From contig JACKOB010000003.1 in the NCBI GenBank assembly GCA_024234575.1, positions 434,001 to 498,000 of the forward strand: a stretch of DNA of 64,000 nucleotides, read 5' to 3'. The notes beneath the pieces are model-generated. The model did no database searches. It was not told where the DNA came from and saw only the letters and a list, made by a program, of their open reading frames with translations. Shown one piece after another: positions 1-64,000 of the stretch. The position numbers were made by a program, and so were the translations under genes. This DNA is from Hahellaceae bacterium (GTDB lineage Bacteria > Pseudomonadota > Gammaproteobacteria > Pseudomonadales > Oleiphilaceae). Every line of letters begins with the position of its first letter. Positions within the stretch are counted from its first letter, which is position 1.

Positions 1-1
1 C

Positions 2-157
2 ATTACCCGCGAAAATGGCGAAGATATTTTCGTACACTTCCGTTCTATTCGTGGCAGAGGTCACAGAAGCCTGCGCCAGGGGCAACCTGTCCGCTTTAGT
101 GTCACTGAAGGTGATAAGGGCTTGCAGGCCGAAAACGTTTCTGTGCTTAAAGAGTGA
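2..157 (+). CDS. Cold-shock-domain protein, C-terminal part (truncated by window edge)
   Basis: The open frame from base 2 to a TGA at 155-157 encodes the last 51 residues of a cold-shock (OB-fold, CspA-like) domain. The sequence GEDIFVHFRSIRGRG contains the RNP2-like FVHF motif that binds single-stranded nucleic acid, and the end QPVRFSVTEGDKGLQAENV is the usual last strands of the fold. The N-terminus lies outside the window, so it cannot be told whether this is a free ~70-residue Csp or the cold-shock domain of a longer protein. A strong hairpin terminator follows about 20 bases after the stop. Family assignment is firm; the specific role is unknown. Confidence 0.85.
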   Translation: MTRENGEDIFVHFRSIRGRGHRSLRQGQPVRFSVTEGDKGLQAENVSVLKE

Positions 158-174
158 TGGCAGGATAAAGCAGT

Positions 175-214
175 TTAAAAAAACCTCGTAATGTTACGAG
201 GTTTTTTTATTTTT
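175..214. terminator. Bidirectional intrinsic terminator
   Basis: An 11-bp perfect stem (181-191 with 194-204) with a 2-base loop has an A-run on its left and a T-run on its right. It can therefore end both the rightward cold-shock gene and the leftward gene at 230-619. This is seen directly in the sequence. Confidence 0.9.
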
Positions 215-229
215 TCCAGGCCGCAAGCT

Positions 230-619
230 TTAGTTCCAAACAACCTGTTTTTCTCCATCCGCGGTAATTCGCCACCACAACTGCTGTTCGGGAACGGCTT
301 CTTCTTCTGACCAGTTACCTTCTGAGCAGCGTATTTCTGTGTTTAAAGCAGCGAATGCATCTCTGGCGCACTCAAGATCTGTATTCCAAGGGGTGTCAGA
401 AGATTGAAACCAGACACAGGTAAAACGCTTCCCTACAGCTTCTGCCAAGACTTCGATGATGAGTACTTTAGATTCGTAAGAGCATTTGAACAGCTGTATA
501 TTTTTTCCCTGTTTGATCAGAGTGACAGGGCCTAAGCGTGTTTCTAACCACTCTTTGATTACATCGATTGTGCAGTCTTTGATATAAATTTCTATGTCTG
601 ACTGTGTGTTTGAAGTCAT
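230..619 (-). CDS. Conserved hypothetical protein, 129 aa
   Basis: A leftward gene of 129 residues with no signal peptide or membrane segment. It is acidic and rich in Trp and Cys (WFQSSDTPWN, LWWRITADGE near the end). I do not recognise a named family. It looks like a small soluble alpha/beta protein and shares its terminator with the convergent cold-shock gene. It is separated from the next leftward gene by about 55 bases, so it may be the last member of the dap-region transcript or have its own promoter. The codon use resembles its neighbours, which supports it being a real gene. Confidence 0.6.
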   Translation of the reverse strand: MTSNTQSDIEIYIKDCTIDVIKEWLETRLGPVTLIKQGKNIQLFKCSYESKVLIIEVLAEAVGKRFTCVWFQSSDTPWNTDLECARDAFAALNTEIRCSEGNWSEEEAVPEQQLWWRITADGEKQVVWN

Positions 620-673
620 TTAGTGATTTCTCTGCAATTTGTAAAAGTGGTTTGTAGGCGCATATATAGGTTG

Positions 674-913
674 TTATTTGCTGTCGATAAAATGCTTAAA
701 GCGAATAATCGCTAAAGAAATATAACCTTTGAAGGCAAAAATTCCACCTATGGCGGAGACAGTCAGGGCGGCCAAAGAAAACCACTCTCGCTTTTCGCTT
801 TCGGGCAAGTGAATTTCTAAAAGCATGAGTGCGCACAGTCCGCCAGCGCAAAGAATCGCACCAATGATAAATGTTTTAAAGTATCGGTTTTGTGCGTCTC
901 TTGCTGATTCCAT
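674..913 (-). CDS. Small two-TM membrane protein
   Basis: An open frame reaches back to 991, but that would overlap the end of dapE by 76 bases. The ATG at 913 begins two bases after the dapE stop codon and gives a 79-residue protein starting MESARDAQNRYF. It has two hydrophobic segments (about residues 16-36 and 48-70) separated by a short charged loop, so it is a small inner-membrane protein. The tight spacing suggests translational coupling to dapE. No family is recognised and no function is proposed. Confidence 0.55.
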   Translation of the reverse strand: MESARDAQNRYFKTFIIGAILCAGGLCALMLLEIHLPESEKREWFSLAALTVSAIGGIFAFKGYISLAIIRFKHFIDSK

Positions 914-915
914 TC

Positions 916-2154
<1,239 letters not shown>

Positions 2155-2189
2155 TTATTGTTTAGAACTGATCAAAAAATCATGCCGGT

Positions 2190-3218
2190 TTAGTTATTGG
2201 CATGAAGCTCTGCATTCAGCTCGATAGCGGTTTTGTTGGTTTTGCACTCTACTTGTCCGTTGATTGAATTTCGACGGAAGAGTAGATCGGACTTATTGGC
2301 CAGGTCTCGGGCTTTAACGCTTTCAACGACCTGGTTTTGGTCATCCAGCAATACCACTTTGGTTCCTGCGGTAATGTAAAGTCCTGCTTCAACCGTGCAG
2401 CGATCACCTAAAGGAATGCCGATGCCTGCGTTAGCACCCAAAAGGCAGTTTTCGCCCACAGATATAATGATGTTGCCGCCACCAGAAAGTGTGCCCATTG
2501 TTGAGCAACCGCCACCAAGATCTGAACCTTTGCCTACCAGTACACCTGCCGAGATTCTTCCTTCGACCATGGATGTCCCTACGGTGCCGGCATTAAAGTT
2601 AACAAAGCCTTCGTGCATGATGGTTGTGCCTTCTCCCACATAGGCGCCTAGGCGTACCCTGGCTGTGTCAGCGATACGTACGCCAGCAGGGACGACGTAA
2701 TCTGTCATTTGTGGGAACTTATCTACCGATTTAACTTCAACCTGAGTATTTGCCAACCGTGCTTGCAGTTGTCTTTGCGGTAACTCGGTCAGGTCAATCG
2801 CCCCCTGGTTAGTCCAGGCGACATTTGGCAGCAGGCCAAAGATGCCCTCCAGGTTAACGCCGTGTGGCTTAACCAATCTATGGCTGAGCAAATGCAGTTT
2901 GAGGTAGACCTCGGGAGTCGTACTGGCTTTCTCGTCGTTTGCAAGAATCGTAACGACGACTGGCCGCTCGCTGTCTTTGCACTGGTTAGCGAGTTCTGCC
3001 TGGTCAGCGTAGCCACCAGCAGAGAGTGCATCTGCGAGTCTCGAAAGTCGGTCTGCATCCACTTCAATAGCCTGGTTGCCACCGCTGTAGTTCAGGCTTT
3101 CACTGACGGCAGTAACGATTCCCTGCTCCGGGTTTAGCAGTGGACGAGGGAAGTAAACCTCAAGCCATTCCTGTTGATTGTTTTGCGTTCCTACTCCGAT
3201 GGCAAATGCGTAGCTCAT
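2190..3218 (-). CDS. dapD: 2,3,4,5-tetrahydropyridine-2,6-dicarboxylate N-succinyltransferase
   Basis: DapD transfers succinate from succinyl-CoA to tetrahydrodipicolinate, the first step of the succinylase route to diaminopimelate. The protein is 342 residues, the long form typical of Pseudomonas and relatives. The C-terminal half is a left-handed beta-helix of hexapeptide repeats (GAYVGEGTTIMHEG, GRISAGVLVGKGSDLGGGC, GTLSGGGN, GENCLLGANAGIGIPLGD), preceded by an N-terminal alpha/beta domain. It is placed between dapC and dapE, so successive pathway enzymes are neighbours. Assignment is firm. Confidence 0.95.
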   Translation of the reverse strand: MSYAFAIGVGTQNNQQEWLEVYFPRPLLNPEQGIVTAVSESLNYSGGNQAIEVDADRLSRLADALSAGGYADQAELANQCKDSERPVVVTILANDEKASTTPEVYLKLHLLSHRLVKPHGVNLEGIFGLLPNVAWTNQGAIDLTELPQRQLQARLANTQVEVKSVDKFPQMTDYVVPAGVRIADTARVRLGAYVGEGTTIMHEGFVNFNAGTVGTSMVEGRISAGVLVGKGSDLGGGCSTMGTLSGGGNIIISVGENCLLGANAGIGIPLGDRCTVEAGLYITAGTKVVLLDDQNQVVESVKARDLANKSDLLFRRNSINGQVECKTNKTAIELNAELHANN

Positions 3219-3281
3219 TGTTCGTACCTTTTTAACTGTGTTAATTAAAATCTTAAGGGTATCTGTTAAATATTACGTTGG

Positions 3282-3644
3282 TTACTCGGTCGCTGTCGTC
3301 AGAGCTTTCTCGTAAAGATCTGGTTTGAAACCAAAATAAATGCCGTTTTCTGTTTCTAATACTGGGCGCTTTATGGTACTTGGGTTTTCCATTAACGGCG
3401 CAAGTAAACCGGCGCTGAATATATTTTGCTGCTGGTCTGTTGTTAGTTTTCGCCAGGTTGTGCCGCGTTTGTTAACCACGGTCTCAAGCCCGGCGGCATC
3501 AATCCATTTGTTAAGCAAGGCTTCGTCAGGCGGCGCTTTTTTGAAGTCGATAAACTCATAATCAATGCCTTTTGTGTCTAGCCATACTCTTGCTTTCTTT
3601 ACCGTATCGCAGGCTTTAATGCCATACATGGTTACTTTTTGCAT
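3282..3644 (-). CDS. ArsC/Spx-family protein (YffB-like)
   Basis: A 120-residue thioredoxin-fold protein of the ArsC/Spx/YffB group. The N-terminus MYGIKACDTVKKAR carries the single active-site-like Cys12 of the YffB subgroup, and RGTTWRKL and PSTIKRPVLE match the conserved family blocks with the cis-Pro region. True ArsC arsenate reductases have further basic residues for arsenate; this type is usually only annotated as arsenate-reductase-like and may act as a glutathione-dependent thiol reductase. Genes of this type commonly sit between dapD and dapC in Pseudomonas-like genomes, which fits. The physiological role is not established. Confidence 0.85.
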   Translation of the reverse strand: MQKVTMYGIKACDTVKKARVWLDTKGIDYEFIDFKKAPPDEALLNKWIDAAGLETVVNKRGTTWRKLTTDQQQNIFSAGLLAPLMENPSTIKRPVLETENGIYFGFKPDLYEKALTTATE

Positions 3645-3674
3645 GCGAGAACCATTCCTTCTTTACGATTGGGT

Positions 3675-4910
3675 TTAATGGGCTTGTTGGCCGGTTTGCA
3701 GATTGTTTTCCAGGATAAACTGACGGATACGTTTAGCGGCCTCAACACACTCTTCAACGGATGCCACCAGGGCGATTCTGATGCGTTTTTTTCCGGGGTT
3801 TACGCCATTAACTTCCCTTGAAAGAAAGCTACCGGGTAGTACCGTCACATTCTGTTGCTTAAACAATTCTTTGGCGAAGGCTTCTTCGTCTATCGTAGTT
3901 TTCGGCCACAGGTAAAAGCTGGCGTCGGTTTGTTGCACATCCATTACGTCACGCAGTATCGCAAGCACCTGACTGAATTTTTTCCGATATTGTACCCGGT
4001 TTTCGAGGACATGAGCTTCGTCGTCCCAGCAGGCAGCGGAAGCCAGTTGCACTTGGATGGGCATCGCACAGCCGTGATAAGTTCGATAAAGCAAGAATTT
4101 TGCAATTAGTGCTGCATCTCCGGCTACAAAGCCTGATCTCAACCCTGGCAGGTTTGATCGTTTCGACAGACTGTGAAAGGCCAGACAGTTTTTAAAATCA
4201 TTTCTGCCCAGCTGGGCACAAACTTCGAGCAAGCCAATTGGCTTAACGTTTTCATCGCAATAGATTTCTGAGTAGCATTCGTCAGCGATTAATACAAAGC
4301 CATATTTGTCTGACAACGCAATCAGCTTTTTGTAGGTGTCGGCAGAGGTGACCGAGCCTGTTGGGTTTCCTGGGCTGCAGATGAAAACCATTTGACAGCG
4401 CTGCCAAGTGGCTTCCGGTACGCTGTCGTAGTCGGGAGTAAAATTATTTTCTTCCAAACAGGGAAGATAAACGGGCTCGGCGCCAGCCAATAAAGCTGCC
4501 CCTTCATAGATTTGATAAAAAGGGTTGGGCGAAATGACGACTGGTTTTTTAGCTTGCTGACTGTTGCGGTCTATGATCGTTTGGGTGATGGCAAATAAAG
4601 CCTCACGGGTGCCATTTACAGGAAGTATGTGTTTTTCTGGGTCTAGTAGAGTTGACGCTATCGCGAATCTGGTCGATAGCCAACGTGCGACTGATTGTCT
4701 GATTTCTGGTATGCCCTTGGTTGATGGATACACCGCCAATTTATCGAGATTCTCTGCCAATGCCTGCACCACAAATGCTGGTGAAGTGTGTTTGGGCTCG
4801 CCAATTGACAATGCTATATGCGGTAAATGCGCTGGTGGCGTTATACCAGCTTTTAATGCTGTCAATTTTTCGAACGGGTAAGGGTGAAGCTCATTAAGTT
4901 CTGAATTCAT
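3675..4910 (-). CDS. dapC: Succinyldiaminopimelate transaminase
   Basis: A fold-type I PLP aminotransferase of 411 residues converting N-succinyl-2-amino-6-ketopimelate to N-succinyl-LL-diaminopimelate with glutamate as amino donor. Visible motifs are SPGNPTG (about 179-185), the PLP-ring Asp in LIADECYSEIY (Asp210), and the Schiff-base lysine in SLSKRSNLPG (Lys250), with the phosphate-contacting Arg in LRSGF. The location beside dapD and dapE makes DapC much more likely than a generic aspartate aminotransferase. It is transcribed leftward after glnD, with 133 bases between them. Confidence 0.93.
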   Translation of the reverse strand: MNSELNELHPYPFEKLTALKAGITPPAHLPHIALSIGEPKHTSPAFVVQALAENLDKLAVYPSTKGIPEIRQSVARWLSTRFAIASTLLDPEKHILPVNGTREALFAITQTIIDRNSQQAKKPVVISPNPFYQIYEGAALLAGAEPVYLPCLEENNFTPDYDSVPEATWQRCQMVFICSPGNPTGSVTSADTYKKLIALSDKYGFVLIADECYSEIYCDENVKPIGLLEVCAQLGRNDFKNCLAFHSLSKRSNLPGLRSGFVAGDAALIAKFLLYRTYHGCAMPIQVQLASAACWDDEAHVLENRVQYRKKFSQVLAILRDVMDVQQTDASFYLWPKTTIDEEAFAKELFKQQNVTVLPGSFLSREVNGVNPGKKRIRIALVASVEECVEAAKRIRQFILENNLQTGQQAH

Positions 4911-5042
4911 AGTGATTCAATTAAGTTCTAAATAGTAATGCAATTAATTTCTAATAGGTGAAGTGCGCCGGCGTGGGCAGTGGCGCGAATTATAGCGTAA
5001 TTACCTTTGTGATCACAGGCGAGCCATATTGGCGTGAATTGT

Positions 5043-7766
5043 TTAAAGGTAAAGCTCTCCCTTCAGGTTTTCATCCAGTTGCTTGCAGATATCGTACTGC
5101 AATGCTTGGCAAACCTGGGCGTTGCTTAGTGGGTCGCCATTGTCGTCCGTGATAAAAAAAACATCCTCCACCCGCTCGCCAAGGGTTGCGATCTTTGCGT
5201 TGACGAGTGATATGTTGTGCTTTAGTAAAACCAGGCCTACGCGCGCCAACAAGCCAGGACGATCAGGTGTTATCACTTCCATAACAGTTCTTTGGTTGAT
5301 GGTGTCATTGCTAAAAGTAACCTCCGTCGGAAACGCGAACATTTTAAGTTGCCTTGGCGTGCGCCGACTGATAATGCTTGGGTAATCTTCTGGGTCGTCC
5401 AGTTCATCAAAAAGGCGTTGTCGAATGCGCTCCTTTCTTGATGGGTCTTGTGCCAGAGATTGGCTGTTTTCATCAAGGATGATGAAGCTGCTCAAGCTAA
5501 ATGGCCCAAATGATGAACTAATGCGAGCGTCAACAATGTTTAGATTAAGTTGTTCTAGTACGGCGGTTGTCGCGGCGAAAAGATCAATGCGTGAGCGTAC
5601 GTAGATCATGATTTGCGTATGGCTGTTTTTGCCGCTGCCAAGAATATCGCGGATTAATATCAACGGTTCCTGGCTGCGTCCGTGGGTCATAATTGCGGCG
5701 GTTTGCCATGCGATTTCAGTGGTAGAGTCCTGCAGGAAGTAATCATCCTCAAGCATCTTCCAAAGTTTCATGACATCGCGCTTTTTAAAGTCTTGTTCGA
5801 GCAGTATTTGCAGGGCTTCCTGTTTGGTCGCCTCAATCCAATCGTTTCTATCTATCGGGTTATCAACGCCGCGACGCAGCGCTCTTTTTGCTTCGAGGTA
5901 AAGCTGTCGTAACAGGGTTGAACGCCAAGTGTTCCAAAGAGTGGGGTTGGTCGCACTAATATCGGCGACAGTGAGCACATATAAATAGTCTAAATGAACG
6001 TGGCTTGGGACTTCGCGTGCAAACTGATGAATGACTTCGGGGTCTTGAGTGTCCTTCTTTTGAGCAGTAATGGACATTAGCAAGTGATGTTTAACCAGCC
6101 ATGCAACGAGTTGTGTGTCACGCTCGCTAAGTCGGTGCTTTTTACAAAAAACTTCAGCATCTGCGGCGCCCAAATCAGAGTGATCACCGCCTCTTCCCTT
6201 GGCAATGTCGTGATATAATCCAGCGATATAGATAAGCTCAAGTTTTGGGAGTCGTTTAATCAGCCGCGTTGCTAAAGGGTATCTTTCCTGGGACTCTGGG
6301 TGCCTAAACTCAATCATGTTTTTAATGACTCTCAGCGTATGAGCGTCAACGGTATAAATGTGAAACAGATCGTGCTGCATTTGCCCGACAACCTGGCCAA
6401 ATTCAGGAAGGTATCTTCCGAGAATGTTATATCGCTTCATGTACGATAAGGTTTGGTGCAACGGGTGTGGTGTCTTTAATATCTCCATAAATAAAGAAAT
6501 GTTGGTGATGTTATGGCGGAACTCATCGTTAATTAAGTGACGATGTGCTCTGATGGCGCGAATAGTGCTTGCGCGAAAACCTTTTATTTGCGGGTTTTGT
6601 GCGGTCAAAAGAAAAACTTCGAGCAGTGCATACGGGGCATAGGCGAAAACACCTGTGTTGATCGCCTCAATGTAACGACCACGAATTTGAAAGCGCTTGT
6701 TAAGCGGGGTGGTTTCAATCTCTTCACTTTCGCGAAGAATTGCTTCATCAAAATATTGAAGTATGACATCTGTTAATTCAGCAAGCGCTAAAACCACCCT
6801 GTAATATTCCTTCATCATCGCTTCTACGGCGAGTTTTTTATCGCTGTTGCTGTACCCTAAGAGTCTTGCGAGTGCGCGCTGGTGATCAAATAACAGTCTG
6901 TTTTCATTGCGCTTAGCAAGCATTTGCAGACCATACCGCATGCGCCAAAGAAAGGTTTCACCGTCCCTGAGTGTGCTTAATTCTTCGTCAGTTAAAAATT
7001 GATGACTGCTAAGCTCGGTAACGTAAGAAGTGCCAAAATGTCGTTTGGTGATCCAGCCGATGGTTTGAATGTCTCTGAGCGTGCCTGGTGAAGCTTTTAG
7101 GTTGGGTTCGAGGTTGTACTCTGTATCACCATATTTTTCGTGACGTTGACGTTGTTCGTCGCGCTTTGCTAAAAAGTAAGCGCGATCTGTATAAATCTCA
7201 TCGGAGTAAACGTGTTGATGAAGTTCTTGGCGCAAATCTTCGTTGCCGGAAATAGTTCGTGTTTCGAGCAAATTAGTGGCAATCGTGACGTCTTCTCTCG
7301 CCGCGGTTATGCATTCGTCCATGGTTCTTGCGCTTTGACCGATATCCAGTCGCAGATCCCACAAAAGAGTCACAAAGCTGGAGATATTCTCCCGATACTG
7401 ATCGCTAAATTCAGTCTTGGATAGAATAAGCAGATCGATATCAGAATATGGATGCAGTTCTCCTCGCCCGTAACCACCGACGGCAATTAAACTGATGTCA
7501 TCTGTCTCTGCCCATGAGAATCTGCTCCACAGTAGCGACAAAATCTGGTCCATAAATATTGCGCGTCCAGCCACAAGTTTGCGAACATCCTCCCCTTGTT
7601 TGAACTGTTCATCCAGGACGTTGGAGGCAGCGGCTAGAGCCGCTCTGACTGCGGGTACTGGCGATACAGCGTGCACAAGCGTTTCTTTAAGGCTTGTTAT
7701 GTCGACAAGCTGCTCGCGACTAGCGTGCATGTTATCTGTATCTTTGGGTTCGCTTGGGATGCTCAT
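5043..7766 (-). CDS. glnD: Bifunctional PII uridylyltransferase/uridylyl-removing enzyme
   Basis: GlnD senses glutamine and adds or removes UMP on PII signalling proteins, setting nitrogen-assimilation status. Domains in order: nucleotidyltransferase domain with GGYGRGELHPYSDIDL (Gly-rich loop and catalytic Asp pair), helical middle region, HD hydrolase domain with LYHDIAKGRGGDH, and two C-terminal ACT domains (ILVRSRIDLFAATTAVL-like segment and VITPDRPGLLARVG). The open frame extends to 7838, but that start would overlap map by 41 bases. The ATG at 7766 gives 907 residues and leaves a normal N-terminal length, so I chose it; its ribosome-binding site is weak. Confidence 0.94.
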   Translation of the reverse strand: MSIPSEPKDTDNMHASREQLVDITSLKETLVHAVSPVPAVRAALAAASNVLDEQFKQGEDVRKLVAGRAIFMDQILSLLWSRFSWAETDDISLIAVGGYGRGELHPYSDIDLLILSKTEFSDQYRENISSFVTLLWDLRLDIGQSARTMDECITAAREDVTIATNLLETRTISGNEDLRQELHQHVYSDEIYTDRAYFLAKRDEQRQRHEKYGDTEYNLEPNLKASPGTLRDIQTIGWITKRHFGTSYVTELSSHQFLTDEELSTLRDGETFLWRMRYGLQMLAKRNENRLLFDHQRALARLLGYSNSDKKLAVEAMMKEYYRVVLALAELTDVILQYFDEAILRESEEIETTPLNKRFQIRGRYIEAINTGVFAYAPYALLEVFLLTAQNPQIKGFRASTIRAIRAHRHLINDEFRHNITNISLFMEILKTPHPLHQTLSYMKRYNILGRYLPEFGQVVGQMQHDLFHIYTVDAHTLRVIKNMIEFRHPESQERYPLATRLIKRLPKLELIYIAGLYHDIAKGRGGDHSDLGAADAEVFCKKHRLSERDTQLVAWLVKHHLLMSITAQKKDTQDPEVIHQFAREVPSHVHLDYLYVLTVADISATNPTLWNTWRSTLLRQLYLEAKRALRRGVDNPIDRNDWIEATKQEALQILLEQDFKKRDVMKLWKMLEDDYFLQDSTTEIAWQTAAIMTHGRSQEPLILIRDILGSGKNSHTQIMIYVRSRIDLFAATTAVLEQLNLNIVDARISSSFGPFSLSSFIILDENSQSLAQDPSRKERIRQRLFDELDDPEDYPSIISRRTPRQLKMFAFPTEVTFSNDTINQRTVMEVITPDRPGLLARVGLVLLKHNISLVNAKIATLGERVEDVFFITDDNGDPLSNAQVCQALQYDICKQLDENLKGELYL

Positions 7767-7797
7767 GATTTGGTGTCCAGAGATGCTACATTCAAGA

Positions 7798-8601
7798 TCA
7801 AAATTCGCCTGTGGACTTAAGTTTTTCCCAAAGAGCATGCTCTTCTTTACGCAAAGTTAGTATTTCGACACCATTGGCGGTTACAGCGACTGTATGTTCC
7901 CACTGGGCAGATAACTTGTGATCTTTTGTCACGACAGTCCAATCGTCCGGCAATAATTTGCAATGCCGTTTACCTTGGTTGATCATCGGTTCTATGGTGA
8001 ACGTCATTCCTTCTTTTATGGCCATACCTGTTCCAGGTGATCCATAGTGCATCACTTGCGGTTCTTCATGAAATACTTTGCCGATGCCATGGCCGCAATA
8101 TTCCCGCACAACCGAATAGTGGTTGTTCTCCGCATGAGTTTGAATGACGTGGCCGATATCGCCAAGCTTAACGCCAGGTTTTACCATCAGAATGCCTTTA
8201 AACATGCATTCTTGAGTGATTCGAACGAGTCTTTCTGCTGCGGGGGATGGCTTACCTACGAAAAACATCTTACTAGTATCACCATGGAAGCCATCTTTAA
8301 TGACGGTGATGTCTATATTGACTATATCGCCAGCTTTAAGCTTCTTTTTGTCACTTGGAATGCCATGACAAATGACATGGTTTACTGATGTGCAAATCGA
8401 TTTTGGGAAGCCTTTGTAGTTAAGTGGTGCAGGGATGGCCTGTTGTACTTCGGTAATGTATTTGTGACAGATCAGATCAAGTTCGCCGGTTGTTATTCCT
8501 GGCTGCACATATTCTTCGATCATCTCCAGAACTTCGCCAGCTAGTTTGCCGGCGACTCTCATTTTTTCTATTTCTTCTGCGTTTTTGATCTGCACTTTCA
8601 T
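7798..8601 (-). CDS. map: Methionine aminopeptidase, type I
   Basis: Map removes the initiator methionine from nascent proteins. The protein is 267 residues, standard for the bacterial type I enzyme. The five metal ligands and catalytic histidines lie in recognisable blocks: NIDITVIKDGFHGDTSKMF (two Asp ligands), YCGHGIGKVFHEEP (His ligand and catalytic His), MTFTIEPMI (Glu ligand) and QWEHTVAVT (last Glu ligand). It is divergently transcribed from rpsB across a 320-base gap, the arrangement usual in gammaproteobacteria. Confidence 0.97.
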   Translation of the reverse strand: MKVQIKNAEEIEKMRVAGKLAGEVLEMIEEYVQPGITTGELDLICHKYITEVQQAIPAPLNYKGFPKSICTSVNHVICHGIPSDKKKLKAGDIVNIDITVIKDGFHGDTSKMFFVGKPSPAAERLVRITQECMFKGILMVKPGVKLGDIGHVIQTHAENNHYSVVREYCGHGIGKVFHEEPQVMHYGSPGTGMAIKEGMTFTIEPMINQGKRHCKLLPDDWTVVTKDHKLSAQWEHTVAVTANGVEILTLRKEEHALWEKLKSTGEF

Positions 8602-8921
8602 CGGGTTCTTTTGCCTGTAATCTGGTTTGTCATATGAGGACTGATGGCGGTTTGCTTAGGCGAAACTGAGATCCCGCGCCGCTTTTTCGCTACATTCTAA
8701 ACGGATCTCTCTAACAAACAAAGTTGAGCTCGAATTTAAGCGCGAAAAAACACAAAACTGGAAAATATATTCCCTGTGTGGTATAAAGCGCGCGCTTTTC
8801 GGCAATTGCAGCCGTAAAGCTAAAAAATCACACATATGCCGACACGTCACTCTGGGTGCCTTCTTGAAGGGTTGAGTGGTGGGGTGTATGGAGGTCTAAC
8901 CCAATCTAACATAGGTGTATT
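8602..8921. other. Divergent map/rpsB intergenic region
   Basis: This 320-base stretch has no convincing gene. It must hold the promoters for leftward map and rightward rpsB and the untranslated leader of rpsB, which in gammaproteobacteria is autoregulated by S2. About 135 bases separate the candidate promoter at 8759-8787 from the rpsB start. I could not fold the leader with confidence. Confidence 0.6.
8759..8787 (+). promoter_or_regulatory. Candidate rpsB-tsf promoter
   Basis: A -35-like TGGAAA and a -10 TATAAA are separated by 17 bases. They are followed immediately by a GC-rich discriminator (GCGCGCGC), the feature expected of stringently controlled ribosomal-protein promoters. The -35 is only a partial match. 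Confidence 0.5.
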
Positions 8922-9671
8922 ATGGCAGAAGTTACAATGAGAGACCTGCTCAAGGCAGGCGTTCACTTTGGTCACCAGACTCGTTACTGGAACCCGAAAA
9001 TGCGCAAGTATATTTTCGGCGCAAGAAACAAAATTCATATCATTAACCTTGAGCAGACTGTACCAGCGTTCAATGATGCATTGAATTTCGTTACTAAGCT
9101 GACTGAAGGTAAAAACAAGGTGTTGTTTGTTGGCACCAAGCGTGCGGCATCAAAGATTGTGAAAGAGCAGGCCGAAAGGGCCAATATGCCTTTCGTAAAT
9201 CACCGCTGGTTAGGTGGAATGTTGACGAACTATAAAACGATTCGTCAGTCAATTCGTCGCTTTCGTGAACTAGAAGCACAGTCCCAAGACGGCACTTTTG
9301 ATAAGCTGACCAAGAAAGAAATACTGATGCTTACCCGTGAAATGGAAAAGCTTGACCGTTCAATCGGTGGTATCAAGAACATGGGCGGCTTGCCAGATGC
9401 GTTGTTTGTTATTGACGTTGATCATGAGCGAATTGCAATTAAAGAAGCCAATAAGCTGGGTATTCCTGTTATCGGTATCGTTGATACAAACAGTGATCCG
9501 GACGGCGTTGATTATGTTATTCCAGGTAACGATGACGCGATCAGAGCTATTCAGGTATATGTAAACGCTTTCGCGACAGCCTGTATTGAAGGTGGCTCTA
9601 GCGCAGCAACTTCTGCAGATGAGTTTGTTGAAGTTCAAGATGCTGCAGAGCAGGGCGTTGATGCTGAGTAA
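8922..9671 (+). CDS. rpsB: 30S ribosomal protein S2
   Basis: S2 is a small-subunit protein bound late in assembly and needed for S1 attachment. The N-terminus [22 protein letters not shown] and the blocks [21 protein letters not shown] and [12 protein letters not shown] are family hallmarks; the length of 249 residues is normal. It begins at an ATG preceded by an AGGTG ribosome-binding sequence. It heads the translation/envelope block and is followed by a hairpin terminator before tsf, suggesting partial read-through as in other bacteria. Confidence 0.98.
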
Positions 9672-9732
9672 GTAAGGCGTTTGTTGCCTGACAACCACTA
9701 TTCATTGTTTTAGCGAGTTGTTTGGCAATGTT

Positions 9733-9755
9733 AAAAGGGGCTAAGGCCCCTTTTT
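9733..9755 (+). terminator. Intrinsic terminator between rpsB and tsf
   Basis: A 9-bp stem (9733-9741 with 9746-9754) with loop TAAG is followed by a T-run. It probably attenuates rather than blocks transcription into tsf. Confidence 0.85.
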
Positions 9756-9859
9756 ATTAAGTTTTTTTGTTTATGAAAGTTGGTGCTGGCAAGTTGTATT
9801 CTTTTGGTTACAGTTGTGAGTATCGTGTATATCAAGATTTGAATTTGAGAGGATTTACG

Positions 9860-10729
9860 ATGGCGGCTATTTCTGCAGCAATGGTAAAAGAGCTTCGCGA
9901 GCGTACTGGCTTGGGAATGATGGAGTGCAAAAAGGCACTGGTTGAATCGGCAGGTGATATTGATGCGGCGATTGAAGAGCTGAGAAAGAGTAGCGGAATG
10001 AAAGCTGCCAAGAAAGCTGGGCGTATTGCGGCTGATGGTGTTATCCGTACGAAGATTGCCGAAGATGGTAGTTATGGCGTGTTGGTCGAAGTAAATAGCG
10101 AAACTGACTTTGTTGCACGGGATGACAACTTCTCTACTTTTGTTGACAAGGTTGTAGATCTGGCTTTTGCAACGAAAGAAACAGACGTAGCTAAATTGAT
10201 GGCTGGCGATCTTGAGTCTGCGCGTGAAGCGTTGGTGCAGAAAATTGGTGAGAACATTTCTGTGCGTCGTGTCGTCATTGAATCTGCTGAGGCCGGCGCA
10301 GTAGGCGGCTACGTGCATGGAAATAACCGAATCGGTGTTTTGGTTGCACTGAAAGGTGGTAATGTTGACTTGGCTCGTGATATTGCCATGCATGTTGCAG
10401 CGGTGAATCCTCAGTTTGTTAACACGACAGACATTCCTGCAGAAGTTGTTGCGAAAGAGAAAGAAATTCTTATTGCACAGCCAGATATGGCGGGTAAGCC
10501 AGCGGAAATCGTTGAGAAAATCATCGGTGGTCGTTTGAGTAAATTTATGGCTGAAATCAGCTTGGTTGAGCAGGCTTTTGTTAAAGATCCCGATGTGAAA
10601 GTTGGTGCCTTGGCTAAAAAGGCGGGTGCAGAAATTGCGACTTTTACTCGTTTTGAGGTGGGTGAAGGTATTGAGAAGGAAGAAGTGGATTTTGCAGCCG
10701 AGGTGGCTGCTGCCGTTAAAGGCGCGTAA
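9860..10729 (+). CDS. tsf: Elongation factor Ts
   Basis: EF-Ts is the guanine nucleotide exchange factor for EF-Tu. The open frame runs back to 9767, but the family N-terminus ([20 protein letters not shown]) begins at the ATG at 9860, which is preceded by GAGAGG; this gives 289 residues, the usual length. The [12 protein letters not shown] block that contacts EF-Tu, followed by the core domain and C-terminal module, is complete. It follows rpsB as in nearly all bacteria. Confidence 0.98.
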
Positions 10730-10747
10730 TTTCACTTTTTGACTTTC

Positions 10748-10808
10748 GAAACGCTGGGTTTGATAAAAGATTTGTCAGTGTCTTTTACAAATGCAGCGTT
10801 TTTTTTTG
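10748..10808 (+). terminator. Intrinsic terminator after tsf
   Basis: An outer stem (AACGCTG near 10750 with CAGCGTT ending at 10800) and an inner ATTTGT/ACAAAT stem are followed by a run of nine or more T residues, ending the rpsB-tsf transcript. Confidence 0.75.
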
Positions 10809-10890
10809 TCACCCTGTCTACCTTTTTATAGCCGATTCAATTAGGTTTATGTGGGGTCGGTGTCTTGCTTCGTCCTTTTTTTTCACAGGC

Positions 10891-10930
10891 GCGAAGGGAA
10901 AATATGTACAACATCAAATTTTCCCTTCGC
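10891..10930. repeat. Perfect 13-bp inverted repeat upstream of pyrH
   Basis: GCGAAGGGAAAAT at 10891-10903 is exactly complementary to 10918-10930, with a 14-base loop. There is no T-run on its right side, so it is not an ordinary rightward terminator. It lies 80 bases before the pyrH start, adjacent to an AT-rich TATAAA/TATACT stretch (10937-10953) that could be the pyrH promoter. A regulatory hairpin or operator is possible. Confidence 0.6.
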
Positions 10931-11009
10931 TTGCACTATAAAATCCGTATACTTGTGGAATTTTTAACGTAAAACCCATCAGGGTATTTTCTTCCAGCTT
11001 GAGAGAGAA

Positions 11010-11753
11010 ATGGTCATGCCTACACCAAGTAAATCCCAGCCCGCTTATAAACGTGTATTGCTTAAACTCAGTGGTGAGGCCCTGGTCGGAGAGGAGAACT
11101 TCGGTATCGACCCGAAAGTTCTAGACAGAATGGCGCTTGAAATTGGCCAGCTGATAGGTATAGGTGTGCAGGTTGGGCTGGTCATTGGTGGGGGTAATCT
11201 GTTTCGCGGAGCGTCCTTAAATGCTGCAGGTCTTGATCGGGTAACCGGTGATCATATGGGAATGCTGGCAACAGTAATGAATGCCCTGGCCATGCGGGAT
11301 GCGTTGGAGCGGTCTAATATTTCTACTAGGGTTATGTCTGCCATCCCTATGAGCGGTGTGGTAGAGCATTATGACCGGCGCCGGGCCATCAGAGACCTAA
11401 AAGAAGGTGATGTAGTGATTTTCGCTGCAGGAACCGGAAATCCATTCTTTACGACAGACTCAGCCGCCTGTTTGCGTGGTATAGAGATTGATGCCGATGT
11501 TGTTCTAAAGGCGACAAAAGTTGATGGTGTGTATTCTGCCGACCCTATGAAGGATCCAACAGCGGTGAAATACGACCGTCTGACCTATGACGAGGTATTA
11601 GATAAGAAGTTAGGGGTTATGGATCTGACGGCGATTTGTTTGTGCCGGGATCACAATATGCCTGTTCGTGTATTTAATATGAATAAGAGCGGTGCTCTGG
11701 TAAAAATTGTGGTGGGTGACGGCGAAGGGACGCTCATCGAAGAAGGGAAGTAA
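11010..11753 (+). CDS. pyrH: UMP kinase
   Basis: PyrH phosphorylates UMP to UDP and is a hexameric amino-acid-kinase-fold enzyme regulated by GTP and UTP. Motifs seen: [10 protein letters not shown] (phosphate loop), [22 protein letters not shown], and [15 protein letters not shown]. The length of 247 residues is normal. The ATG at 11010 follows GAGAGAG; a second ATG at 11016 is equally placed, so the exact start is uncertain by two codons. It is followed by frr after about 70 bases. Confidence 0.97.
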
Positions 11754-11821
11754 AATTACTTCAATGTACCTGTTTAAAATTCTCGTAGCAGGTGCTGTGC
11801 AAAAATGGAGAGGTTACTATC

Positions 11822-12379
11822 GTGTTAAATGAAATTAAGAATGAAACTGAAACCAGAATGAAAAAGAGTCTGGAGGCGCTGCTGGGTGCTTTTAATAAAA
11901 TTAGAACTGGCCGCGCTCACGCAAGTATTTTGGACTCTGTCATGGTTTCTTACTATGGTGTAGATACACCTCTAAAACAACTTGCCAACGTCAACGTTGA
12001 AGATGCTCGCACGTTATCGATAGTGCCATGGGAAAAGCCCCTGGTGCCGGCAATAGAGAAAGCAATTATGGCATCCTCTCTTGGATTAAATCCTTCAACA
12101 TCTGGCGAAGTAATTCGAGTACCAATGCCAATGCTTACCGAAGAAACCCGTAAAACGCTGGTAAAGCAGGCCAGACATGAAGCAGAAAACGCCAAGGTTT
12201 CGATCCGAAATGCACGTCGCGACGCGAATTCTACGCTGAAAGATCTTGTGAAAGATAAAGATATTTCGGAGGATGAAGAAAAGCGTGGGGCAGATGATGT
12301 GCAAAAACTAACAGACAAATATGTCGCCGAAGTCGATAAAATGTTGCAAAGCAAAGAAGCGGATTTGATGGAGGTTTGA
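11822..12379 (+). CDS. frr: Ribosome-recycling factor
   Basis: RRF works with EF-G to split post-termination ribosomes. An upstream ATG at 11792 is in frame, but the family N-terminus ([18 protein letters not shown]) begins at the GTG at 11822, preceded by a good GAGAGG site eight bases upstream. This gives exactly 185 residues, the E. coli length. The [10 protein letters not shown] and [13 protein letters not shown] blocks and the long C-terminal helices are present. Confidence 0.97.
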
Positions 12380-12390
12380 TCATCACAGGC

Positions 12391-12422
12391 AGGCTTGTCA
12401 TGATATGTGACAAGCCTTTTTT
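12391..12422 (+). terminator. Intrinsic terminator after frr
   Basis: A 10-bp stem (AGGCTTGTCA at 12391-12400 with 12408-12417) is followed by six T residues. It separates the pyrH-frr transcript from uppS, although the genes are otherwise closely spaced. Confidence 0.85.
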
Positions 12423-12446
12423 GCTGTCTAGCAGGCAAGGATAATA

Positions 12447-13226
12447 ATGACAGATTCAAGCTCCGCTGAAATCCCGTTTGAGTCAGATGCAAAGCCCAGG
12501 CACGTCGCGATCATCATGGATGGTAATAATCGCTGGGCTAAAAAAAATCGGTTGTTAGGTGTTTCTGGGCATAAAGCTGGCGTAGATGCTGTGCGGGCGG
12601 TTGTTGAAGTTTGTGCCCAGGAAAAAATTGAAGTGCTGACGCTGTTTGCCTTTAGTAGTGAGAATTGGCGGCGGCCTCAGGAAGAAGTCAGTGCATTGAT
12701 GAAGTTGTTTTTGATCGCACTGCAAAGAGAAGTAAAAAAACTTCACAAAAACAATATTCGGCTTCGGATTATTGGTGATCGCTCTAAGTTTAGTCCTTTG
12801 TTGATTGAGCATATGGCTCGTGCTGAGTCCCTAACCAAAGACAATACCCGTATGACACTGGTTATTGCTGCCAACTATGGTGGTCATTGGGATATCGTTA
12901 ATTCTGCCCGAGACCTGGCGCGGCGCGTTAAGAAGGGTGAATTAGACCCCGAAGACATCGACGAGGAGCTCTTTCAGGCTGGAGTGTCATTAGGTGAGTA
13001 TCCCATGCCTGACCTTCTTATTCGCACGGCAGGCGAGCAGCGAGTGAGTAACTTTCTGTTATGGCAACTGGCTTATACCGAGTTCTATTTTTCGGAAGTG
13101 TTTTGGCCAGACTTCAAACATGCAGAAATGCAGAAGGCTTTACTAGAGTACTCAAGAAGACAACGACGGTTTGGGCAAACTGATGATCAGATTGCTGCGT
13201 CGAAGAAAACAAAAACTACGAATTAA
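12447..13226 (+). CDS. uppS: (2E,6E)-farnesyl-diphosphate-specific di-trans,poly-cis-undecaprenyl-diphosphate synthase
   Basis: UppS builds the C55 lipid carrier for peptidoglycan and other surface polymers by cis-condensing isopentenyl diphosphates onto farnesyl diphosphate. The catalytic HVAIIMDGNNRWA block carries Asp25; FAFSSENWRRP, the NYGGHWDI block and DLLIRTAGEQRVSNFLLWQLAY with FSEVFWPDF are all typical. The length of 259 residues is normal. It precedes cdsA in the conserved order. Confidence 0.97.
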   Translation: MTDSSSAEIPFESDAKPRHVAIIMDGNNRWAKKNRLLGVSGHKAGVDAVRAVVEVCAQEKIEVLTLFAFSSENWRRPQEEVSALMKLFLIALQREVKKLHKNNIRLRIIGDRSKFSPLLIEHMARAESLTKDNTRMTLVIAANYGGHWDIVNSARDLARRVKKGELDPEDIDEELFQAGVSLGEYPMPDLLIRTAGEQRVSNFLLWQLAYTEFYFSEVFWPDFKHAEMQKALLEYSRRQRRFGQTDDQIAASKKTKTTN

Positions 13227-13255
13227 TTGTGAGTCAGAAAAAGTGAGTCTTATAC

Positions 13256-14080
13256 GTGCTTAAACAACGAATAATTACTGCGGTCATTCTTGCTCCGATT
13301 TTTCTGTCTGGAGTGTTTCTTCTCAATGATGTTTATTTTTCCTGGTTTATTGCGTTAATTATCGCGATAGGTGGCTGGGAGTGGGCAAACATGTCTGGCG
13401 TAGAGTCACCGGCTGGCCGTTGGGGTTACGCATTTTTTATCCTTGCTGTCATCGCTTTGGTATCCATTACTTCGGTAAAACTGGTGCTTATTTTGGCTGT
13501 AGCCTGGTGGTTACTGGCTCTGCTTCTGATCGTTAATTACCCAGAAAAAACAGAGTATTGGTCGTCTCCCCTGGTGCGTATGCTCATGGGGGTTTTTGTG
13601 CTCGTACCCGCTTGGAAGGGCCTGGTTTTTATCCGTGAAAGCGATGTAACTGTGTCTGAACTGAGTAATTTGTGGGTCATTCTCTACATTATGTTTATCG
13701 TCTGGGGGGCGGATGTTGGTGCTTATTTTGCCGGCCGTGCTTTTGGTAATAAAAAACTGGCACCCAATGTTAGTCCTGGAAAGTCGTGGGCAGGGGTTTA
13801 TGGCGGCTTAGTTGTTGTGTTTCTAATGGCGATTGGTGTTGGTGTTGCGATAGACCTTTCGTTTACAAACGTCATTCTTCTTTCGGCGATAACCCTTTTT
13901 ACGGGCATTGTTTCGGTAATTGGTGATTTGCTGGAGAGTATGTTAAAGCGGCATCGAGGTATTAAAGACAGTAGTCAGTTGCTGCCTGGTCATGGCGGTA
14001 TAATGGATCGCATTGACAGTCTGACGGCGGCAATACCTATTTTTGCCTGCGCGCTTTATCTGCTGGGTTGGTTGAGGTGA
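13256..14080 (+). CDS. cdsA: Phosphatidate cytidylyltransferase
   Basis: CdsA makes CDP-diacylglycerol from phosphatidic acid and CTP, the entry point to all phospholipids. It is a polytopic membrane protein of 274 residues with about eight hydrophobic segments. The family signature is present near the C-terminus: [18 protein letters not shown] followed by DRIDS, and [12 protein letters not shown] upstream of it. Translation begins at a GTG, 29 bases after uppS. Confidence 0.96.
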
Positions 14081-14087
14081 CACAGCG

Positions 14088-15293
14088 TTGGAATTAAGTC
14101 AGAACACTTCAACGGTGAAACAGGTACTTATTCTGGGATCAACGGGTTCTATAGGTCTGAGTACGCTGGATGTGATTGCTCAGCACCCGGATAAATACCA
14201 GGTGTTTGGCCTGGTAGCCCAGAGCAGTCTGGACTTGATGCTTGCCCAGTGCCTTCGTTATAGTCCCAAATATGCATTTTTGCAGAATGCGACCTCGCGG
14301 CAGCAGTTACGACATAAACTAAAAGAGCAAAACTCTGCGGTTGAAGTTCCCGAGTCAGAGTCGGAGCTTGATCAGCTTTGTGCACACCCTGATGTAAACT
14401 ACGTCATGGCGGCCATTGTTGGTGCCGCAGGATTAAAGCCAACGCTTGCAGCGGTTAGAGCGGGTAAACGTGTGTTGCTGGCCAATAAAGAGTCGCTGGT
14501 AACGGCTGGTAATTTGTTTATGAAAGAGGTTGCAGCGGCGGGTGCCGAATTGTTACCTATAGACAGTGAGCACAACGCCATATTTCAGTGCCTTCCGGCA
14601 ACATATCGTGGTCAGCCAGCTACCTGCGGCGTCAAGAAAATCTTGTTAACTGCTTCTGGCGGGCCATTTAGAGAAACACCTATTGAGCAGCTTGCTACGG
14701 TAACGCCAGCCCAGGCAGTTGCGCACCCTAACTGGTCCATGGGACGCAAAATTTCAGTCGATTCCGCCTCGCTGATGAATAAAGGGTTAGAGTTAATTGA
14801 AGCCTGTTGGTTGTTCAATGTTTCACCCAGTTTCGTCGAGGTGGTCATACATCCTGAAAGTGTCATTCATTCAATGGTCGAGTATGTTGATGGGTCGGTA
14901 ATCGCGCAACTTGGCAGTCCTGACATGCGCACCCCGATTGCTTATGGGTTGGCTTGGCCTTCTCGTATAGAGGCGTCTGTGACGCCGCTTGACTTTGTGA
15001 AGCTTGGGCAGCTTAGGTTTGAGTCTCCGGATTTACTGCGTTTCCCGTGTCTGCGTCTGGCAGCAGAGGCGTTTGATGTTGGTGGTAGCGCCTGTGCGAC
15101 CCTCAATGCGGCAAATGAAGTTGCCGTTGATGCCTTTCTGAATGGTAACTTGAGGTTTTCACAAATCCCTTCTCTAATAGAGCAAGTTTTGCAAGAGATA
15201 GAGGTCGTCGCCATTGGTAGTATTGATGAAGTTTTTCAGGCTGATCGAATCGCACGACTAGAAACCCAAAACAGGCTGGCTGAATTTTTATAG
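14088..15293 (+). CDS. dxr: 1-deoxy-D-xylulose-5-phosphate reductoisomerase
   Basis: Dxr (IspC) converts DXP to 2-C-methyl-D-erythritol 4-phosphate with NADPH in the MEP isoprenoid pathway, the supply route for UppS encoded just upstream. Motifs: LGSTGSIG (NADPH loop), [18 protein letters not shown] (metal ligands), TASGGPFR (the flexible substrate loop) and [10 protein letters not shown]. At 401 residues it is normal length. The start used is a TTG, seven bases after cdsA; translational coupling is likely. Confidence 0.96.
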
Positions 15294-15364
15294 TTGTCGA
15301 TGCTCATGTCGTGACTAATCGCTGGCAAAATTCGTTTAAGTAAATTCTATACAGATAAATATCA

Positions 15365-16723
15365 ATGGATTTCATTCATCAAGTCGTCGCCCTGGTTGTC
15401 ACACTCGGTGTTCTGGTTACCTTTCATGAGTACGGCCATTTTTGGGTTGCCCGAAAGTGCGGTGTAAAAGTGCTGCGTTTTTCTGTTGGTTTTGGGAAGC
15501 CAATTGTGTCCTGGTATGACCGCCATGGTACAGAATTCGCCCTGGCGGCGATCCCGCTGGGTGGTTATGTCAAAATGCTTGATGAAAGAGAGGGCGCTGT
15601 TGCGCCAGCAGAATTGCATCTTGCTTTTAACCGTAAGGGTGTTTGGGCTCGCATCGCGATTGTGGCTGCGGGACCGGTCGCTAATTTTATTTTCGCCGTT
15701 TGTGCCTATTGGGCTGTGGCGGTCATAGGGGTAAATACAGTTGCACCAATTGTCGGAGAAGTTAAGGTTGGCTCTGTGGCTGAGCAGGCCGGTTTGCAAA
15801 CTGGTGATGAATTTATTTCTGTTGATCAAGCTGCAACACCCTCTTGGCAAAGTGTCATTATGGGGCTTGCTGCACACCTGGGTGATTCGGTGGATATTCC
15901 TGTGCAAGTACTGCGTGCCGATGAGTCGGAGCCGAGGGCATTGGTGCTCTCTGTTGATAATTGGTTGCGTGGCGATGCCAAGCCAGAGTTAATAGAAAGT
16001 CTGGGTATTACCCCTTACCGGCCAGAAATCGAACCTGTAATCGGACTGGTATCACCGGATGGCGCAGCCGAGAGGGCTGGTTTACATGTGGGTGACCTGA
16101 TAGTTGCTATCGATGGCGAGCCGATTTCCCAGTGGCAAGAATTGGTTGCAGTGGTTCGTGCGTCGGCTGAAAAGACGTTGCAGATGACCATTGACAGAAA
16201 TGGCACTCCCCTTACGCTCGGTATCACACCAGTGTTGCACCAGGCAAAAGATGGTAGTTCATACGGGTTGATGGGAGCCGCAGTGAAGCCGGTAAAATGG
16301 CCTGACGAATATATTCGATTACTGCAGAAAGGTCCTCTGGATGCTATAAATGAGGGCTTTCGTCGAACCTATAGTGATATCAAGCTCACACTTGGTGCTG
16401 TAAAGAAAATTCTGCTGGGTGATATTTCGCTGAAAACACTCAGTGGTCCCATTACGATTGCGCAAATTGCAGAAGAGTCTGTCAGCTCGGGCTTAGAAAG
16501 CTTTCTCCATTTTCTTGCTTATCTTAGCGTCAGTTTGGGGGTGTTAAATCTCTTACCCATTCCAGTATTAGATGGTGGGCATTTGGTGTATTATTTCGCC
16601 GAAGTTTTGCGGGGCAAGCCATTGTCTGAAAAAATGCAGCTCGCCGGACTTAAAGTGGGCGTTGCTCTCATTATATTTATGATGGTAATAGCCTTTTATA
16701 ACGATCTCGCCCGCATTTTTTAA
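15365..16723 (+). CDS. rseP: RIP metalloprotease RseP
   Basis: RseP is the site-2 protease of the inner membrane that cleaves anti-sigma factor RseA and remnant signal peptides. The zinc motif HEYGH is at residues 21-25 in the first membrane segment, two PDZ domains follow in the periplasm (about 115-215 and 215-310), and the third metal ligand lies in NLLPIPVLDGGHL near the C-terminus. The length of 452 residues matches E. coli. It precedes bamA as usual, linking outer-membrane assembly with its stress response. Confidence 0.97.
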   Translation: MDFIHQVVALVVTLGVLVTFHEYGHFWVARKCGVKVLRFSVGFGKPIVSWYDRHGTEFALAAIPLGGYVKMLDEREGAVAPAELHLAFNRKGVWARIAIVAAGPVANFIFAVCAYWAVAVIGVNTVAPIVGEVKVGSVAEQAGLQTGDEFISVDQAATPSWQSVIMGLAAHLGDSVDIPVQVLRADESEPRALVLSVDNWLRGDAKPELIESLGITPYRPEIEPVIGLVSPDGAAERAGLHVGDLIVAIDGEPISQWQELVAVVRASAEKTLQMTIDRNGTPLTLGITPVLHQAKDGSSYGLMGAAVKPVKWPDEYIRLLQKGPLDAINEGFRRTYSDIKLTLGAVKKILLGDISLKTLSGPITIAQIAEESVSSGLESFLHFLAYLSVSLGVLNLLPIPVLDGGHLVYYFAEVLRGKPLSEKMQLAGLKVGVALIIFMMVIAFYNDLARIF

Positions 16724-16774
16724 AAGGCTAGGTGTCCTCGGCATTGTCCTGAGAAAGTAACTACTGAAGGTATT

Positions 16775-19084
16775 ATGGTTTTTCGTTTTATTTTTCCTTT
16801 TCTGATGTTCTTTTTTGCCTGCTTGGCAGTCGCAGATGAATTCAAAGTGTCGGATATTAGGGTGCAAGGCTTACAACGGGTGTCTGCAGGTACCGTTTTT
16901 AGTGCATTTCCCATAAATGCTGGTGATGAGATTGATACAGAGCGATTGGGAAAGGCCATGCGCACCCTTTTTGACACAGGGTTGTTTACGGATATTGAAA
17001 CTGGTCGGGACGATACTGTACTCATTGTTACCGTTAAAGAACGCCCCGCGATCAGTAAAATTGAAATTGAGGGTAATAAAGCCATCCAGACTGAAGATCT
17101 GATGAATGGTCTTGATGCTGCCGGTCTTTCCGAAGGTCAGGTTTTTAAGCGTGTGACGCTTGAACGATTGGAGCTTGAAATTCTCCGGTCTTATGTCGCT
17201 CAAGGTCGTTACAATGCCTCTATCGAGGCGGCTGTAGAGCAGCTGGAAAGAAACCGGGTGGCGATAAAAATTAAGATTAATGAAGGTGATATTGCTTCCA
17301 TACTACACATCAATGTCGTCGGTAATCAGGTATTTACCGATGAAGAGCTACTCGAGTTAATGGAGTTAAAAACCCCAGGTCTCTTCTCTTTCATTTTTAA
17401 TGACGATAAGTACGCGAAGGAGAAGCTAAGCGGGGATCTGGAAAGAATTCGTTCTTTTTATCTGGATCGCGGGTATCTGAAGTTCAGCATTGAGTCTACC
17501 CAGGTTTCTATTTCACCTGAAAAAGAGTCTGTATTTATCACCATCAACATTGTTGAAGGGCCTTTATACACCGTTAAGGATATTATCCTGAAAGGCGATT
17601 TAATTGTAGACGAGTCAGAAATACGAAAACTGATTCTCCTTACCGAAGGTGATACCTTCTCGCGGATAAAGTTAACAACCACCTCAGACATCATCTCTAA
17701 GCGCTTAGGTAGAGAAGGTTACACGTTTTCTAATGTTACAGGCATACCTGAAGCCCACGAGGATTTTACAACCTCTATTACTTTCTTGGTTGACCCAGGA
17801 AGACGGGCCTATGTCAGGCGGGTTAATTTTAGGGGTAATGTAACGACGAGTGATGAAGTCTTGCGTCAGGAGATGGTGCAGATTGAAGGTGCTGTTGCAT
17901 CGACGGATCTCATCGAGGCGTCCAAGTCGAGATTGGAGAGACTTGGCTTTTTCAAGACCGTTACCGTTGAAACACCGTCCGTGCCAGGTACTACAGATCA
18001 AATCGATGCCAATTACCTGGTAGAGGAACAGCCTTCAGGAAGTTTATCTGCCAGTCTGGGTTATTCACAGGGTGGTGGTTTGGTCATTGGTGGTAATGTC
18101 TCAGAAAATAATTTTGTTGGTACCGGTCGGCGTGTTTCATTTGGATTGAACGCCAGTAAATCCGTGAAGAGTGCCAACTTTTCCTATCTGAATCCGTACT
18201 ATACTGTTGATGGTGTAAGCCGTGGATTTAGTTTGACGGCAAGAGAAACCGATTACGCGCAGCAGGATATTTCTGATTACACACTTGATGCGATCGCCGG
18301 TGCAATGAACTTTGGTTATCCAATTAATAGTTATTCTCGCCTTAATTTTGGTATTGGCGCGAACAACTCGAAAGTTTCTACAGGTCTGGAACCCGCTCAG
18401 GAAATTAGTGCGTTTGTTGATGAATACGGGGATGACTACGACCTCTTTTCTGTTACAGGAAGCTGGACCAGAAACACCCTTAATCGCGGGATTTTCCCAA
18501 CCAATGGTATGTCTCAGTCATTGTCATTGGAAGTTATGCTGCCAAGCTTGAGTGATCTGCAGTTTTATAAGATTAATTATCGTAATAAGTACTTTATACC
18601 TATTGATCGGTCGCAAAATTGGGTAATGTATTTCAGAACAGACTTGGGGTTTGGTGACGGCTATAAAGACAACCAATCACTGCCATTTTTTGAAAACTAC
18701 TATGCAGGCGGATATGGTTCCGTCCGAGGTTGGGAGTCAAACTCTTTGGGGCCGAGATCAACGCCACACCCCAATGACTTTTCAGATCCTGAGCCATTTG
18801 GTGGTAACTTTCTCGTGGAGGGGAGTGCCGAGTTAATTTTCCCCACCCCATTCGTTAAAGACTCATCGTCTATGCGAACGAGTTTGTTTTTAGATGTGGG
18901 TAATGTGTTTGATACGTATAGAGGCTATGATCCAAGCTTTAAAGAATTGCGGTATTCAGTTGGTATAGGTTTCAATTGGATAACAGCGATTGGTCCTTTG
19001 GCATTTAGTCTGGCTGAACCACTTAATAAGAAAGAAGGCGACGATACGCAAGTATTCCAGTTTTCTTTAGGACAACCATTTTAG
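16775..19084 (+). CDS. bamA: Outer membrane protein assembly factor BamA
   Basis: BamA is the core Omp85 component that inserts beta-barrel proteins in the outer membrane. A signal peptide (MVFRFIFPFLMFFFACLAVA) is followed by five POTRA domains (to about residue 420) and a 16-stranded barrel. The barrel holds the conserved VRGWES lid-lock region (GGYGSVRGWE) and ends in the C-terminal aromatic signature FSLGQPF. The length of 769 residues is normal. It sits between rseP and skp, and no anomalous composition is seen. Confidence 0.97.
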   Translation: MVFRFIFPFLMFFFACLAVADEFKVSDIRVQGLQRVSAGTVFSAFPINAGDEIDTERLGKAMRTLFDTGLFTDIETGRDDTVLIVTVKERPAISKIEIEGNKAIQTEDLMNGLDAAGLSEGQVFKRVTLERLELEILRSYVAQGRYNASIEAAVEQLERNRVAIKIKINEGDIASILHINVVGNQVFTDEELLELMELKTPGLFSFIFNDDKYAKEKLSGDLERIRSFYLDRGYLKFSIESTQVSISPEKESVFITINIVEGPLYTVKDIILKGDLIVDESEIRKLILLTEGDTFSRIKLTTTSDIISKRLGREGYTFSNVTGIPEAHEDFTTSITFLVDPGRRAYVRRVNFRGNVTTSDEVLRQEMVQIEGAVASTDLIEASKSRLERLGFFKTVTVETPSVPGTTDQIDANYLVEEQPSGSLSASLGYSQGGGLVIGGNVSENNFVGTGRRVSFGLNASKSVKSANFSYLNPYYTVDGVSRGFSLTARETDYAQQDISDYTLDAIAGAMNFGYPINSYSRLNFGIGANNSKVSTGLEPAQEISAFVDEYGDDYDLFSVTGSWTRNTLNRGIFPTNGMSQSLSLEVMLPSLSDLQFYKINYRNKYFIPIDRSQNWVMYFRTDLGFGDGYKDNQSLPFFENYYAGGYGSVRGWESNSLGPRSTPHPNDFSDPEPFGGNFLVEGSAELIFPTPFVKDSSSMRTSLFLDVGNVFDTYRGYDPSFKELRYSVGIGFNWITAIGPLAFSLAEPLNKKEGDDTQVFQFSLGQPF

Positions 19085-19136
19085 ATTTTAATCCGAAAGA
19101 AAAAGAAAACTCATAAAACTAGGAGGCACTTCTGCC

Positions 19137-19634
19137 ATGCGTTTTTTACAGGTAATTTTACTTAGTACATTAATGGTATTTGGGGGAGCAGCAGTCGCTG
19201 CAGATAAAATCGCGATTGTTGACGTTAGAACCGCGTTATTTTCATCCAACGGTGCACGGGAGTTTAGTGAGAAGTTGAAGACAGAATTTGCCGATGATGA
19301 AATGAAAATAAAAGCCATTGGTGAGCAAGCACAAAAGCTTCAGGATCGAATTAAAAAAGATGGTGCGATGATGAGTGAATCAGAGCGATCACGCATCGTT
19401 ACAGAACTAGAAGATAAAGCGAAAGAGTTCGGTTATTTAAAAAATAAGTTTGAAACGAACGTAAACAACCGCAAACAGGAGTTTTTACGCGATTCCAAGC
19501 CGAAGCTCGATGAAGCCCTGATAAAGGTAGCGAAGGATAACAAGGTGAGCGTGCTGCTGCCAAAAGAAGCTACGCTTTGGGTTGATGGCGCCTTGGATCT
19601 GACCCAAAAAGTTGTGGATGTGCTGAACAAATAA
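19137..19634 (+). CDS. skp: Periplasmic chaperone Skp/OmpH
   Basis: Skp is a trimeric periplasmic holdase that carries unfolded outer-membrane proteins to the Bam machine. The 165-residue protein has a signal peptide cut near AVAADKIAIVDV and a long Lys/Glu-rich helical hairpin (about 45-130), typical for the tentacles. The start ATG follows an AGGAGG site. It lies between bamA and lpxD and is followed by a terminator. Confidence 0.95.
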   Translation: MRFLQVILLSTLMVFGGAAVAADKIAIVDVRTALFSSNGAREFSEKLKTEFADDEMKIKAIGEQAQKLQDRIKKDGAMMSESERSRIVTELEDKAKEFGYLKNKFETNVNNRKQEFLRDSKPKLDEALIKVAKDNKVSVLLPKEATLWVDGALDLTQKVVDVLNK

Positions 19635-19662
19635 AACCGTCAGTATATTTTGTGACCGACTA

Positions 19663-19689
19663 ACAGACGCCGTGGTGTCTGTTTTTTTT
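19663..19689 (+). terminator. Intrinsic terminator between skp and lpxD
   Basis: A 9-bp stem with one G-U pair (19663-19671 with 19674-19682), a 2-base loop and a seven-T tail. It may reduce expression of the lipid A genes relative to bamA-skp. Confidence 0.8.
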
Positions 19690-19710
19690 ATTTAGTGAGG
19701 AGGAGCGGAA

Positions 19711-20775
19711 ATGCTTTTAAAAAAAGTAATCTCCCTTGGCGAAATAGCGGCTCAATTGAGTGCAAAACTAATCGGCTCGCCTGACACACAGATAGAAGGG
19801 TTAGCGACTCTACAAACCGCTACAAGTGGCCGGCTTAGCTTTTTATCTAATCCCGTCTACAAGAAATATTTGTCAACGACAAATGCTTCGGCGGTGCTTC
19901 TCAACGAGGAAGGTGCGAACGAATTCCTTCAAGAACAACGCATGGCTACGGAAACAAGTCAGCATTTAAATTTATTGGTGATGGATAACCCATATCTTGG
20001 ATATGCAAAACTTAGTGCTCTTTTTGATACCGCTTATGATTTTGTGCCGGGAGTGCATACCCGCTCCGTAATTGCTGATTCGGCTGTCGTGCCTGCAAGT
20101 TGTTTTGTCGGTGCCAACGCGGTGATAGAAGATGGCGTGACGCTCGGCGAATCTGTCTATGTTGGTGCTAATACTGTCGTTGGCAGAAACTGCAAAATTG
20201 CGGATGGCGCCAGACTATGGGCTAACGTTACCCTTTATTCGGGGGTAAAAATTGGCCTGCGTACCATTGTGCATAGCGGCGCTGTTATTGGCTCTGACGG
20301 ATTTGGCAATGCTCAACATGATGGCAATTGGGTTAAAATTGCGCAGTTAGGAGGAGTAACCATAGGGGATGATGTCGAGATTGGTTCGAACACGTCTATC
20401 GATTGTGGCGCGCTGGAAGACACCGTCATTGGGAATGGCGTAAAGATTGATAATCTCGTCCAAATTGCACACAACGTCCACATTGGCGATCATACTGCTG
20501 TTGCTGGGTGTGTCGGTATTGCAGGCAGCACTGTCGTTGGCAAGCACTGTATCATCGGTGGTGGCACTGGCGTCGCCGGCCATATCGAAATAGCTGACAA
20601 AGTAGCGATGACGGGTATGACCATGGTAACGAAAAGCATCACTCAACCAGGGTTATATTCATCTGGCACAGGCGTTGAACCTAATGCCAAATGGCGTAAA
20701 ACGGCAGTGAGGTTGAGAAACCTGGATGACCTGTTTAAGCGATTGAAGAACATAGAGAAGAAACTCGGTCTATAA
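19711..20775 (+). CDS. lpxD: UDP-3-O-(3-hydroxyacyl)glucosamine N-acyltransferase
   Basis: LpxD adds the second hydroxyacyl chain to UDP-3-O-acyl-glucosamine in lipid A synthesis. The 354-residue protein has an N-terminal uridine-binding domain (about 1-100), a long left-handed beta-helix of hexapeptide repeats, and a C-terminal helix. The catalytic His lies in QIAHNVHIGDHTA. It precedes fabZ, lpxA and lpxB in the conserved order. Confidence 0.97.
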   Translation: MLLKKVISLGEIAAQLSAKLIGSPDTQIEGLATLQTATSGRLSFLSNPVYKKYLSTTNASAVLLNEEGANEFLQEQRMATETSQHLNLLVMDNPYLGYAKLSALFDTAYDFVPGVHTRSVIADSAVVPASCFVGANAVIEDGVTLGESVYVGANTVVGRNCKIADGARLWANVTLYSGVKIGLRTIVHSGAVIGSDGFGNAQHDGNWVKIAQLGGVTIGDDVEIGSNTSIDCGALEDTVIGNGVKIDNLVQIAHNVHIGDHTAVAGCVGIAGSTVVGKHCIIGGGTGVAGHIEIADKVAMTGMTMVTKSITQPGLYSSGTGVEPNAKWRKTAVRLRNLDDLFKRLKNIEKKLGL

Positions 20776-20840
20776 TAAGTTTCAGGGCATGATAGATCGT
20801 TGATCACCGCCTCTGACACCTTTTTGAGGTTAATTTCCTG

Positions 20841-21281
20841 ATGGAAATGGATATTGAAAAAATTTTGGAACACCTGCCACATCGTTACCCTTTTCTTTTA
20901 GTGGATAGGGTGACGGCAATTGAGAAAGGCAAATCGATTGCTGGTTTAAAAAACGTATCGATAAATGAGCTGTATTTTCAGGGCCACTTTCCTGGCAAAC
21001 CTATTATGCCTGGTGTGCTGATTCTTGAAGCAATGGCGCAGATTTCCGGAATATTGGGTTTTGTATCCCATGACACGAAACCGACGGATGGGGTCATACA
21101 TTACTTTGCTGGCTCTAATCGCGTTCGATTTAAACGGCCAGTGGTGCCCGGTGACCAGTTGATTCTTGAGTCTGATCTCATCGCCGATAAGCATGGTATT
21201 TGGAAATTTGATTGCAGAGCCTCCGTAAATGGGGAAATTGCCTGTGTAGCTGAAATTATGACTGCTGAGAGAGGAGCCTGA
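20841..21281 (+). CDS. fabZ: 3-hydroxyacyl-[ACP] dehydratase FabZ
   Basis: FabZ dehydrates beta-hydroxyacyl-ACP in fatty acid elongation and competes with LpxA for hydroxymyristoyl-ACP. The 146-residue hotdog protein has [12 protein letters not shown] at the N-terminus and [20 protein letters not shown] with the catalytic His and Glu. Its TGA overlaps the lpxA ATG, so the two are translationally coupled. Confidence 0.97.
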
Positions 21282-22054
21282 TGACCGTACATCCTCAAGC
21301 CATCGTAGACCCATCCGCAAGGATTGCCGAAGGGGTGAGTATTGGTCCGTGGAGTTATATCGGGCCAGAAGTGGAAATTGGAGCAGGGTGTCGGATTGAA
21401 TCCCATGTTGTCATTAAAGGCCCAACAAAATTGGGCAAAAATAACCGTATATTTCAGTTCTCTAGTATTGGTGAAGAGTGCCAGGATAAAAAATATGCGG
21501 GCGAGCCAACACGTTTAGAAATTGGTGATAATAATATTATCCGTGAAAGCTGCACGATTCATCGAGGCACTGTTCAGGATAATGGGTTGACGTCGATCGG
21601 CAGCAACAATTTGTTTATGGCCTATGTGCATGTTGCGCATGATTGTGTATTGGGCAACAACCTTATACTTGCTAATAATGCAACATTGGCCGGTCATGTA
21701 CATGCAGGTGACTGGGCGATACTTGGTGGTGGCACGATGGTGCATCAGTTTTGCAAGATCGGACAGCACAGCATGAGTGCAGGCGGCAGTATTGTGTTAA
21801 AGGATATCCCGGCCTATGTGATGGCAGGTGGGCAGTCTGCCTCTGCACACGGTCTCAATGTTGAAGGTATGAAGCGTAGAGGGTTCTCTCGCGAAGCGAT
21901 GCAAATGCTTCGTCAAGCTTATAAAACGGTTTATCGACAGGGCCTGACGTTAAAGCAGGCACTTGACGTGTTGGACGCAATTGAGAATCCGTTACCAGAA
22001 TTAACGTTTTTTATAGAGTCACTAAAAAGCTCTGAGCGCGGAATTGTCAGGTAG
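21281..22054 (+). CDS. lpxA: Acyl-ACP-UDP-N-acetylglucosamine O-acyltransferase
   Basis: LpxA catalyses the first step of lipid A synthesis. The 257-residue protein is a left-handed beta-helix with the catalytic His in YVHVAHDCVLGNN and the C-terminal helical domain (GFSREAMQMLRQAYKTVYR). Its start codon overlaps the fabZ stop. Start and end match the E. coli length closely. Confidence 0.97.
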   Translation: MTVHPQAIVDPSARIAEGVSIGPWSYIGPEVEIGAGCRIESHVVIKGPTKLGKNNRIFQFSSIGEECQDKKYAGEPTRLEIGDNNIIRESCTIHRGTVQDNGLTSIGSNNLFMAYVHVAHDCVLGNNLILANNATLAGHVHAGDWAILGGGTMVHQFCKIGQHSMSAGGSIVLKDIPAYVMAGGQSASAHGLNVEGMKRRGFSREAMQMLRQAYKTVYRQGLTLKQALDVLDAIENPLPELTFFIESLKSSERGIVR

Positions 22055-22193
22055 TAGCCAAATATAGTCGCATTTCTTAGGTGTGAAAGCCTTGGCGATG
22101 CGATAATGTGGCCAGATAGTCAATTGTTTTCCGTAAGTTCAGATCACGGATATCGTTTGATCGATGGGTTACAGCAAAGGACCGAAGGTAACC

Positions 22194-23498
22194 ATGAAAG
22201 AGCAGGATAGTAAACTCGACTTAGCCCCACAGCCAACCAATCATATACCCAGCAAAGCATACCCGAAGGCGACCTTCGCTCATTCTGAAGGTTTGGCTGA
22301 AGGTGCTCCCAGCCCTGACGACCTCGTTATAAATCTTGATCCTGTCCGTATTGGTATGGTTGCCGGTGAGATATCTGGGGATATTCTCGGTGCAGGTCTG
22401 ATCCGGGAGTTGCGGAAAAAATTTCCCAATGCTCAGTTTGAAGGTATTGGCGGCCCTTTGATGATTGCAGAAGGGTTTGACAGTCATGTGCCAATGGAAC
22501 GTCTATCGGTGATGGGATTAGTAGAGGTGTTGGGCAGAATCTTTGAGCTGATCGGTATTCGCCGACGGCTAAAAAGGCACTTTTTACAGAATCGTCCTGA
22601 TGTGTTCATAGGTATTGATGCGCCCGATTTCACTTTAGGGCTCGAGTTAGCACTGCGAAAGCAAGGCATAAAAACTGCGCACTATGTTAGCCCATCAGTT
22701 TGGGCCTGGCGGCAAAAGCGAATCTTTAAAATTGCCAGAGCTGTCGATCTAATGCTTACGCTGTTTCCTTTTGAAGCAAAATTCTACGATGAGCATAAAG
22801 TTCCGGTACGGTTTGTGGGGCATCCACTGGCAGATTTAATTCCACTACACAGCTCGAAAGAAAAAAGCAGGCAGGAATTGGGGTTGGACTTGCACAAAAC
22901 GGTTGTTGGACTGTTGCCGGGGAGTCGTTCTGGAGAGATACATTATCTGGGGGATGTTTTTGTCCAGGCGGCCGATCTCATTGCTAAGGCACGGCCGGAT
23001 GTACAGTTTGTGTTGCCCTATGTGAATGATGCGAGGAAGCAGCAAATTGAGGAGGTGCTGGGCAATCACAATTTGGCGCTCTCGATAAAACTGGTACAGG
23101 GGCAATCGAGAACAGTAATGGCCGCATCGGATGTTATTTTGCTTGCCTCGGGTACGGCAACGTTAGAGGCGATGCTGATTAAAAGGCCGATGGTTGTCGC
23201 CTATAGAATGTCTGCCATTACGTACGCAATTATGACGCGGTTAATGAAGGCACCGTTTATTGCTTTACCAAACCTGTTGGCGAACCGGCTGGTGGTGCCA
23301 GAGTTGATACAAGCCCAGGCGTCACCCACGAATCTGGCGAAGGAGGTGTTAAAGCACCTGTCCTCTGCCGAAGATCAGAGGGCGTTAGAGGGGGTTTTTA
23401 CTAATTTGCACAGTAGTCTTCGCCAGGATGCCAGCTCTCAAGCGGCCACAGCGGTTGCTGAGCTGCTAACACGAAAAAACGAGATTCGCGAAAAATAG
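22194..23498 (+). CDS. lpxB: Lipid-A-disaccharide synthase
   Basis: LpxB joins UDP-diacylglucosamine and lipid X to form the lipid A disaccharide. The GT19 core begins at RIGMVAGEISGDILGAGL and continues through GLPGSRSGEIHYL-like and SGTATLEAML blocks. The chosen ATG at 22194 is preceded by AAGGT and gives 434 residues; an upstream ATG at 22164 is possible. In either case there is an unusual N-terminal extension of about 50 residues, polar and Pro-rich, before the residue where most LpxB proteins start. Nothing in that extension looks like a domain. Confidence 0.94.
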   Translation: MKEQDSKLDLAPQPTNHIPSKAYPKATFAHSEGLAEGAPSPDDLVINLDPVRIGMVAGEISGDILGAGLIRELRKKFPNAQFEGIGGPLMIAEGFDSHVPMERLSVMGLVEVLGRIFELIGIRRRLKRHFLQNRPDVFIGIDAPDFTLGLELALRKQGIKTAHYVSPSVWAWRQKRIFKIARAVDLMLTLFPFEAKFYDEHKVPVRFVGHPLADLIPLHSSKEKSRQELGLDLHKTVVGLLPGSRSGEIHYLGDVFVQAADLIAKARPDVQFVLPYVNDARKQQIEEVLGNHNLALSIKLVQGQSRTVMAASDVILLASGTATLEAMLIKRPMVVAYRMSAITYAIMTRLMKAPFIALPNLLANRLVVPELIQAQASPTNLAKEVLKHLSSAEDQRALEGVFTNLHSSLRQDASSQAATAVAELLTRKNEIREK

Positions 23499-23579
23499 AA
23501 CACCTGCTGCGTTTTTGTTTCCTTGTTTACGCTGCGATGTTTGTGCTGGATGCTTTATGTCTAAGAGAGTTTTGTAGAA

Positions 23580-24266
23580 ATGGTTGCAAAATCAAAAGCC
23601 CCATCATCTAAAAAGCACGTACCATTGAGTGCGCCGGTTATACCATACGCAGGTAACTTTCTTGCGGGAGTTGATGAGGTTGGGCGCGGACCACTGATTG
23701 GAGCGGTGGTTACCGCTGCTGTCATCCTTGATCCATCCCGTCCGATAGAAGGTTTAAATGACTCCAAGAAACTTTCTGAGAAACGCCGGGAAGCCTTGGC
23801 GGAAGAAATTAAAGAGAAAGCGCTGGCCTATTCATTTGGGAGGGCGGAAGTTGCTGAAATTGATGAGCTGAATATCCTGCATGCAACGATGTTAGCGATG
23901 AAACGAGCCGTTGAATCTTTACCAGTGGCCGCTGAGTATGTTGTGGTTGATGGTAACCGTTGCCCAGCCCTTGTTGTTCCTTGTCAAGCTGTGGTGAAGG
24001 GCGATGGTCTGGTGTCTTGTATCAGTGCCGCGTCAATACTGGCGAAGGTTTGTAGAGACCGGGAGATGCTGGTGTTATCTGAAGAGTATCCTCAGTTTAA
24101 TTTGGCAAAGAACAAAGGTTATCCTACGAAAGATCATATTGAGGCGATAATGACCGAGGGTGTAACCTGCCACCATCGACGATCATTCAGGCCGGTTATG
24201 GAGGCGCTTCGCTTAAAGGGGGAGTGTTTGCCAGCGGCTAGTTTACAAGGCGAATTTGGTTTTTAA
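23580..24266 (+). CDS. rnhB: Ribonuclease HII
   Basis: RNase HII removes ribonucleotides and RNA primers from DNA hybrids. The metal-binding residues are in [14 protein letters not shown] (Asp32, Glu33) and [10 protein letters not shown], with a further Asp in AKVCRDREM. The protein is 228 residues, with a basic N-terminal extension of about 25. It closes the lpx block; the dnaE-accA genes that often follow in relatives are absent here. Confidence 0.96.
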
Positions 24267-24304
24267 GTCTTGGGAATTTTGAACACATGAAACAGGCAAT
24301 AAAA

Positions 24305-24330
24305 AAGGAGGCTTAAAAACCTCCTTATTT
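24305..24330. terminator. Bidirectional terminator between rnhB and fdxA
   Basis: A stem AAGGAGG (24305-24311) with CCTCCTT (24320-24326) is flanked by an A-run on the left and T-rich sequence on the right, serving two convergent genes. Confidence 0.85.
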
Positions 24331-24342
24331 ATTTGATAAAGA

Positions 24343-24666
24343 CTACTTTTCCAGATACTGCAATTTACCTTCCACGCCGTCCCATTGCTCGGCATCAGGG
24401 AGGGAATCTTTTTTCTCGGTGATGTTGGGCCATTTCTGGCAAAGATCGGCGTTTAGTTCAATGTAGGCGGTCTGGTTTGCGGGTAGTTCGTCTTCAGAGA
24501 ATATCGCATTTGCCGGGCACTCTGGCTCGCAAAGGGCGCAATCAATGCACTCGTCCGGATCGATTACCAGGAAGTTAGGGCCTTCATAAAAACAGTCGAC
24601 CGGGCAAACCTCAACGCAATCGGTGTATTTACACTTAATACAGTTATCAGTTACCACAAATGTCAT
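24343..24666 (-). CDS. fdxA: 7Fe ferredoxin FdxA
   Basis: A seven-iron ferredoxin (one [3Fe-4S], one [4Fe-4S]). The open frame extends to 24717, but the family N-terminus [17 protein letters not shown] begins at the ATG at 24666, giving exactly 107 residues. Cysteines 9, 12, 17, 21 and 40, 43, 46, 50 fit the two cluster motifs ([22 protein letters not shown]). The neighbouring mutS is normal for Pseudomonas-like genomes. Its redox partner is unknown. Confidence 0.96.
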
Positions 24667-24925
24667 TGGTTTACTCCCATCATCGCTTTCGCCTGCGTTT
24701 TTGAGCAGACATGTCAAAATGTAACGTAAAAATGCTAAGTGCTATCGCAACGCAAAAACCAGTTCGCATTTTCCGGATTGGATTCGTCAGAAAATTCTAG
24801 GTGCGTATTTTAGGCATAGCCTGTATAGCAGGCAAGCTAAACCAGAAAATACAGTTAAAATTCTGCGGCTGTTCGCTAAATAGAACGCTTATTGCCTCTT
24901 TGCTCTCTTTAACACGGACATAGAC

Positions 24926-27523
24926 TTAATGCTTTTTGGCAAGCTGGGACTTTAGCTTGTAGAGTAAAGTCAGCGCGGCAAGCGGTGTCATGTTGTCTGT
25001 ATCGAGCGCCAGCAGTTCCTTCTCAGTTTCTGTTGGTTCAAGGCTGGCAAACATGTCTCCTTGGGCAAACGTTGCAGAGGCCGCTTCGTATACTGCTTTT
25101 CCTTTTTGCTTCGTTGGGATGTTTGCGGCATTTTCAAGTTTTTGCAGCTGCTGTTTTGCCTGACTGATCACGCTATGAGGTACTCCGGCAAGCTTGGCGA
25201 CCTGCAGACCGTAGCTTTTGCTGGCAGGCCCCTGATGCACAGAGTGCAGAAAGATAATGGAGTCCTCGTGCTCGGTTGCTGTTAAATGGACGTTGGCGAC
25301 ATTCTTAAGAGTTTCTGGCAGCGCGGTCATCTCGAAATAATGAGTCGCAAATAACGTAAACGAGTGCGTGTGGCGGGCCAAATGCTCTGCTGCGGACCAG
25401 GCTAGTGAAAGGCCATCAAAGGTGCTGGTGCCTCTTCCCACTTCGTCCATTAGAACAAGGCTTGAGGAGGTGGCATTATTAAGAATATTGGCGGTTTCGG
25501 TCATCTCAACCATAAATGTAGAGCGGCCGCCGGCGATATCATCGGATGATCCCATGCGGGTAAAAATGCGATCAATTGGGCCAATCACCGCTCTTTCGGC
25601 AGGTACAAAACTTCCTGTATGCGCCAGCAGAGTAATCAACGCGGTTTGGCGCATATAGGTTGATTTACCTCCCATGTTTGGGCCAGTAATAATAAGCATC
25701 TGCTTGTCTGCATCGAGGTGCAAATCATTGGGCACAAATGGCGTATCCAGCAGTTGTTCAATGACTGGATGTCTCCCGCCAGCTATTTCAAGACGGTTTT
25801 CGGTGACTAATTCTGGACGGTTGAGATTGAGGGCTTGGGCGCGTTCAGCAAAATTATTGAGCACATCCAATTCAGCAACGGCTGTGGCGGTTTGCTTTAA
25901 TGGCTCGAGATTGTCGCAAAGCGTGTCTATAAGTTCTTCATAAAGATGCTTTTCGCGGCTTAAAGCACGGCTTTTACTGCTTAACGCTTTATCTTCAAAT
26001 GCTTTTAACTCTGGTGTTATAAACCGTTCGGCATTTTTCAGGGTTTGTCGTCGTATATATTCTGTAGGTGCCTGATCTGCCTGACCTTTACTTATCTCGA
26101 TAAAATAACCGTGGACGCGGTTATAACCCACTTTTAATGATGCGATACCTGTGCGTTCTTTTTCTTGTATCTCAAGTTTAACTAAAAACTCGCCAGCGTT
26201 TTCACTCAGGGCACGCAGTTCGTCCAGTTCACTATCAAACCCAGGTTTGATGACACCTCCTTCGCGAATAACTACGGGAGGGTTATCTATGATGGCATTG
26301 CTGAGCAATGTCACCAAGTCTGGATGCACGCCAATTTTGCTGGCGAGCCCCGAGAGATATTCACCGGGTATCAGTGCCAGCTGTTGCTGAAGTGAGGGCA
26401 GCGAATCGAGGGAATCCCTCAGTCTCGCCAGGTCTCGGGGGCGTGCAGATTTTAGGGCGATACGGCTAAGAATTCGCTCGATATCACCAATGTGTTTGAG
26501 GGTATCTAGAAGAGATTCGTAATGGTAGTCAGCTACCAGATTACTAACCGTATCCTGCCGTTGACTTAGCTCGGTTCTGCAGCGAATTGGGCGGTTGAGC
26601 CAGCGGCGCAGCATGCGACTGCCCATTGCTGTGCTAGTTTTATCCATCACCCAGGCCAACGTATGTTTCGTTTCCCCCATGAGATTGACATCGATTTCAA
26701 GGTTTCGACGGGATGCCATATCCAGAATTACCGTTTCTTCGCGACGTTCGCGAGATAGAGTATTGATATGAGGGAGCGCACCTCTTTGTGTATCTTTCAC
26801 GTATTGTAGCAAACAGCCTGCAGCGCATAAGGCGAGAGACAGGTCGTCACAATCAAAGCCACTGAGGTCGCGGGTTTGAAACTGTTGCGTAAGCAGTCGA
26901 CGGCTGCTCTCGATATCAAAACTCCACTCTGGTTGTCGTCTGATGCCACTAAAATTATCGACCAATGTTGTAAATGGAAATGACTCACTGATCAGTAGCT
27001 CAGAAGGCAAAAGTCGTTGGAGTTCACTGGCCAGGGCATCTTCGGTTTTAACTTCCATAACGCAAAAGCGACCACAGCTGATATCTAAAAACGCAATACC
27101 GAACTGATTTTCGCGAAAATGTATCGCCGCGATAAGGTTATCCCTTTTTTCGTCAAGAAAAGCTTCATCGGTGAGGGTGCCAGGCGTGATGACTCGCACC
27201 ACTTGTCTTTCGACAGGGCCTTTACTGGTTGCAGGATCGCCTATTTGCTCGCAGATTGCGATGGATTGGCCGAGCCTGACCAGTCGGGCCACATAACTTT
27301 CGGCGGCATGAAATGGCAGGCCGGCCATAGGAATGGGTTGTCCAGCGGATTGGCCCCTTGCAGTTAGCGTTATATCCAACAGCTCGGCCGCTTTTTTGGC
27401 ATCGTCGAAGAACAATTCATAAAAATCGCCCATGCGATAAAAAAGCATGTCCTTTGGGTGTTGAGCTTTTAGCTTAAGATACTGTTGCATCATAGGCGTG
27501 TGTTGTTGATTTTTATCAGTCAT
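24926..27523 (-). CDS. mutS: DNA mismatch repair protein MutS
   Basis: MutS recognises mismatches and starts methyl-directed repair. The mismatch-wedging motif GDFYELFF lies near the N-terminus; connector, core, clamp and ATPase domains follow, with Walker [26 protein letters not shown] and a C-terminal dimerisation tail. The open frame reaches 27604, but homology begins only at the ATG at 27523 ([15 protein letters not shown]), giving 865 residues. The start is divergent from cinA. Confidence 0.96.
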
Positions 27524-27665
27524 GATGTAGAGCAGATCCCTGAATGAAATTATCGATAGAGCGCGCAAACCCGGCATGCATCTGATGAGTTGATGGAAAT
27601 TCACTGGTCTTGCTGGTAAAAAGACGACATTGTAAAGAAATTCTTACGGTGGGGTAAGTCGTAAA

Positions 27666-28214
27666 ATGGAACTCGAAACTGACGGCAAGTTCGTAGAACT
27701 GTTGCAGCCTTCCGAAAAGGCACTGAGTGAAGAGAGTCTGCATCAACTAGCTTCAGACCTGATCAAAAATCTACGGCAGAAACAGTTACAGATTGGCGTC
27801 GCCGAGTCCTGTTCGGGGGGGTGGATTGCAAAGCTGATCACCGATGTAGCGGGTTGTTCAGATGTATTTCAGGGTTCACTGGTGACATATTCGAATGTCG
27901 CCAAACAGAAGCTACTTGGTGTTTCCCCGGCTGGCATAGATACATATGGCGCGGTTAGCCGTGAGGTCGTGTGCGAAATGGCCGCTGGCGTGTTGCGTGT
28001 TTTACCTGCAGATTGCTCTGTGGCGGTAAGTGGTGTCGCAGGGCCCGGCGGTGGGAGTGAGCAAAAGCCGGTAGGGACTGTCTGGATTTGTTGGCAATTG
28101 AAAGACGTTTCTGTCGCGCACCGGTTTGTTTTTGATGGTGACCGGGAGAGTATTCGACGAGCGACCTGCTATTGCGCACTTGAGGGAATGAGGCAATGGC
28201 TGGTCACCGGTTAA
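27666..28214 (+). CDS. pncC: CinA C-terminal domain protein / nicotinamide-nucleotide amidohydrolase
   Basis: The 182-residue protein is the stand-alone CinA C-terminal domain, which deamidates nicotinamide mononucleotide to nicotinate mononucleotide and recycles NAD breakdown products. VAESCSGGWIA carries the catalytic Ser/Lys region nucleophile and VSGVAGPGGGSEQKPVGTVW is the second signature. The first 30 residues are variable. It lies directly upstream of recA, a conserved linkage, with the recA control region between them. Confidence 0.9.
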   Translation: MELETDGKFVELLQPSEKALSEESLHQLASDLIKNLRQKQLQIGVAESCSGGWIAKLITDVAGCSDVFQGSLVTYSNVAKQKLLGVSPAGIDTYGAVSREVVCEMAAGVLRVLPADCSVAVSGVAGPGGGSEQKPVGTVWICWQLKDVSVAHRFVFDGDRESIRRATCYCALEGMRQWLVTG

Positions 28215-28262
28215 GTATGGTAAAAAATTCTAGAAAGCGCTGGTTTGACCGAGCGTAATATG

Positions 28263-28285
28263 TATAATGCTGTCTATATATACAG
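28263..28285 (+). promoter_or_regulatory. recA promoter -10 and LexA (SOS) box
   Basis: CTGTCTATATATACAG at 28270-28285 is a perfect CTGT-N8-ACAG LexA site. It directly follows a consensus -10 TATAAT (28263-28268), so bound LexA would cover the transcription start. The -35 is not clear: TTGACC at 28245 is only 12 bases upstream of the -10, and the hexamer at 17 bases is poor. SOS control of recA is the established role of such a box. Confidence 0.9.
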
Positions 28286-28424
28286 TTAAATGGTTTCGTA
28301 AATAACAGCGTGATGATAATAAATCACATTGTTCGCTCAAAGTAATGAAGCGTGGTAGACAAGGTATCTGTGGCTGTAGCCCCTTAATTATCACGCCATT
28401 GGTTTAATAAACTTTAGAGGTTTC

Positions 28425-29474
28425 ATGATGGATGACAATAAAAAGAAAGCGCTAGGTGCAGCCCTTTCACAAATCGAAAAGCAATTTGGTAAGGGTGCCA
28501 TCATGAAAATGGGTGATCAGCCCAGAGAAATGATTCCTTCTGTATCTACGGGCTCGTTAGGTTTAGATATTGCCTTGGGGATTGGCGGCTTGCCTTATGG
28601 TCGTATTGTAGAAATTTATGGGCCAGAGAGTTCGGGAAAGACCACGTTAACCTTACAAGTCGTTGCCGAAGCCCAGAAAAAAGGAAAGACTTGTGCCTTT
28701 ATCGATGCAGAGCACGCCCTTGATCCATTATATGCAGAAAAGCTGGGTGTAAACGTAGACGAACTGCTTGTATCGCAGCCTGACACTGGTGAGCAGGCGC
28801 TTGAAATCGCTGATATGCTGGTTCGCTCGGGAGCTGTTGATGTGATCGTTGTGGATTCGGTGGCAGCATTGACGCCCAAAGCAGAAATCGAAGGGGAAAT
28901 GGGTGATACACACGTTGGGCTTCAGGCGCGTTTGATGTCACAGGCTTTACGAAAAATCACCGGAAACATCAAAAATGCAAATTGCTTGTGCATTTTTATC
29001 AACCAGATCCGTATGAAAATTGGTGTTATGTTTGGAAGCCCAGAAACGACCACCGGCGGTAATGCGTTGAAGTTTTACGCATCTGTCAGGCTTGATATTC
29101 GACGAACTGGCGCAGTAAAAGAAGGCGATGAAGTCGTTGGTAATGAAACCCGCGTGAAAGTTGTTAAGAATAAAGTCTCCCCGCCATTTAAACAGGCGGA
29201 CTTCCAGATTATGTATGGTTCTGGCATTTATCATATGGGCGAAGTGATAGATATCGGTGTCAAAGAGGGCTTTGTAGATAAGGCTGGTGCTTGGTACAGC
29301 TACAAGGGAGATAAGATCGGTCAGGGTAAGGCTAATGCTGCCAAGTTTCTGGAAAGTAACAGGGAAATTGCCGAAGAAATTGAAAAGTCTATTCGCACAA
29401 AACTTATGCCCGATCTTAAAACACAGGATGCCGCAAGAAAAGAGGCTGCTGCTTTATTAGAAGGGTTGTCATAA
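28425..29474 (+). CDS. recA: Recombinase A
   Basis: RecA forms filaments on single-stranded DNA, catalyses strand exchange and triggers LexA self-cleavage. Walker A is [30 protein letters not shown], the L1/L2 DNA-binding loops (MSQALRKI and [14 protein letters not shown]... region) and the acidic-variable C-terminus are present. The length of 349 residues is normal. A recX gene, often found next, is absent; a terminator follows instead. Confidence 0.98.
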
Positions 29475-29494
29475 TACGTGTATCTGTGGACCCT

Positions 29495-29523
29495 AAAACC
29501 CTGCGATGCAGGGTTTTTTTTTA
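29495..29523 (+). terminator. Intrinsic terminator after recA
   Basis: A perfect 10-bp stem AAAACCCTGC (29495-29504) with 29508-29517 and a 3-base loop, followed by more than six T residues. Confidence 0.92.
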
Positions 29524-29553
29524 GGGTGTTAGTGAGGACTGGGCTATATTGAA

Positions 29554-29700
29554 AGTTAAGAGTTAAGAGTTAAGAGTTAAGAGTTAAGAGTTAAGAGTTA
29601 AGAGTTAAGAGTTAAGAGTTAAGAGTTAAGAGTTAAGAGTTAAGAGTTAAGAGTTAAGAGTTAAGAGTTAAGAGTTAAGAGTTAAGAGTTAAGAGTTAAG
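29554..29700 (+). repeat. 21 perfect tandem copies of a 7-bp unit (AGTTAAG)
   Basis: The unit AGTTAAG repeats 21 times without a single mismatch over 147 bases. Because seven is not a multiple of three, every forward frame meets a TAA every 21 bases, and the reverse strand does too, so the array cannot be coding. It ends exactly where the ribosome-binding site of the next gene begins (AAGGGG at 29698-29703, made partly from the last repeat). Perfect short repeats of this length are prone to copy-number change by slippage. Confidence 0.98.
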
Positions 29701-29710
29701 GGGTGATTTT

Positions 29711-29893
29711 ATGATTAAATGGGTGGTATTAGCTGCAGTTGTTGCGGTTATCGTTTTATGGCTTAAGAAAGGTAGGCAGAAAAATGCAGTAATTGATCCG
29801 GATGTTAGGGCGCTCGATCAAAAGCGCTTTTATGTTACGCCAGGGAAGAAAGACGATAATCCCCCCGACGATCATGAGAGTACCTCACTATAG
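29711..29893 (+). CDS. Small single-TM membrane protein, 60 aa
   Basis: A 60-residue protein with an N-terminal hydrophobic helix (about residues 3-18, MIKWVVLAAVVAVIVLWLKK) followed by a basic stop-transfer stretch and a polar tail of about 40 residues (PGKKDDNPPDDHESTS). It would lie in the inner membrane with the tail in the cytoplasm. The ATG has an excellent AAGGGG site seven bases upstream, formed at the edge of the 7-bp repeat array. No family is recognised. The good ribosome-binding site makes it likely real. Confidence 0.65.
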   Translation: MIKWVVLAAVVAVIVLWLKKGRQKNAVIDPDVRALDQKRFYVTPGKKDDNPPDDHESTSL

Positions 29894-29920
29894 TTTTGGG
29901 GGGCATGCGGTTTTAAAAAA

Positions 29921-30301
29921 TCAGATGAATGGTAATGGGTTATGTGTTCTGGCTACTGCCGCGATGTAGAGGAACACCACGATTGCTGCAAAAAAGGCAA
30001 TGGTGCGTACCTGTTTGTTCTTCCCTCTTTTGATGGCAACCGTACCTATGCCTATATATACCAGCAGTGCAATAAGTTTGGCGGTTAACCAGCTTTGTAC
30101 AAATGGGTACTGATTGATCGTAAACGTGAGGGCAATGGCTGATGCTAATAGCAATGTATCAACAATATGCGGCATAACACGGAAGAACTTTTTCTGTAAC
30201 ATTCCTGATTCTGCCATCATTAAAATTCCTCTAACGATAAACAAGAACAAAGATATGACAACAAATAGCATGTGGGCGTGTTTTAAGGCGGCATAAGACA
30301 T
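29921..30301 (-). CDS. SirB2-family membrane protein
   Basis: A 126-residue polytopic protein with four hydrophobic segments, matching the SirB2 family (named from a Salmonella invasion-gene region). The N-terminal LKHAHMLFVVISLFLFIVRG with a His in the first helix and a Leu/Arg motif, and AKLIALLVYIGIGTVAIKRG are typical. The molecular function of the family is not established. It is convergent with the small gene at 29711 and separated from it by only 27 bases. Confidence 0.85.
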   Translation of the reverse strand: MSYAALKHAHMLFVVISLFLFIVRGILMMAESGMLQKKFFRVMPHIVDTLLLASAIALTFTINQYPFVQSWLTAKLIALLVYIGIGTVAIKRGKNKQVRTIAFFAAIVVFLYIAAVARTHNPLPFI

Positions 30302-30410
30302 GGTTGTGCGGGAAGCTCCTGTTTTAAATTAACTGAGGTAGAAGAAAAGCGAGGCAACTTGTGGTGCTTTTTCGTGGTGTGGTCGGTTAGAAAATTACTG
30401 TGCAAATAAA

Positions 30411-30851
30411 TTAAGACTGTGCCTTTTCTTGATACTGGCTGTTATAGAGACTTTCTATTCTGGAGAGAGCATTATCTTCTTCCCGGGAGTATAGCTTGCT
30501 ATCCAGGCAGTAGCTGAATGTAAGTCCATAACGAAAGTATCTGCCTTCCTGAGTGGCACTCGAAACCACTGCCTTGATGTTAGATTGGCAGATATATTTA
30601 CCTTTAAAGTCGATCAATACTTTTTCGCCCTCGCGAAAGCGTACGCCGCATTCGATTGCCATGCCATAGCGATTAATGTCGAGACATTTAACTTCTTCAG
30701 ATCGCCGAAATATATTCAGTACGCCAGCAGGACGAAGCGTCACGCCAAGGCACGGAGCGGCGTGACGTGATTTAATTCGACGTTCCTGAAAGCGGGAAAA
30801 CGTACAATCCTTCATGTTTTGTCGCCACTCATCTGTATTTGTTTTTAGCAA
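30411..30851 (-). CDS. PilZ-like domain protein
   Basis: A 146-residue soluble protein that resembles a PilZ domain. ERRIKSRH near residue 25 matches the RxxxR c-di-GMP motif, CLDINRYGMAI matches the position of the D/N-x-S-x-x-G motif but has Asn in place of Ser, and RYGLTF closes the barrel. Binding of c-di-GMP is therefore plausible but not certain. Neighbours give no partner. The alternative is a PilZ-fold protein that has lost ligand binding. Confidence 0.6.
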   Translation of the reverse strand: MLKTNTDEWRQNMKDCTFSRFQERRIKSRHAAPCLGVTLRPAGVLNIFRRSEEVKCLDINRYGMAIECGVRFREGEKVLIDFKGKYICQSNIKAVVSSATQEGRYFRYGLTFSYCLDSKLYSREEDNALSRIESLYNSQYQEKAQS

Positions 30852-30929
30852 CAGTTTCTAGCACCCCTAATCAAAAAGTATAATTGTTTTTATATATTAA
30901 TGGTTGCAGGCCAGTCATTTTAACGATTG

Positions 30930-30960
30930 TTGACAAAACATGGAACCATTTTCTTATAAT
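30930..30960 (+). promoter_or_regulatory. Consensus sigma-70 promoter without an obvious gene
   Basis: A perfect TTGACA (30930-30935) and a perfect TATAAT (30955-30960) lie 19 bases apart, followed by a GGCCGC discriminator. No convincing open frame follows on this strand before 31470, and the next gene (31047-31355) lies on the opposite strand. It may drive a small RNA, a long leader, or an antisense transcript. Confidence 0.6.
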
Positions 30961-31046
30961 GGCCGCTTATCAATCATGTTATTAATGTGGTTTCAGTGAG
31001 TGTTTGCGTGGTTGTGGGCGATTATTAAAATTATAAATCTCCCGGT

Positions 31047-31355
31047 TTAAACCTCTATACTCAATCTTGTGCCTACCCGGCCATCGATGTTTTCAAATGT
31101 CGTTGCACCGCTTTTATAGATGGTGGTGCTTAATCCGCGGCGATCTCGGCGATGCCTGCGATCAATCGCCACTGCCTGATTTCTGCGACGCCGGTCTGCA
31201 CGAAGTCGGCGTTCATTCGTTGTCGCTTGACGTTTAATTTGCTGGTTTGCGGAAGCGCTAATGCCAGCGCTGGTATTTTGAGCACTGTCTGGGTGCATTA
31301 GGTTTCTGCGTAAACTTACAGGGGATGGATTTTTATAAATAAGCATACCTGCCAT
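31047..31355 (-). CDS. Arg-rich hypothetical protein, 102 aa
   Basis: A 102-residue protein whose centre is strongly basic (NERRLRADRRRRNQAV and DRRHRRDRRG), flanked by polar regions without membrane segments. Such RR-repeat segments occur in small uncharacterised gammaproteobacterial proteins; nucleic-acid binding would be a guess. No ribosome-binding site is convincing, so the start is uncertain. Low-to-moderate confidence that it is expressed. Confidence 0.5.
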   Translation of the reverse strand: MAGMLIYKNPSPVSLRRNLMHPDSAQNTSAGISASANQQIKRQATTNERRLRADRRRRNQAVAIDRRHRRDRRGLSTTIYKSGATTFENIDGRVGTRLSIEV

Positions 31356-31487
31356 TCCAGATTTAGTTCGTAATCTTGTTTGATTGTTATCGGCTTACGT
31401 AGGAAAATGTTGAGTCATCTTTCTCTTCTATGGTCCATACTGTGGAATGAGTCTGAATTTTGATAAATAATGCGAAAGGTATTTCTT

Positions 31488-33908
31488 TTGACACTGACAC
31501 CATTGCCCAGTCATAAACTGTTTTTAAAGTGCAAAGCCGCCGACTTCCCGTTTACGTCTACAAAAACACTTGAGCCATTAGAAGAAATTGTAGGGCAATT
31601 GCGTGCGCAAGAGGCGGTCAGGTTTGCAATGGCGATGCCTGCCAGCGGTTATAATATTTATGCGGTCGGCAGAAATGGCCTTGGCAAGCGAACAATGATG
31701 TTGCGCTATTTGAATAGTAATGCGGGCAATAGCGAAGACGCTTCTGACTGGTGCTATGTGAATAGTTTTGAAGATACCCGAGCTCCCAAAGTGATGCGTT
31801 TGCCGCCAGGGGTTGGACATCAACTAAAACAGGACATGGAAAAGCTAATGTCCCGTTTGATGAAAGGTTTGCCCCAGGCGTTTGATAATGATGCGTACTA
31901 TGAGCGGTCAGAACAACTGAAAAGTGAGTTGGGGCTCAAGCAGGAAAAATCTCTGGCCCAATTAGCGACGCAAGCGAAAAAGAAGCGTATCAGTTTGACA
32001 ATTACCACGCCAGGCGGGTATCGATTGGTTGCGTTAAACGGAGATGAACCGCACTCAATTGAATCTTTTGCCGCCCTCACTCAAGAGGAGCAGGATGGCT
32101 TCGAAGAAATAATTAACAAATTTGAAAAAAAATTACGCGCGGTATTAAGAAAACTTGCCAGCTGGGAGCAGGAATATACCGATAAGCAAACGCAATTGAA
32201 TGAAGAAGTGACGCTTGCAGTTATCAGTCATCAGATTGAGGGCTTGCAGAAAAAATATCAGCAACATGAGGCTGTCGTTAAATTTTTAGAAGAAGTACAA
32301 AAAGATATTGTTGAAAATGTTGATATCTTTTTAGAGGACAATGATGAACAAACGGCGATAGCCTTTGCAGCCCTCGATAAGAAAATGCCTCGACGGTATC
32401 AGGTTAATGTGTTGGTCAATCGCAAAGACAAGCAGGCACCGATTATTGTTGAAGACAACCCGACTTATCATAATCTTTTTGGCTATGTCGAAAGTGTGAC
32501 GTTTAAAGGGACTGTTTTTACTGACTTTTCTTTGATTCGAGGTGGTAGTCTGCATAAAGCGAATGGTGGCTACCTCCTGATGGACGCCATTAAAGTGCTC
32601 GAGCAACCCTTTGTCTGGGATGGTCTGAAGCGTGCGTTGCGCTCGAAAACACTGGGGATCAATTCTCTGGAGAGAGAATTGACGTTGTCGGGCACGATCT
32701 CGCTTGAGCCTGAACCCATTCCGCTGAAGCTCAAAATTATTCTGTTTGGTGATCGGGAAACATATCTGCTGTTACAGCAATACGATCCAGAGTTTATGGA
32801 GCTGTTTAAAGTTGCCGCAGACTTCGAAGGTGAAATGCCCCGCAATGTCGATACGCAGCTAAAGTATGCCAAATTTATTACCAGCCTCGTGCATGAAAAG
32901 TCCCTGATGCATTGTGATCGCACGGCGGTGATGCGAATTATCGAACACAGCTCGCGAGTCGCTGAAGATCAAACAAAATTGTCCCTGCATGCCGCCAATA
33001 TTGCCAACCTGCTAAGGGAGGCTGATTATTGGGCGGGTCAGTCTGGCAGTAAGCTGATTCGCCAGGAGCATATTCGCAAGGCGCTGGATAGTGCTGACCA
33101 CCGCACCGGTCGTGTTCGCGATATGCTGTTGGAGAGTATTGCCAATGGCACTACCTTACTTTCAGTTACCGGCAAAAGAACAGGACAAGTCAATGCACTG
33201 TCGGTTTTGTACACGGGGGATAGTGAGTTTGGCACCGTCAGTCGGGTGACTTCAACAGCGCGTTACGGTGATGGGGATGTCATCGATATTGAGCGTGATG
33301 TAAAACTGGGTGGCAATATCCATACGAAAGGCGTTCTGATTTTATCATCTTATTTGGCGAGTATGTTTGGCTTTAAAGATCCAATGCGTATGTCGGCTAG
33401 CATTACCTTTGAGCAATCATACGGCGAAGTGGATGGTGACAGTGCATCTGTTGCCGAATTTTGCTCGTTGTTATCGTCATTATCTGCAATACCGGTAAAT
33501 CAGGAGCTGGCGATTACTGGCTCGATGAACCAGAAAGGCGAAGTGCAGCCCATTGGTGGTGTTAACGAAAAGGTAGAGGGTTTTTACGAAGCCTGCAAAA
33601 TGCTGGGTTTAACCGGCACGCAAGGCGTTATCGTGCCGGCTACCAATGTGCATAACCTGATGCTTAAAGAAGAAGTCGTTGAGGCATGTGCACAAGGTAA
33701 GTTTCATATCTATGCAGTGTCGAAAGTCAGCGACGCGGTGCAATTGCTCTTAGGTAAACCCATGGGAGTTATGAGTAAAAAGGGCGACTATCCGGCAGGG
33801 TCCGTGCTAGGCGCGATACAAAAAGTGATGGCTGATATTCGTCAGCATGAGCAAAAATTAGATCATGCGCATGGTGGACTGCATTCAAAATCAGAAACAC
33901 GTCACTAA
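31488..33908 (+). CDS. Lon-like ATP-dependent protease (LonH/YcbZ type)
   Basis: A protein of about 806 residues with an N-terminal AAA-type ATPase (degenerate Walker A GRNGLGKRT at about residue 60), a long coiled-coil insertion (about 130-270) and a C-terminal Lon S16 protease domain. The catalytic Ser is in ITGSMNQKGEV and the Lys in GGVNEKVEGFYEAC. The TTG at 31488 is preceded by a good AAAGGT and starts the family-like TLTPLPSHKL; an ATG at 31470 is the alternative. Substrates of this Lon relative are not well defined; protein quality control is the general role. Confidence 0.92.
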   Translation: MTLTPLPSHKLFLKCKAADFPFTSTKTLEPLEEIVGQLRAQEAVRFAMAMPASGYNIYAVGRNGLGKRTMMLRYLNSNAGNSEDASDWCYVNSFEDTRAPKVMRLPPGVGHQLKQDMEKLMSRLMKGLPQAFDNDAYYERSEQLKSELGLKQEKSLAQLATQAKKKRISLTITTPGGYRLVALNGDEPHSIESFAALTQEEQDGFEEIINKFEKKLRAVLRKLASWEQEYTDKQTQLNEEVTLAVISHQIEGLQKKYQQHEAVVKFLEEVQKDIVENVDIFLEDNDEQTAIAFAALDKKMPRRYQVNVLVNRKDKQAPIIVEDNPTYHNLFGYVESVTFKGTVFTDFSLIRGGSLHKANGGYLLMDAIKVLEQPFVWDGLKRALRSKTLGINSLERELTLSGTISLEPEPIPLKLKIILFGDRETYLLLQQYDPEFMELFKVAADFEGEMPRNVDTQLKYAKFITSLVHEKSLMHCDRTAVMRIIEHSSRVAEDQTKLSLHAANIANLLREADYWAGQSGSKLIRQEHIRKALDSADHRTGRVRDMLLESIANGTTLLSVTGKRTGQVNALSVLYTGDSEFGTVSRVTSTARYGDGDVIDIERDVKLGGNIHTKGVLILSSYLASMFGFKDPMRMSASITFEQSYGEVDGDSASVAEFCSLLSSLSAIPVNQELAITGSMNQKGEVQPIGGVNEKVEGFYEACKMLGLTGTQGVIVPATNVHNLMLKEEVVEACAQGKFHIYAVSKVSDAVQLLLGKPMGVMSKKGDYPAGSVLGAIQKVMADIRQHEQKLDHAHGGLHSKSETRH

Positions 33909-33928
33909 AATAAACAGCCACCACAGGA

Positions 33929-35389
33929 TTAGGATGAGCAGCTGATTTCCATGTGCTTACCCCAATCCGGTGGGAATCCTGCATATCTCTCCATTTCCTC
34001 CTGCCCCGTGAAAGGTGATCTAACCATCGTTAATAGTGTATCGATCATTGCGAAATCACCTTTCTCTGCCTCATCGATCGCTTGTTGTAGCATGTAGTTG
34101 CGCAATATATAGAGTGGGTTTTTGGTGCGCATGGCTTGCTGCCTCGCGTCTGCAGCAATATTTTCCCGCAGTAACCTGTGTGTGTAGCGGCGGGCCCACT
34201 TATCAAAAAGATTGCGGTCGGGAAACAGGTCCCTGACTTTTCCTGGGTCATCTTCACTATGAAAATCGCAGAGCTGACGAAAGAAAATGGTGTAGTCCAC
34301 TTTTTGACTGTGTAGTAGCTGCAGCAAATCTCTAATTAGCAGATTGTCTTGCTCTTCGTGCAGGGCGAGACCCAGTTTCGCGCTTAACTCTTTCTGTATC
34401 TGTTGGTGAAAGGCAGGTTCATAGCAGGCGAGCAGATCTTCGGATTTTTTAGCACCAATCAGGGGCGCCATTGCTGAGGCGAGACAGCGGGTGTTCCAAA
34501 AACCGATTCCCGGCTGCTGGTTGAAGGCATATCGGCCTTGATAGTCAGAATGATTACAAATGTAGTCGGCTTTAAAATCATCGAGGAAGGCGAATGGGCC
34601 ATAATCAAAGGTATCCCCTGCAATAGACATATTGTCGGTATTCATCACGCCATGACAAAAACCGATGGATTGCCATTGGGCGATGAGCCTGGCAGTTCTC
34701 TCTATTGCGGCTTTTAACAGTAACTCGTGCTTGTCACGGGCGTCGCCGTATTCCGGGAATAACTGGTCAATGGTGTAGTTGGCAAGCGCTTCCAGGCCAT
34801 TGTTATCGCGAATGGAGGCAAAGTATTCAAAATGGCCAAAGCGGATATGGGTTTTCGCCAGACGTAGTAATGTTGCTGCAGTTTCAACACGTTCTCGGTA
34901 AACCGGCTCGCGGCTGCCTGATATATTGAGTGCCCGGGTTGTGGGGATACCCAAACCATGCATCGCTTCACTGCACAGATACTCGCGAATTGTCGAGCGC
35001 AGAACGGCGCGCCCGTCGCCTTGTCGAGAGTAAGGGGTTTGCCCTGCACCTTTCAAGTGGATGTCCCAACGTTGTTGCTGCGGATCAATTATTTCTCCCA
35101 GCAATAAGCCTCTGCCATCCCCCAGTTCCGGGTTGAATATACCGAACTGATGGCCGGTATATTTCATCGCTATCGGGTCTGAACCGGGCAGCAAGGCGTT
35201 GCCAGTGCTGGCATCGATGAGCAGTTGCAGATCATCTACAGGCAGTTCAATGCCTAAAGAATTTGCTAAGGCAGTATTCCAGTGCACATGGTGTGGTTTT
35301 TTAATCGGGGTAGGCATCACTCGCCGATAAAAATTGGTGGGCAGGCGAGTGTAAGTGTTGTCAAAGTTCAGCGAGTCGAGGCGGCTCAT
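33929..35389 (-). CDS. selO: Protein adenylyltransferase SelO (YdiU)
   Basis: A pseudokinase-fold enzyme that AMPylates protein Ser/Thr/Tyr residues and links to redox stress in studied homologues. Conserved blocks: KGAGQTPYSRQGDGRAVLRS, EAMHGLGIPTTRAL, HGVMNTDNMSI and YGPFAFLDDF with the metal-binding Asp. The end is ISCSS: the Cys sits at the antepenultimate position where some eukaryotic SelO proteins have selenocysteine. The ATG at 35389 is preferred over a TTG three codons upstream. It is convergent with the Lon-like gene. Confidence 0.93.
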   Translation of the reverse strand: MSRLDSLNFDNTYTRLPTNFYRRVMPTPIKKPHHVHWNTALANSLGIELPVDDLQLLIDASTGNALLPGSDPIAMKYTGHQFGIFNPELGDGRGLLLGEIIDPQQQRWDIHLKGAGQTPYSRQGDGRAVLRSTIREYLCSEAMHGLGIPTTRALNISGSREPVYRERVETAATLLRLAKTHIRFGHFEYFASIRDNNGLEALANYTIDQLFPEYGDARDKHELLLKAAIERTARLIAQWQSIGFCHGVMNTDNMSIAGDTFDYGPFAFLDDFKADYICNHSDYQGRYAFNQQPGIGFWNTRCLASAMAPLIGAKKSEDLLACYEPAFHQQIQKELSAKLGLALHEEQDNLLIRDLLQLLHSQKVDYTIFFRQLCDFHSEDDPGKVRDLFPDRNLFDKWARRYTHRLLRENIAADARQQAMRTKNPLYILRNYMLQQAIDEAEKGDFAMIDTLLTMVRSPFTGQEEMERYAGFPPDWGKHMEISCSS

Positions 35390-35458
35390 ATTGCACAAAT
35401 AACCTAGTAAAATACTTGGTTATTGACTGTATCGATTCGTGTTGGATATGTCCAGCGT

Positions 35459-36097
35459 CTATTTATTTTGGTCGACACCGAGAGCACTTAGCTGCCGATC
35501 ATGCAACGCTGCCAGCAGGACAAGTGCGGCGATTGCCCCGATGAGCGCAAAGCCCATGTCGGATTGTGTATCCCAGGCATATCCTTGCGTTCCCAAAAAT
35601 GCTTCGGCTGAAATACCGGCACCCAGCGCGACACCCCATTCAATTAATTCATAAAACGCGCTAAAACCAAGACAAAAACAGACAGTAAAGAAGTTACGCC
35701 ATTGGTCACCATTAAATACCTGCTGCCGAATGACGATTTCCCGGCAGACAATTGCCGGTATAAAGCCTTGTGCAAAGTGGCCGACTTTATCGTAATTGTT
35801 TCGTTCAAAACCAAACCAGGGGCGAATAGTGTCGAACAAAGGTACCTCTGCGTAGGTGTAATGCGCGCCGATCATGAGGATGATGCAGTGAACGAGAATC
35901 AGTTGGTAAGAAAGGCGCGTCAGCCTGAAATTGTGATAGGTTTTGATTAGGATTGCAGCGCCAATCAATGCGGGTAGCGTCTCTAAGAACCAGGTAAAAA
36001 GATCTTTCGGATGGTATAACGACCATGCAAGCGTGAGTGTAAAAATAACCGCCCAAAGCCAATAACCTATTGTTTTACGTGTCGCTCTATCGTTCAT
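35459..36097 (-). CDS. DUF2238 (YjdF-like) membrane protein
   Basis: A 212-residue inner-membrane protein with about six hydrophobic segments. The conserved region HYTYAEVPLFD, NNYDKVGHFAQGF and FYELIEWGVA, with His, Asp and Glu residues near membrane borders, identifies the DUF2238/YjdF family. The function is not known. It is transcribed leftward, separate from SelO by 69 bases. Confidence 0.88.
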   Translation of the reverse strand: MNDRATRKTIGYWLWAVIFTLTLAWSLYHPKDLFTWFLETLPALIGAAILIKTYHNFRLTRLSYQLILVHCIILMIGAHYTYAEVPLFDTIRPWFGFERNNYDKVGHFAQGFIPAIVCREIVIRQQVFNGDQWRNFFTVCFCLGFSAFYELIEWGVALGAGISAEAFLGTQGYAWDTQSDMGFALIGAIAALVLLAALHDRQLSALGVDQNK

Positions 36098-36206
36098 TGC
36101 TCTGTGTTATTCCTGAGGCTGACGTTAGGACGATGATAGAGTGCTTTGCGTAAAATTCCTATCGGCATGGCGATGTTTTTGATCAGAGGCATCACTGCTG
36201 CAGCTT

Positions 36207-36623
36207 TTAGCGTTGATAAATATCAGCGCGCATCGGTGCTAATTTTGCCAATACACGGTTTTGCAAAGGATAACTGACATCTGCTTTAGTCATCGCATTA
36301 ATGAGCAGGTCGACAGTGCGGTTAAAATCGGACTCGCTGATCTTCATTCCGGTGTGCACCTTTTCCATGCTGTCGCCTGTGTATTGGCAGTTTCCACCGG
36401 TTTCCGCACAGAGTTGTTCAATTAGTTTTTCACGAAAGCGGGAAACATCAGAGTCTTTAAAGTGCTGAAAGATTACCGCATCAAATTCAATCTCTTTGAT
36501 GAAATTATCGACGATTAACGCTATTTTTTCCTGGCCGCCAAGCTGATCGTAAAGGGTTGTGGGTGTTGATGCACAACCGCCAAAACTCAGTATGGCAAGG
36601 AGGAGTGAGAGATGTCTAAGCAT
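36207..36623 (-). CDS. Lipoprotein-type group 1 truncated hemoglobin
   Basis: A 138-residue precursor with a lipoprotein signal peptide (lipobox near LSFGGC) followed by a truncated 2/2 globin. LYDQLGGQEKIALIVDNF is the group 1 N-terminus, FQHFKDSD the B/CD region, and the proximal His lies in MEKVHTGMKISESDF. The globin would be anchored at the periplasmic face. The ATG at 36623 overlaps the stop of the upstream DUF3034 gene (TAATG), implying translational coupling and a shared role. Ligand (O2, NO or heme) is unknown. Confidence 0.85.
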   Translation of the reverse strand: MLRHLSLLLAILSFGGCASTPTTLYDQLGGQEKIALIVDNFIKEIEFDAVIFQHFKDSDVSRFREKLIEQLCAETGGNCQYTGDSMEKVHTGMKISESDFNRTVDLLINAMTKADVSYPLQNRVLAKLAPMRADIYQR

Positions 36624-37468
36624 TACCATAAATACCCCGTCATCGATAAGTAAAGCCCCTGCTGATCTTTAGCTCCGGCAATATCGCCAAGCTGTGCCCA
36701 GGCTGCCGTGAAGTTAACATGCTTGTTGGGCAGATAGGTGACAAATAAGTCTTTCCAGTCATCCTCTTTTATCGCCAGGTTATCGGGCTTTTGTCGATAT
36801 TCAACACCAATGGCCAGCTGCCTTGAAACGAGCACACCGAGCGATCCTTCAAGCATAACTTCGTAATGGTTGTTATTGATTCCCCCGTAGCCCAGCAGCC
36901 CAAGTTGATTAGCTTTGGTCGCGCGTGCGGTGATGTTCCATATCAGGTTGTAGCCAGCTAATGCACCCAGGTGAACTTTTGTCATGGCGAGGTATAAGTC
37001 GGTGCCATCGTCATAGCTTTTAGCGCCAACAAGTTTGGCAACCCCGGGATCTTGCAGCTTTTTATACTGCAGGCCAATGCTGGTTTGTGGCCATGCGCTA
37101 TAAATCACGTCGCCATAAAGTCTGGTTTTAACGCCAAATATGTTTTGGTTGATATCTCCCCCCAAAGAGGTAAGGTCAAAGGTTTGTCGGGCGGCGCTGA
37201 TTTCTATGCGATCATATATGCCAACGCTAACGCCCCAGGCATTTAGCCGATAATCATCAAGATTTACTTGTGTACTGAAGGCGGCAACAGAAAACTCGTC
37301 CTCACTATCGTAGCCAGCCACTGTTGCCCAAGGTACTATGCCGCCGCCACCACTTCCTTCCAGTTGTGTTAAACCTGCGGTGGCCAACAGTTTTCCTTCG
37401 CCCGCGAGGGTTGTTTGCGTTAGTAGTAGCAAAGCAAAAGTTTGGCTAAGAAAGCGCACTTGCTTCAT
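36623..37468 (-). CDS. DUF3034 family outer-membrane-like protein
   Basis: A 281-residue exported protein: signal peptide cleaved after LTQTTLA, then a Gly- and aromatic-rich sequence with alternating hydrophobic residues (GLLGYGGINNNHYEVMLEGS, LAIGVEYRQKPDN, YLSMTGYLW with a terminal aromatic) as in a small outer-membrane beta-barrel. It matches the DUF3034 family. The open frame extends to 37543, but only the ATG at 37468 gives a proper signal peptide. It is coupled to the globin gene downstream, a pairing that suggests a common function. Confidence 0.82.
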   Translation of the reverse strand: MKQVRFLSQTFALLLLTQTTLAGEGKLLATAGLTQLEGSGGGGIVPWATVAGYDSEDEFSVAAFSTQVNLDDYRLNAWGVSVGIYDRIEISAARQTFDLTSLGGDINQNIFGVKTRLYGDVIYSAWPQTSIGLQYKKLQDPGVAKLVGAKSYDDGTDLYLAMTKVHLGALAGYNLIWNITARATKANQLGLLGYGGINNNHYEVMLEGSLGVLVSRQLAIGVEYRQKPDNLAIKEDDWKDLFVTYLPNKHVNFTAAWAQLGDIAGAKDQQGLYLSMTGYLW

Positions 37469-37628
37469 GTTTTTTCCTGTTTCTTTTGTTTGACCGGCTA
37501 AGAAATTTTGGGCTGATGCATTGTCTGCAGAGACTTTAACCACCCTGTGTTTTTACTATAGATTAATCAGACAGATTTGCCTTGGAAGTAAAAGCACTCA
37601 CCACTATTCGCTGACTTTTAATATTGGC

Positions 37629-38312
37629 TTAATGGTTGCGATCCAGTTCTTTGTGATCATGTATCAGCAAAACAATTAATGCTTTCGGTCCATGTGCACC
37701 ATAGGCAAGAGTCTGTTGAATATCGGCAGTTTTCGATGGGCCGGAAATCAGCAGGGCATTGGTTGGCATGGCATTGTCTGGCCAACCCTGCTGTACGATC
37801 AATTCGTTAAAATTGCTGACCAGGGTTGAGGTTCGTAACAAGGCTACGTGCACAGGCGGAACCAGCGACATGGCGCGCGGTTCGGCGACGGATGGCAATA
37901 ACAGCAAGGTACCTGTATCGGCAATGGCACCAGCGGTGTCTGTCAGCGAAGCGTCAATCTGGTGAAACACGGTTTCTTTCAAAAGTGCAAACGATTTATT
38001 GTAGCGGGTAAGGGTTAGCGGCTGTTGGCAAAGCCCTGCGTTATCCGCAAACTTCTGAGCACTGGCTGAGGCGCTACTGATCAGCCAGTGTTTTAGTTTT
38101 TGTTCACTGGCTAGCAGCAACAGTGCGGCAGGCCATTCTGACTCTGTTGTATCGATGATCTGAGTATGTGCAAGCTGCATGGCATTTGTTAGCTGCGTCA
38201 GTCGGTCGGCCATGCTCATTGCCGGTAGCTGCATGTTGGGAATGGGGGCAGGCTTAATGTTTTTACTGGCACCACGAAGCCGTTGCAGAATGTTCTCCCG
38301 GGCACTACTCAT
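37629..38312 (-). CDS. lutC: Lactate utilization protein C
   Basis: LutC is the third component of the LutABC iron-sulfur L-lactate dehydrogenase complex. The 227-residue protein starts MSSARENILQRLRG and holds the DUF162/LUD signature GAIADTGTLLLLPS and LVPPVHVALL. Its ATG overlaps the lutB TGA. The open frame reaches 38495 but the coupled start is clearly preferred. Confidence 0.93.
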   Translation of the reverse strand: MSSARENILQRLRGASKNIKPAPIPNMQLPAMSMADRLTQLTNAMQLAHTQIIDTTESEWPAALLLLASEQKLKHWLISSASASAQKFADNAGLCQQPLTLTRYNKSFALLKETVFHQIDASLTDTAGAIADTGTLLLLPSVAEPRAMSLVPPVHVALLRTSTLVSNFNELIVQQGWPDNAMPTNALLISGPSKTADIQQTLAYGAHGPKALIVLLIHDHKELDRNH

Positions 38313-39739
38313 AATTGATCCTCTTTGCTGGTGGCCTGCTTTCGATGCCGCATGAGTTCGTGTAGTGTCTGAGGCGCAGGTTTGGGCGCCGAATGATAGC
38401 GTGTCCAGGCACCAAAACTTCTGGGCATGAGCAAGCGCAGTCGACTGATGGCAAACGTTACCATGAGGTAGATAGCGGGTGCTCGATGAACCCACTTCCA
38501 GAACATCCAGGCTATCGCTTCTGTCTTTTTTCGATGGGAGCCAATTCCTGCCCGGTTGTCTGGTGGTATCGCTGCGGCCGATTTTTTCTGCCGTAAGGTA
38601 CGGATGAGATCAGCCAGCGGAATTTCTACCGGACACACTTCACCGCAGGCACCATTCAGTGAGCATCCTTCGGTCATCTCTCCGTGCTTTTCGAGCCCTT
38701 CAATTTGGGGCATGACAACCTGGCCGATTGGTCCTGGGTAAACCGTGCCATAGGCGTGTCCACCAATGCGGCTATACACCGGACAATGATTCATACAGGC
38801 GCCACAGCGAATGCAGCGAAGGGTTTCTTGCAAATGCGTGTCTTGATAAATACGGCTGCGGCCGTTATCGAGTAGCACTAGATGTACTTCTTCCGGGCCA
38901 TCTCTTTCGCCTTTTTTCCGGGGTGAGCTGATCATATTGAAGTAGGTTGTTATGCGTTGTCCGGTTGCAGATCTCGTTAGTAATGAGAGTAGTGGTGGAA
39001 TGTCACTAATCTTTTCGACAACCTTTTCGATCCCGGTAATTGCAATATGTACTGGAGGAATGGTTGTGCACATTCTGCCATTGCCTTCATTTTCGACAAG
39101 ACAGAGGGTGCCGGTTTCTGCGACGGCAAAGTTGACACCCGAGATACCGACGTCAGCCTTGAAGAACTTGTCCCGCAGAATGGTTCGGCCCACACCAATA
39201 AGTTCGTCGACATTGTTGGTGTAACCGACTCCGTCAATTTTTTCTTCAAATAGCCGGGCGATTTGCTCTTTGCTTTTATGAATGGCTGGCATGATGATAT
39301 GCGACGGTGTCTCTTCTGCCAGCTGCACAATGTATTCGCCCATGTCCGACTCAATGCACTCAATACCTCGGGTTTCGAGATAGTGGTTGAGGCCAACCTC
39401 TTCGCTCACCATCGACTTGCCTTTTACCGCAAGTTTGGCATTTCGCCGGTGCATTATCTGGTAAATAATTTCACAAGCCTCGTTGGGGGTTTCTGCCCAA
39501 TGCACTTGAATACCATTTTTTTGACATTGGGCTTCTAATTGCTCGAGCAGGCTGGGGAGGCGGCTTAAAACGTTTGCTCTAATTTGATGCCCTAGTGCTC
39601 GCAGTTCGGCAAGTTCGCGCTCATCGGTAAACACAGAGGCTCGTTTTTCTCGTAGAAAATCCATTGCTCCGCGAAAGTTACTTCTCAGCGCTTTGTCGGC
39701 CAGGGCATCGGTTGCTCGTTGTCGAAAAGTAGGGGTCAT
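38309..39739 (-). CDS. lutB: Lactate utilization protein B (iron-sulfur)
   Basis: LutB carries an N-terminal LUD domain and two [4Fe-4S] motifs, CIRCGACMNHCPVYSRIGG and CSLNGACGEVCPVEIPL, near the C-terminus, and passes electrons during oxidation of lactate to pyruvate. The ATG at 39739 begins the family N-terminus (MTPTFRQRATDALAD) and gives 476 residues; the open frame continues upstream to 39853 into lutA. Order lutA-lutB-lutC is conserved. Confidence 0.94.
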   Translation of the reverse strand: MTPTFRQRATDALADKALRSNFRGAMDFLREKRASVFTDERELAELRALGHQIRANVLSRLPSLLEQLEAQCQKNGIQVHWAETPNEACEIIYQIMHRRNAKLAVKGKSMVSEEVGLNHYLETRGIECIESDMGEYIVQLAEETPSHIIMPAIHKSKEQIARLFEEKIDGVGYTNNVDELIGVGRTILRDKFFKADVGISGVNFAVAETGTLCLVENEGNGRMCTTIPPVHIAITGIEKVVEKISDIPPLLSLLTRSATGQRITTYFNMISSPRKKGERDGPEEVHLVLLDNGRSRIYQDTHLQETLRCIRCGACMNHCPVYSRIGGHAYGTVYPGPIGQVVMPQIEGLEKHGEMTEGCSLNGACGEVCPVEIPLADLIRTLRQKKSAAAIPPDNRAGIGSHRKKTEAIAWMFWKWVHRAPAIYLMVTFAISRLRLLMPRSFGAWTRYHSAPKPAPQTLHELMRHRKQATSKEDQL

Positions 39740-39753
39740 CAGTAGCCTCGAAT

Positions 39754-40503
39754 TTACCGGGTTCTGCGCCATAGCAGGCTGGCGATATGTTCGCTGCGAA
39801 TTGGCGCGTTGTCTTTTGCCATCATGCCACTCAGGTGCATGAGACACCCACAATCGCCACTTATCAGGTTTAGTACCCCGGTTTTTTTAATGGCGTCGCA
39901 CTTGTCCTTGCCCATGGCTGCGGATATCTCTGGCTGTTTGATGGCAAATGTGCCGCCAAATCCGCAGCATTCACTGGCACGCTCGGGCTCGCAGATCTCT
40001 ACATTCTCGAGTTGATGCAATAGTTGCATGGTCTGAGTGGTCACTTGCATTTCCCGTCTGGCGCTGCAGGACTGGTGCAGCACAATTTTGATCGGCGGGC
40101 CTTTGTCCTGCAATGTGATATTTACCGTATTGCTGAGAAACTCGCTAAATTCGTAAATGCGATTGGCGAGATTTAATGCTTGCGCGTGTAAGGGGTGACC
40201 TTCAAGCAAACGGGGATAATGGTGTTTCATCATCGCTGCACAGGATGCGGAAGGAACAACCACCGGAATAGGTCTGGTGAAAAGTGCGATCTGCGCGGCG
40301 GCCACTTCGATGGCTTCATCGTTATAGCCTGAGTTGTAGGGAGGCTGTCCACAGCAGGTTTGTTGCGGGGGGAAGATAACTTTAATGCCTTCTCGCTCAA
40401 TTAACTCAATCGCAGAGATCCCCGCGTCTGGGTAGAATACGTCGATAAGACAGGTGCCAAAAAAATATACTTCAGCGGGAATCGAGGGTGTGTGTTCGCT
40501 CAT
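39754..40503 (-). CDS. lutA: Lactate utilization protein A
   Basis: A 249-residue protein with two CCG domains (QTCCGQPPYNSGY and SECCGFGGTFA) that bind unusual iron-sulfur clusters in heterodisulfide-reductase-like subunits. It is the first gene of lutABC. A partial glycolate-oxidase-subunit alternative is excluded by the neighbouring lutB and lutC. Confidence 0.94.
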   Translation of the reverse strand: MSEHTPSIPAEVYFFGTCLIDVFYPDAGISAIELIEREGIKVIFPPQQTCCGQPPYNSGYNDEAIEVAAAQIALFTRPIPVVVPSASCAAMMKHHYPRLLEGHPLHAQALNLANRIYEFSEFLSNTVNITLQDKGPPIKIVLHQSCSARREMQVTTQTMQLLHQLENVEICEPERASECCGFGGTFAIKQPEISAAMGKDKCDAIKKTGVLNLISGDCGCLMHLSGMMAKDNAPIRSEHIASLLWRRTR

Positions 40504-40514
40504 AGCAACTCTCT

Positions 40515-40967
40515 CTAGCGCCGGACAATAACGTAATCTGCTTCAAGATACCCTCGCTTTTTCCCATTGCTAAAAATAGAAACAATAATAGGAAAGGTCG
40601 CCCTTTTTTCATTTGCCAGCTGTAATTCGATCTCCTCGTCTTTGAGGTTAGCATCCAGTGATGACTGCAGGCTGATGTGTTCGGTAACAGGCCGTTTATA
40701 GTGGATCGTTGCTTCCTTGACAACTAATTGACCCACGATGCCCGCTAGTGTGATGCGGTTATGCACCAGGGCCCAGCCGGTTGCCACCGCCAAGGCATAA
40801 AGACTACCGGCAAATCCGGTGCCGTGCATATTAATATTTGGTGTGAGAGGGGCCTGTGTTTCGATATTGAAGCCATCCAGTTTAGTGCAGCTTAACTGCA
40901 TAAACTGACACAAGGGAATATGCGCTTGCAGCAGTTGTGTCATTTCTTCGCTAGTCATAATCGGCAT
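40515..40967 (-). CDS. YiiD-C-type thioesterase
   Basis: A 150-residue hotdog-fold protein with the block PNINMHGTGFAGSLYALA, identifying the YiiD C-terminal thioesterase family. The first residues hold a short helix and the rest is one hotdog unit. It is 11 bases upstream of lutA on the same strand, so it may be cotranscribed, but no link to lactate is evident. The acyl-CoA substrate is unknown. Confidence 0.82.
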   Translation of the reverse strand: MPIMTSEEMTQLLQAHIPLCQFMQLSCTKLDGFNIETQAPLTPNINMHGTGFAGSLYALAVATGWALVHNRITLAGIVGQLVVKEATIHYKRPVTEHISLQSSLDANLKDEEIELQLANEKRATFPIIVSIFSNGKKRGYLEADYVIVRR

Positions 40968-41193
40968 TACCCTTCGATGTTTTCAATAACACTAATGCGC
41001 ACCGGCCAGGATAGAAACTTTAAGAACCGGTCGCATATCAACTGCCAACATTGTAGGTGCAAGTGGCACAATGGTTCAAAGCAAATCGATTAATTAATTC
41101 GTCGGATAGACAACCGACAAACGCAAGGCCAGTGTCATGGATTTTCAAGCCCGGCAGCGTTATGCTCGTGGCAGAATACTGATGGGGAGCATT

Positions 41194-42177
41194 ATGCAAT
41201 ATATAGATATGACAGAATTTGGCGGGCCAGATGTACTTAAGCTAGCCACAGGTGAGCGGCCAGAACCGAAAGCAGGGGAGGTTTTAATAAGGGTCGTGGC
41301 AGCAGGGATAAACAGACCTGATGTGGTGCAGCGGCAGGGGCATTATCCCGCGCCACCGGGGGCATCACCCATTTTAGGGCTTGAGGTGTCCGGTGAAATC
41401 ATCGCATTGGGACAAGATGTGTCCTGCTGGAGATTGGGTGACAAAGTGTGTGCGCTGGCGAATGGCGGTGGCTATGCCGAGTACGTCGCCATACCTGCCA
41501 GTCAGTGTCTGCCCATACCACAAGGTTTGTCGATGGTTGAGGCGGCGGCTTTGCCAGAAACCTGCTTTACGGTTTGGAGCAATGTTTTTGATCGTGCAGG
41601 GCTTAAGTCGGGTGACAGTTTTCTTGTACATGGTGGGGCAAGCGGTATTGGTACCACGGCAATTCAGATTGCATCGGCTTTAGGGGCGCGAGTTTTTACC
41701 ACAGTCGGTAGCGATGAAAAAGTCCGTGTGTGTCAAGAGTTAGGGGCCGAAGTGGCGATTAACTACCATAATGCCGATTTCGTTGATGTGATCAAAGCAG
41801 CGCTTGGTAAACAGGGCATTAATGTCATCCTGGATATGGTGGGTGGTGACTATATTGCTCGTAATATTAAGGTGGCGGCAGTGGATGGCCGAATTGTTAA
41901 TATTGGTTTCTTGCAAGGGTCGATTGCTGAAGTGAACTTCATGATGGTAATGCTTAAGCGCCTCACGCTAACTGGCTCGACCTTGCGACCGCAGTCCGAT
42001 CAAGTGAAAGCAGGCATTGCCCGAAACCTGCAGAACAGGGTTTGGCCATTGCTGGAGTCTGGCAAGGTGCGGCCGTTAATCGCCGCCACTTTCCCGCTGG
42101 CACAGGCCGAAGACGCCCATCGCTTAATGGAGAGTAATCGTCATATCGGTAAAATAGTGTTGAAGGTTTCTGAGTGA
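41194..42177 (+). CDS. NAD(P)H quinone oxidoreductase (PIG3-like MDR family)
   Basis: A zinc-less medium-chain reductase. The GroES-like N-terminal domain begins MQYIDMTEFGGPDVLKL; NRPDVVQRQGHYPAPPG is the PIG3-type signature, and GGASGIGTTAIQ is the NADPH-binding loop. An open frame reaches back to 41137, but the family start corresponds to the ATG at 41194 (GGGGAG just upstream); the earlier ATG also has an AAGG site. It is divergent from the thioesterase. Substrate unknown. Confidence 0.88.
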   Translation: MQYIDMTEFGGPDVLKLATGERPEPKAGEVLIRVVAAGINRPDVVQRQGHYPAPPGASPILGLEVSGEIIALGQDVSCWRLGDKVCALANGGGYAEYVAIPASQCLPIPQGLSMVEAAALPETCFTVWSNVFDRAGLKSGDSFLVHGGASGIGTTAIQIASALGARVFTTVGSDEKVRVCQELGAEVAINYHNADFVDVIKAALGKQGINVILDMVGGDYIARNIKVAAVDGRIVNIGFLQGSIAEVNFMMVMLKRLTLTGSTLRPQSDQVKAGIARNLQNRVWPLLESGKVRPLIAATFPLAQAEDAHRLMESNRHIGKIVLKVSE

Positions 42178-42278
42178 TTTGTATTTGATGTCGTGGTGCA
42201 AACAAAAATAGAGTAAAGTGCCGGGCATTGCGGTGTTGAATGGTTTAACGCCCTAAAAGCTTTTTAAAGGATACATGT

Positions 42279-42767
42279 ATGATCGGTAACGATGTTCTGC
42301 GGCGTTTGCGCTACACGCTGAATTATGATGATGCCCGAATGATTTCGGTATTTGCTTTGGCAGACCATGTTGTCACCACTGAGCAACTTATCGGCTGGTT
42401 AAAAAAAGACGAAGATCCGGAGCTGGTTAAAATGCCTGATCGTGAGCTAGCGATTTTTCTAAATGGTTTGATCATCGAAAAGCGTGGCAAAAAAGACGGT
42501 CCACAACCAGAGCCCGAGAACAGACTGACCAATAACAGCATCTTTATGAAAATAAAAATAGCCCTTAATCTAAAGGCAGAAGAAGTGCTCGAAATTTTAG
42601 CATTGGCTGATTTTGCGTTAAGCAAACATGAGCTGAGTGCGTTTTTCCGCAAGCCAGACCATAAGCATTACCGCGAGTGCCAGGATCAGGTATTGCGCAA
42701 TTTTCTGAATGGCTTGCAAACGAAAATGCGTACCAAGCCTGTTGCCGCACCTACAGTAAAAAAATAA
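42279..42767 (+). CDS. DUF1456 family protein (YehS-like)
   Basis: A 162-residue protein made of two repeats of the DUF1456 unit (NDVLRRLRYTLNYDDARMISVFALAD and NSIFMKIKIALNLKAEEVLEILALAD), each followed by a helical YF-rich segment. Family function is unknown. It lies alone before the alkane locus, with a 289-base gap behind it. Confidence 0.92.
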   Translation: MIGNDVLRRLRYTLNYDDARMISVFALADHVVTTEQLIGWLKKDEDPELVKMPDRELAIFLNGLIIEKRGKKDGPQPEPENRLTNNSIFMKIKIALNLKAEEVLEILALADFALSKHELSAFFRKPDHKHYRECQDQVLRNFLNGLQTKMRTKPVAAPTVKK

Positions 42768-42851
42768 TACACTTAAATATCTCTCAACTACCTGCAATTG
42801 ACCGTTTAAGTTTTTCAAGAGTGCCATCGAAACCCATTGAGTTGAGTGGGG

Positions 42852-42866
42852 GTTGATGGCATCAAC
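42852..42866. repeat. Short inverted repeat downstream of DUF1456 gene
   Basis: GTTGAT-GGC-ATCAAC forms a 6-bp stem followed after a few bases by a T-rich run (near 42877). It could end the DUF1456 transcript or be an operator. Weak evidence. Confidence 0.35.
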
Positions 42867-42932
42867 TGTTGCTATATTTTTTTATGCAACTATGTCGGAC
42901 AATCCCCACGATTCTTAAAACCTACCCAAATC

Positions 42933-42976
42933 CCTAACTTTAGTTAGGTTTGCCCCATCTTTGCTTTTGTCATAAT
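42933..42976 (+). promoter_or_regulatory. Candidate activator site and promoter of alkB
   Basis: A palindrome CCTAAC-N4-GTTAGG (42933-42948) abuts a weak -35 (TTTGCC near 42949-42954) and a -10-like CATAAT (42971-42976). With that -10, the palindrome centre lies near position -42, where class II activators bind. A MalT/AlkS-type activator is encoded downstream, so regulation by it is plausible. This is inference; no experimental site is known to me for this sequence. Confidence 0.45.
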
Positions 42977-43056
42977 TGTTCTCAATCGGAATCGGGTCAG
43001 AAAAACTGGCTCACTGATAAGACGACAACAACCTTTACTTAAAAAGGGGAAGGAAT

Positions 43057-44307
43057 ATGACTCAACAAGGAATTACGCACAACACGGCTTCATTACAAGA
43101 GGCTAGCGCAAAGGACAAGCGATGGAGCAAGCTTAAAAAATACTGGTATCTGGTGACGTTAATTGTGCCAGCAATTACCATCGGATCGGTACTGATGGCG
43201 GTACAAACGGGTTATGGTCAGTGGCTGTGGGCATTGGCTGTGGTTTTTTGGGTGGTCATCCCTATCGTTGATTTTGTCTTCGATGAAGACCCTTACAACC
43301 CAACCGATGAAGAGCAGGCGCAGTTGCTGGAAAACAGCAGCTATTACAAGAATATCCTCTACGCCGCGACAGTTTTGCAGTGGGTGGGGCTGTTTGCGAT
43401 GACCTATGCGGCGGTACTGGGAGACTTTTCGTGGTTTAACATCGTGGGTGCTTTCTTAAGCGTGGGGGCGATGCATGCGGTAGGTTTAACCATGAGTCAT
43501 GAGCTGGGGCATAAACTGAATGATAAAACTCAGGTGATATTTGCGCAGGTGTGTTCGGCAGTGTCCGGTTATGCGCATTTTAATATTGAGCACAACAAAG
43601 GCCACCATAAGGACGTGGCGACGCCAGATGACCCGGCATCTTCTCGTATGGGTGAAAACATTTACAAATTTGCGATACGTGAATTACCCGGTGCCGCGAA
43701 AAGAGGCTGGACATTAGAAGCCGAGCGCTTGAAAAGACAGGGCCGATCAGTTTTCTCGTTGCACAATGAACTCATCCAAACATCTTTGATTACCGTTGCA
43801 GGTTATGGCGCGATGGTCTTGTTGTTTGGTGTCGAAGCCTTGCCATTTTTGTTACTGACGGCAGCATATGGCTGGTTTCAGCTAACGATGGCTAACTACA
43901 TCGAGCACTACGGGTTAATGCGTCAGGTAGGAGAGAATGGTCGTTTTGAAAGATGTCAGCCGAAGCATTCCTGGAATACAAACTTCAAAGCGTCCAACTT
44001 GTTGACGTTACATTTACAACGACATTCGGATCACCACGCACACCCAACGCGTCCTTATCAATTGTTGCGCGACTATGCGGACGCCCCGTCTTTGCCCCAG
44101 GGTTATCCGGCAATGATGGGGATGAGCCTTATCCCTAATGCCTGGAGACGTATCATGGATCACCGTGTTGTTGAGTGGGCAGAGGGCGACATGACAAGAG
44201 TGAATATGGACCCTGCACATAAGGATGAGCTGTTTGCAAAATACCATCGTGCTGCTGAGGTTGCGGTCGACACCAGCGACAGCGAAGGTAAGGCCGCCGC
44301 GGCCTGA
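43057..44307 (+). CDS. alkB: Alkane 1-monooxygenase
   Basis: AlkB is the integral-membrane di-iron enzyme that oxidises the terminal carbon of n-alkanes to alcohols with O2 and reduced rubredoxin. The 416-residue protein has the expected hydrophobic hairpins and all histidine boxes: HELGH (148-152), EHNKGHH (178-184), the HYG-motif NYIEHYGL (280-287) and LQRHSDHH (320-327). It starts at an ATG after AAGGGGAAGGA. It leads the alkB-rubredoxin-rubredoxin-reductase-regulator locus. Confidence 0.97.
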   Translation: MTQQGITHNTASLQEASAKDKRWSKLKKYWYLVTLIVPAITIGSVLMAVQTGYGQWLWALAVVFWVVIPIVDFVFDEDPYNPTDEEQAQLLENSSYYKNILYAATVLQWVGLFAMTYAAVLGDFSWFNIVGAFLSVGAMHAVGLTMSHELGHKLNDKTQVIFAQVCSAVSGYAHFNIEHNKGHHKDVATPDDPASSRMGENIYKFAIRELPGAAKRGWTLEAERLKRQGRSVFSLHNELIQTSLITVAGYGAMVLLFGVEALPFLLLTAAYGWFQLTMANYIEHYGLMRQVGENGRFERCQPKHSWNTNFKASNLLTLHLQRHSDHHAHPTRPYQLLRDYADAPSLPQGYPAMMGMSLIPNAWRRIMDHRVVEWAEGDMTRVNMDPAHKDELFAKYHRAAEVAVDTSDSEGKAAAA

Positions 44308-44381
44308 GTCGAGTAAAGGTGAATAGCTTGGGCGGTGTAAAAGCTGCCTGAGCTGATAAAAGTCTATTGAACAGGATGAAA

Positions 44382-44555
44382 ATGATGGCCAAGTATCAGT
44401 GCCCGGATTGCGGGTATATCTATGATGAACATTATGGTTGTGAGCGGGAAGGTTATAACGCCGGAACACTCTGGTCAGAGCTGCCGGAAGACTTTCCTTG
44501 CCCGGATTGTTTTGTGCGAGACAAGCCCGATTTTGAGAAAATTTCAGAAGGCTAG
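44382..44555 (+). CDS. Rubredoxin (first of two)
   Basis: A 57-residue rubredoxin with CPDCGYIYDE and CPDCFVRDKPDFE, the two knuckles binding one iron. Open sequence starts at a TTG at 44367, but AGGA at 44373 best serves the ATG pair at 44382/44385 (MMAKYQ). The long, acidic middle (HYGCEREGYNAGTLWSELPE) and the replaced residues after the second knuckle differ from the second rubredoxin and resemble the AlkG1-type that is not always able to support AlkB; this is an inference. Confidence 0.9.
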   Translation: MMAKYQCPDCGYIYDEHYGCEREGYNAGTLWSELPEDFPCPDCFVRDKPDFEKISEG

Positions 44556-44590
44556 GCTCTGATCATTTTAACGTATTAAGGAAAGCGATA

Positions 44591-44761
44591 ATGAGTTTCA
44601 GAAAGTACTGTTGTATCACTTGCGATACGGTTTATGACGAGGCGACAGGTTGGCCTGACGAGGGTATTGCGCCAGGTACGCGCTGGGAAGATATCCCGGA
44701 TGATTGGACCTGTCCCGAGTGCTCGGCATCGAAGTCTGATTTTTATTTGATGGACGCATAG
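44591..44761 (+). CDS. Rubredoxin (second of two)
   Basis: A 56-residue gene translated directly from the sequence: MSFRKYCCITCDTVYDEATG, then GWPDEGIAPGTRWEDIPDDW and CPECSASKSDFYLMDA, ending in TAG at 44759. Its two C-x-x-C knuckles (C-I-T-C and C-P-E-C) and the PGTRWEDIPDDW block are classical rubredoxin; it is probably the direct electron donor to AlkB (AlkG2-type). The ATG follows AAGGAAAG. Tandem rubredoxins are common beside alkB. Confidence 0.92.
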   Translation: MSFRKYCCITCDTVYDEATGWPDEGIAPGTRWEDIPDDWTCPECSASKSDFYLMDA

Positions 44762-44784
44762 GTTAATACCAGGGAGACGCAATC

Positions 44785-46059
44785 ATGAATCCAATCGTAA
44801 TTATAGGCTCTGGACATGCGGGGCTAACGCTGGCCAGGGAGTTAAGAGCCAAGTCATCAGATGTCCCCCTGGTGGTATTGAGCAAAGAAGAAATTTGCGC
44901 CTACTACAAGCCCAATCTCTCGAAAGCACTATCAATGGGAAAAACACCGGCACAGCTGATCATGAAAGATGCCTCGGTGTTGACCAAAGAGTTGAATGCA
45001 AAACTGATAGGGCGCGTAGAGGTGCAGACTATTGATCATAAAGCCCGGCGCGTCCGCTACAGAACCGAGCAGGGCGAGATACATCAGCTTGATTATCAGG
45101 CGTTAGTGCTGGCAACGGGTGCCAGCCCGATTCAGTTGCCGGTTGAGAAAAGTTCATCAGTGCCTTTTCTAGCGATCAACAACGTAAACGATTACCGGAC
45201 ATTTAGAAATGCTATTGAAGGTAAGAAAAGAGTTCTGATCATCGGTGCGGGTTTTGTTGGTTGTGAGTTAGCCAGTGACCTGAGTGGTGCGGGTTATGAG
45301 GTGCAGGTCGTGGATAAAGGCCAGTGGCCTTTGCAGCGAGCCATACCAGAGGTGATCGGCAGCACCATTAAAAAAGCGATGGCAGAAAATGGCGTGCAAT
45401 GGCACTTTGGTAAAACCGTCGAGGCCGCACATTGGGCTGGCATTAACCAGCAAACGCGGGCAGGCAAACCTGTTGAGGTGACGTTGTCTGATGGCACCGT
45501 GCTTGAAACTGACATTATTATCTCGGCGGTAGGGCTTAAGGCTGAGACCAAGTTAGCCATCGATGCGGGCTTAAGTGTTGGTCAGGGAATTGTCATTGAT
45601 AGTTTCTCGCAAACATCTCAAGAGCATATCTATGCACTGGGTGATTGTGTGCAGTACGAAGGTAGCACTATGCCTTTTATCGCACCAGCAACCCAAAGCG
45701 CGAAGGCCTTGGCACAAACTTTAACGGGTACACCAACAGCGTTTGCATTGCCTGCGATGGCGGTAGCGGTGAAAATCAGCGCTTGCCCAACGGTGATGTG
45801 GCCCTCCGTAAAAAGTCGTGGTGTGTGGGAAGTGCAGGGTGCAGGTATGGATCTGGAAGCGCATTTTATGGATGAGCACGGTAGCATTATCGGTTTTGCC
45901 CTGACAGGGGCCTGTATCGCTCAGAAAAATGTTCTCAGCAAGCGTTGCCTTGACGAAGCGGCGCGAAAAAATGAGGCCCAGTCCGCAGAAGTTACGACCA
46001 ATAATCTGAATCTGCCTAATTATCGTGAGTCGATCGTGGCAAAAACGGCTATGCTGTAG
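44785..46059 (+). CDS. Rubredoxin-NAD(+) reductase
   Basis: A 424-residue FAD/NADH oxidoreductase that reduces rubredoxin for AlkB. Motifs: FAD-binding GSGHAGLTLAREL at the N-terminus, ATGASPIQLP, NAD-binding IIGAGFVGCELA, and the second FAD motif YALGDCVQ. It is about 30-40 residues longer than typical RubB/AlkT because of a C-terminal tail. Position between the rubredoxins and the regulator supports the assignment over ferredoxin reductases. Confidence 0.92.
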   Translation: MNPIVIIGSGHAGLTLARELRAKSSDVPLVVLSKEEICAYYKPNLSKALSMGKTPAQLIMKDASVLTKELNAKLIGRVEVQTIDHKARRVRYRTEQGEIHQLDYQALVLATGASPIQLPVEKSSSVPFLAINNVNDYRTFRNAIEGKKRVLIIGAGFVGCELASDLSGAGYEVQVVDKGQWPLQRAIPEVIGSTIKKAMAENGVQWHFGKTVEAAHWAGINQQTRAGKPVEVTLSDGTVLETDIIISAVGLKAETKLAIDAGLSVGQGIVIDSFSQTSQEHIYALGDCVQYEGSTMPFIAPATQSAKALAQTLTGTPTAFALPAMAVAVKISACPTVMWPSVKSRGVWEVQGAGMDLEAHFMDEHGSIIGFALTGACIAQKNVLSKRCLDEAARKNEAQSAEVTTNNLNLPNYRESIVAKTAML

Positions 46060-46083
46060 TCTAAACTTTAAGCACCTGCGAAT

Positions 46084-48828
46084 GTGGGTGATTATATCCG
46101 CTTTGGATTCAATGTCGTTCAAATGCCACGGGTTATGCCAGACAATACCATCTACGATACCGATATTTCTCCGCCAGCTCTCGGCCAACATTTGGTCCGA
46201 GAGCACCTGTTGCGGCAGTTTCGAAACAGCCCTAAAAAGCTGACACTAATTCAGGCACCGCCTGGGTATGGTAAAACTGCACTTCTCACGCAGATTTTTA
46301 AGAATGAACCGGTTGCCAGTGCTTGGGTTAATCTGCGCGCGGCAGATAACGACCCTGTTAATTTTATTCATAAGCTAAGCGCCGCCATTAGCGACACGGC
46401 TCCACAATCGCAAAGTAACGTCAATCAGCAGCTGGGAGGTTTGGCACCGCCGTCTTTCGTACCCTGGATTCGGTCTCGCGTTGCTGAAATGAATCGTCAT
46501 GCACGCTTTCATGTTTATCTCAACGATGTAGATTTCGTCAGCAACCCCGTGACTTTGGAGTTGATAGAGAACTTGATTCAGGCGAGCCGGGCCAGTGTGA
46601 GATTTTTCGTGACCGCGACGCAAACGGTAGAGTTTTCTTACGCTAATCTGCTTATCGAAAATCAGGTGGCAAGTGTTAATCAGCAGTCGTTGCGTTTTGA
46701 TACTGCCGATACCCAAGCCTACTATTTGATGGTGCAGGGTACTGATCTGGCAGAAAAAACGGCGCAAACATTAACCGATATTTGTGAGGGGTGGCCTGCA
46801 GCGATTTCGTTTGCAGTGAACACACTTAGCAACGAAGCCCAGATAGTCGAGCTGATTAGTGAGCTGAGTAGCATTCAAAAAGCGTTTGACCGGTATTTTA
46901 TCGAACGTATTTTCGAACGCCAAACGGCAGAGATTCAGCAATTAATGCTGCGTTTATGTCTGTTGGACCGATTTAGCATACCGCTGACCCAGCAACTCAG
47001 TGATAGTCCCCAACACAGTCGTGAGTTTGCCGCTTATATTCAAAACCATACATTTATTACGCCGATAGACGCTTCCGGTAAGTGGTTTCGTTTTCATCAG
47101 TTGTTTAATTTGTTTCTGAAGTCCCGGTGCGAGCAGACGCTAACAGAATCACAGCGATCATATTGGCAGCTAAAGGCCGCAGATTGGTTTGCCTCTGAAG
47201 GACAAATGGAAGAGGCGATTCAACTGGCGATGCAGGCGGGGGCGGCTGAGCAGGCCGCAACCTGGATGGAGCGTGCCTTTCCCATGGTGGTTGTGCGCCT
47301 TGGTAAACACGTGACCTATGCGAATTGGTTTTTGGATCTCAGTGATAAGGCTATCGAAAATTTTCCTCGTGTCAGAATTGGCTATATTTGGTCGTTAACC
47401 GCACGCCGTCAATATATGGCAGTGGCCGAGCAGGTTTCATGGTTGCAACAGCATAAAGGCCGTTATGATCGGGATATAGTGGAGGAAATTGATCGCACTT
47501 CCAGTCTTATTCTATGTGCCATGAAAGGCCTGCAGGATGATGCCAAAAGTGGTGACCCGCTGGTAACCCAGTGGCTTGAAAAATGGAGCGATGTTTCATC
47601 TTTTCGACAGCAGGATGATTATCACTATGAGTCAGGATTGGCCTATTTGCTGAAAGGTTTTAGCGCTAAATGCCTGTCTGATTTTAAAGGGGCACGTTTT
47701 GCTCTGAATCAGGCGCTTAGTCATTTCGAAGCCTATGGTTCTTATTATGGGCAGGCATGGGCCAGGTCGCTGCTTGCGGTTACCTACGCTAAACAAGGCT
47801 TTCACCACGAAGCGCAGATGGAAGCGCAGGAAGGCTATCAAATCGCAAAAACGCATCTGGGCGAGAACTCACACTCGGGCTATGGCCTGGCGGCGTTGCT
47901 GGGGGCCATCCACTATGAACACGATGAGTTGGACTTGGCCCGTAACTACTTAACCGATTGTCTTGAATCGCTAAAAGAGCAAAGCGCTACGGATCTGTTG
48001 TCTGCCGCTTACGAAACCAGTGCCCGGTTATTTATGCAGCAGCAATCTTTCGAAGAGGGCTTGGGGTTCTTAAAAGATGGCATTAAGTGGGCCGAAGCCC
48101 AACGACTCGAACGGCTTAAAAACAAGCTGGTAGATGAGCTTATCGTCTGGCTGCTTCGCTTGCAGCGCCGGTTTGAAGCAGAGCAATACGCCAGCCAGTA
48201 TGACCTCATTCTGAAAACAGCGAATGATTTCGAACCTTCTCGCACGCTGCACAGGGTGTGTGCTCGCAGTATTGTGTATATCTGGCTTGATCGTGAGCGA
48301 TATGACGATGCTGTGGCGGTGTTAAACCAACTGTTAGTGAAAAGCCGGGAAGTTAATCAACAACGTAAAACGGTTCTGTTTTTATCAGTATTGTCCATAG
48401 CCGAGCGTGCCCGTGGTAACAAAGATGTTGCCCTGGCGACACTGCGGGATGCGGTACTGTTGGCGTCAAGTCAGCGCTATATTCGCTTGCTTGTTGATGA
48501 GCCCAGATTGCACGCAGGAATTCAGGAAATCAGTCAGCTACGTAAGAACAGTGAAAGTTCACTACCTGACAGCGGCTTTATCAAATCTCTGGTACAAAAA
48601 ACAGCGAGTTTAACAGCCGAAGCATCACCTTCAGTTGAACCTTTGACCGGCAAAGAAATGGAAATCATCCAGTTTCTGGAAGGCGGCTTGGCAAACAAGC
48701 AAATTGCTGCCGAACTGTTTATTTCTGAAGGGACGCTAAAGTGGCACTTGCATAATATTTATTCGAAACTTGGCGTGCGTAATCGCACTCAGGCGTTGGC
48801 AGAGGGCAGGAAGCAAGGATATTTGTAG
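46084..48828 (+). CDS. LuxR/MalT-type transcriptional regulator, AlkS-like
   Basis: A large ATP-dependent activator of 914 residues: N-terminal P-loop STAND NTPase (Walker A APPGYGKTALL, about 59-67), a long TPR-rich middle domain, and a C-terminal LuxR helix-turn-helix (LTGKEMEIIQFLEGGLANKQIA, ISEGTLKWHLHNIYSKLGV). AlkS of Pseudomonas has this architecture and switches on alkane genes. Location directly after the reductase supports that role. The start is uncertain: the listed GTG has no clear ribosome-binding site; ATGs at 46123 and 46135 are alternatives. Confidence 0.88.
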   Translation: MGDYIRFGFNVVQMPRVMPDNTIYDTDISPPALGQHLVREHLLRQFRNSPKKLTLIQAPPGYGKTALLTQIFKNEPVASAWVNLRAADNDPVNFIHKLSAAISDTAPQSQSNVNQQLGGLAPPSFVPWIRSRVAEMNRHARFHVYLNDVDFVSNPVTLELIENLIQASRASVRFFVTATQTVEFSYANLLIENQVASVNQQSLRFDTADTQAYYLMVQGTDLAEKTAQTLTDICEGWPAAISFAVNTLSNEAQIVELISELSSIQKAFDRYFIERIFERQTAEIQQLMLRLCLLDRFSIPLTQQLSDSPQHSREFAAYIQNHTFITPIDASGKWFRFHQLFNLFLKSRCEQTLTESQRSYWQLKAADWFASEGQMEEAIQLAMQAGAAEQAATWMERAFPMVVVRLGKHVTYANWFLDLSDKAIENFPRVRIGYIWSLTARRQYMAVAEQVSWLQQHKGRYDRDIVEEIDRTSSLILCAMKGLQDDAKSGDPLVTQWLEKWSDVSSFRQQDDYHYESGLAYLLKGFSAKCLSDFKGARFALNQALSHFEAYGSYYGQAWARSLLAVTYAKQGFHHEAQMEAQEGYQIAKTHLGENSHSGYGLAALLGAIHYEHDELDLARNYLTDCLESLKEQSATDLLSAAYETSARLFMQQQSFEEGLGFLKDGIKWAEAQRLERLKNKLVDELIVWLLRLQRRFEAEQYASQYDLILKTANDFEPSRTLHRVCARSIVYIWLDRERYDDAVAVLNQLLVKSREVNQQRKTVLFLSVLSIAERARGNKDVALATLRDAVLLASSQRYIRLLVDEPRLHAGIQEISQLRKNSESSLPDSGFIKSLVQKTASLTAEASPSVEPLTGKEMEIIQFLEGGLANKQIAAELFISEGTLKWHLHNIYSKLGVRNRTQALAEGRKQGYL

Positions 48829-48841
48829 TGGCTATTGAGCG

Positions 48842-48888
48842 GTGGCAGCCCTTTGAGTGTCGCGCGATGCACTAACTCCAGCTGCCAC
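48842..48888. repeat. Inverted repeat after the AlkS-like gene
   Basis: GTGGCAGC (48842-48849) pairs with GCTGCCAC (48881-48888) across a 31-base loop. There is no T-run, so a terminator is not clear. Confidence 0.4.
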
Positions 48889-48905
48889 TTCTAACAGGTT
48901 ACCGG

Positions 48906-49142
48906 TACTTAGTTCGAGCCTTTGATGGCCTCGTATCGTGCTAACAGTTGGCGCGCACTATGCACCACGGGTAAGTCGATCATCTTACCTTTGTATTCCA
49001 CCGCCCCTTTGCCTTCTTTAAGGCCATCTTCAAACGCTTGTACTAAGCCTCTGGCATGGGCAACTTCTTCATCAGAGGGCGTAAGCACTTCATTGAGAAT
49101 GGCCGCTTGCGTTGGATGAATGCAAAATGCACCGACAAATCC
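48906..49142 (-). pseudogene. Truncated copy of the CoA-ester lyase 3' end
   Basis: These 237 bases match 50492-50728 with seven substitutions and no indels (97%). They encode the last ~78 residues of the CitE-like lyase up to the same stop codon. Six of the seven differences are synonymous and one is Glu/Asp, so most divergence happened while the sequence was under selection. The identity stops abruptly at 49142/49143, where the transposase remnant begins. There is no start codon context of its own; it is not expected to make a functional protein. Confidence 0.93.
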
Positions 49143-50373
49143 ATCCATTTCTTAAAGTTCCAGGCACTTGCTGCCATAAGCAGGTTAATGGTGTCACCCT
49201 GACTACCTTTAAGCCAATTTCTTGATAAGCGAAAGTCGTGTTTCAAATGGCCAATGACCGGCTCAATCGCTGATCGTTTTTGGCATAACCTACGCTTTCT
49301 TTGTCTTTCTTTTTCGCTATCTCTTTTAATGGTGCACTTGGCAGAATAACTTCTACATCCACTTTGCGCTTGCAGCCTTTGTATCCCCGGTCAACCACCG
49401 CGGTAGTTACCAGTGTCTTCCTGTTTTCATTGGCGGATGCCAAAGCTGATTTGAGTGTTCTAGAATCGTGCTCATGATCATCATGACTCACCGCACCAAC
49501 AATAACGTGACTCCCCTCTGTGGCAACTACAGACGCTTTTCGACCATACTCATAAGGTTTGTGATCCTTTCCTTTTCCAATGCAGTGAATGTCATGCTCA
49601 TGCAGGCTGTAAATCTTGTTTTTGTCTTTGGGTTGTTGCGCTAACACTTTTCATAAAGTGCAAAACGATCTGCCTCTTGCTGCAATATTGCTTCCGGTAG
49701 TTTGCGTTGTAGTTCCCGAATCAATACCCCTGCGATAGTTCTTAATCTTCTTAGTGCTTTTTAGCTTTTGCTCGACGTTTGGCGTGTCGAAAATGACGGC
49801 TTGCCAAGCGCAACTCTCTCACTTCTTTAACGAATGTGCGTCGCTGCTTGATCCCGTGCTTTTTTGCTAGCTTGTTCAGTCTGTTAATGATCTTGATGGC
49901 AAGCTTTGTGTCTGTAGGATAGGTAATGGCTTTTCTTGGACGGTGGTATCAACCAGCACCGTAGGTTCTTCTGCCGCATCCCCGTGAATAGCTACTGAAA
50001 GCGCAAAAATTCGCTTTATGCCCTCCTCGCCAATGCGTTGACGAAACTTTACCAGCTCTGTGCTATGGCAGGGGACTGTTGTTTGGAATGTGGTTTCTCC
50101 ACAGAACACCTGGTAGTACAGGTTCATTTGCCATTGCGCGACTACCGACTCGTCACTGAGGTTGTTTAACTGCTTGAGGATAAGCAAGCCAGACATCAAC
50201 CGAATGGGTTTAGCCGCTCTCCCCAAATGGCTGTACAACGAGGCAAAATGTGCTTCTAACGAAGACCAATCAATCTCTCGGCCCAGAGCAAGAAGCGGAT
50301 GGTTAGTATCGAGTTGATCAGTGATATCAAAAAAGCCGGACTGAGGCTCTTTAACAGGACTTTTTGAACGCAT
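49143..50373 (-). pseudogene. IS5-superfamily transposase, several frameshifts, C-terminus truncated
   Basis: The reading frame breaks near 49880, between 49650 and 49880, and near 49270. Reassembled by eye it reads as a DUF772-type N-terminus (GRAAKPIRLMSGLLILKQL, ELVKFRQRIGEEGI), the first catalytic Asp in VLVDTTVQEK, the second in VVDRGYKG, and the Glu in RSAIEPVIGHLKHDFRL, ending in MAASAWNFKKW at the junction. Each DDE residue is therefore still encoded, but in different frames. The start could be an upstream codon at 50448. It is not expected to be active. Confidence 0.85.
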
Positions 50374-50491
50374 TTTTGAGTTATTTCGACCAGAAAAAGT
50401 AAACTGATTATACTCGCTCCGGTCGAAATAGTTGAGCCATACACCCAATAAACATTAACTATCAACGAGTTGGTTATTTTTCAGGGGCGAC
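49143..50491 (-). mobile_element. Decayed IS5-superfamily insertion sequence remnant
   Basis: About 1.35 kb between the two copies of the lyase 3' end, holding a broken DDE transposase read leftward. The right end is marked by the abrupt change next to TACTTAG at 50492. The left end is missing: homology to the transposase stops at the junction with the truncated lyase copy. A 9-bp inverted repeat (50383-50391 with 50421-50429) flanks a TATAAT-like promoter near the transposase start. No clean terminal inverted repeats or short target duplication can be seen. Confidence 0.8.
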
Positions 50492-50494
50492 TAC

Positions 50495-51385
50495 TTAGTT
50501 CGAGCCTTTGATGGCCTCGTATCGTGCCAACAGTTGGCGCGCACTGTGCACCACGGGTAAATCGATCATTTTACCTTTGTATTCCACCGCCCCTTTGCCT
50601 TCTTTAAGGCCATCTTCAAAGGCTTGTACTAAGCCTCTGGCATGAGCAACTTCTTCATCAGAGGGCGTAAGCACGTCATTGAGAATGGCCGCTTGCGTTG
50701 GATGAATGCAAAATGCACCGACAAATCCTAGCTGTTTAGCGAACAGGATTGTTTCTCTAAAAGCGCTGAGATCGCTGTAATCGGCGATTGAGCCGGGGAA
50801 CCCAAGAGGCACAATGCCCGCACGACGACAGGCGTAGGCGATTAGCTGATTAGGCAGCTGCAACGTAGCAGGAATTGACGCCATACCCGCAGACGCAGAA
50901 AAATCTTCCGAGCCTAGTGTTACCGAAACCACTCGCGGGTGGGCGCTGGCGATTTCATCCAGAACCGGCAATGCCTCTACTGACTCAATCATGGCGATTA
51001 GCCGCGTATGGCCTGCGGTCATGCCGCGCTCGGATTCAAGCACTGCAATAATATCGGCGATGTGCTGAACCTGCCTTGGGCACTCGACTTTTGGTATCAC
51101 AATAGCCGCAACGGCCGGGTTTATGGCCGCTTCGAGGTCGAGTTTGGCCAGTGACTCTTCAAGATTGATACGTGCCAGCGCTGCGGCACCATCCACCGAA
51201 ACTTGCTGCGCTGCGGCCACAACTTTGCTGCGGGCGATCGCTTTTTCTGCCAGTGGCACGCTGTCTTCCAGATCGAGAATATAGGCGTCTGCACCACGGG
51301 TATGTGCTTTAGCGACAAACTTGTCGATATGTACGGGAATAAACAGCAGGGATCGCCATCCCGGATAAGGCTGTCGTTCACTCAT
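50495..51385 (-). CDS. CitE/HpcH-family CoA-ester lyase, probably (3S)-citramalyl-CoA lyase
   Basis: A 296-residue TIM-barrel lyase that cleaves 3-hydroxy-dicarboxyl-CoA esters with Mg2+. Metal and CoA residues are visible: DLEDSVP (residues 38-44), IVIPKVE, IESVEAL and GSEDFSASAGM. It lacks the long insertion around the HWSDPWHW segment that characterises L-malyl/beta-methylmalyl-CoA lyase (Mcl1) and looks more like CitE-like citramalyl-CoA lyases. As the third gene of mct-meh-lyase, the expected reaction is citramalyl-CoA to acetyl-CoA plus pyruvate. Malyl- or methylmalyl-CoA lyase activity cannot be excluded. Confidence 0.85.
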   Translation of the reverse strand: MSERQPYPGWRSLLFIPVHIDKFVAKAHTRGADAYILDLEDSVPLAEKAIARSKVVAAAQQVSVDGAAALARINLEESLAKLDLEAAINPAVAAIVIPKVECPRQVQHIADIIAVLESERGMTAGHTRLIAMIESVEALPVLDEIASAHPRVVSVTLGSEDFSASAGMASIPATLQLPNQLIAYACRRAGIVPLGFPGSIADYSDLSAFRETILFAKQLGFVGAFCIHPTQAAILNDVLTPSDEEVAHARGLVQAFEDGLKEGKGAVEYKGKMIDLPVVHSARQLLARYEAIKGSN

Positions 51386-51433
51386 TTTTATTACTCCTTG
51401 GTGTATTCACTCATGTACTTTGAGTCGTCTCTA

Positions 51434-52285
51434 TTAATCGGCAAGCTCGGCATCCAGTTTCATGCATAGGGCGTTGTGGCTATCGGCAGACCAAAGACTA
51501 AGGCTATTGCCTTCTCTTTTACCTTCAACCTTAAAGGGGGAGGTATCGAAAGTTGGGCGTACCGCGCGAAAGCGGAAGCTGGCGATTTTATCTACCGGGC
51601 ATTGCTGGCGCTTCAGCTCCATCAATAATGTCACTAATAACGGCCCGTGTACTACCAATGCTGGATACAGCTCTTCCTGTATGGCGTAAGTACGATCGTA
51701 GTGAATGCGGTGGCCGTTATACGTCAAGGCCGAGTAGCGAAACAGTAACACTGGGTCTGGGGTAATTGTCTGCTGCCACTGTGCATCTTCCGGCGCTGGC
51801 TTCGCGGGTGGTTGGGGGGCATCGGCGGCAGGCTGTTCACGATAAACAATATTCTGCACCTGGTTGATGCAAAGGTCCTGGTTTTGAAATATTTCGTGTC
51901 TGACGTTAACAAAGACCAGCGCGCCGGTGCTGCCAGACTTTAGATCTACCGACTCGATCGTCGAGACACGCTTAGCTGGCTGGCCAATAATGAGCGGTTT
52001 GAGAATTTCGGCTTCCCCGGCTGCCCACATTCTTCTGGGCAGCGGTACCGGTGGTAAAAATCCACCTTTAGCAGGGTGCCCATCGGCACCGGTAGCACTC
52101 GCCTGCGGTGTTGGTAAAAAGTACAGCCACTCCCAAAACACAGGCAGTTCATCGCCTTTATTTGGCAGTGTGGTATTGCCTAATGCAGCGGCCAAGGCTC
52201 GGGCAGGAAAGAGCGTAATGTCATCTTCCAGCGTTTCCTGTTTACCGACCCAGGTTTGTAAGTGATTGATATCAATTGAAGACAT
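51434..52285 (-). CDS. meh: Mesaconyl-C4-CoA hydratase-like (HTD2/MaoC family)
   Basis: A 283-residue two-hotdog dehydratase. The N-terminal half has FAS1-like features (LPVFWEWLYFLPTP, DGHPAKGGFLPPVPLPRRMW at about 69-87), and the C-terminal half the active-site block RYSALTYNGHRIHYDRTY (183-200). This architecture is that of the Meh enzyme of the Chloroflexus 3-hydroxypropionate bicycle and of itaconyl-CoA hydratase (Ich) of Pseudomonas. It is clearly not the longer mesaconyl-C1-CoA hydratase Mch. With mct upstream and a citramalyl-CoA lyase downstream, mesaconyl-C4-CoA to citramalyl-CoA is the likely reaction; itaconyl-CoA hydration is the main alternative. Confidence 0.82.
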   Translation of the reverse strand: MSSIDINHLQTWVGKQETLEDDITLFPARALAAALGNTTLPNKGDELPVFWEWLYFLPTPQASATGADGHPAKGGFLPPVPLPRRMWAAGEAEILKPLIIGQPAKRVSTIESVDLKSGSTGALVFVNVRHEIFQNQDLCINQVQNIVYREQPAADAPQPPAKPAPEDAQWQQTITPDPVLLFRYSALTYNGHRIHYDRTYAIQEELYPALVVHGPLLVTLLMELKRQQCPVDKIASFRFRAVRPTFDTSPFKVEGKREGNSLSLWSADSHNALCMKLDAELAD

Positions 52286-52358
52286 GGTATTCCCTGATTC
52301 CTGATGTAAGTTTATCTGCTCGTATTGCTTTGCCTAAAAGTTAATGGCCGGCAATTAT

Positions 52359-53588
52359 TCAGGCACCTGCCACAATGCCTTTATCGTGTAGTTGTCCGAT
52401 TTGCGAAGATTGCAGGCCCAGTACGTCCGCCAGCACTTCGTCGGTATTTTCACCCAGCCGTGGCGCTGGTTTTGCAGGTGTTCTGGTGAACGCCGAGAAA
52501 TCCCAGGGGGCACCTGCCGCTAAATAGCTGCCAATACCCGGTTGATCGACATTATTAAACATCGGGTTGGCAACAGAGCAATCGGCATTGGTTTCTACCA
52601 TCTGCTTGATCGTTTGGTACTGACTCCAGCAGACGCCGTTTTTGTTGAAACTTGCTTCGACTTCGGTGAAGTTTCTTTTGGCAATCCACTGACCGATTAT
52701 GTTGGAAATTTCTTCCCTTGCCTCGAAACGGCAGCCTTCCTGAGACAAATCGAGGTTCAGCTGTTGCGCCAGGGCGGCCATTGCCTCCGTTGATTCTGTT
52801 GCCACGCAGAGGGATTTCCATTGCCGTGAGGTGAGGCCAATTACCATCACTCTGGCACCGTCTGCACAAAGAAAGTCACGACCAAATGCACCAAACAGAT
52901 AATTGCCATAGCGCGGACGATCTTTACCAAGCTGTGCTTCTGCAATAAACCCCAGGTGTCCCATTACGGCCATGGCGGCATCGGCTAAGGCAAGCTTAAT
53001 GTGTTGTCCTGCACCACTGCGATAACGATGACGTTCAGCGGCAAGCAGGCCAACGGCAGCCATTTGGCCGGTGACTAAATCCCAGGCGGGCAGTACGTGG
53101 TTACTGGGTTCGCCGTTGGCGCCGCTGCCGGTAATAAATGGTAGGCCAATGGCGGGATTCACGGTGTAGTCTACCGCTGAGCCACCGTGACGGTCGCCCT
53201 GAATCGTCAGCTGAATAAGGTCGGGGCGCTGTGCGCAAAGTTCTTCGTAGGACAGCCAGCCTTTGGGGGGGAAGTTAGTCAGCAGCATGCCCGCCTCTTT
53301 GCCTGGTGCGGTTATGATTTGTTTGGCCAACGCAGAGCCTTCCGGGTCACGAAAGTTAATGGCTACCGAGCGTTTTGATTTATTCAAACCAGCCCAAAAG
53401 AGGCTGACGTTATCCTCGGTTACTGGCCAGCGACGGTAGTCAAGGCCCCCACCAATATTGTCGATACGAATAACATCAGCCCCTAGCTGGGCAAGTGTCA
53501 TGCCTCCTAGAGGGGCGGCAACGAAGGCTGAGGCTTCTACTATCCGCATTCCGGAAAGAATGCCTGATCCTGAGGAAGTATTTTGCAT
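52359..53588 (-). CDS. mct: Mesaconyl-CoA C1-C4 CoA transferase (2-methylfumaryl-CoA isomerase)
   Basis: A family III CoA transferase of 409 residues, the length I recall for the Chloroflexus enzyme, which it resembles closely: SAFVAAPLGGMTLAQLGADV, GGGLDYRRWPVT, YTVNPAIGLPF, HVLPAWDLVTGQM and GNYLFGAFGRDF. The Asp in PAWD (170) is the likely catalytic aspartate. Mct moves CoA within mesaconate from C1 to C4. The ATG at 53588 has an AAAGGGT site; an open frame extends to 53696 but lacks homology. First gene of the leftward mct-meh-lyase operon, divergent from a quinone-oxidoreductase-like gene. Confidence 0.9.
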   Translation of the reverse strand: MQNTSSGSGILSGMRIVEASAFVAAPLGGMTLAQLGADVIRIDNIGGGLDYRRWPVTEDNVSLFWAGLNKSKRSVAINFRDPEGSALAKQIITAPGKEAGMLLTNFPPKGWLSYEELCAQRPDLIQLTIQGDRHGGSAVDYTVNPAIGLPFITGSGANGEPSNHVLPAWDLVTGQMAAVGLLAAERHRYRSGAGQHIKLALADAAMAVMGHLGFIAEAQLGKDRPRYGNYLFGAFGRDFLCADGARVMVIGLTSRQWKSLCVATESTEAMAALAQQLNLDLSQEGCRFEAREEISNIIGQWIAKRNFTEVEASFNKNGVCWSQYQTIKQMVETNADCSVANPMFNNVDQPGIGSYLAAGAPWDFSAFTRTPAKPAPRLGENTDEVLADVLGLQSSQIGQLHDKGIVAGA

Positions 53589-53744
53589 GGCAATGTACCC
53601 TTTGCTTAAGCGGTGAGAGCATTTGGGGAAACGTCCTGAATGGATTATGATTTCCCTTTCTAATTGTTGGGCGAAGAATAAACCAGCGGTTGCCATAAAT
53701 CCACGCTAACAAATGCGTTAGCGCTGAATGAACCAGGGAGTCTC

Positions 53745-54788
53745 ATGCAAGTCGTTGCTTTTAATAAAACCGGGCCGATAGACGTACTTTCGCTGCAGGA
53801 AGCACCAATGCCAGTGCCAGCAGGGCAGGACGTTCTCGTAAAAATAGAATCCGTTGGTCTCAACCGGGCGGATAGTTTGTACCGCGAGGGGCGTTATTTT
53901 ATTAAGCCTTTTGGCGATGCAGGCGGTGCCGGTGAGGTGCAAAATGTACCTAGTCGGGTAGGTTTTGAAGGTGCAGGAACGGTGGTCGAGGCACCGGCGA
54001 ACAGTGATTTTAGCCGCGGCGACAAGGTGGGCATTACTCCCTTGCAGTTTGATGTTAAACAGCAGGGCTGTCTTGCGCAGTATGGAGTTTATCCTGCGTC
54101 TTGCCTGGTACGAACGCCAGCTGGGATTGATGCTGATATTGCAGGAGGGATCTGGATGCCTTACCTGACAGCCTGGGGCGGTTTGGTGACTGACGGCGGG
54201 CTGGATGCCAATACTGCGGCTGGCAAAGTGGTTGTAATCACGGCGGCTTCAAGTTCTGTAGGTACGGCGGCTATCCAGTTGGCGGTTAAGCTTGGGGCAA
54301 CAGTGATTGCGACGACGACCAGCGATCAAAAAATGGCAGAGTTGTCCCGATATGGCGCGCATCATGTCGTCAACATGAAAACGGATGATTACGTCGCCCG
54401 AATCCGCGAAATTACTTCCGGTGGAGGCACTGACCTGGTGTTTGATGCGGTCGCGGGGCCCGGGATGCGCTACCTCGTACAGGGTGCAGCAAGAGGGAGC
54501 AAAATTATCGTACAGGGCATGTTAGACCGGCGCCCGATGGAAATTCATGCCGGTGTCTTGATGAAGCGGCTACTAACGCTTAAGGGCTTTACGCTGGATT
54601 TGCTACTGGAAAACACCGTCGAGTTTCAAAAGGCGGTGGCTGGTTTAACCGCCATGTTTGAGAAGCAAGAGATTTTGCCGGTCATTGCCCAAAAATTCTC
54701 CATGGCGCAGTTCGCTGAGGCGTTTGCGTTGCTTGAGTCTAACAAGCATACCGGGAAAATAATCATCAATCCCTGGGGTAGTGAATGA
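53745..54788 (+). CDS. Zinc-independent quinone oxidoreductase-like MDR protein
   Basis: A 347-residue medium-chain reductase: GroES-like N-terminus (LVKIESVGLNRADSLYREGRY), nucleotide-binding ITAASSSVGTAAIQLAVKLGA, and a C-terminus ending in SNKHTGKIIINPWG. Residues for structural zinc are not present. It is divergent from mct (156 bases between), suggesting shared control. No substrate can be assigned; NADPH-dependent reduction of an enoyl compound or quinone is the family norm. Confidence 0.85.
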   Translation: MQVVAFNKTGPIDVLSLQEAPMPVPAGQDVLVKIESVGLNRADSLYREGRYFIKPFGDAGGAGEVQNVPSRVGFEGAGTVVEAPANSDFSRGDKVGITPLQFDVKQQGCLAQYGVYPASCLVRTPAGIDADIAGGIWMPYLTAWGGLVTDGGLDANTAAGKVVVITAASSSVGTAAIQLAVKLGATVIATTTSDQKMAELSRYGAHHVVNMKTDDYVARIREITSGGGTDLVFDAVAGPGMRYLVQGAARGSKIIVQGMLDRRPMEIHAGVLMKRLLTLKGFTLDLLLENTVEFQKAVAGLTAMFEKQEILPVIAQKFSMAQFAEAFALLESNKHTGKIIINPWGSE

Positions 54789-55113
54789 TTCAAGTTAAAA
54801 TTGGCTAACAACTGTTAATTAATGTGCTGAGAATTATAAAAATTAACCGCTTTATTGATCTGTGTCTGAGTGACTGTTTGGATTACAAATGTATATTTTC
54901 ATCTAAGCCCTTGAGTTTGTGAAAACGCCCTCGGCATTAGACTTTAGTTTTATTTTTTTTTGTTATAGCATGGCTCCCGTATCGTTTTGCGGATTGTTAT
55001 GCTGGGGCTGCTTTACCCCTTCACAGACCGGGCGATGGCTCGCTGGCGAATAGCCGCAAGCATAAATCTGGATAATCCAATTTCTTATTCCCCTTTATAG
55101 TCAGGAGGCCTCT
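54789..55113. other. 325-base intergenic region before mcd
   Basis: No gene is seen. The stretch is AT-rich, with a T-run at 54952-54961 and no hairpin before it that I can defend. It likely holds the promoter for mcd-ecm-meaB-ccr-epi; I found no strong consensus -35/-10 pair. The mcd start is a TTG after TCAGGAGG. Confidence 0.5.
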
Positions 55114-56802
55114 TTGTCTCAGCTACCTTCTTTGCGTATTGATAATGCTTTAGCTTCGGTTGAACTGGTGCAGAAGTTACTAAATAAATCACTGGTTTTT
55201 ATTCGCAGCCAGTGTTTAAACGAAGCAGGCCGCTTGTCGTCCAGCAAGCTGGATGATTATCAATTGGTATCCTATGAGCTGGCATTTTCCTCTGCTGAAG
55301 TAGCGGGTGCCAGGCACATGGTCGAGTACGCACGCAAGATCAGGGCTTCGCGAGGGGAGCCAGAGGATATTCAGCTGGAAGAACGGATAACCTTATTATT
55401 CTCAGCAGAAATTATTCAAAATATTCGTGGTCGCTTGTCGGCGCGTAAAAAAGACTTTGGGCTGTCACAAACAGACTTGCAGGAAACTGTTGATAGCCCG
55501 TCCGTGCAGGCATTCTGTGAAGAAAACCTCGATTCTGCCAGCCTGGTTGCCTTAGGCAAAATCATGTTGCAGCAAGATGGCCGCACTGGCGATTATGTGC
55601 TCGAAGAAGACAAAGAGATCATGCGTGAAACTTTCCGCAACTTTGCCAATGATGTGGTGATGCCGTTATCTGAAGAGATCCACCGGCAGGACTTGATTGT
55701 GCCCGAACAAATTCTGGGGGCGCTTGTCGATATGGGCTGCTTTGGTTTGTCGATACCTGAACAATATGGTGGCTTACAGCCAGATGATCAGGAAGACAAT
55801 ATGGGCATGATAGTCGTGACGGAAGAGTTGTCACGAGGCTCTTTAGCGGCGGCTGGAAGTTTGATTACTCGCCCTGAGATACTCTCCCGGGCGCTGCTTG
55901 CTGGTGGTACGGAAGAGCAAAAACAATTGTGGTTACCAAGATTAGCTACCGCCACTCCACTTTGTGCCGTGGCGATTACCGAGCCAGACTATGGCTCTGA
56001 TGTAGCAGGGATGAAATTGCGCGCCGAGAAAGTTGAAGGTGGCTGGAAGCTTAATGGTGCTAAAACCTGGTGTACTTTTGGTGGCAAAGCAGGTGTGTTA
56101 CTGACACTCGCCAGAACCGATCCGGATGCCTCACTGGGGCACAAAGGTTTAAGTATGTTTCTGGTCGAGAAGCCTTCCTTTGAAGGTCACGACTTTGAAT
56201 ATCGCCAAGACAATGGTGGGGTGATTTCTGGTAAGGCTATTCCTACCATTGGCTACCGGGGCATGCATTCATTTGATGTGTTCTTCGATGATTTCTTTGT
56301 CCCTGATGCGAATTTGCTTGGGGGAGAAGCGGGCTTAGGTAAAGGCTTCTATTTCACCATGGCAGGTTTTGCCGGTGGCCGTATTCAGACTGCAGCGCGT
56401 GCAACAGGCCTGATGCAGGCAGCGTTTGAACGGGCGATCAGCTATTCCAAAGATCGAAAAGTATTTGGCTCACCCATTGCAGACTACCAGCTTACGTTAG
56501 TTAAAATCGCCCGAATGGCCATGTTATTAACGTCTTCCAGACAATTCACCTATGCGGTAGGACGTTTAATGGATGAAGGCAAAGGGCAAATGGAAGCCAG
56601 CTTGGTAAAATTATTTGCCTGCAAGACTTCCGAGTGGTTGTGCCGGGAAGCAATGCAGATTCACGGTGGCATGGGCTATGCAGAAGAGTCTGCTGTCAGC
56701 CGTTACTGGATTGATTCTCGCGTATTGTCGATTTTTGAAGGTGCTGAAGAAACATTGGCGCTAAAGGTCATTGCGCGATCACTTATCGAAAACGCAGCTT
56801 GA
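55114..56802 (+). CDS. mcd: (2S)-methylsuccinyl-CoA dehydrogenase
   Basis: A 562-residue flavoprotein that oxidises methylsuccinyl-CoA to mesaconyl-C1-CoA. An N-terminal helical region of about 150 residues (VSYELAFSSAEVAGARHMVE, LLFSAEIIQNIRGRL) precedes the ordinary acyl-CoA dehydrogenase fold; this long form is typical of Mcd and not of short acyl-CoA dehydrogenases. Core motifs: AITEPDYGSDVAGM, TWCTFGGKAGV, RKVFGSPIADYQ, IHGGMGYAEES and FEGAEETLALK. Start is a TTG with a strong AGGAGG. It is followed by a large hairpin and ecm. Confidence 0.92.
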   Translation: MSQLPSLRIDNALASVELVQKLLNKSLVFIRSQCLNEAGRLSSSKLDDYQLVSYELAFSSAEVAGARHMVEYARKIRASRGEPEDIQLEERITLLFSAEIIQNIRGRLSARKKDFGLSQTDLQETVDSPSVQAFCEENLDSASLVALGKIMLQQDGRTGDYVLEEDKEIMRETFRNFANDVVMPLSEEIHRQDLIVPEQILGALVDMGCFGLSIPEQYGGLQPDDQEDNMGMIVVTEELSRGSLAAAGSLITRPEILSRALLAGGTEEQKQLWLPRLATATPLCAVAITEPDYGSDVAGMKLRAEKVEGGWKLNGAKTWCTFGGKAGVLLTLARTDPDASLGHKGLSMFLVEKPSFEGHDFEYRQDNGGVISGKAIPTIGYRGMHSFDVFFDDFFVPDANLLGGEAGLGKGFYFTMAGFAGGRIQTAARATGLMQAAFERAISYSKDRKVFGSPIADYQLTLVKIARMAMLLTSSRQFTYAVGRLMDEGKGQMEASLVKLFACKTSEWLCREAMQIHGGMGYAEESAVSRYWIDSRVLSIFEGAEETLALKVIARSLIENAA

Positions 56803-56807
56803 TCATG

Positions 56808-56851
56808 TTGGTCTGCAAACAAGCCGGCAGACTGCTGTGTTTGCAGACCAA
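56808..56851. repeat. Perfect 14-bp inverted repeat between mcd and ecm
   Basis: TTGGTCTGCAAACA (56808-56821) pairs perfectly with 56838-56851; the loop is 16 bases. There is no T-run. In the transcript it would form a very stable hairpin between the two genes, perhaps protecting or processing the mRNA, or adjusting their ratio. Confidence 0.85.
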
Positions 56852-56927
56852 AGCGACGCTTCACGCTACAACCATTCCCTAAATAATGCGCCAGAATTTA
56901 ATTGAAAGCGTAAGGCAGGATGTTCTG

Positions 56928-58952
56928 ATGACTGAGAAACAAAACCACATCATTTATGGTAAAGACGGTAAACCGACTAAAGACCGGCCGTGGATATTTC
57001 GTACCTACGCCGGGCACACAAACGTTTGGGCAACCAATGAATTGTATCGGGACAACCTGTCGAAAGGTCAGACGGGTTTAAGTATTGCCCTGGATTTACC
57101 TACTCAGTGTGGCTACAGCTCAGAGCATCCGATCGCGAAGCCAGAAATCGGCAAAGTCGGCGTACCTATTAATACGCTTGATGATTTTCATGTGCTGTTC
57201 GACAACATTCCCCTTGAGGAAATGAACACGTCGATGACTATTAATGGCACGGCAATGTGGCTGTTGTCGCTGTATGTGGCATTAGCAGAAGAGCGTGGCG
57301 TGACCGTCGCCGAGTTAAAAGGGACGACGCAGAATGACTTGATCAAAGAGTATTTGGCACGGGGAACCTATATTTTCCCGCCTGAAGATTCTATGCGTTT
57401 GATCGTCGATATGTATGAATACTGTCTGCACAATATTCCGTCCTGGAATGCCTCCAATATATGCTCGTATCACCTGCAGGAAGCGGGAGCGACACCCGTG
57501 CAAGAGCTTGCTTTTGCATTGGTGACGGCCATTACCATTCTCGATGCCATCAAAGAGCGCGACTGTTTTACCGAAGAAGAGTTCGAACGTTGTGTGGGGC
57601 GCATTTCATTTTTCGTCAACGCGGGTATGCGCTTTGTTGAAGAAGTTTCCAAAATGCGTGCGTTTTGCGAAATGTGGGATGAGATTACACAAAAGCGATA
57701 TGGCGTGAAAAACGAAAAGTATCGCCGTTTTCGTTATGGGGTTCAGGTTAACTCGTTAGGGCTCACCGCAGAACAACCCGAAAACAACGCGTGGCGCATA
57801 CTGATCGAAACCTTGGGTGTCACCCTGAGTCGCAAGGCTCGTTGTCGCGCATTGCAGCTGCCTGCCTGGAACGAAGCGTTGTCTTTGCCAAGGCCTTGGG
57901 ATCAGCAGTGGTCATTGCGTATTCAGCAGATACTGGCTTACGAGACAGATTTGCTCGAGTACCCCGACCTGCTTGATGGCTCGCATGTTATAGAGTCGAA
58001 AGTGAAAGATTTAAAAGCACAAGCCTATAGTGAAATTGAAAAAATACTCGACATGGGCGGTGGTGTTGAAGCGGTTAAAAGCGGCTACATGAAGTCAGCA
58101 CTGGTGGCCTCGCAGAGTGCACGCATGGCGCGTCTATCCTCTGGTGAGCAAGTGGTTGTCGGTAAGAATAAGTGGGTCGAAGGTCTGGCGTCACCCTTGG
58201 TGGGCGGCAGCGATGGCGGTATTTTCATGGTCGATGCGAAAGCCGCCCAAAAAACCATCGAAGCGCTGCAGAAAACTATACAAACGCGGGACCAGTCCCG
58301 CGTTGATGCGGCGCTGGCACGTCTGGTTGAAGAAGCCCGATCCGATAAAAACCTTATGGAGGCATCTATAGAGTGTGCCAAAGCGCGTGTTACCACTGGC
58401 GAGTGGTCTGCTGCGCTGCGGTCAGTGTTTGGAGAGTTTCGGCCACCCACAGGTGTTGATGGGCAGTCCCTCACAATCGATACCGATACGCTAAAAGCAG
58501 TACGTGCAAAAATTGCCGCGTTCATTGAGAAGTATGGCTATCGGCCGCGCATGGTGGTGGGTAAACCTGGTCTGGATGGGCACTCAAATGGCGCCGAGAT
58601 GATTTCCGTATCAGCACGACATGCGGGTTTTGATGTTATTTATTTCGGTATTCGTCTCAGTGCAGAAGAAATCGTGCAGTCGGCGATAGAAGAGAATGTC
58701 GATGTCATCGGTGTGTCGTTGCTGTCCGGCTCGCACAATGAAATCATGAAGCAGCTGTTCGATGAACTCGAAAAGAGCGGTGCGAAAGATGGCATTCCGG
58801 TGGTGTTGGGCGGCATTATTCCAGAGCCTGATTATGCTGGGCTGCAGCGACTGGGAGTCAAGAAAATATTTACACCAAAAGATTTTGATCCGATGCAGGT
58901 GATGTCCGAAATTATGGATGTGATTAACGAACAAAAGCAGGTGAAGGCGTAG
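56928..58952 (+). CDS. ecm: (2R)-ethylmalonyl-CoA mutase
   Basis: A B12-dependent mutase that isomerises ethylmalonyl-CoA to methylsuccinyl-CoA. The 674-residue protein has the large substrate domain (RTYAGHTNVW, GLSIALDLPTQCGY, CSYHLQEAGATP) and a C-terminal cobalamin domain with GKPGLDGHSNGAEMI and VSLLSGSH. The HSNGAE and LLSGSH blocks are those of ethylmalonyl-CoA mutases, while methylmalonyl-CoA mutases have HDRGA and LAAGH. An ATG at 56886 is in frame but has no ribosome-binding site; the ATG at 56928 has AGGA seven bases upstream. MeaB follows. Confidence 0.93.
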   Translation: MTEKQNHIIYGKDGKPTKDRPWIFRTYAGHTNVWATNELYRDNLSKGQTGLSIALDLPTQCGYSSEHPIAKPEIGKVGVPINTLDDFHVLFDNIPLEEMNTSMTINGTAMWLLSLYVALAEERGVTVAELKGTTQNDLIKEYLARGTYIFPPEDSMRLIVDMYEYCLHNIPSWNASNICSYHLQEAGATPVQELAFALVTAITILDAIKERDCFTEEEFERCVGRISFFVNAGMRFVEEVSKMRAFCEMWDEITQKRYGVKNEKYRRFRYGVQVNSLGLTAEQPENNAWRILIETLGVTLSRKARCRALQLPAWNEALSLPRPWDQQWSLRIQQILAYETDLLEYPDLLDGSHVIESKVKDLKAQAYSEIEKILDMGGGVEAVKSGYMKSALVASQSARMARLSSGEQVVVGKNKWVEGLASPLVGGSDGGIFMVDAKAAQKTIEALQKTIQTRDQSRVDAALARLVEEARSDKNLMEASIECAKARVTTGEWSAALRSVFGEFRPPTGVDGQSLTIDTDTLKAVRAKIAAFIEKYGYRPRMVVGKPGLDGHSNGAEMISVSARHAGFDVIYFGIRLSAEEIVQSAIEENVDVIGVSLLSGSHNEIMKQLFDELEKSGAKDGIPVVLGGIIPEPDYAGLQRLGVKKIFTPKDFDPMQVMSEIMDVINEQKQVKA

Positions 58953-58971
58953 GCGGCGGAATATAGCATCG

Positions 58972-59979
58972 ATGATAAGCACCGAACTTGAAAGCCTGGT
59001 TGCCAGCGCAGGCAGGCTCGAAAAGTGGCCGTTAGCCAAATTGATTTCCCTCTTCGAAACAGAAACAGAAGAGTCGAAACAATCGCGGCAGCAAGTGATG
59101 AGTTACTTGCAGGCGCAGCATAAAGATGGACCGGGTGGTTTTGTTCTGGGTATAACGGGTACGCCTGGGGCTGGCAAGTCGAGTCTTATTGGTGAACTTT
59201 GTCTGTCGTTGTTGGCGTCAGCAGATGGCCTTTCCGTAGCGGTGTTGGCGGTTGATCCGTCGAGCCAGTCGTCCGGTGGAGCGTTGCTGGGGGATAGAAC
59301 CCGCACCCAGCTGCCTGTCAGCAACCCTCGAATATTTTTTCGGTCACAGGCCTCAGACCTGGACTTGGGGGGCGTGGGCAGAAAAACGTTTCAGGTGGTG
59401 CGTTTACTGCGCTATTTTTTCGATTTGGTGATTATTGAAACCGTTGGCATTGGCCAGAGTGAAGTCGAAGTGAAAACGCTGAGTGACCACACCGTATTAG
59501 TGATGCAGCCGCTGGCCGGAGATCAGGTCCAGTTTATGAAGGCTGGGGTGATGGAGGTTCCTGATACGTTTGTGGTCAATAAATGTGATGAAGACTCACT
59601 GGCCAAAAAGAGCTATCACCTGCTCAAGTCGAGTTTAAAGTTAGTGCACATTTATGTGGGTGCCGAAGGTGATGGCAATAAACAGATTTTCCTCACCAGT
59701 GCATTAAAGCAGAAAGGTATTGGTGAGCTTGCTGATTTTGTGATGTCGCAGATTAGCCTCGCGGGAAATCGACAAAGTCTGCAGAATCTTGAAGCGTATT
59801 ATTTAAAGAAACAGGTTGCCCGCGTTTATGGCACCTATGGATTGGCAGTGCTGGAAAGGTATGAAAAAAGCGGCCTCAGTATGCTGAAAACATTTGAAGA
59901 AAAAGAGCAGGCCATCTTCCAGCTTTTGGGTGCGGCTTTACCTGCTGTTGATTCTTATTGCCAGGTTTTATCCTGGTAA
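58972..59979 (+). CDS. meaB: MeaB/ArgK-type GTPase, mutase chaperone
   Basis: A G3E-type GTPase of 335 residues that protects and reactivates B12-dependent acyl-CoA mutases. Walker A is ITGTPGAGKSSLI, Walker B region VAVLAVDPSSQ, followed by GALLGDRTR, IIETVGIGQSE and NKCDEDS for base recognition. It lies 19 bases after ecm, so it most probably serves Ecm rather than a methylmalonyl-CoA mutase, none of which is seen here. Confidence 0.95.
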   Translation: MISTELESLVASAGRLEKWPLAKLISLFETETEESKQSRQQVMSYLQAQHKDGPGGFVLGITGTPGAGKSSLIGELCLSLLASADGLSVAVLAVDPSSQSSGGALLGDRTRTQLPVSNPRIFFRSQASDLDLGGVGRKTFQVVRLLRYFFDLVIIETVGIGQSEVEVKTLSDHTVLVMQPLAGDQVQFMKAGVMEVPDTFVVNKCDEDSLAKKSYHLLKSSLKLVHIYVGAEGDGNKQIFLTSALKQKGIGELADFVMSQISLAGNRQSLQNLEAYYLKKQVARVYGTYGLAVLERYEKSGLSMLKTFEEKEQAIFQLLGAALPAVDSYCQVLSW

Positions 59980-60049
59980 ATACAAATTCTTTGTAAGAAA
60001 ACTTAAACTTTTTAACCTATAGCAATTAAAAAAATAAGAGGAATTTTTT

Positions 60050-61294
60050 ATGACTAAGGAACTCTATGAAATTGGTGAAACCCCACCGCTGGGTGTGGTG
60101 CCCAAGAAAATGCACTCATGGTTGATTCGCCCGGAGAGATTCGGCGAGCCGATGCAGGCGTTTGCGAAAGAGGTGATTGATGTGCCAGAGATCGCCGACG
60201 ATGAAGTATTGGTTTACGTAATGGCTGCCGGGGTTAACTATAATAACGTTTGGGCTGGTTTGGGTATTCCGGTTGATGTTATTAAGGCCAGACAAAAAGG
60301 TGGTGAAACGGAAAACTTTCACATCGGTGGTTCAGACGCTTCAGGCATCGTCTACAGAGTTGGTAAAGATGTAACCAGCGTAAAAGTGGGTGACGAAGTC
60401 GTTGCACATTGTGGTAGTTGGTCGAAAAACGGTGAGTTGGTAAAACAAGGTAAAGATCCAATGTATGACCCCACTTTCCGTATTTGGGGCTATGAAACGA
60501 ACTACGGCAGCTTTGCTCAATTTACCAAAGTACAAGACCATCAGTTGCTGCCTAAACCCAGGCATTTAAGTTGGGAAAGCGCGGCCGCATACATGCTGGT
60601 AGGCGCGACATCCTATCGAATGCTGATGGCATGGACCCCTAATCACGTTAAGAAAGATGATGTGGTCTTGGTCTGGGGTGGTGCAGGTGGCATTGGTTGT
60701 ATGGCTATTCAGATTGCGGCAGCGATGGGGGCCAAGCCAATAGCAGTAATCTCTGATGAGAGTAAAATCGACTATTGTATGAAGCTTGGTGCCATTGGCT
60801 GCATAAACCGTAACGACTTCGACCACTGGGGCATGATGCCGCACTGGAAAGATGCCGATGCCTATGGCGAGTGGCTTAAAGGTGCGCGTGGGTTTGGTAA
60901 GGCCATATGGGACATCCTGGGCGAAAAACGGGGCGTTGACGTGGTTTTCGAACATCCTGGTGAGTCAACATTGCCAACCTCTATCTTCGTCTGTGAAACA
61001 GGCGGTATGGTAACTATTTGTGCGGGCACGACGGGATTCAATGCCACACTGGATTTACGCTATCACTGGATGCGTCAAAAGCGCTTGCAGGGATCTCACT
61101 TTGCCAATGACGAGCAAGCGAAGGGCATTAACGACCTGGTCATCGCAGGCAAAGTTGACCCTTGCCTGTCCAAAACATTTACTTATGACCAGCTTCCTGA
61201 AGCACATCAACTGATGTACGAAAACAAGCACCCGTCTGGCAACATGTCTGTGCTGGTAGGTGCTGTTGATGAAGGCATGGGAATTTCCAGCTAA
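60050..61294 (+). CDS. ccr: Crotonyl-CoA carboxylase/reductase
   Basis: Ccr reductively carboxylates crotonyl-CoA with NADPH and CO2 to (2S)-ethylmalonyl-CoA. The 414-residue MDR protein has the CO2-pocket residues: Asn in GVNYNNVW (65-66), Tyr-Glu in [11 protein letters not shown] (Glu149) and His in GSHFAND (His349). Other hallmarks are [19 protein letters not shown] and RYHWMRQKR. Plain crotonyl-CoA reductases lack these blocks. It starts at an ATG after AAGAGGA, following meaB by 70 bases. Confidence 0.96.
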
Positions 61295-61304
61295 TTGAAT
61301 CCTA

Positions 61305-61342
61305 TTAGCTTCTCCTGTCGCGGGTTCGGCGGGGGAAGCTAA
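61305..61342. repeat. Inverted repeat between ccr and epi
   Basis: TTAGCTTCTCC (61305-61315) pairs with 61332-61342 with one G-U pair; the loop is GC-rich (16 bases). There is no T-run. It is the second stable intercistronic hairpin in this operon. Confidence 0.75.
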
Positions 61343-61360
61343 CGTTGGCGTATCATCATA

Positions 61361-61783
61361 GTGAGTAATAGTGTGATTAAAAAAATCGATCATTTAGGCA
61401 TTGCGGTTACTGATCTTCAGGAAGCAATCGAAATCTATAAAAATATTGGCTTGGAGTTTGTGGGCACAGAAGTGGTTGACGAGCAAAAAGTTGAAACAGC
61501 GTTTTTTCGGGTAGGCGAGTCGTATTTCGAATTGCTTGCAGCGACTGACCCGAGTAGCCCGATAGCAAAGTTTATCGAGAAAAACGGTGGACGAATGCAT
61601 CATATTGCCTTGGCTGTTGATGACGTAGAGGCTGAAATAGAACGTTTATTGGGCTTGGGTTTCGACATGATCGACAAATCCCCAAGGCGCGGTGCACATG
61701 GTAATTTGATAGCATTTATGCACCCTAAGGCAACAAAAGGAACTTTGCTCGAGATTTGCTGTAAAGAAAAGCCGTCAGTCTGA
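61361..61783 (+). CDS. epi: Ethylmalonyl-CoA/methylmalonyl-CoA epimerase
   Basis: A 140-residue VOC-fold epimerase that interconverts the S and R forms of ethylmalonyl- or methylmalonyl-CoA. DHLGIAVTDLQEAIEIY holds the first metal-binding His, GGRMHHIALAVDD the second region, and TLLEICCKE the Glu ligand. It starts at a GTG and closes the ecm-meaB-ccr run, giving Ecm the R-isomer it needs. Confidence 0.93.
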   Translation: MSNSVIKKIDHLGIAVTDLQEAIEIYKNIGLEFVGTEVVDEQKVETAFFRVGESYFELLAATDPSSPIAKFIEKNGGRMHHIALAVDDVEAEIERLLGLGFDMIDKSPRRGAHGNLIAFMHPKATKGTLLEICCKEKPSV

Positions 61784-61993
61784 GCTGGTAATGTTTTGTT
61801 ATTAGCCGATATCACACTGGTCTGGGTGTAATGGAATAGAACTTATGCCCCTAATAACATTTATTTCTATTAACATTGGCAAATTTAAGATAAACCACTT
61901 TAAGCTCACCGAGGAAAGCGTATAATCTCGCACCATTCGATCGGCCTGGCCGGTTATGACACATCGTTCTGGTAAAGAACTAGGGTGGCAGTG

Positions 61994-62398
61994 ATGAGAT
62001 TACAATTGGATAATGGCAAGAGTTATGAACTTAACGCCATGTTTAAACCAGCTAAGGTGGGGCAAGCAGAAGCTTGGGGAACATTTCGAAATAACCTGGC
62101 GGCCTGGCCTAAAGGATTAATCATCCCCTTTGAAGCCACCAAGAGAACGCTTCGGGGTTTAGTAAACTGGTTGATCGTTTTTACGCTGCACTCCTTTTCT
62201 TTGCTTATGCTGCCGCTGTTGTCCTTATTCGGCTACTCAATGAAAGCGTACACGCTGTTTACCCGTGAAGACCAGGAAAAAATGGAGCAGTACCGGGAAG
62301 ATTTAAGGCTGGTTTACAAGAAGCTCGCCGACATTAGCGACCAAGAAGAATATCAGCGTAAGCTGAGTGAAGAAATTGCTAAGATAAAACCCTATTAA
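61994..62398 (+). CDS. Membrane-associated hypothetical protein, 134 aa
   Basis: A protein beginning MRLQLDNGKSYEL, with a hydrophobic middle (about residues 55-85, LVNWLIVFTLHSFSLLMLPLL) and a charged, likely coiled C-terminal tail (YREDLRLVYKKLADISDQ). The ATG at 61994 has AGGG eight bases upstream; a GTG at 61985 is possible. I do not recognise a family. It is convergent with the cyclic-nucleotide-type sensor. A TATAAT at 61921 could be part of its promoter. Confidence 0.65.
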   Translation: MRLQLDNGKSYELNAMFKPAKVGQAEAWGTFRNNLAAWPKGLIIPFEATKRTLRGLVNWLIVFTLHSFSLLMLPLLSLFGYSMKAYTLFTREDQEKMEQYREDLRLVYKKLADISDQEEYQRKLSEEIAKIKPY

Positions 62399-62462
62399 TA
62401 ATTCGTAGTTATCCCACCTGTCCTCGTTAAGCCACATAGCTAGTCTAATTTTGTACAGACAG

Positions 62463-62485
62463 CCCAGCCACTTTAGTTGGCTGGG
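62463..62485. terminator. Possible terminator between convergent genes
   Basis: CCCAGCCA (62463-62470) pairs with TGGCTGGG (62478-62485) across a 7-base loop. The T-run is weak on both sides, so termination is only probable. Confidence 0.5.
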
Positions 62486-62495
62486 GGTGGTAAAA

Positions 62496-63578
62496 TTAAC
62501 GGCCTCTAATAACAAACGCTTTAATGCTGTTTTGTGCCAGGATGTGTGCAGCTATTTCATTGCGCTGGCCGCCGTCATCCGATAAGTAATAAGTTTTTGA
62601 TTTATCAAGTCGTGCCACTTTATCTCTAAGCTCATCAATAGGAATGTGCAGGCAGTTAGGCATGGGGATATGCTCAAACTCCGTCATTGACCTGATATCA
62701 AGCATCGAAGCCGATGTGCCAGCCTCGGCCTTAATAGTTTCGTATTCCGCTGGCGTTACATATTGTACTAAAGGGTCATGCAATAAGCTTTGGAACGAAG
62801 TCTTATCCAGTCGCGCTAACTGGCTGTCTTCATTCATCACAACCGATGCTGAACGCACCGTTTCTGATACCAGTGCCTCTTCGCCAAAGTAAGCGCCAGG
62901 TTTGAGTGTGGCTACTTTTGTGGTGCCATCGCCAACCAATACGCTGGCACTGCCTTTGATGAGCAGGTAGAAGTAGTCGCCATCATCGCCTTCCTTAATG
63001 ATCACTTCGTCTTTGCTGGCCTTAATTCTTTCAAATTTTTCGAAGAGCTCAGTGATGTTGCTGGGTGGAAGATTAAAAAACAAGGGGAATTCCAGCAGGC
63101 TTGTCATCCAGTTGAAGTAGGCCTCATCAAACTCACCTTCTGCGGTTGTTGGTCCATTTGATGTGGTGCTGGCTGTGTGTTTCTTCTGCAGGGTTTTCAC
63201 TTCCCTGGCTTCGGACTCGCTCCAGGCAAGCGCCCGGTCAATAAACTTGGGGTCAAGTAATAACAAATGTCCTGGAGTATTTGCTTTAACGGATACGCCG
63301 TTAGGAATAAGTTTATTGATCGGATGCAGACAAATCGGGTCGCCACTATCGATTTTAGTGCTTGATAGTAAACCTTTTTTAGCCGTGATTTTTCCGGCCA
63401 GCAGATAGTAGGAAAAGGCCAGGTCATGCTCTTTTTCAAATATCACTTCTCCCGGCTCAAAAATCACCACTTTACTGTTTTTCAGGGTTTGTGATAAATA
63501 CTTGGGTGATAGCTGGTCCAGCGGCGAGTACTTTACCAGTGTATCTTCGGTGATATTCAATTGTGCTTGAAGTGACAT
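62496..63578 (-). CDS. Cyclic-nucleotide-binding/rhodanese-like sensor protein
   Basis: A 360-residue protein with two cyclic-nucleotide-binding-like beta-barrel domains (about 18-115 and 160-265; the second has the IIKEGDDGDYFYLL and GAYFGEEALVSET blocks of a phosphate-binding cassette) and a C-terminal rhodanese-like domain (about 280-360). The usual rhodanese active loop with catalytic Cys is replaced by LSDDGGQRNEIA, so no sulfurtransferase activity is expected. No DNA-binding domain is seen; it likely senses a nucleotide and signals through protein contacts. Confidence 0.85.
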   Translation of the reverse strand: MSLQAQLNITEDTLVKYSPLDQLSPKYLSQTLKNSKVVIFEPGEVIFEKEHDLAFSYYLLAGKITAKKGLLSSTKIDSGDPICLHPINKLIPNGVSVKANTPGHLLLLDPKFIDRALAWSESEAREVKTLQKKHTASTTSNGPTTAEGEFDEAYFNWMTSLLEFPLFFNLPPSNITELFEKFERIKASKDEVIIKEGDDGDYFYLLIKGSASVLVGDGTTKVATLKPGAYFGEEALVSETVRSASVVMNEDSQLARLDKTSFQSLLHDPLVQYVTPAEYETIKAEAGTSASMLDIRSMTEFEHIPMPNCLHIPIDELRDKVARLDKSKTYYLSDDGGQRNEIAAHILAQNSIKAFVIRGR

Positions 63579-63787
63579 AAAATCCCCTTTATGCGTAAGT
63601 CCATAAGGGTGTTATAGTCGATACAACGGCGTTTTGCGAATGCTATTTCTTTGATCTGTGCTTACTCGCACTTTCTGCGAATAAGGCGATGTACTAGTCA
63701 AGTCAGCGGTCAAAAAGTTACACTGTTACGCACGCCGTAGAAATATAATAATTCTCGTTTGAATCTCGATCACATAGCAGGGTAACT

Positions 63788-64000
63788 ATGGATAATGTTC
63801 GCGCTAGAGTATTTTCAATCAGTGTGGATGCCGTGGATGACGATGCCTTTATCGCAGAAGTTGAATCAATGGCGAAGCAAATGGGAAACTGCGTTTATCA
63901 GGCGGTGTTTGATTTGTTTACCGACATTGAGCTTTCTGAACCTGAAGCGCAGAGCCACTGGCGAAAGTTACTGGTCCATAGAGAAACAATGAGCCGGGCA
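63788..64000 (+). CDS. N-terminal part of an unknown, possibly signalling, protein (truncated)
   Basis: An ATG at 63788 after AGGG opens a frame that runs to the end of the window (71 codons). The acidic N-terminus (DAVDDDAFIAEVES) and the segment HWRKLLVHRETMS resemble N-terminal regions that precede GGDEF domains in some diguanylate cyclases, but no catalytic part is present here. The identity remains open. Confidence 0.6.
   Translation, partial: MDNVRARVFSISVDAVDDDAFIAEVESMAKQMGNCVYQAVFDLFTDIELSEPEAQSHWRKLLVHRETMSRA

Follow-up and report, generated by a model that had tools for sequence, protein, structure and literature searches.

The window, a 64,000-nucleotide stretch of a Hahellaceae contig, carries an island of nine genes with intact reading frames and intergenic gaps of 19-325 bases. 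The minus strand carries the lyase gene, meh and mct; the other six (mdr, mcd, ecm, meaB, ccr and epi) are plus-strand genes, as follows:

50495..51385, minus strand: CitE/HpcH-type C-C lyase (PF03328), predicted (S)-citramalyl-CoA lyase forming pyruvate and acetyl-CoA
51434..52285, minus strand: Meh, predicted mesaconyl-C4-CoA hydratase (PDB 8huc/8khg)
52359..53588, minus strand: Mct (PDB 7xkg/8apq, active-site residues kept)
53745..54788, plus strand: mdr, medium-chain dehydrogenase/reductase, PIG3-like (TIGR02824 match below cut-off)
55114..56802, plus strand: Mcd, predicted (2S)-methylsuccinyl-CoA dehydrogenase of the Pseudomonas migulae kind (PDB 8ciw)
56886..58952, plus strand: Ecm, predicted B12-dependent ethylmalonyl-CoA mutase (PF01642, PF02310)
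58972..59979, plus strand: MeaB, mutase chaperone GTPase (PF03308; TIGR00750 below cut-off)
60050..61294, plus strand: Ccr, crotonyl-CoA carboxylase/reductase (TIGR01751 above cut-off)
61361..61783, plus strand: Epi, ethylmalonyl-/methylmalonyl-CoA epimerase (TIGR03081 above cut-off)

The gene set claimed by the initial annotation was confirmed, with all nine genes intact at the positions assigned to them, although its list had left out mdr (53745-54788). The mdr product scored 186 bits against TIGR02824 (cut-off: 297), and the place of this gene in the island is conserved.

Among the enzymes of the upper arm, Ccr scored 558.9 bits against TIGR01751 (curated cut-off: 378.55) and matched PDB entries 9kva, 4y0k and 4gi2, and Epi scored 142.1 bits against TIGR03081 (cut-off: 114.95). 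MeaB matched PF03308 and reached 200 of the 241 bits set for TIGR00750. Among the 25 of 424 records listed, Ecm shared 55-57% identity with alphaproteobacterial mutases, one of which is the Ruegeria meaA close to ccrA, and 36-41% with methylmalonyl-CoA mutases; it is predicted to be an ethylmalonyl-CoA mutase, distinct from methylmalonyl-CoA mutase. Mcd exceeded no NCBIfam cut-off and aligned over its full length (E 1.3e-192) with 8ciw, deposited as (2S)-methylsuccinyl-CoA dehydrogenase and letter-identical over 555 aa to the Mcd of P. migulae (L007). Its catalytic Glu and three substrate arginines were conserved, and it scored 644 bits to 8ciw versus 297 bits to the 6es9 (Paracoccus) kind. 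The seam between the two halves of the island, originally placed after Mcd, thus lies by similarity between Ecm and Mcd, the latter being of the P. migulae kind.

In the lower arm, Mct reached 554 bits against the 2-methylfumaryl-CoA isomerase model TIGR04253, below its cut-off of 725, yet its entire sequence could be aligned with the Mct structures 7xkg and 8apq (E about 1e-160). The active-site residues Asp165, Arg47 and Tyr136 and the 'cork' Leu43, a leucine common to intramolecular transferases (PMC9813914), were retained as Asp170, Arg53, Tyr141 and Leu49. The start of mct at 53588 appears more likely than that at 53696, because the close homologues listed are mostly 403-409 aa long. Residues 10-265 of Meh matched itaconyl-CoA hydratase (8huc/8khg, E about 1e-63), and no Pfam or NCBIfam model matched Meh at E <= 0.001.

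The lyase belongs to the HpcH/HpaI family (PF03328) and exceeded no equivalog cut-off (citE: 169 of 443 bits; RipC/Ccl: 144 of 375 bits). Its fold is nearest to malyl-CoA lyases, and the metal-site residues Glu134 and Asp161 were conserved. It carries Glu160, however, at the position of an Ala that is invariant in malyl-CoA lyases; an excerpt of PMC3832036 describes this Ala as 100% conserved across the two malyl-CoA lyase clusters and links it to the space available for propionyl-CoA. Of seven bicycle-like loci compared, six (Roseiflexus, Chloroflexaceae and four others) carried an mct-adjacent lyase, to which the island lyase was 26-28% identical, and no lyase was found in the seventh (L027). 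Identity rose to 50-53% for the lyases of four clusters also holding mcd, mct and meh; contrary to the earlier description, the lower arm is not the 3-hydroxypropionate-bicycle set. In sequence, Mcd and the lyase resemble the mcd-mct-meh-lyase module of P. migulae. A trifunctional malyl-/methylmalyl-/citramalyl-CoA lyase of the Chloroflexus kind was rejected, given the low identity (26-28%) and the replacement of Ala by Glu160.

The joint occurrence of these genes was followed in 101 genomes sampled from the family to which an Oleiphilus MAG belongs. Ccr was present in 10 of them (E <= 1e-80) and Mct in 18 (E <= 1e-100); Mct at 70-84% identity occurred in exactly the 10 Ccr genomes, whereas the 8 without such a Ccr had Mct at 54-55%. 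All 10 Ccr-bearing relatives contained lyase, meh, mct, mdr (44-58% identity), mcd, ecm, meaB and ccr, and the lyase orthologue always adjoined meh and mct. These eight genes lay on a single contig in nine relatives and on two contigs in G001. An epi orthologue (86-89% identity) was found in the fetched stretch of six relatives and was not found in that of the other four. Additionally, Ccr at 69-73% identity occurred in five further Mct-bearing genomes, three of them Competibacteraceae/Contendobacter, so the two halves are not together only here.

A search for mch and mcl1, suggested by the initial annotation, was run in the 10 Ccr-bearing relatives. None contained a full-length mesaconyl-C1-CoA hydratase (Mch). 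The Mch family PF19315 was absent from nine of them and from the cluster in the window, and G046 contained it only as two single-domain halves within another catabolic cluster; in control genomes, the same search gave matches in 3 of 14. A second full-length HpcH/HpaI lyase was present only in G046 and G060 and absent from the other eight, and a mutase besides Ecm was absent from seven relatives (present in G002, G034 and G046). The usual end of the ethylmalonyl-CoA pathway is thus missing in the relatives, and the sole visible exit for mesaconyl-C1-CoA is by Mct, Meh and the lyase. Of the supporting enzymes, PEP carboxylase was found in all 10 relatives and acetoacetyl-CoA reductase in 7 (E <= 1e-80). 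A glyoxylate bypass carrying growth on acetate had been named beforehand as evidence against the pathway. At the level of gene content such a bypass is indeed present, with isocitrate lyase in 9/10 relatives and malate synthase in 10/10, and it may carry acetate growth there. No match to isocitrate lyase was obtained in G046, whose genes lie on many short contigs. Since the relatives have the bypass enzymes, the island route and the glyoxylate bypass probably operate side by side.

With the genes, their order, family membership, conserved active-site residues and joint inheritance in the relatives observed here, the island quite probably encodes a hybrid acetyl-CoA assimilation pathway, because homologues were found for every step from crotonyl-CoA to mesaconyl-C1-CoA and for three onward steps. 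We infer all substrates, the direction of flux and the physiological role as follows. Crotonyl-CoA, formed either in the beta-oxidation of fatty acids that stem from alkanes or by joining two acetyl-CoA, would be reductively carboxylated to ethylmalonyl-CoA by Ccr, converted to (2S)-methylsuccinyl-CoA by Epi and Ecm/MeaB, and oxidised to mesaconyl-C1-CoA by Mcd. Mct would then shift CoA from C1 to C4 of mesaconate, Meh would hydrate mesaconyl-C4-CoA to (S)-citramalyl-CoA, and the lyase would split the latter into pyruvate and acetyl-CoA. The net reaction would convert acetyl-CoA, CO2 and 2 NADPH to pyruvate, CoA and one reduced electron-transfer flavoprotein, without ATP; a table in the part of PMC10521678 available lists the same net reaction as thermodynamically favourable (-39 +/- 9). 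The pathway probably supplies C3 units beside the glyoxylate bypass and, on reduced substrates, directs surplus reductant into CO2 fixation. This chemistry, proposed by the initial annotation, is the best supported, being backed by the relatives' genomes, where full-length Mch is missing throughout and a second lyase and a second mutase are mostly missing; four corrections were needed.

Other readings of the island were weighed against this pathway. In an ordinary ethylmalonyl-CoA pathway, an unrecognised hydratase or Meh would form beta-methylmalyl-CoA, the cluster lyase would release glyoxylate and propionyl-CoA, and Mct would be a side branch. The standard upper half, the lyase fold and the malate synthase of all 10 relatives agree with it, and a full set with mch and mcl is reported for the gammaproteobacterium Ca. 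Contendobacter in an excerpt of PMC8956781. We nevertheless regard it as unlikely: full-length Mch is lacking in 10/10 relatives, propionyl-CoA would need a methylmalonyl-CoA mutase whereas seven relatives have Ecm alone, Glu160 replaces the alanine reported as fully conserved in malyl-CoA lyases, and Mct and Meh would stand idle yet are conserved in 10/10. Still less probable is a breakdown module (mcd-mct-meh-lyase) for methylsuccinyl-CoA, mesaconate or itaconate that neighbours ccr-ecm by chance, the latter pair serving, for example, ethylmalonyl-CoA supply. Indeed, of 17 genomes with Mct in the first set, 15 lacked a close Ccr; mcd, mct, meh and lyase occurred together in L005, L007, L023 and L026 (with thiolase, hydratase and 3-hydroxyacyl-CoA dehydrogenase genes ahead of them in L007 and L026); and Meh is akin to itaconyl-CoA hydratase. 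However, close Mct and Ccr coincide in 10 of the 101 genomes and are absent from all others of that set, the product of Ecm would be exactly the substrate of Mcd, and Pfam and NCBIfam profiles found no CoA ligase or itaconate CoA transferase look-alike in the island, where the Mct family is the sole CoA transferase type.

The chances are even that the chemistry is as proposed but that its main use is as a valve for redox or carbon, or that it operates under special conditions only, while the glyoxylate bypass carries normal growth on acetate or alkanes. This reading differs in role, not in chemistry. It fits the presence of isocitrate lyase in 9/10 relatives and of malate synthase in 10/10, and the two acetyl-CoA assimilation routes reported for Paracoccus denitrificans (excerpts of PMC6747724 and PMC10370305); the missing isocitrate lyase match in the fragmented G046 and the conservation of the island in 10/10 relatives argue against it.

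The island is rather likely to encode a natural oxygen-tolerant route from acetyl-CoA and CO2 directly to pyruvate without ATP, in which the carboxylating part of the ethylmalonyl-CoA pathway is coupled to a module for methylsuccinyl-CoA breakdown and which is passed on as a single island among Alkalimarinus, Oleiphilus and related bacteria. Our literature search found no report of natural pyruvate formation from acetyl-CoA and CO2 by such a route; on paper, an artificial design was already published in 2021 (excerpt of PMC10521678), of which the island would be the living counterpart. In the part of a 2024 paper available (PMC11599936), the natural acetyl-CoA assimilation cycles listed all end at a C4 compound, with carbon lost in making C3 units; the natural direct pyruvate route named is the oxygen-sensitive pyruvate synthase, and a B12 mutase was engineered so that pyruvate could be made in air with CO2 taken up. 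For use in synthetic biology, an excerpt of PMC12290011 suggests that the CETCH module be linked to citramalyl-CoA. A natural island, if the reading is true, would supply ready co-evolved enzymes and would make it testable whether degraders of alkanes and fatty acids, which feed on compounds more reduced than their biomass, fix CO2 to dispose of electrons and save carbon alongside the glyoxylate bypass.

Compared with the ethylmalonyl-CoA pathway of Rhodobacter, Methylorubrum and Paracoccus, the island shares the functions of Ccr, Epi, Ecm/MeaB and Mcd up to mesaconyl-C1-CoA, with Ccr fixing CO2. Unlike that pathway, which ends at glyoxylate and propionyl-CoA, it has an Mcd closer to the P. 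migulae kind than to the 6es9 (Paracoccus) kind, pyruvate as its predicted product, and relatives without full-length Mch and mostly without a second lyase or mutase. The second cycle of the 3-hydroxypropionate bi-cycle (Chloroflexus) likewise has Mct, Meh and a lyase, with pyruvate and acetyl-CoA as the predicted products here, but makes mesaconyl-C1-CoA from glyoxylate and propionyl-CoA, whereas that of the island would derive from methylsuccinyl-CoA. The itaconate/methylsuccinate degradation cluster (Ict, Ich, Ccl, Mcd and Msi) has a homologous hydratase, a lyase of the same superfamily and C4-CoA chemistry leading to pyruvate and acetyl-CoA (excerpt of PMC12290011); its dehydrogenase, however, acts on methylsuccinyl-C4-CoA, and an itaconate CoA transferase is absent from the island, which has Mct. 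The mcd-mct-meh-lyase modules of P. migulae (L007) and Pseudomaricurvus (L026) have all four enzymes in common with the island, at identities of 49-64%. Their methylsuccinyl-CoA likely has another source, because these genomes lack a close Ccr, no Ecm lies nearby, and beta-oxidation genes lie ahead. The 2021 reductive citramalyl/ethylmalonyl-CoA design has the same net reaction (acetyl-CoA + HCO3- + 2 NADPH + UQ to pyruvate), as given in the available part of PMC10521678. For each of its steps from crotonyl-CoA to pyruvate and acetyl-CoA a homologue is present in the window and, except for Epi, in 10/10 relatives; the design combined on paper parts from different pathways, whereas the island is natural and inherited.

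The nine genes at 50495-61783 most likely encode a route from acetyl-CoA, CO2 and 2 NADPH to pyruvate, with electrons passing to electron-transfer flavoprotein, as read from gene content. Crotonyl-CoA would be converted to mesaconyl-C1-CoA by Ccr, Epi, Ecm/MeaB and Mcd, and then to pyruvate and acetyl-CoA by Mct, Meh and the lyase. All nine frames are intact, and 156 bases separate the starts of the two divergent arms. The island and its surroundings are arranged as follows.

43057-48828: AlkB-like desaturase-family protein, rubredoxin reductase and large MalT/LuxR-type regulator, adjoining the island
49243-50448: remnants of transposases (pieces of DDE_Tnp_1 and DUF772 in different frames), separating the alkane genes from the lyase gene
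50495-61783, minus strand, from the middle outwards: mct, meh, CitE/HpcH-type lyase
50495-61783, plus strand, from the middle outwards: mdr, mcd, ecm, meaB, ccr, epi
53745-54788, plus strand: mdr, a PIG3-like reductase kept at the island in 10/10 relatives (44-58% identity)

Ccr and Epi passed curated equivalog cut-offs. No such cut-off was passed by Mct, MeaB, Mcd, the mutase or the lyase among the curated models, and Meh matched none of the models searched; these proteins are therefore named from alignments with proteins of solved structure or given name. No RNA family reached its gathering score between 48800 and 62500. Outward of the lyase end, a MalT-like regulator and a rubredoxin reductase with a rubredoxin-binding domain are found from approximately 1.7 kb, and a putatively AlkB-like desaturase-family protein (family match from Pfam) lies 6 kb off. 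Given these neighbours, the setting of the island is likely alkane-related. The lyase gene beside the transposase remnants is itself intact. The same AlkB-like protein, rubredoxin reductase and MalT/LuxR-type regulator suggest an alkane-use cluster beside the island.

Using Chloroflexus Mct as the reference, the catalytic Asp165 is kept in the window Mct as Asp170, and Arg47, Tyr136, Asp135 and Leu43 are kept as Arg53, Tyr141, Asp140 and Leu49. Asn100, Phe101 and Arg75 are also kept, whereas Arg104, Glu133 and Ile74 are replaced by Lys109, Ala138 and Phe79, respectively. Paracoccus Mcd has three substrate arginines (Arg253, Arg382 and Arg429) and a catalytic glutamate (Glu542), as described in the available part of PMC5798300, and the window Mcd keeps all four. 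Glu380, which holds one substrate arginine in the Paracoccus enzyme, is Ser386 in the window, and Ala285 and Phe287 are Val286 and Ile288; in the alignment, PDB entry 8ciw has Ile at both positions.

The distribution of the island was followed in 101 mutually related genomes, an even sample from a larger group drawn from the family of an Oleiphilus MAG. Ccr (E <= 1e-80) was present in 10 of them. Mct was found in 18, at 70-84% identity in exactly the 10 Ccr carriers and at 54-55% in 8 further genomes, all without Ccr at that threshold. The chance figure for 10/10 versus 0/91 is 5e-14 with kinship ignored. Three of the 8 Ccr-free genomes were inspected, and all had Mcd at 57-58% near Mct, with no ccr found in the stretch read. 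The best named Mct matches of the window belong to Alkalimarinus (81-82%) and Oleiphilus (78%). Eight island genes (all but epi) occur in every one of the 10 relatives. Nine have all eight on one contig in the identical divergent order, and in the tenth (G001) they are spread over two contigs; epi lies within the fetched stretch in 6/10. In these neighbourhood comparisons, and in those of the module and Competibacteraceae loci described below, matches under 50-60% of query length were dropped. In another relative, G002, mdr and mcd are separated by a GGDEF gene, and G001 and G002 have different genes outward of the lyase. In four relatives (G023, G026, G036 and G042), the island lies on a contig spanning about the whole genome, so absences there are firm.

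Absences of pathway genes were tested in the genomes of the 10 relatives. Mch (PF19315) was absent in 9/10. The match in the tenth (G046) consists of two single-domain halves whose neighbours are a lyase, an AMP-ligase and an acyl-CoA dehydrogenase; as part of another catabolic cluster, these halves were rejected as the Mch of the island pathway. The HpcH/HpaI lyase of the island was present in 10/10, and a second full-length member of the family only in G046 and G060 (that of G060, L139, as classed by Pfam). Partial, weak HpcH/HpaI matches in frames of 518-860 aa were seen in 8 relatives, and three of these matches reached or exceeded the family cut-off. Ecm was the only member of the methylmalonyl-CoA-mutase family in 7/10, and G002, G034 and G046 carried a second mutase. 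Acetoacetyl-CoA reductase (E <= 1e-80) was found in 7/10 and was missing in the three with the second mutase. PEP carboxylase was present in 10/10.

Because Mch, a second lyase and a second mutase are mostly missing, the ethylmalonyl-CoA pathway cannot be drawn with its usual second half from the gene content of most of the 10, whereas the glyoxylate bypass can. Isocitrate lyase (PF00463) was found in 9/10, being missing in G046, and two of the matches, 531 and 533 aa long, have intact reading frames; malate synthase was found in 10/10, fragmented in G046. The search for mch, aceA and aceB, run in the relatives, favoured the pathway proposed in the initial annotation as regards mch and, by gene content, went against it as regards the bypass genes. 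As isocitrate lyase accompanies the island in nearly all relatives, the role of the island is probably to supplement the glyoxylate bypass. The enzyme occurs in 100/101 sampled genomes and hence does not distinguish the 10.

The mcd, mct, meh and lyase genes also stand together in four comparison loci (L005, L007, L023 and L026), in whose genomes a close Ccr was not found. In Pseudomonas migulae (L007) and Pseudomaricurvus (L026), this module follows thiolase, enoyl-CoA hydratase and 3-hydroxyacyl-CoA dehydrogenase genes. The same-strand run (718-11215 and 671-11269, respectively) reads HMG-CoA-synthase-like, thiolase, two enoyl-CoA hydratases, 3-hydroxyacyl-CoA dehydrogenase, meh, lyase, mcd and mct, suggesting a compound with beta-oxidation ending in methylsuccinyl-CoA. 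Across the 555 residues of the 8ciw chain, the P. migulae Mcd agrees letter for letter, and the window Mcd is far closer to this kind (644 bits) than to the Paracoccus kind (297 bits). In a midpoint-rooted tree, the fork with the hybrid group had a support of 94/94, below the starred level; the 11 rows of that group count G002 twice (L002 and L108), and only rows with at least 70% coverage were used. The history of the island is likely the joining of a ccr-ecm-meaB-epi set onto an mcd-mct-meh-lyase module. For the lower arm, part of what the initial annotation called a hybrid with the 3-hydroxypropionate bicycle, an origin from that bicycle was dropped on lyase identity, in a comparison of 54 rows in which overlapping loci list some genes more than once (rows under 80% coverage dropped). 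Fold comparison of the lyase model did not separate citramalyl-CoA from malyl-CoA lyases.

The window Ecm (56886-58952) is 72% identical to mutases on two Leptospira interrogans records, versus 55-57% for alphaproteobacterial mutases, among the matches listed. One of these (L109, 11998-14010) is annotated as a methylmalonyl-CoA mutase family protein; the following gene, annotated as 'protein kinase', could be a MeaB. Mct was not found on one 350-kb Leptospira record searched. Leptospira lives on fatty acids, and its acetyl-CoA assimilation may therefore merit attention.

For the wider spread, the best 80 of at least 557 Mct loci were kept, and 64 of them were submitted to two Ccr searches covering 63 genomes (17 of 18 in the first and 48 of 49 in the second; L018 left out of both, L023 and L026 in both). 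Ccr (E <= 1e-50) was found in 9 of the 48 Mct-bearing genomes of the second search: at 69-73% in five, namely three Competibacteraceae/Contendobacter genomes (L037, L040 and L047) and two Rhodospirillales MAGs (L070 and L074), and at 37-39% in four Actinomycetota and Acidimicrobiia MAGs. Three of the five high-identity genomes have ecm and meaB near ccr (L159, L163 and L164), the latter two also mcd. The L163 mcd, from a Competibacteraceae MAG, shares 63% identity with that of the window versus 52-58% for the Ccr-free module; ecm and ccr may therefore have been joined to an Mcd of this kind before the island arose. The available text of PMC8956781 reports an ethylmalonyl-CoA set with mch and mcl in Ca. 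Contendobacter and with mch, without mcl, in Ca. Competibacter, and that of PMC6593406 reports partial 3-hydroxypropionate-bicycle genes in the latter. The two halves, which the initial annotation did not know to be described together as a natural pathway in a gammaproteobacterium, thus meet elsewhere in this class by gene content, but not as one island in the stretches read, some of which are cut by contig ends. In two Azospirillum loci (L060 and L071), Mct lies near Meh, a lyase and a more distant Mcd-like dehydrogenase (37%), and their genomes gave no Ccr at E <= 1e-50. In an Actinomycetota MAG (L039), a Ccr (TIGR01751, 547 bits; 36-38% to that of the window) and an epimerase-like gene lie at 8320-10109, approximately 3 kb from mct, possibly an independent pairing of Ccr with Mct.

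Hexadecane holds a computed 6.1 electrons per carbon, and biomass approximately 4.2. Since alkanes are more reduced than biomass, CO2 fixation using surplus reductant is a plausible reason for the predicted route. Among the open-licence papers listed in the literature searches, most of them covered as titles and the starts of abstracts, no natural pathway of this kind was found. According to the available part of PMC11599936, the natural assimilation cycles listed there end in C4 compounds, and the natural direct path to pyruvate is the oxygen-sensitive pyruvate synthase. The artificial module described in PMC10521678, in the part available, does not need ATP, with -39 +/- 9 given for its net reaction, and this net reaction is the same as that predicted for the island.
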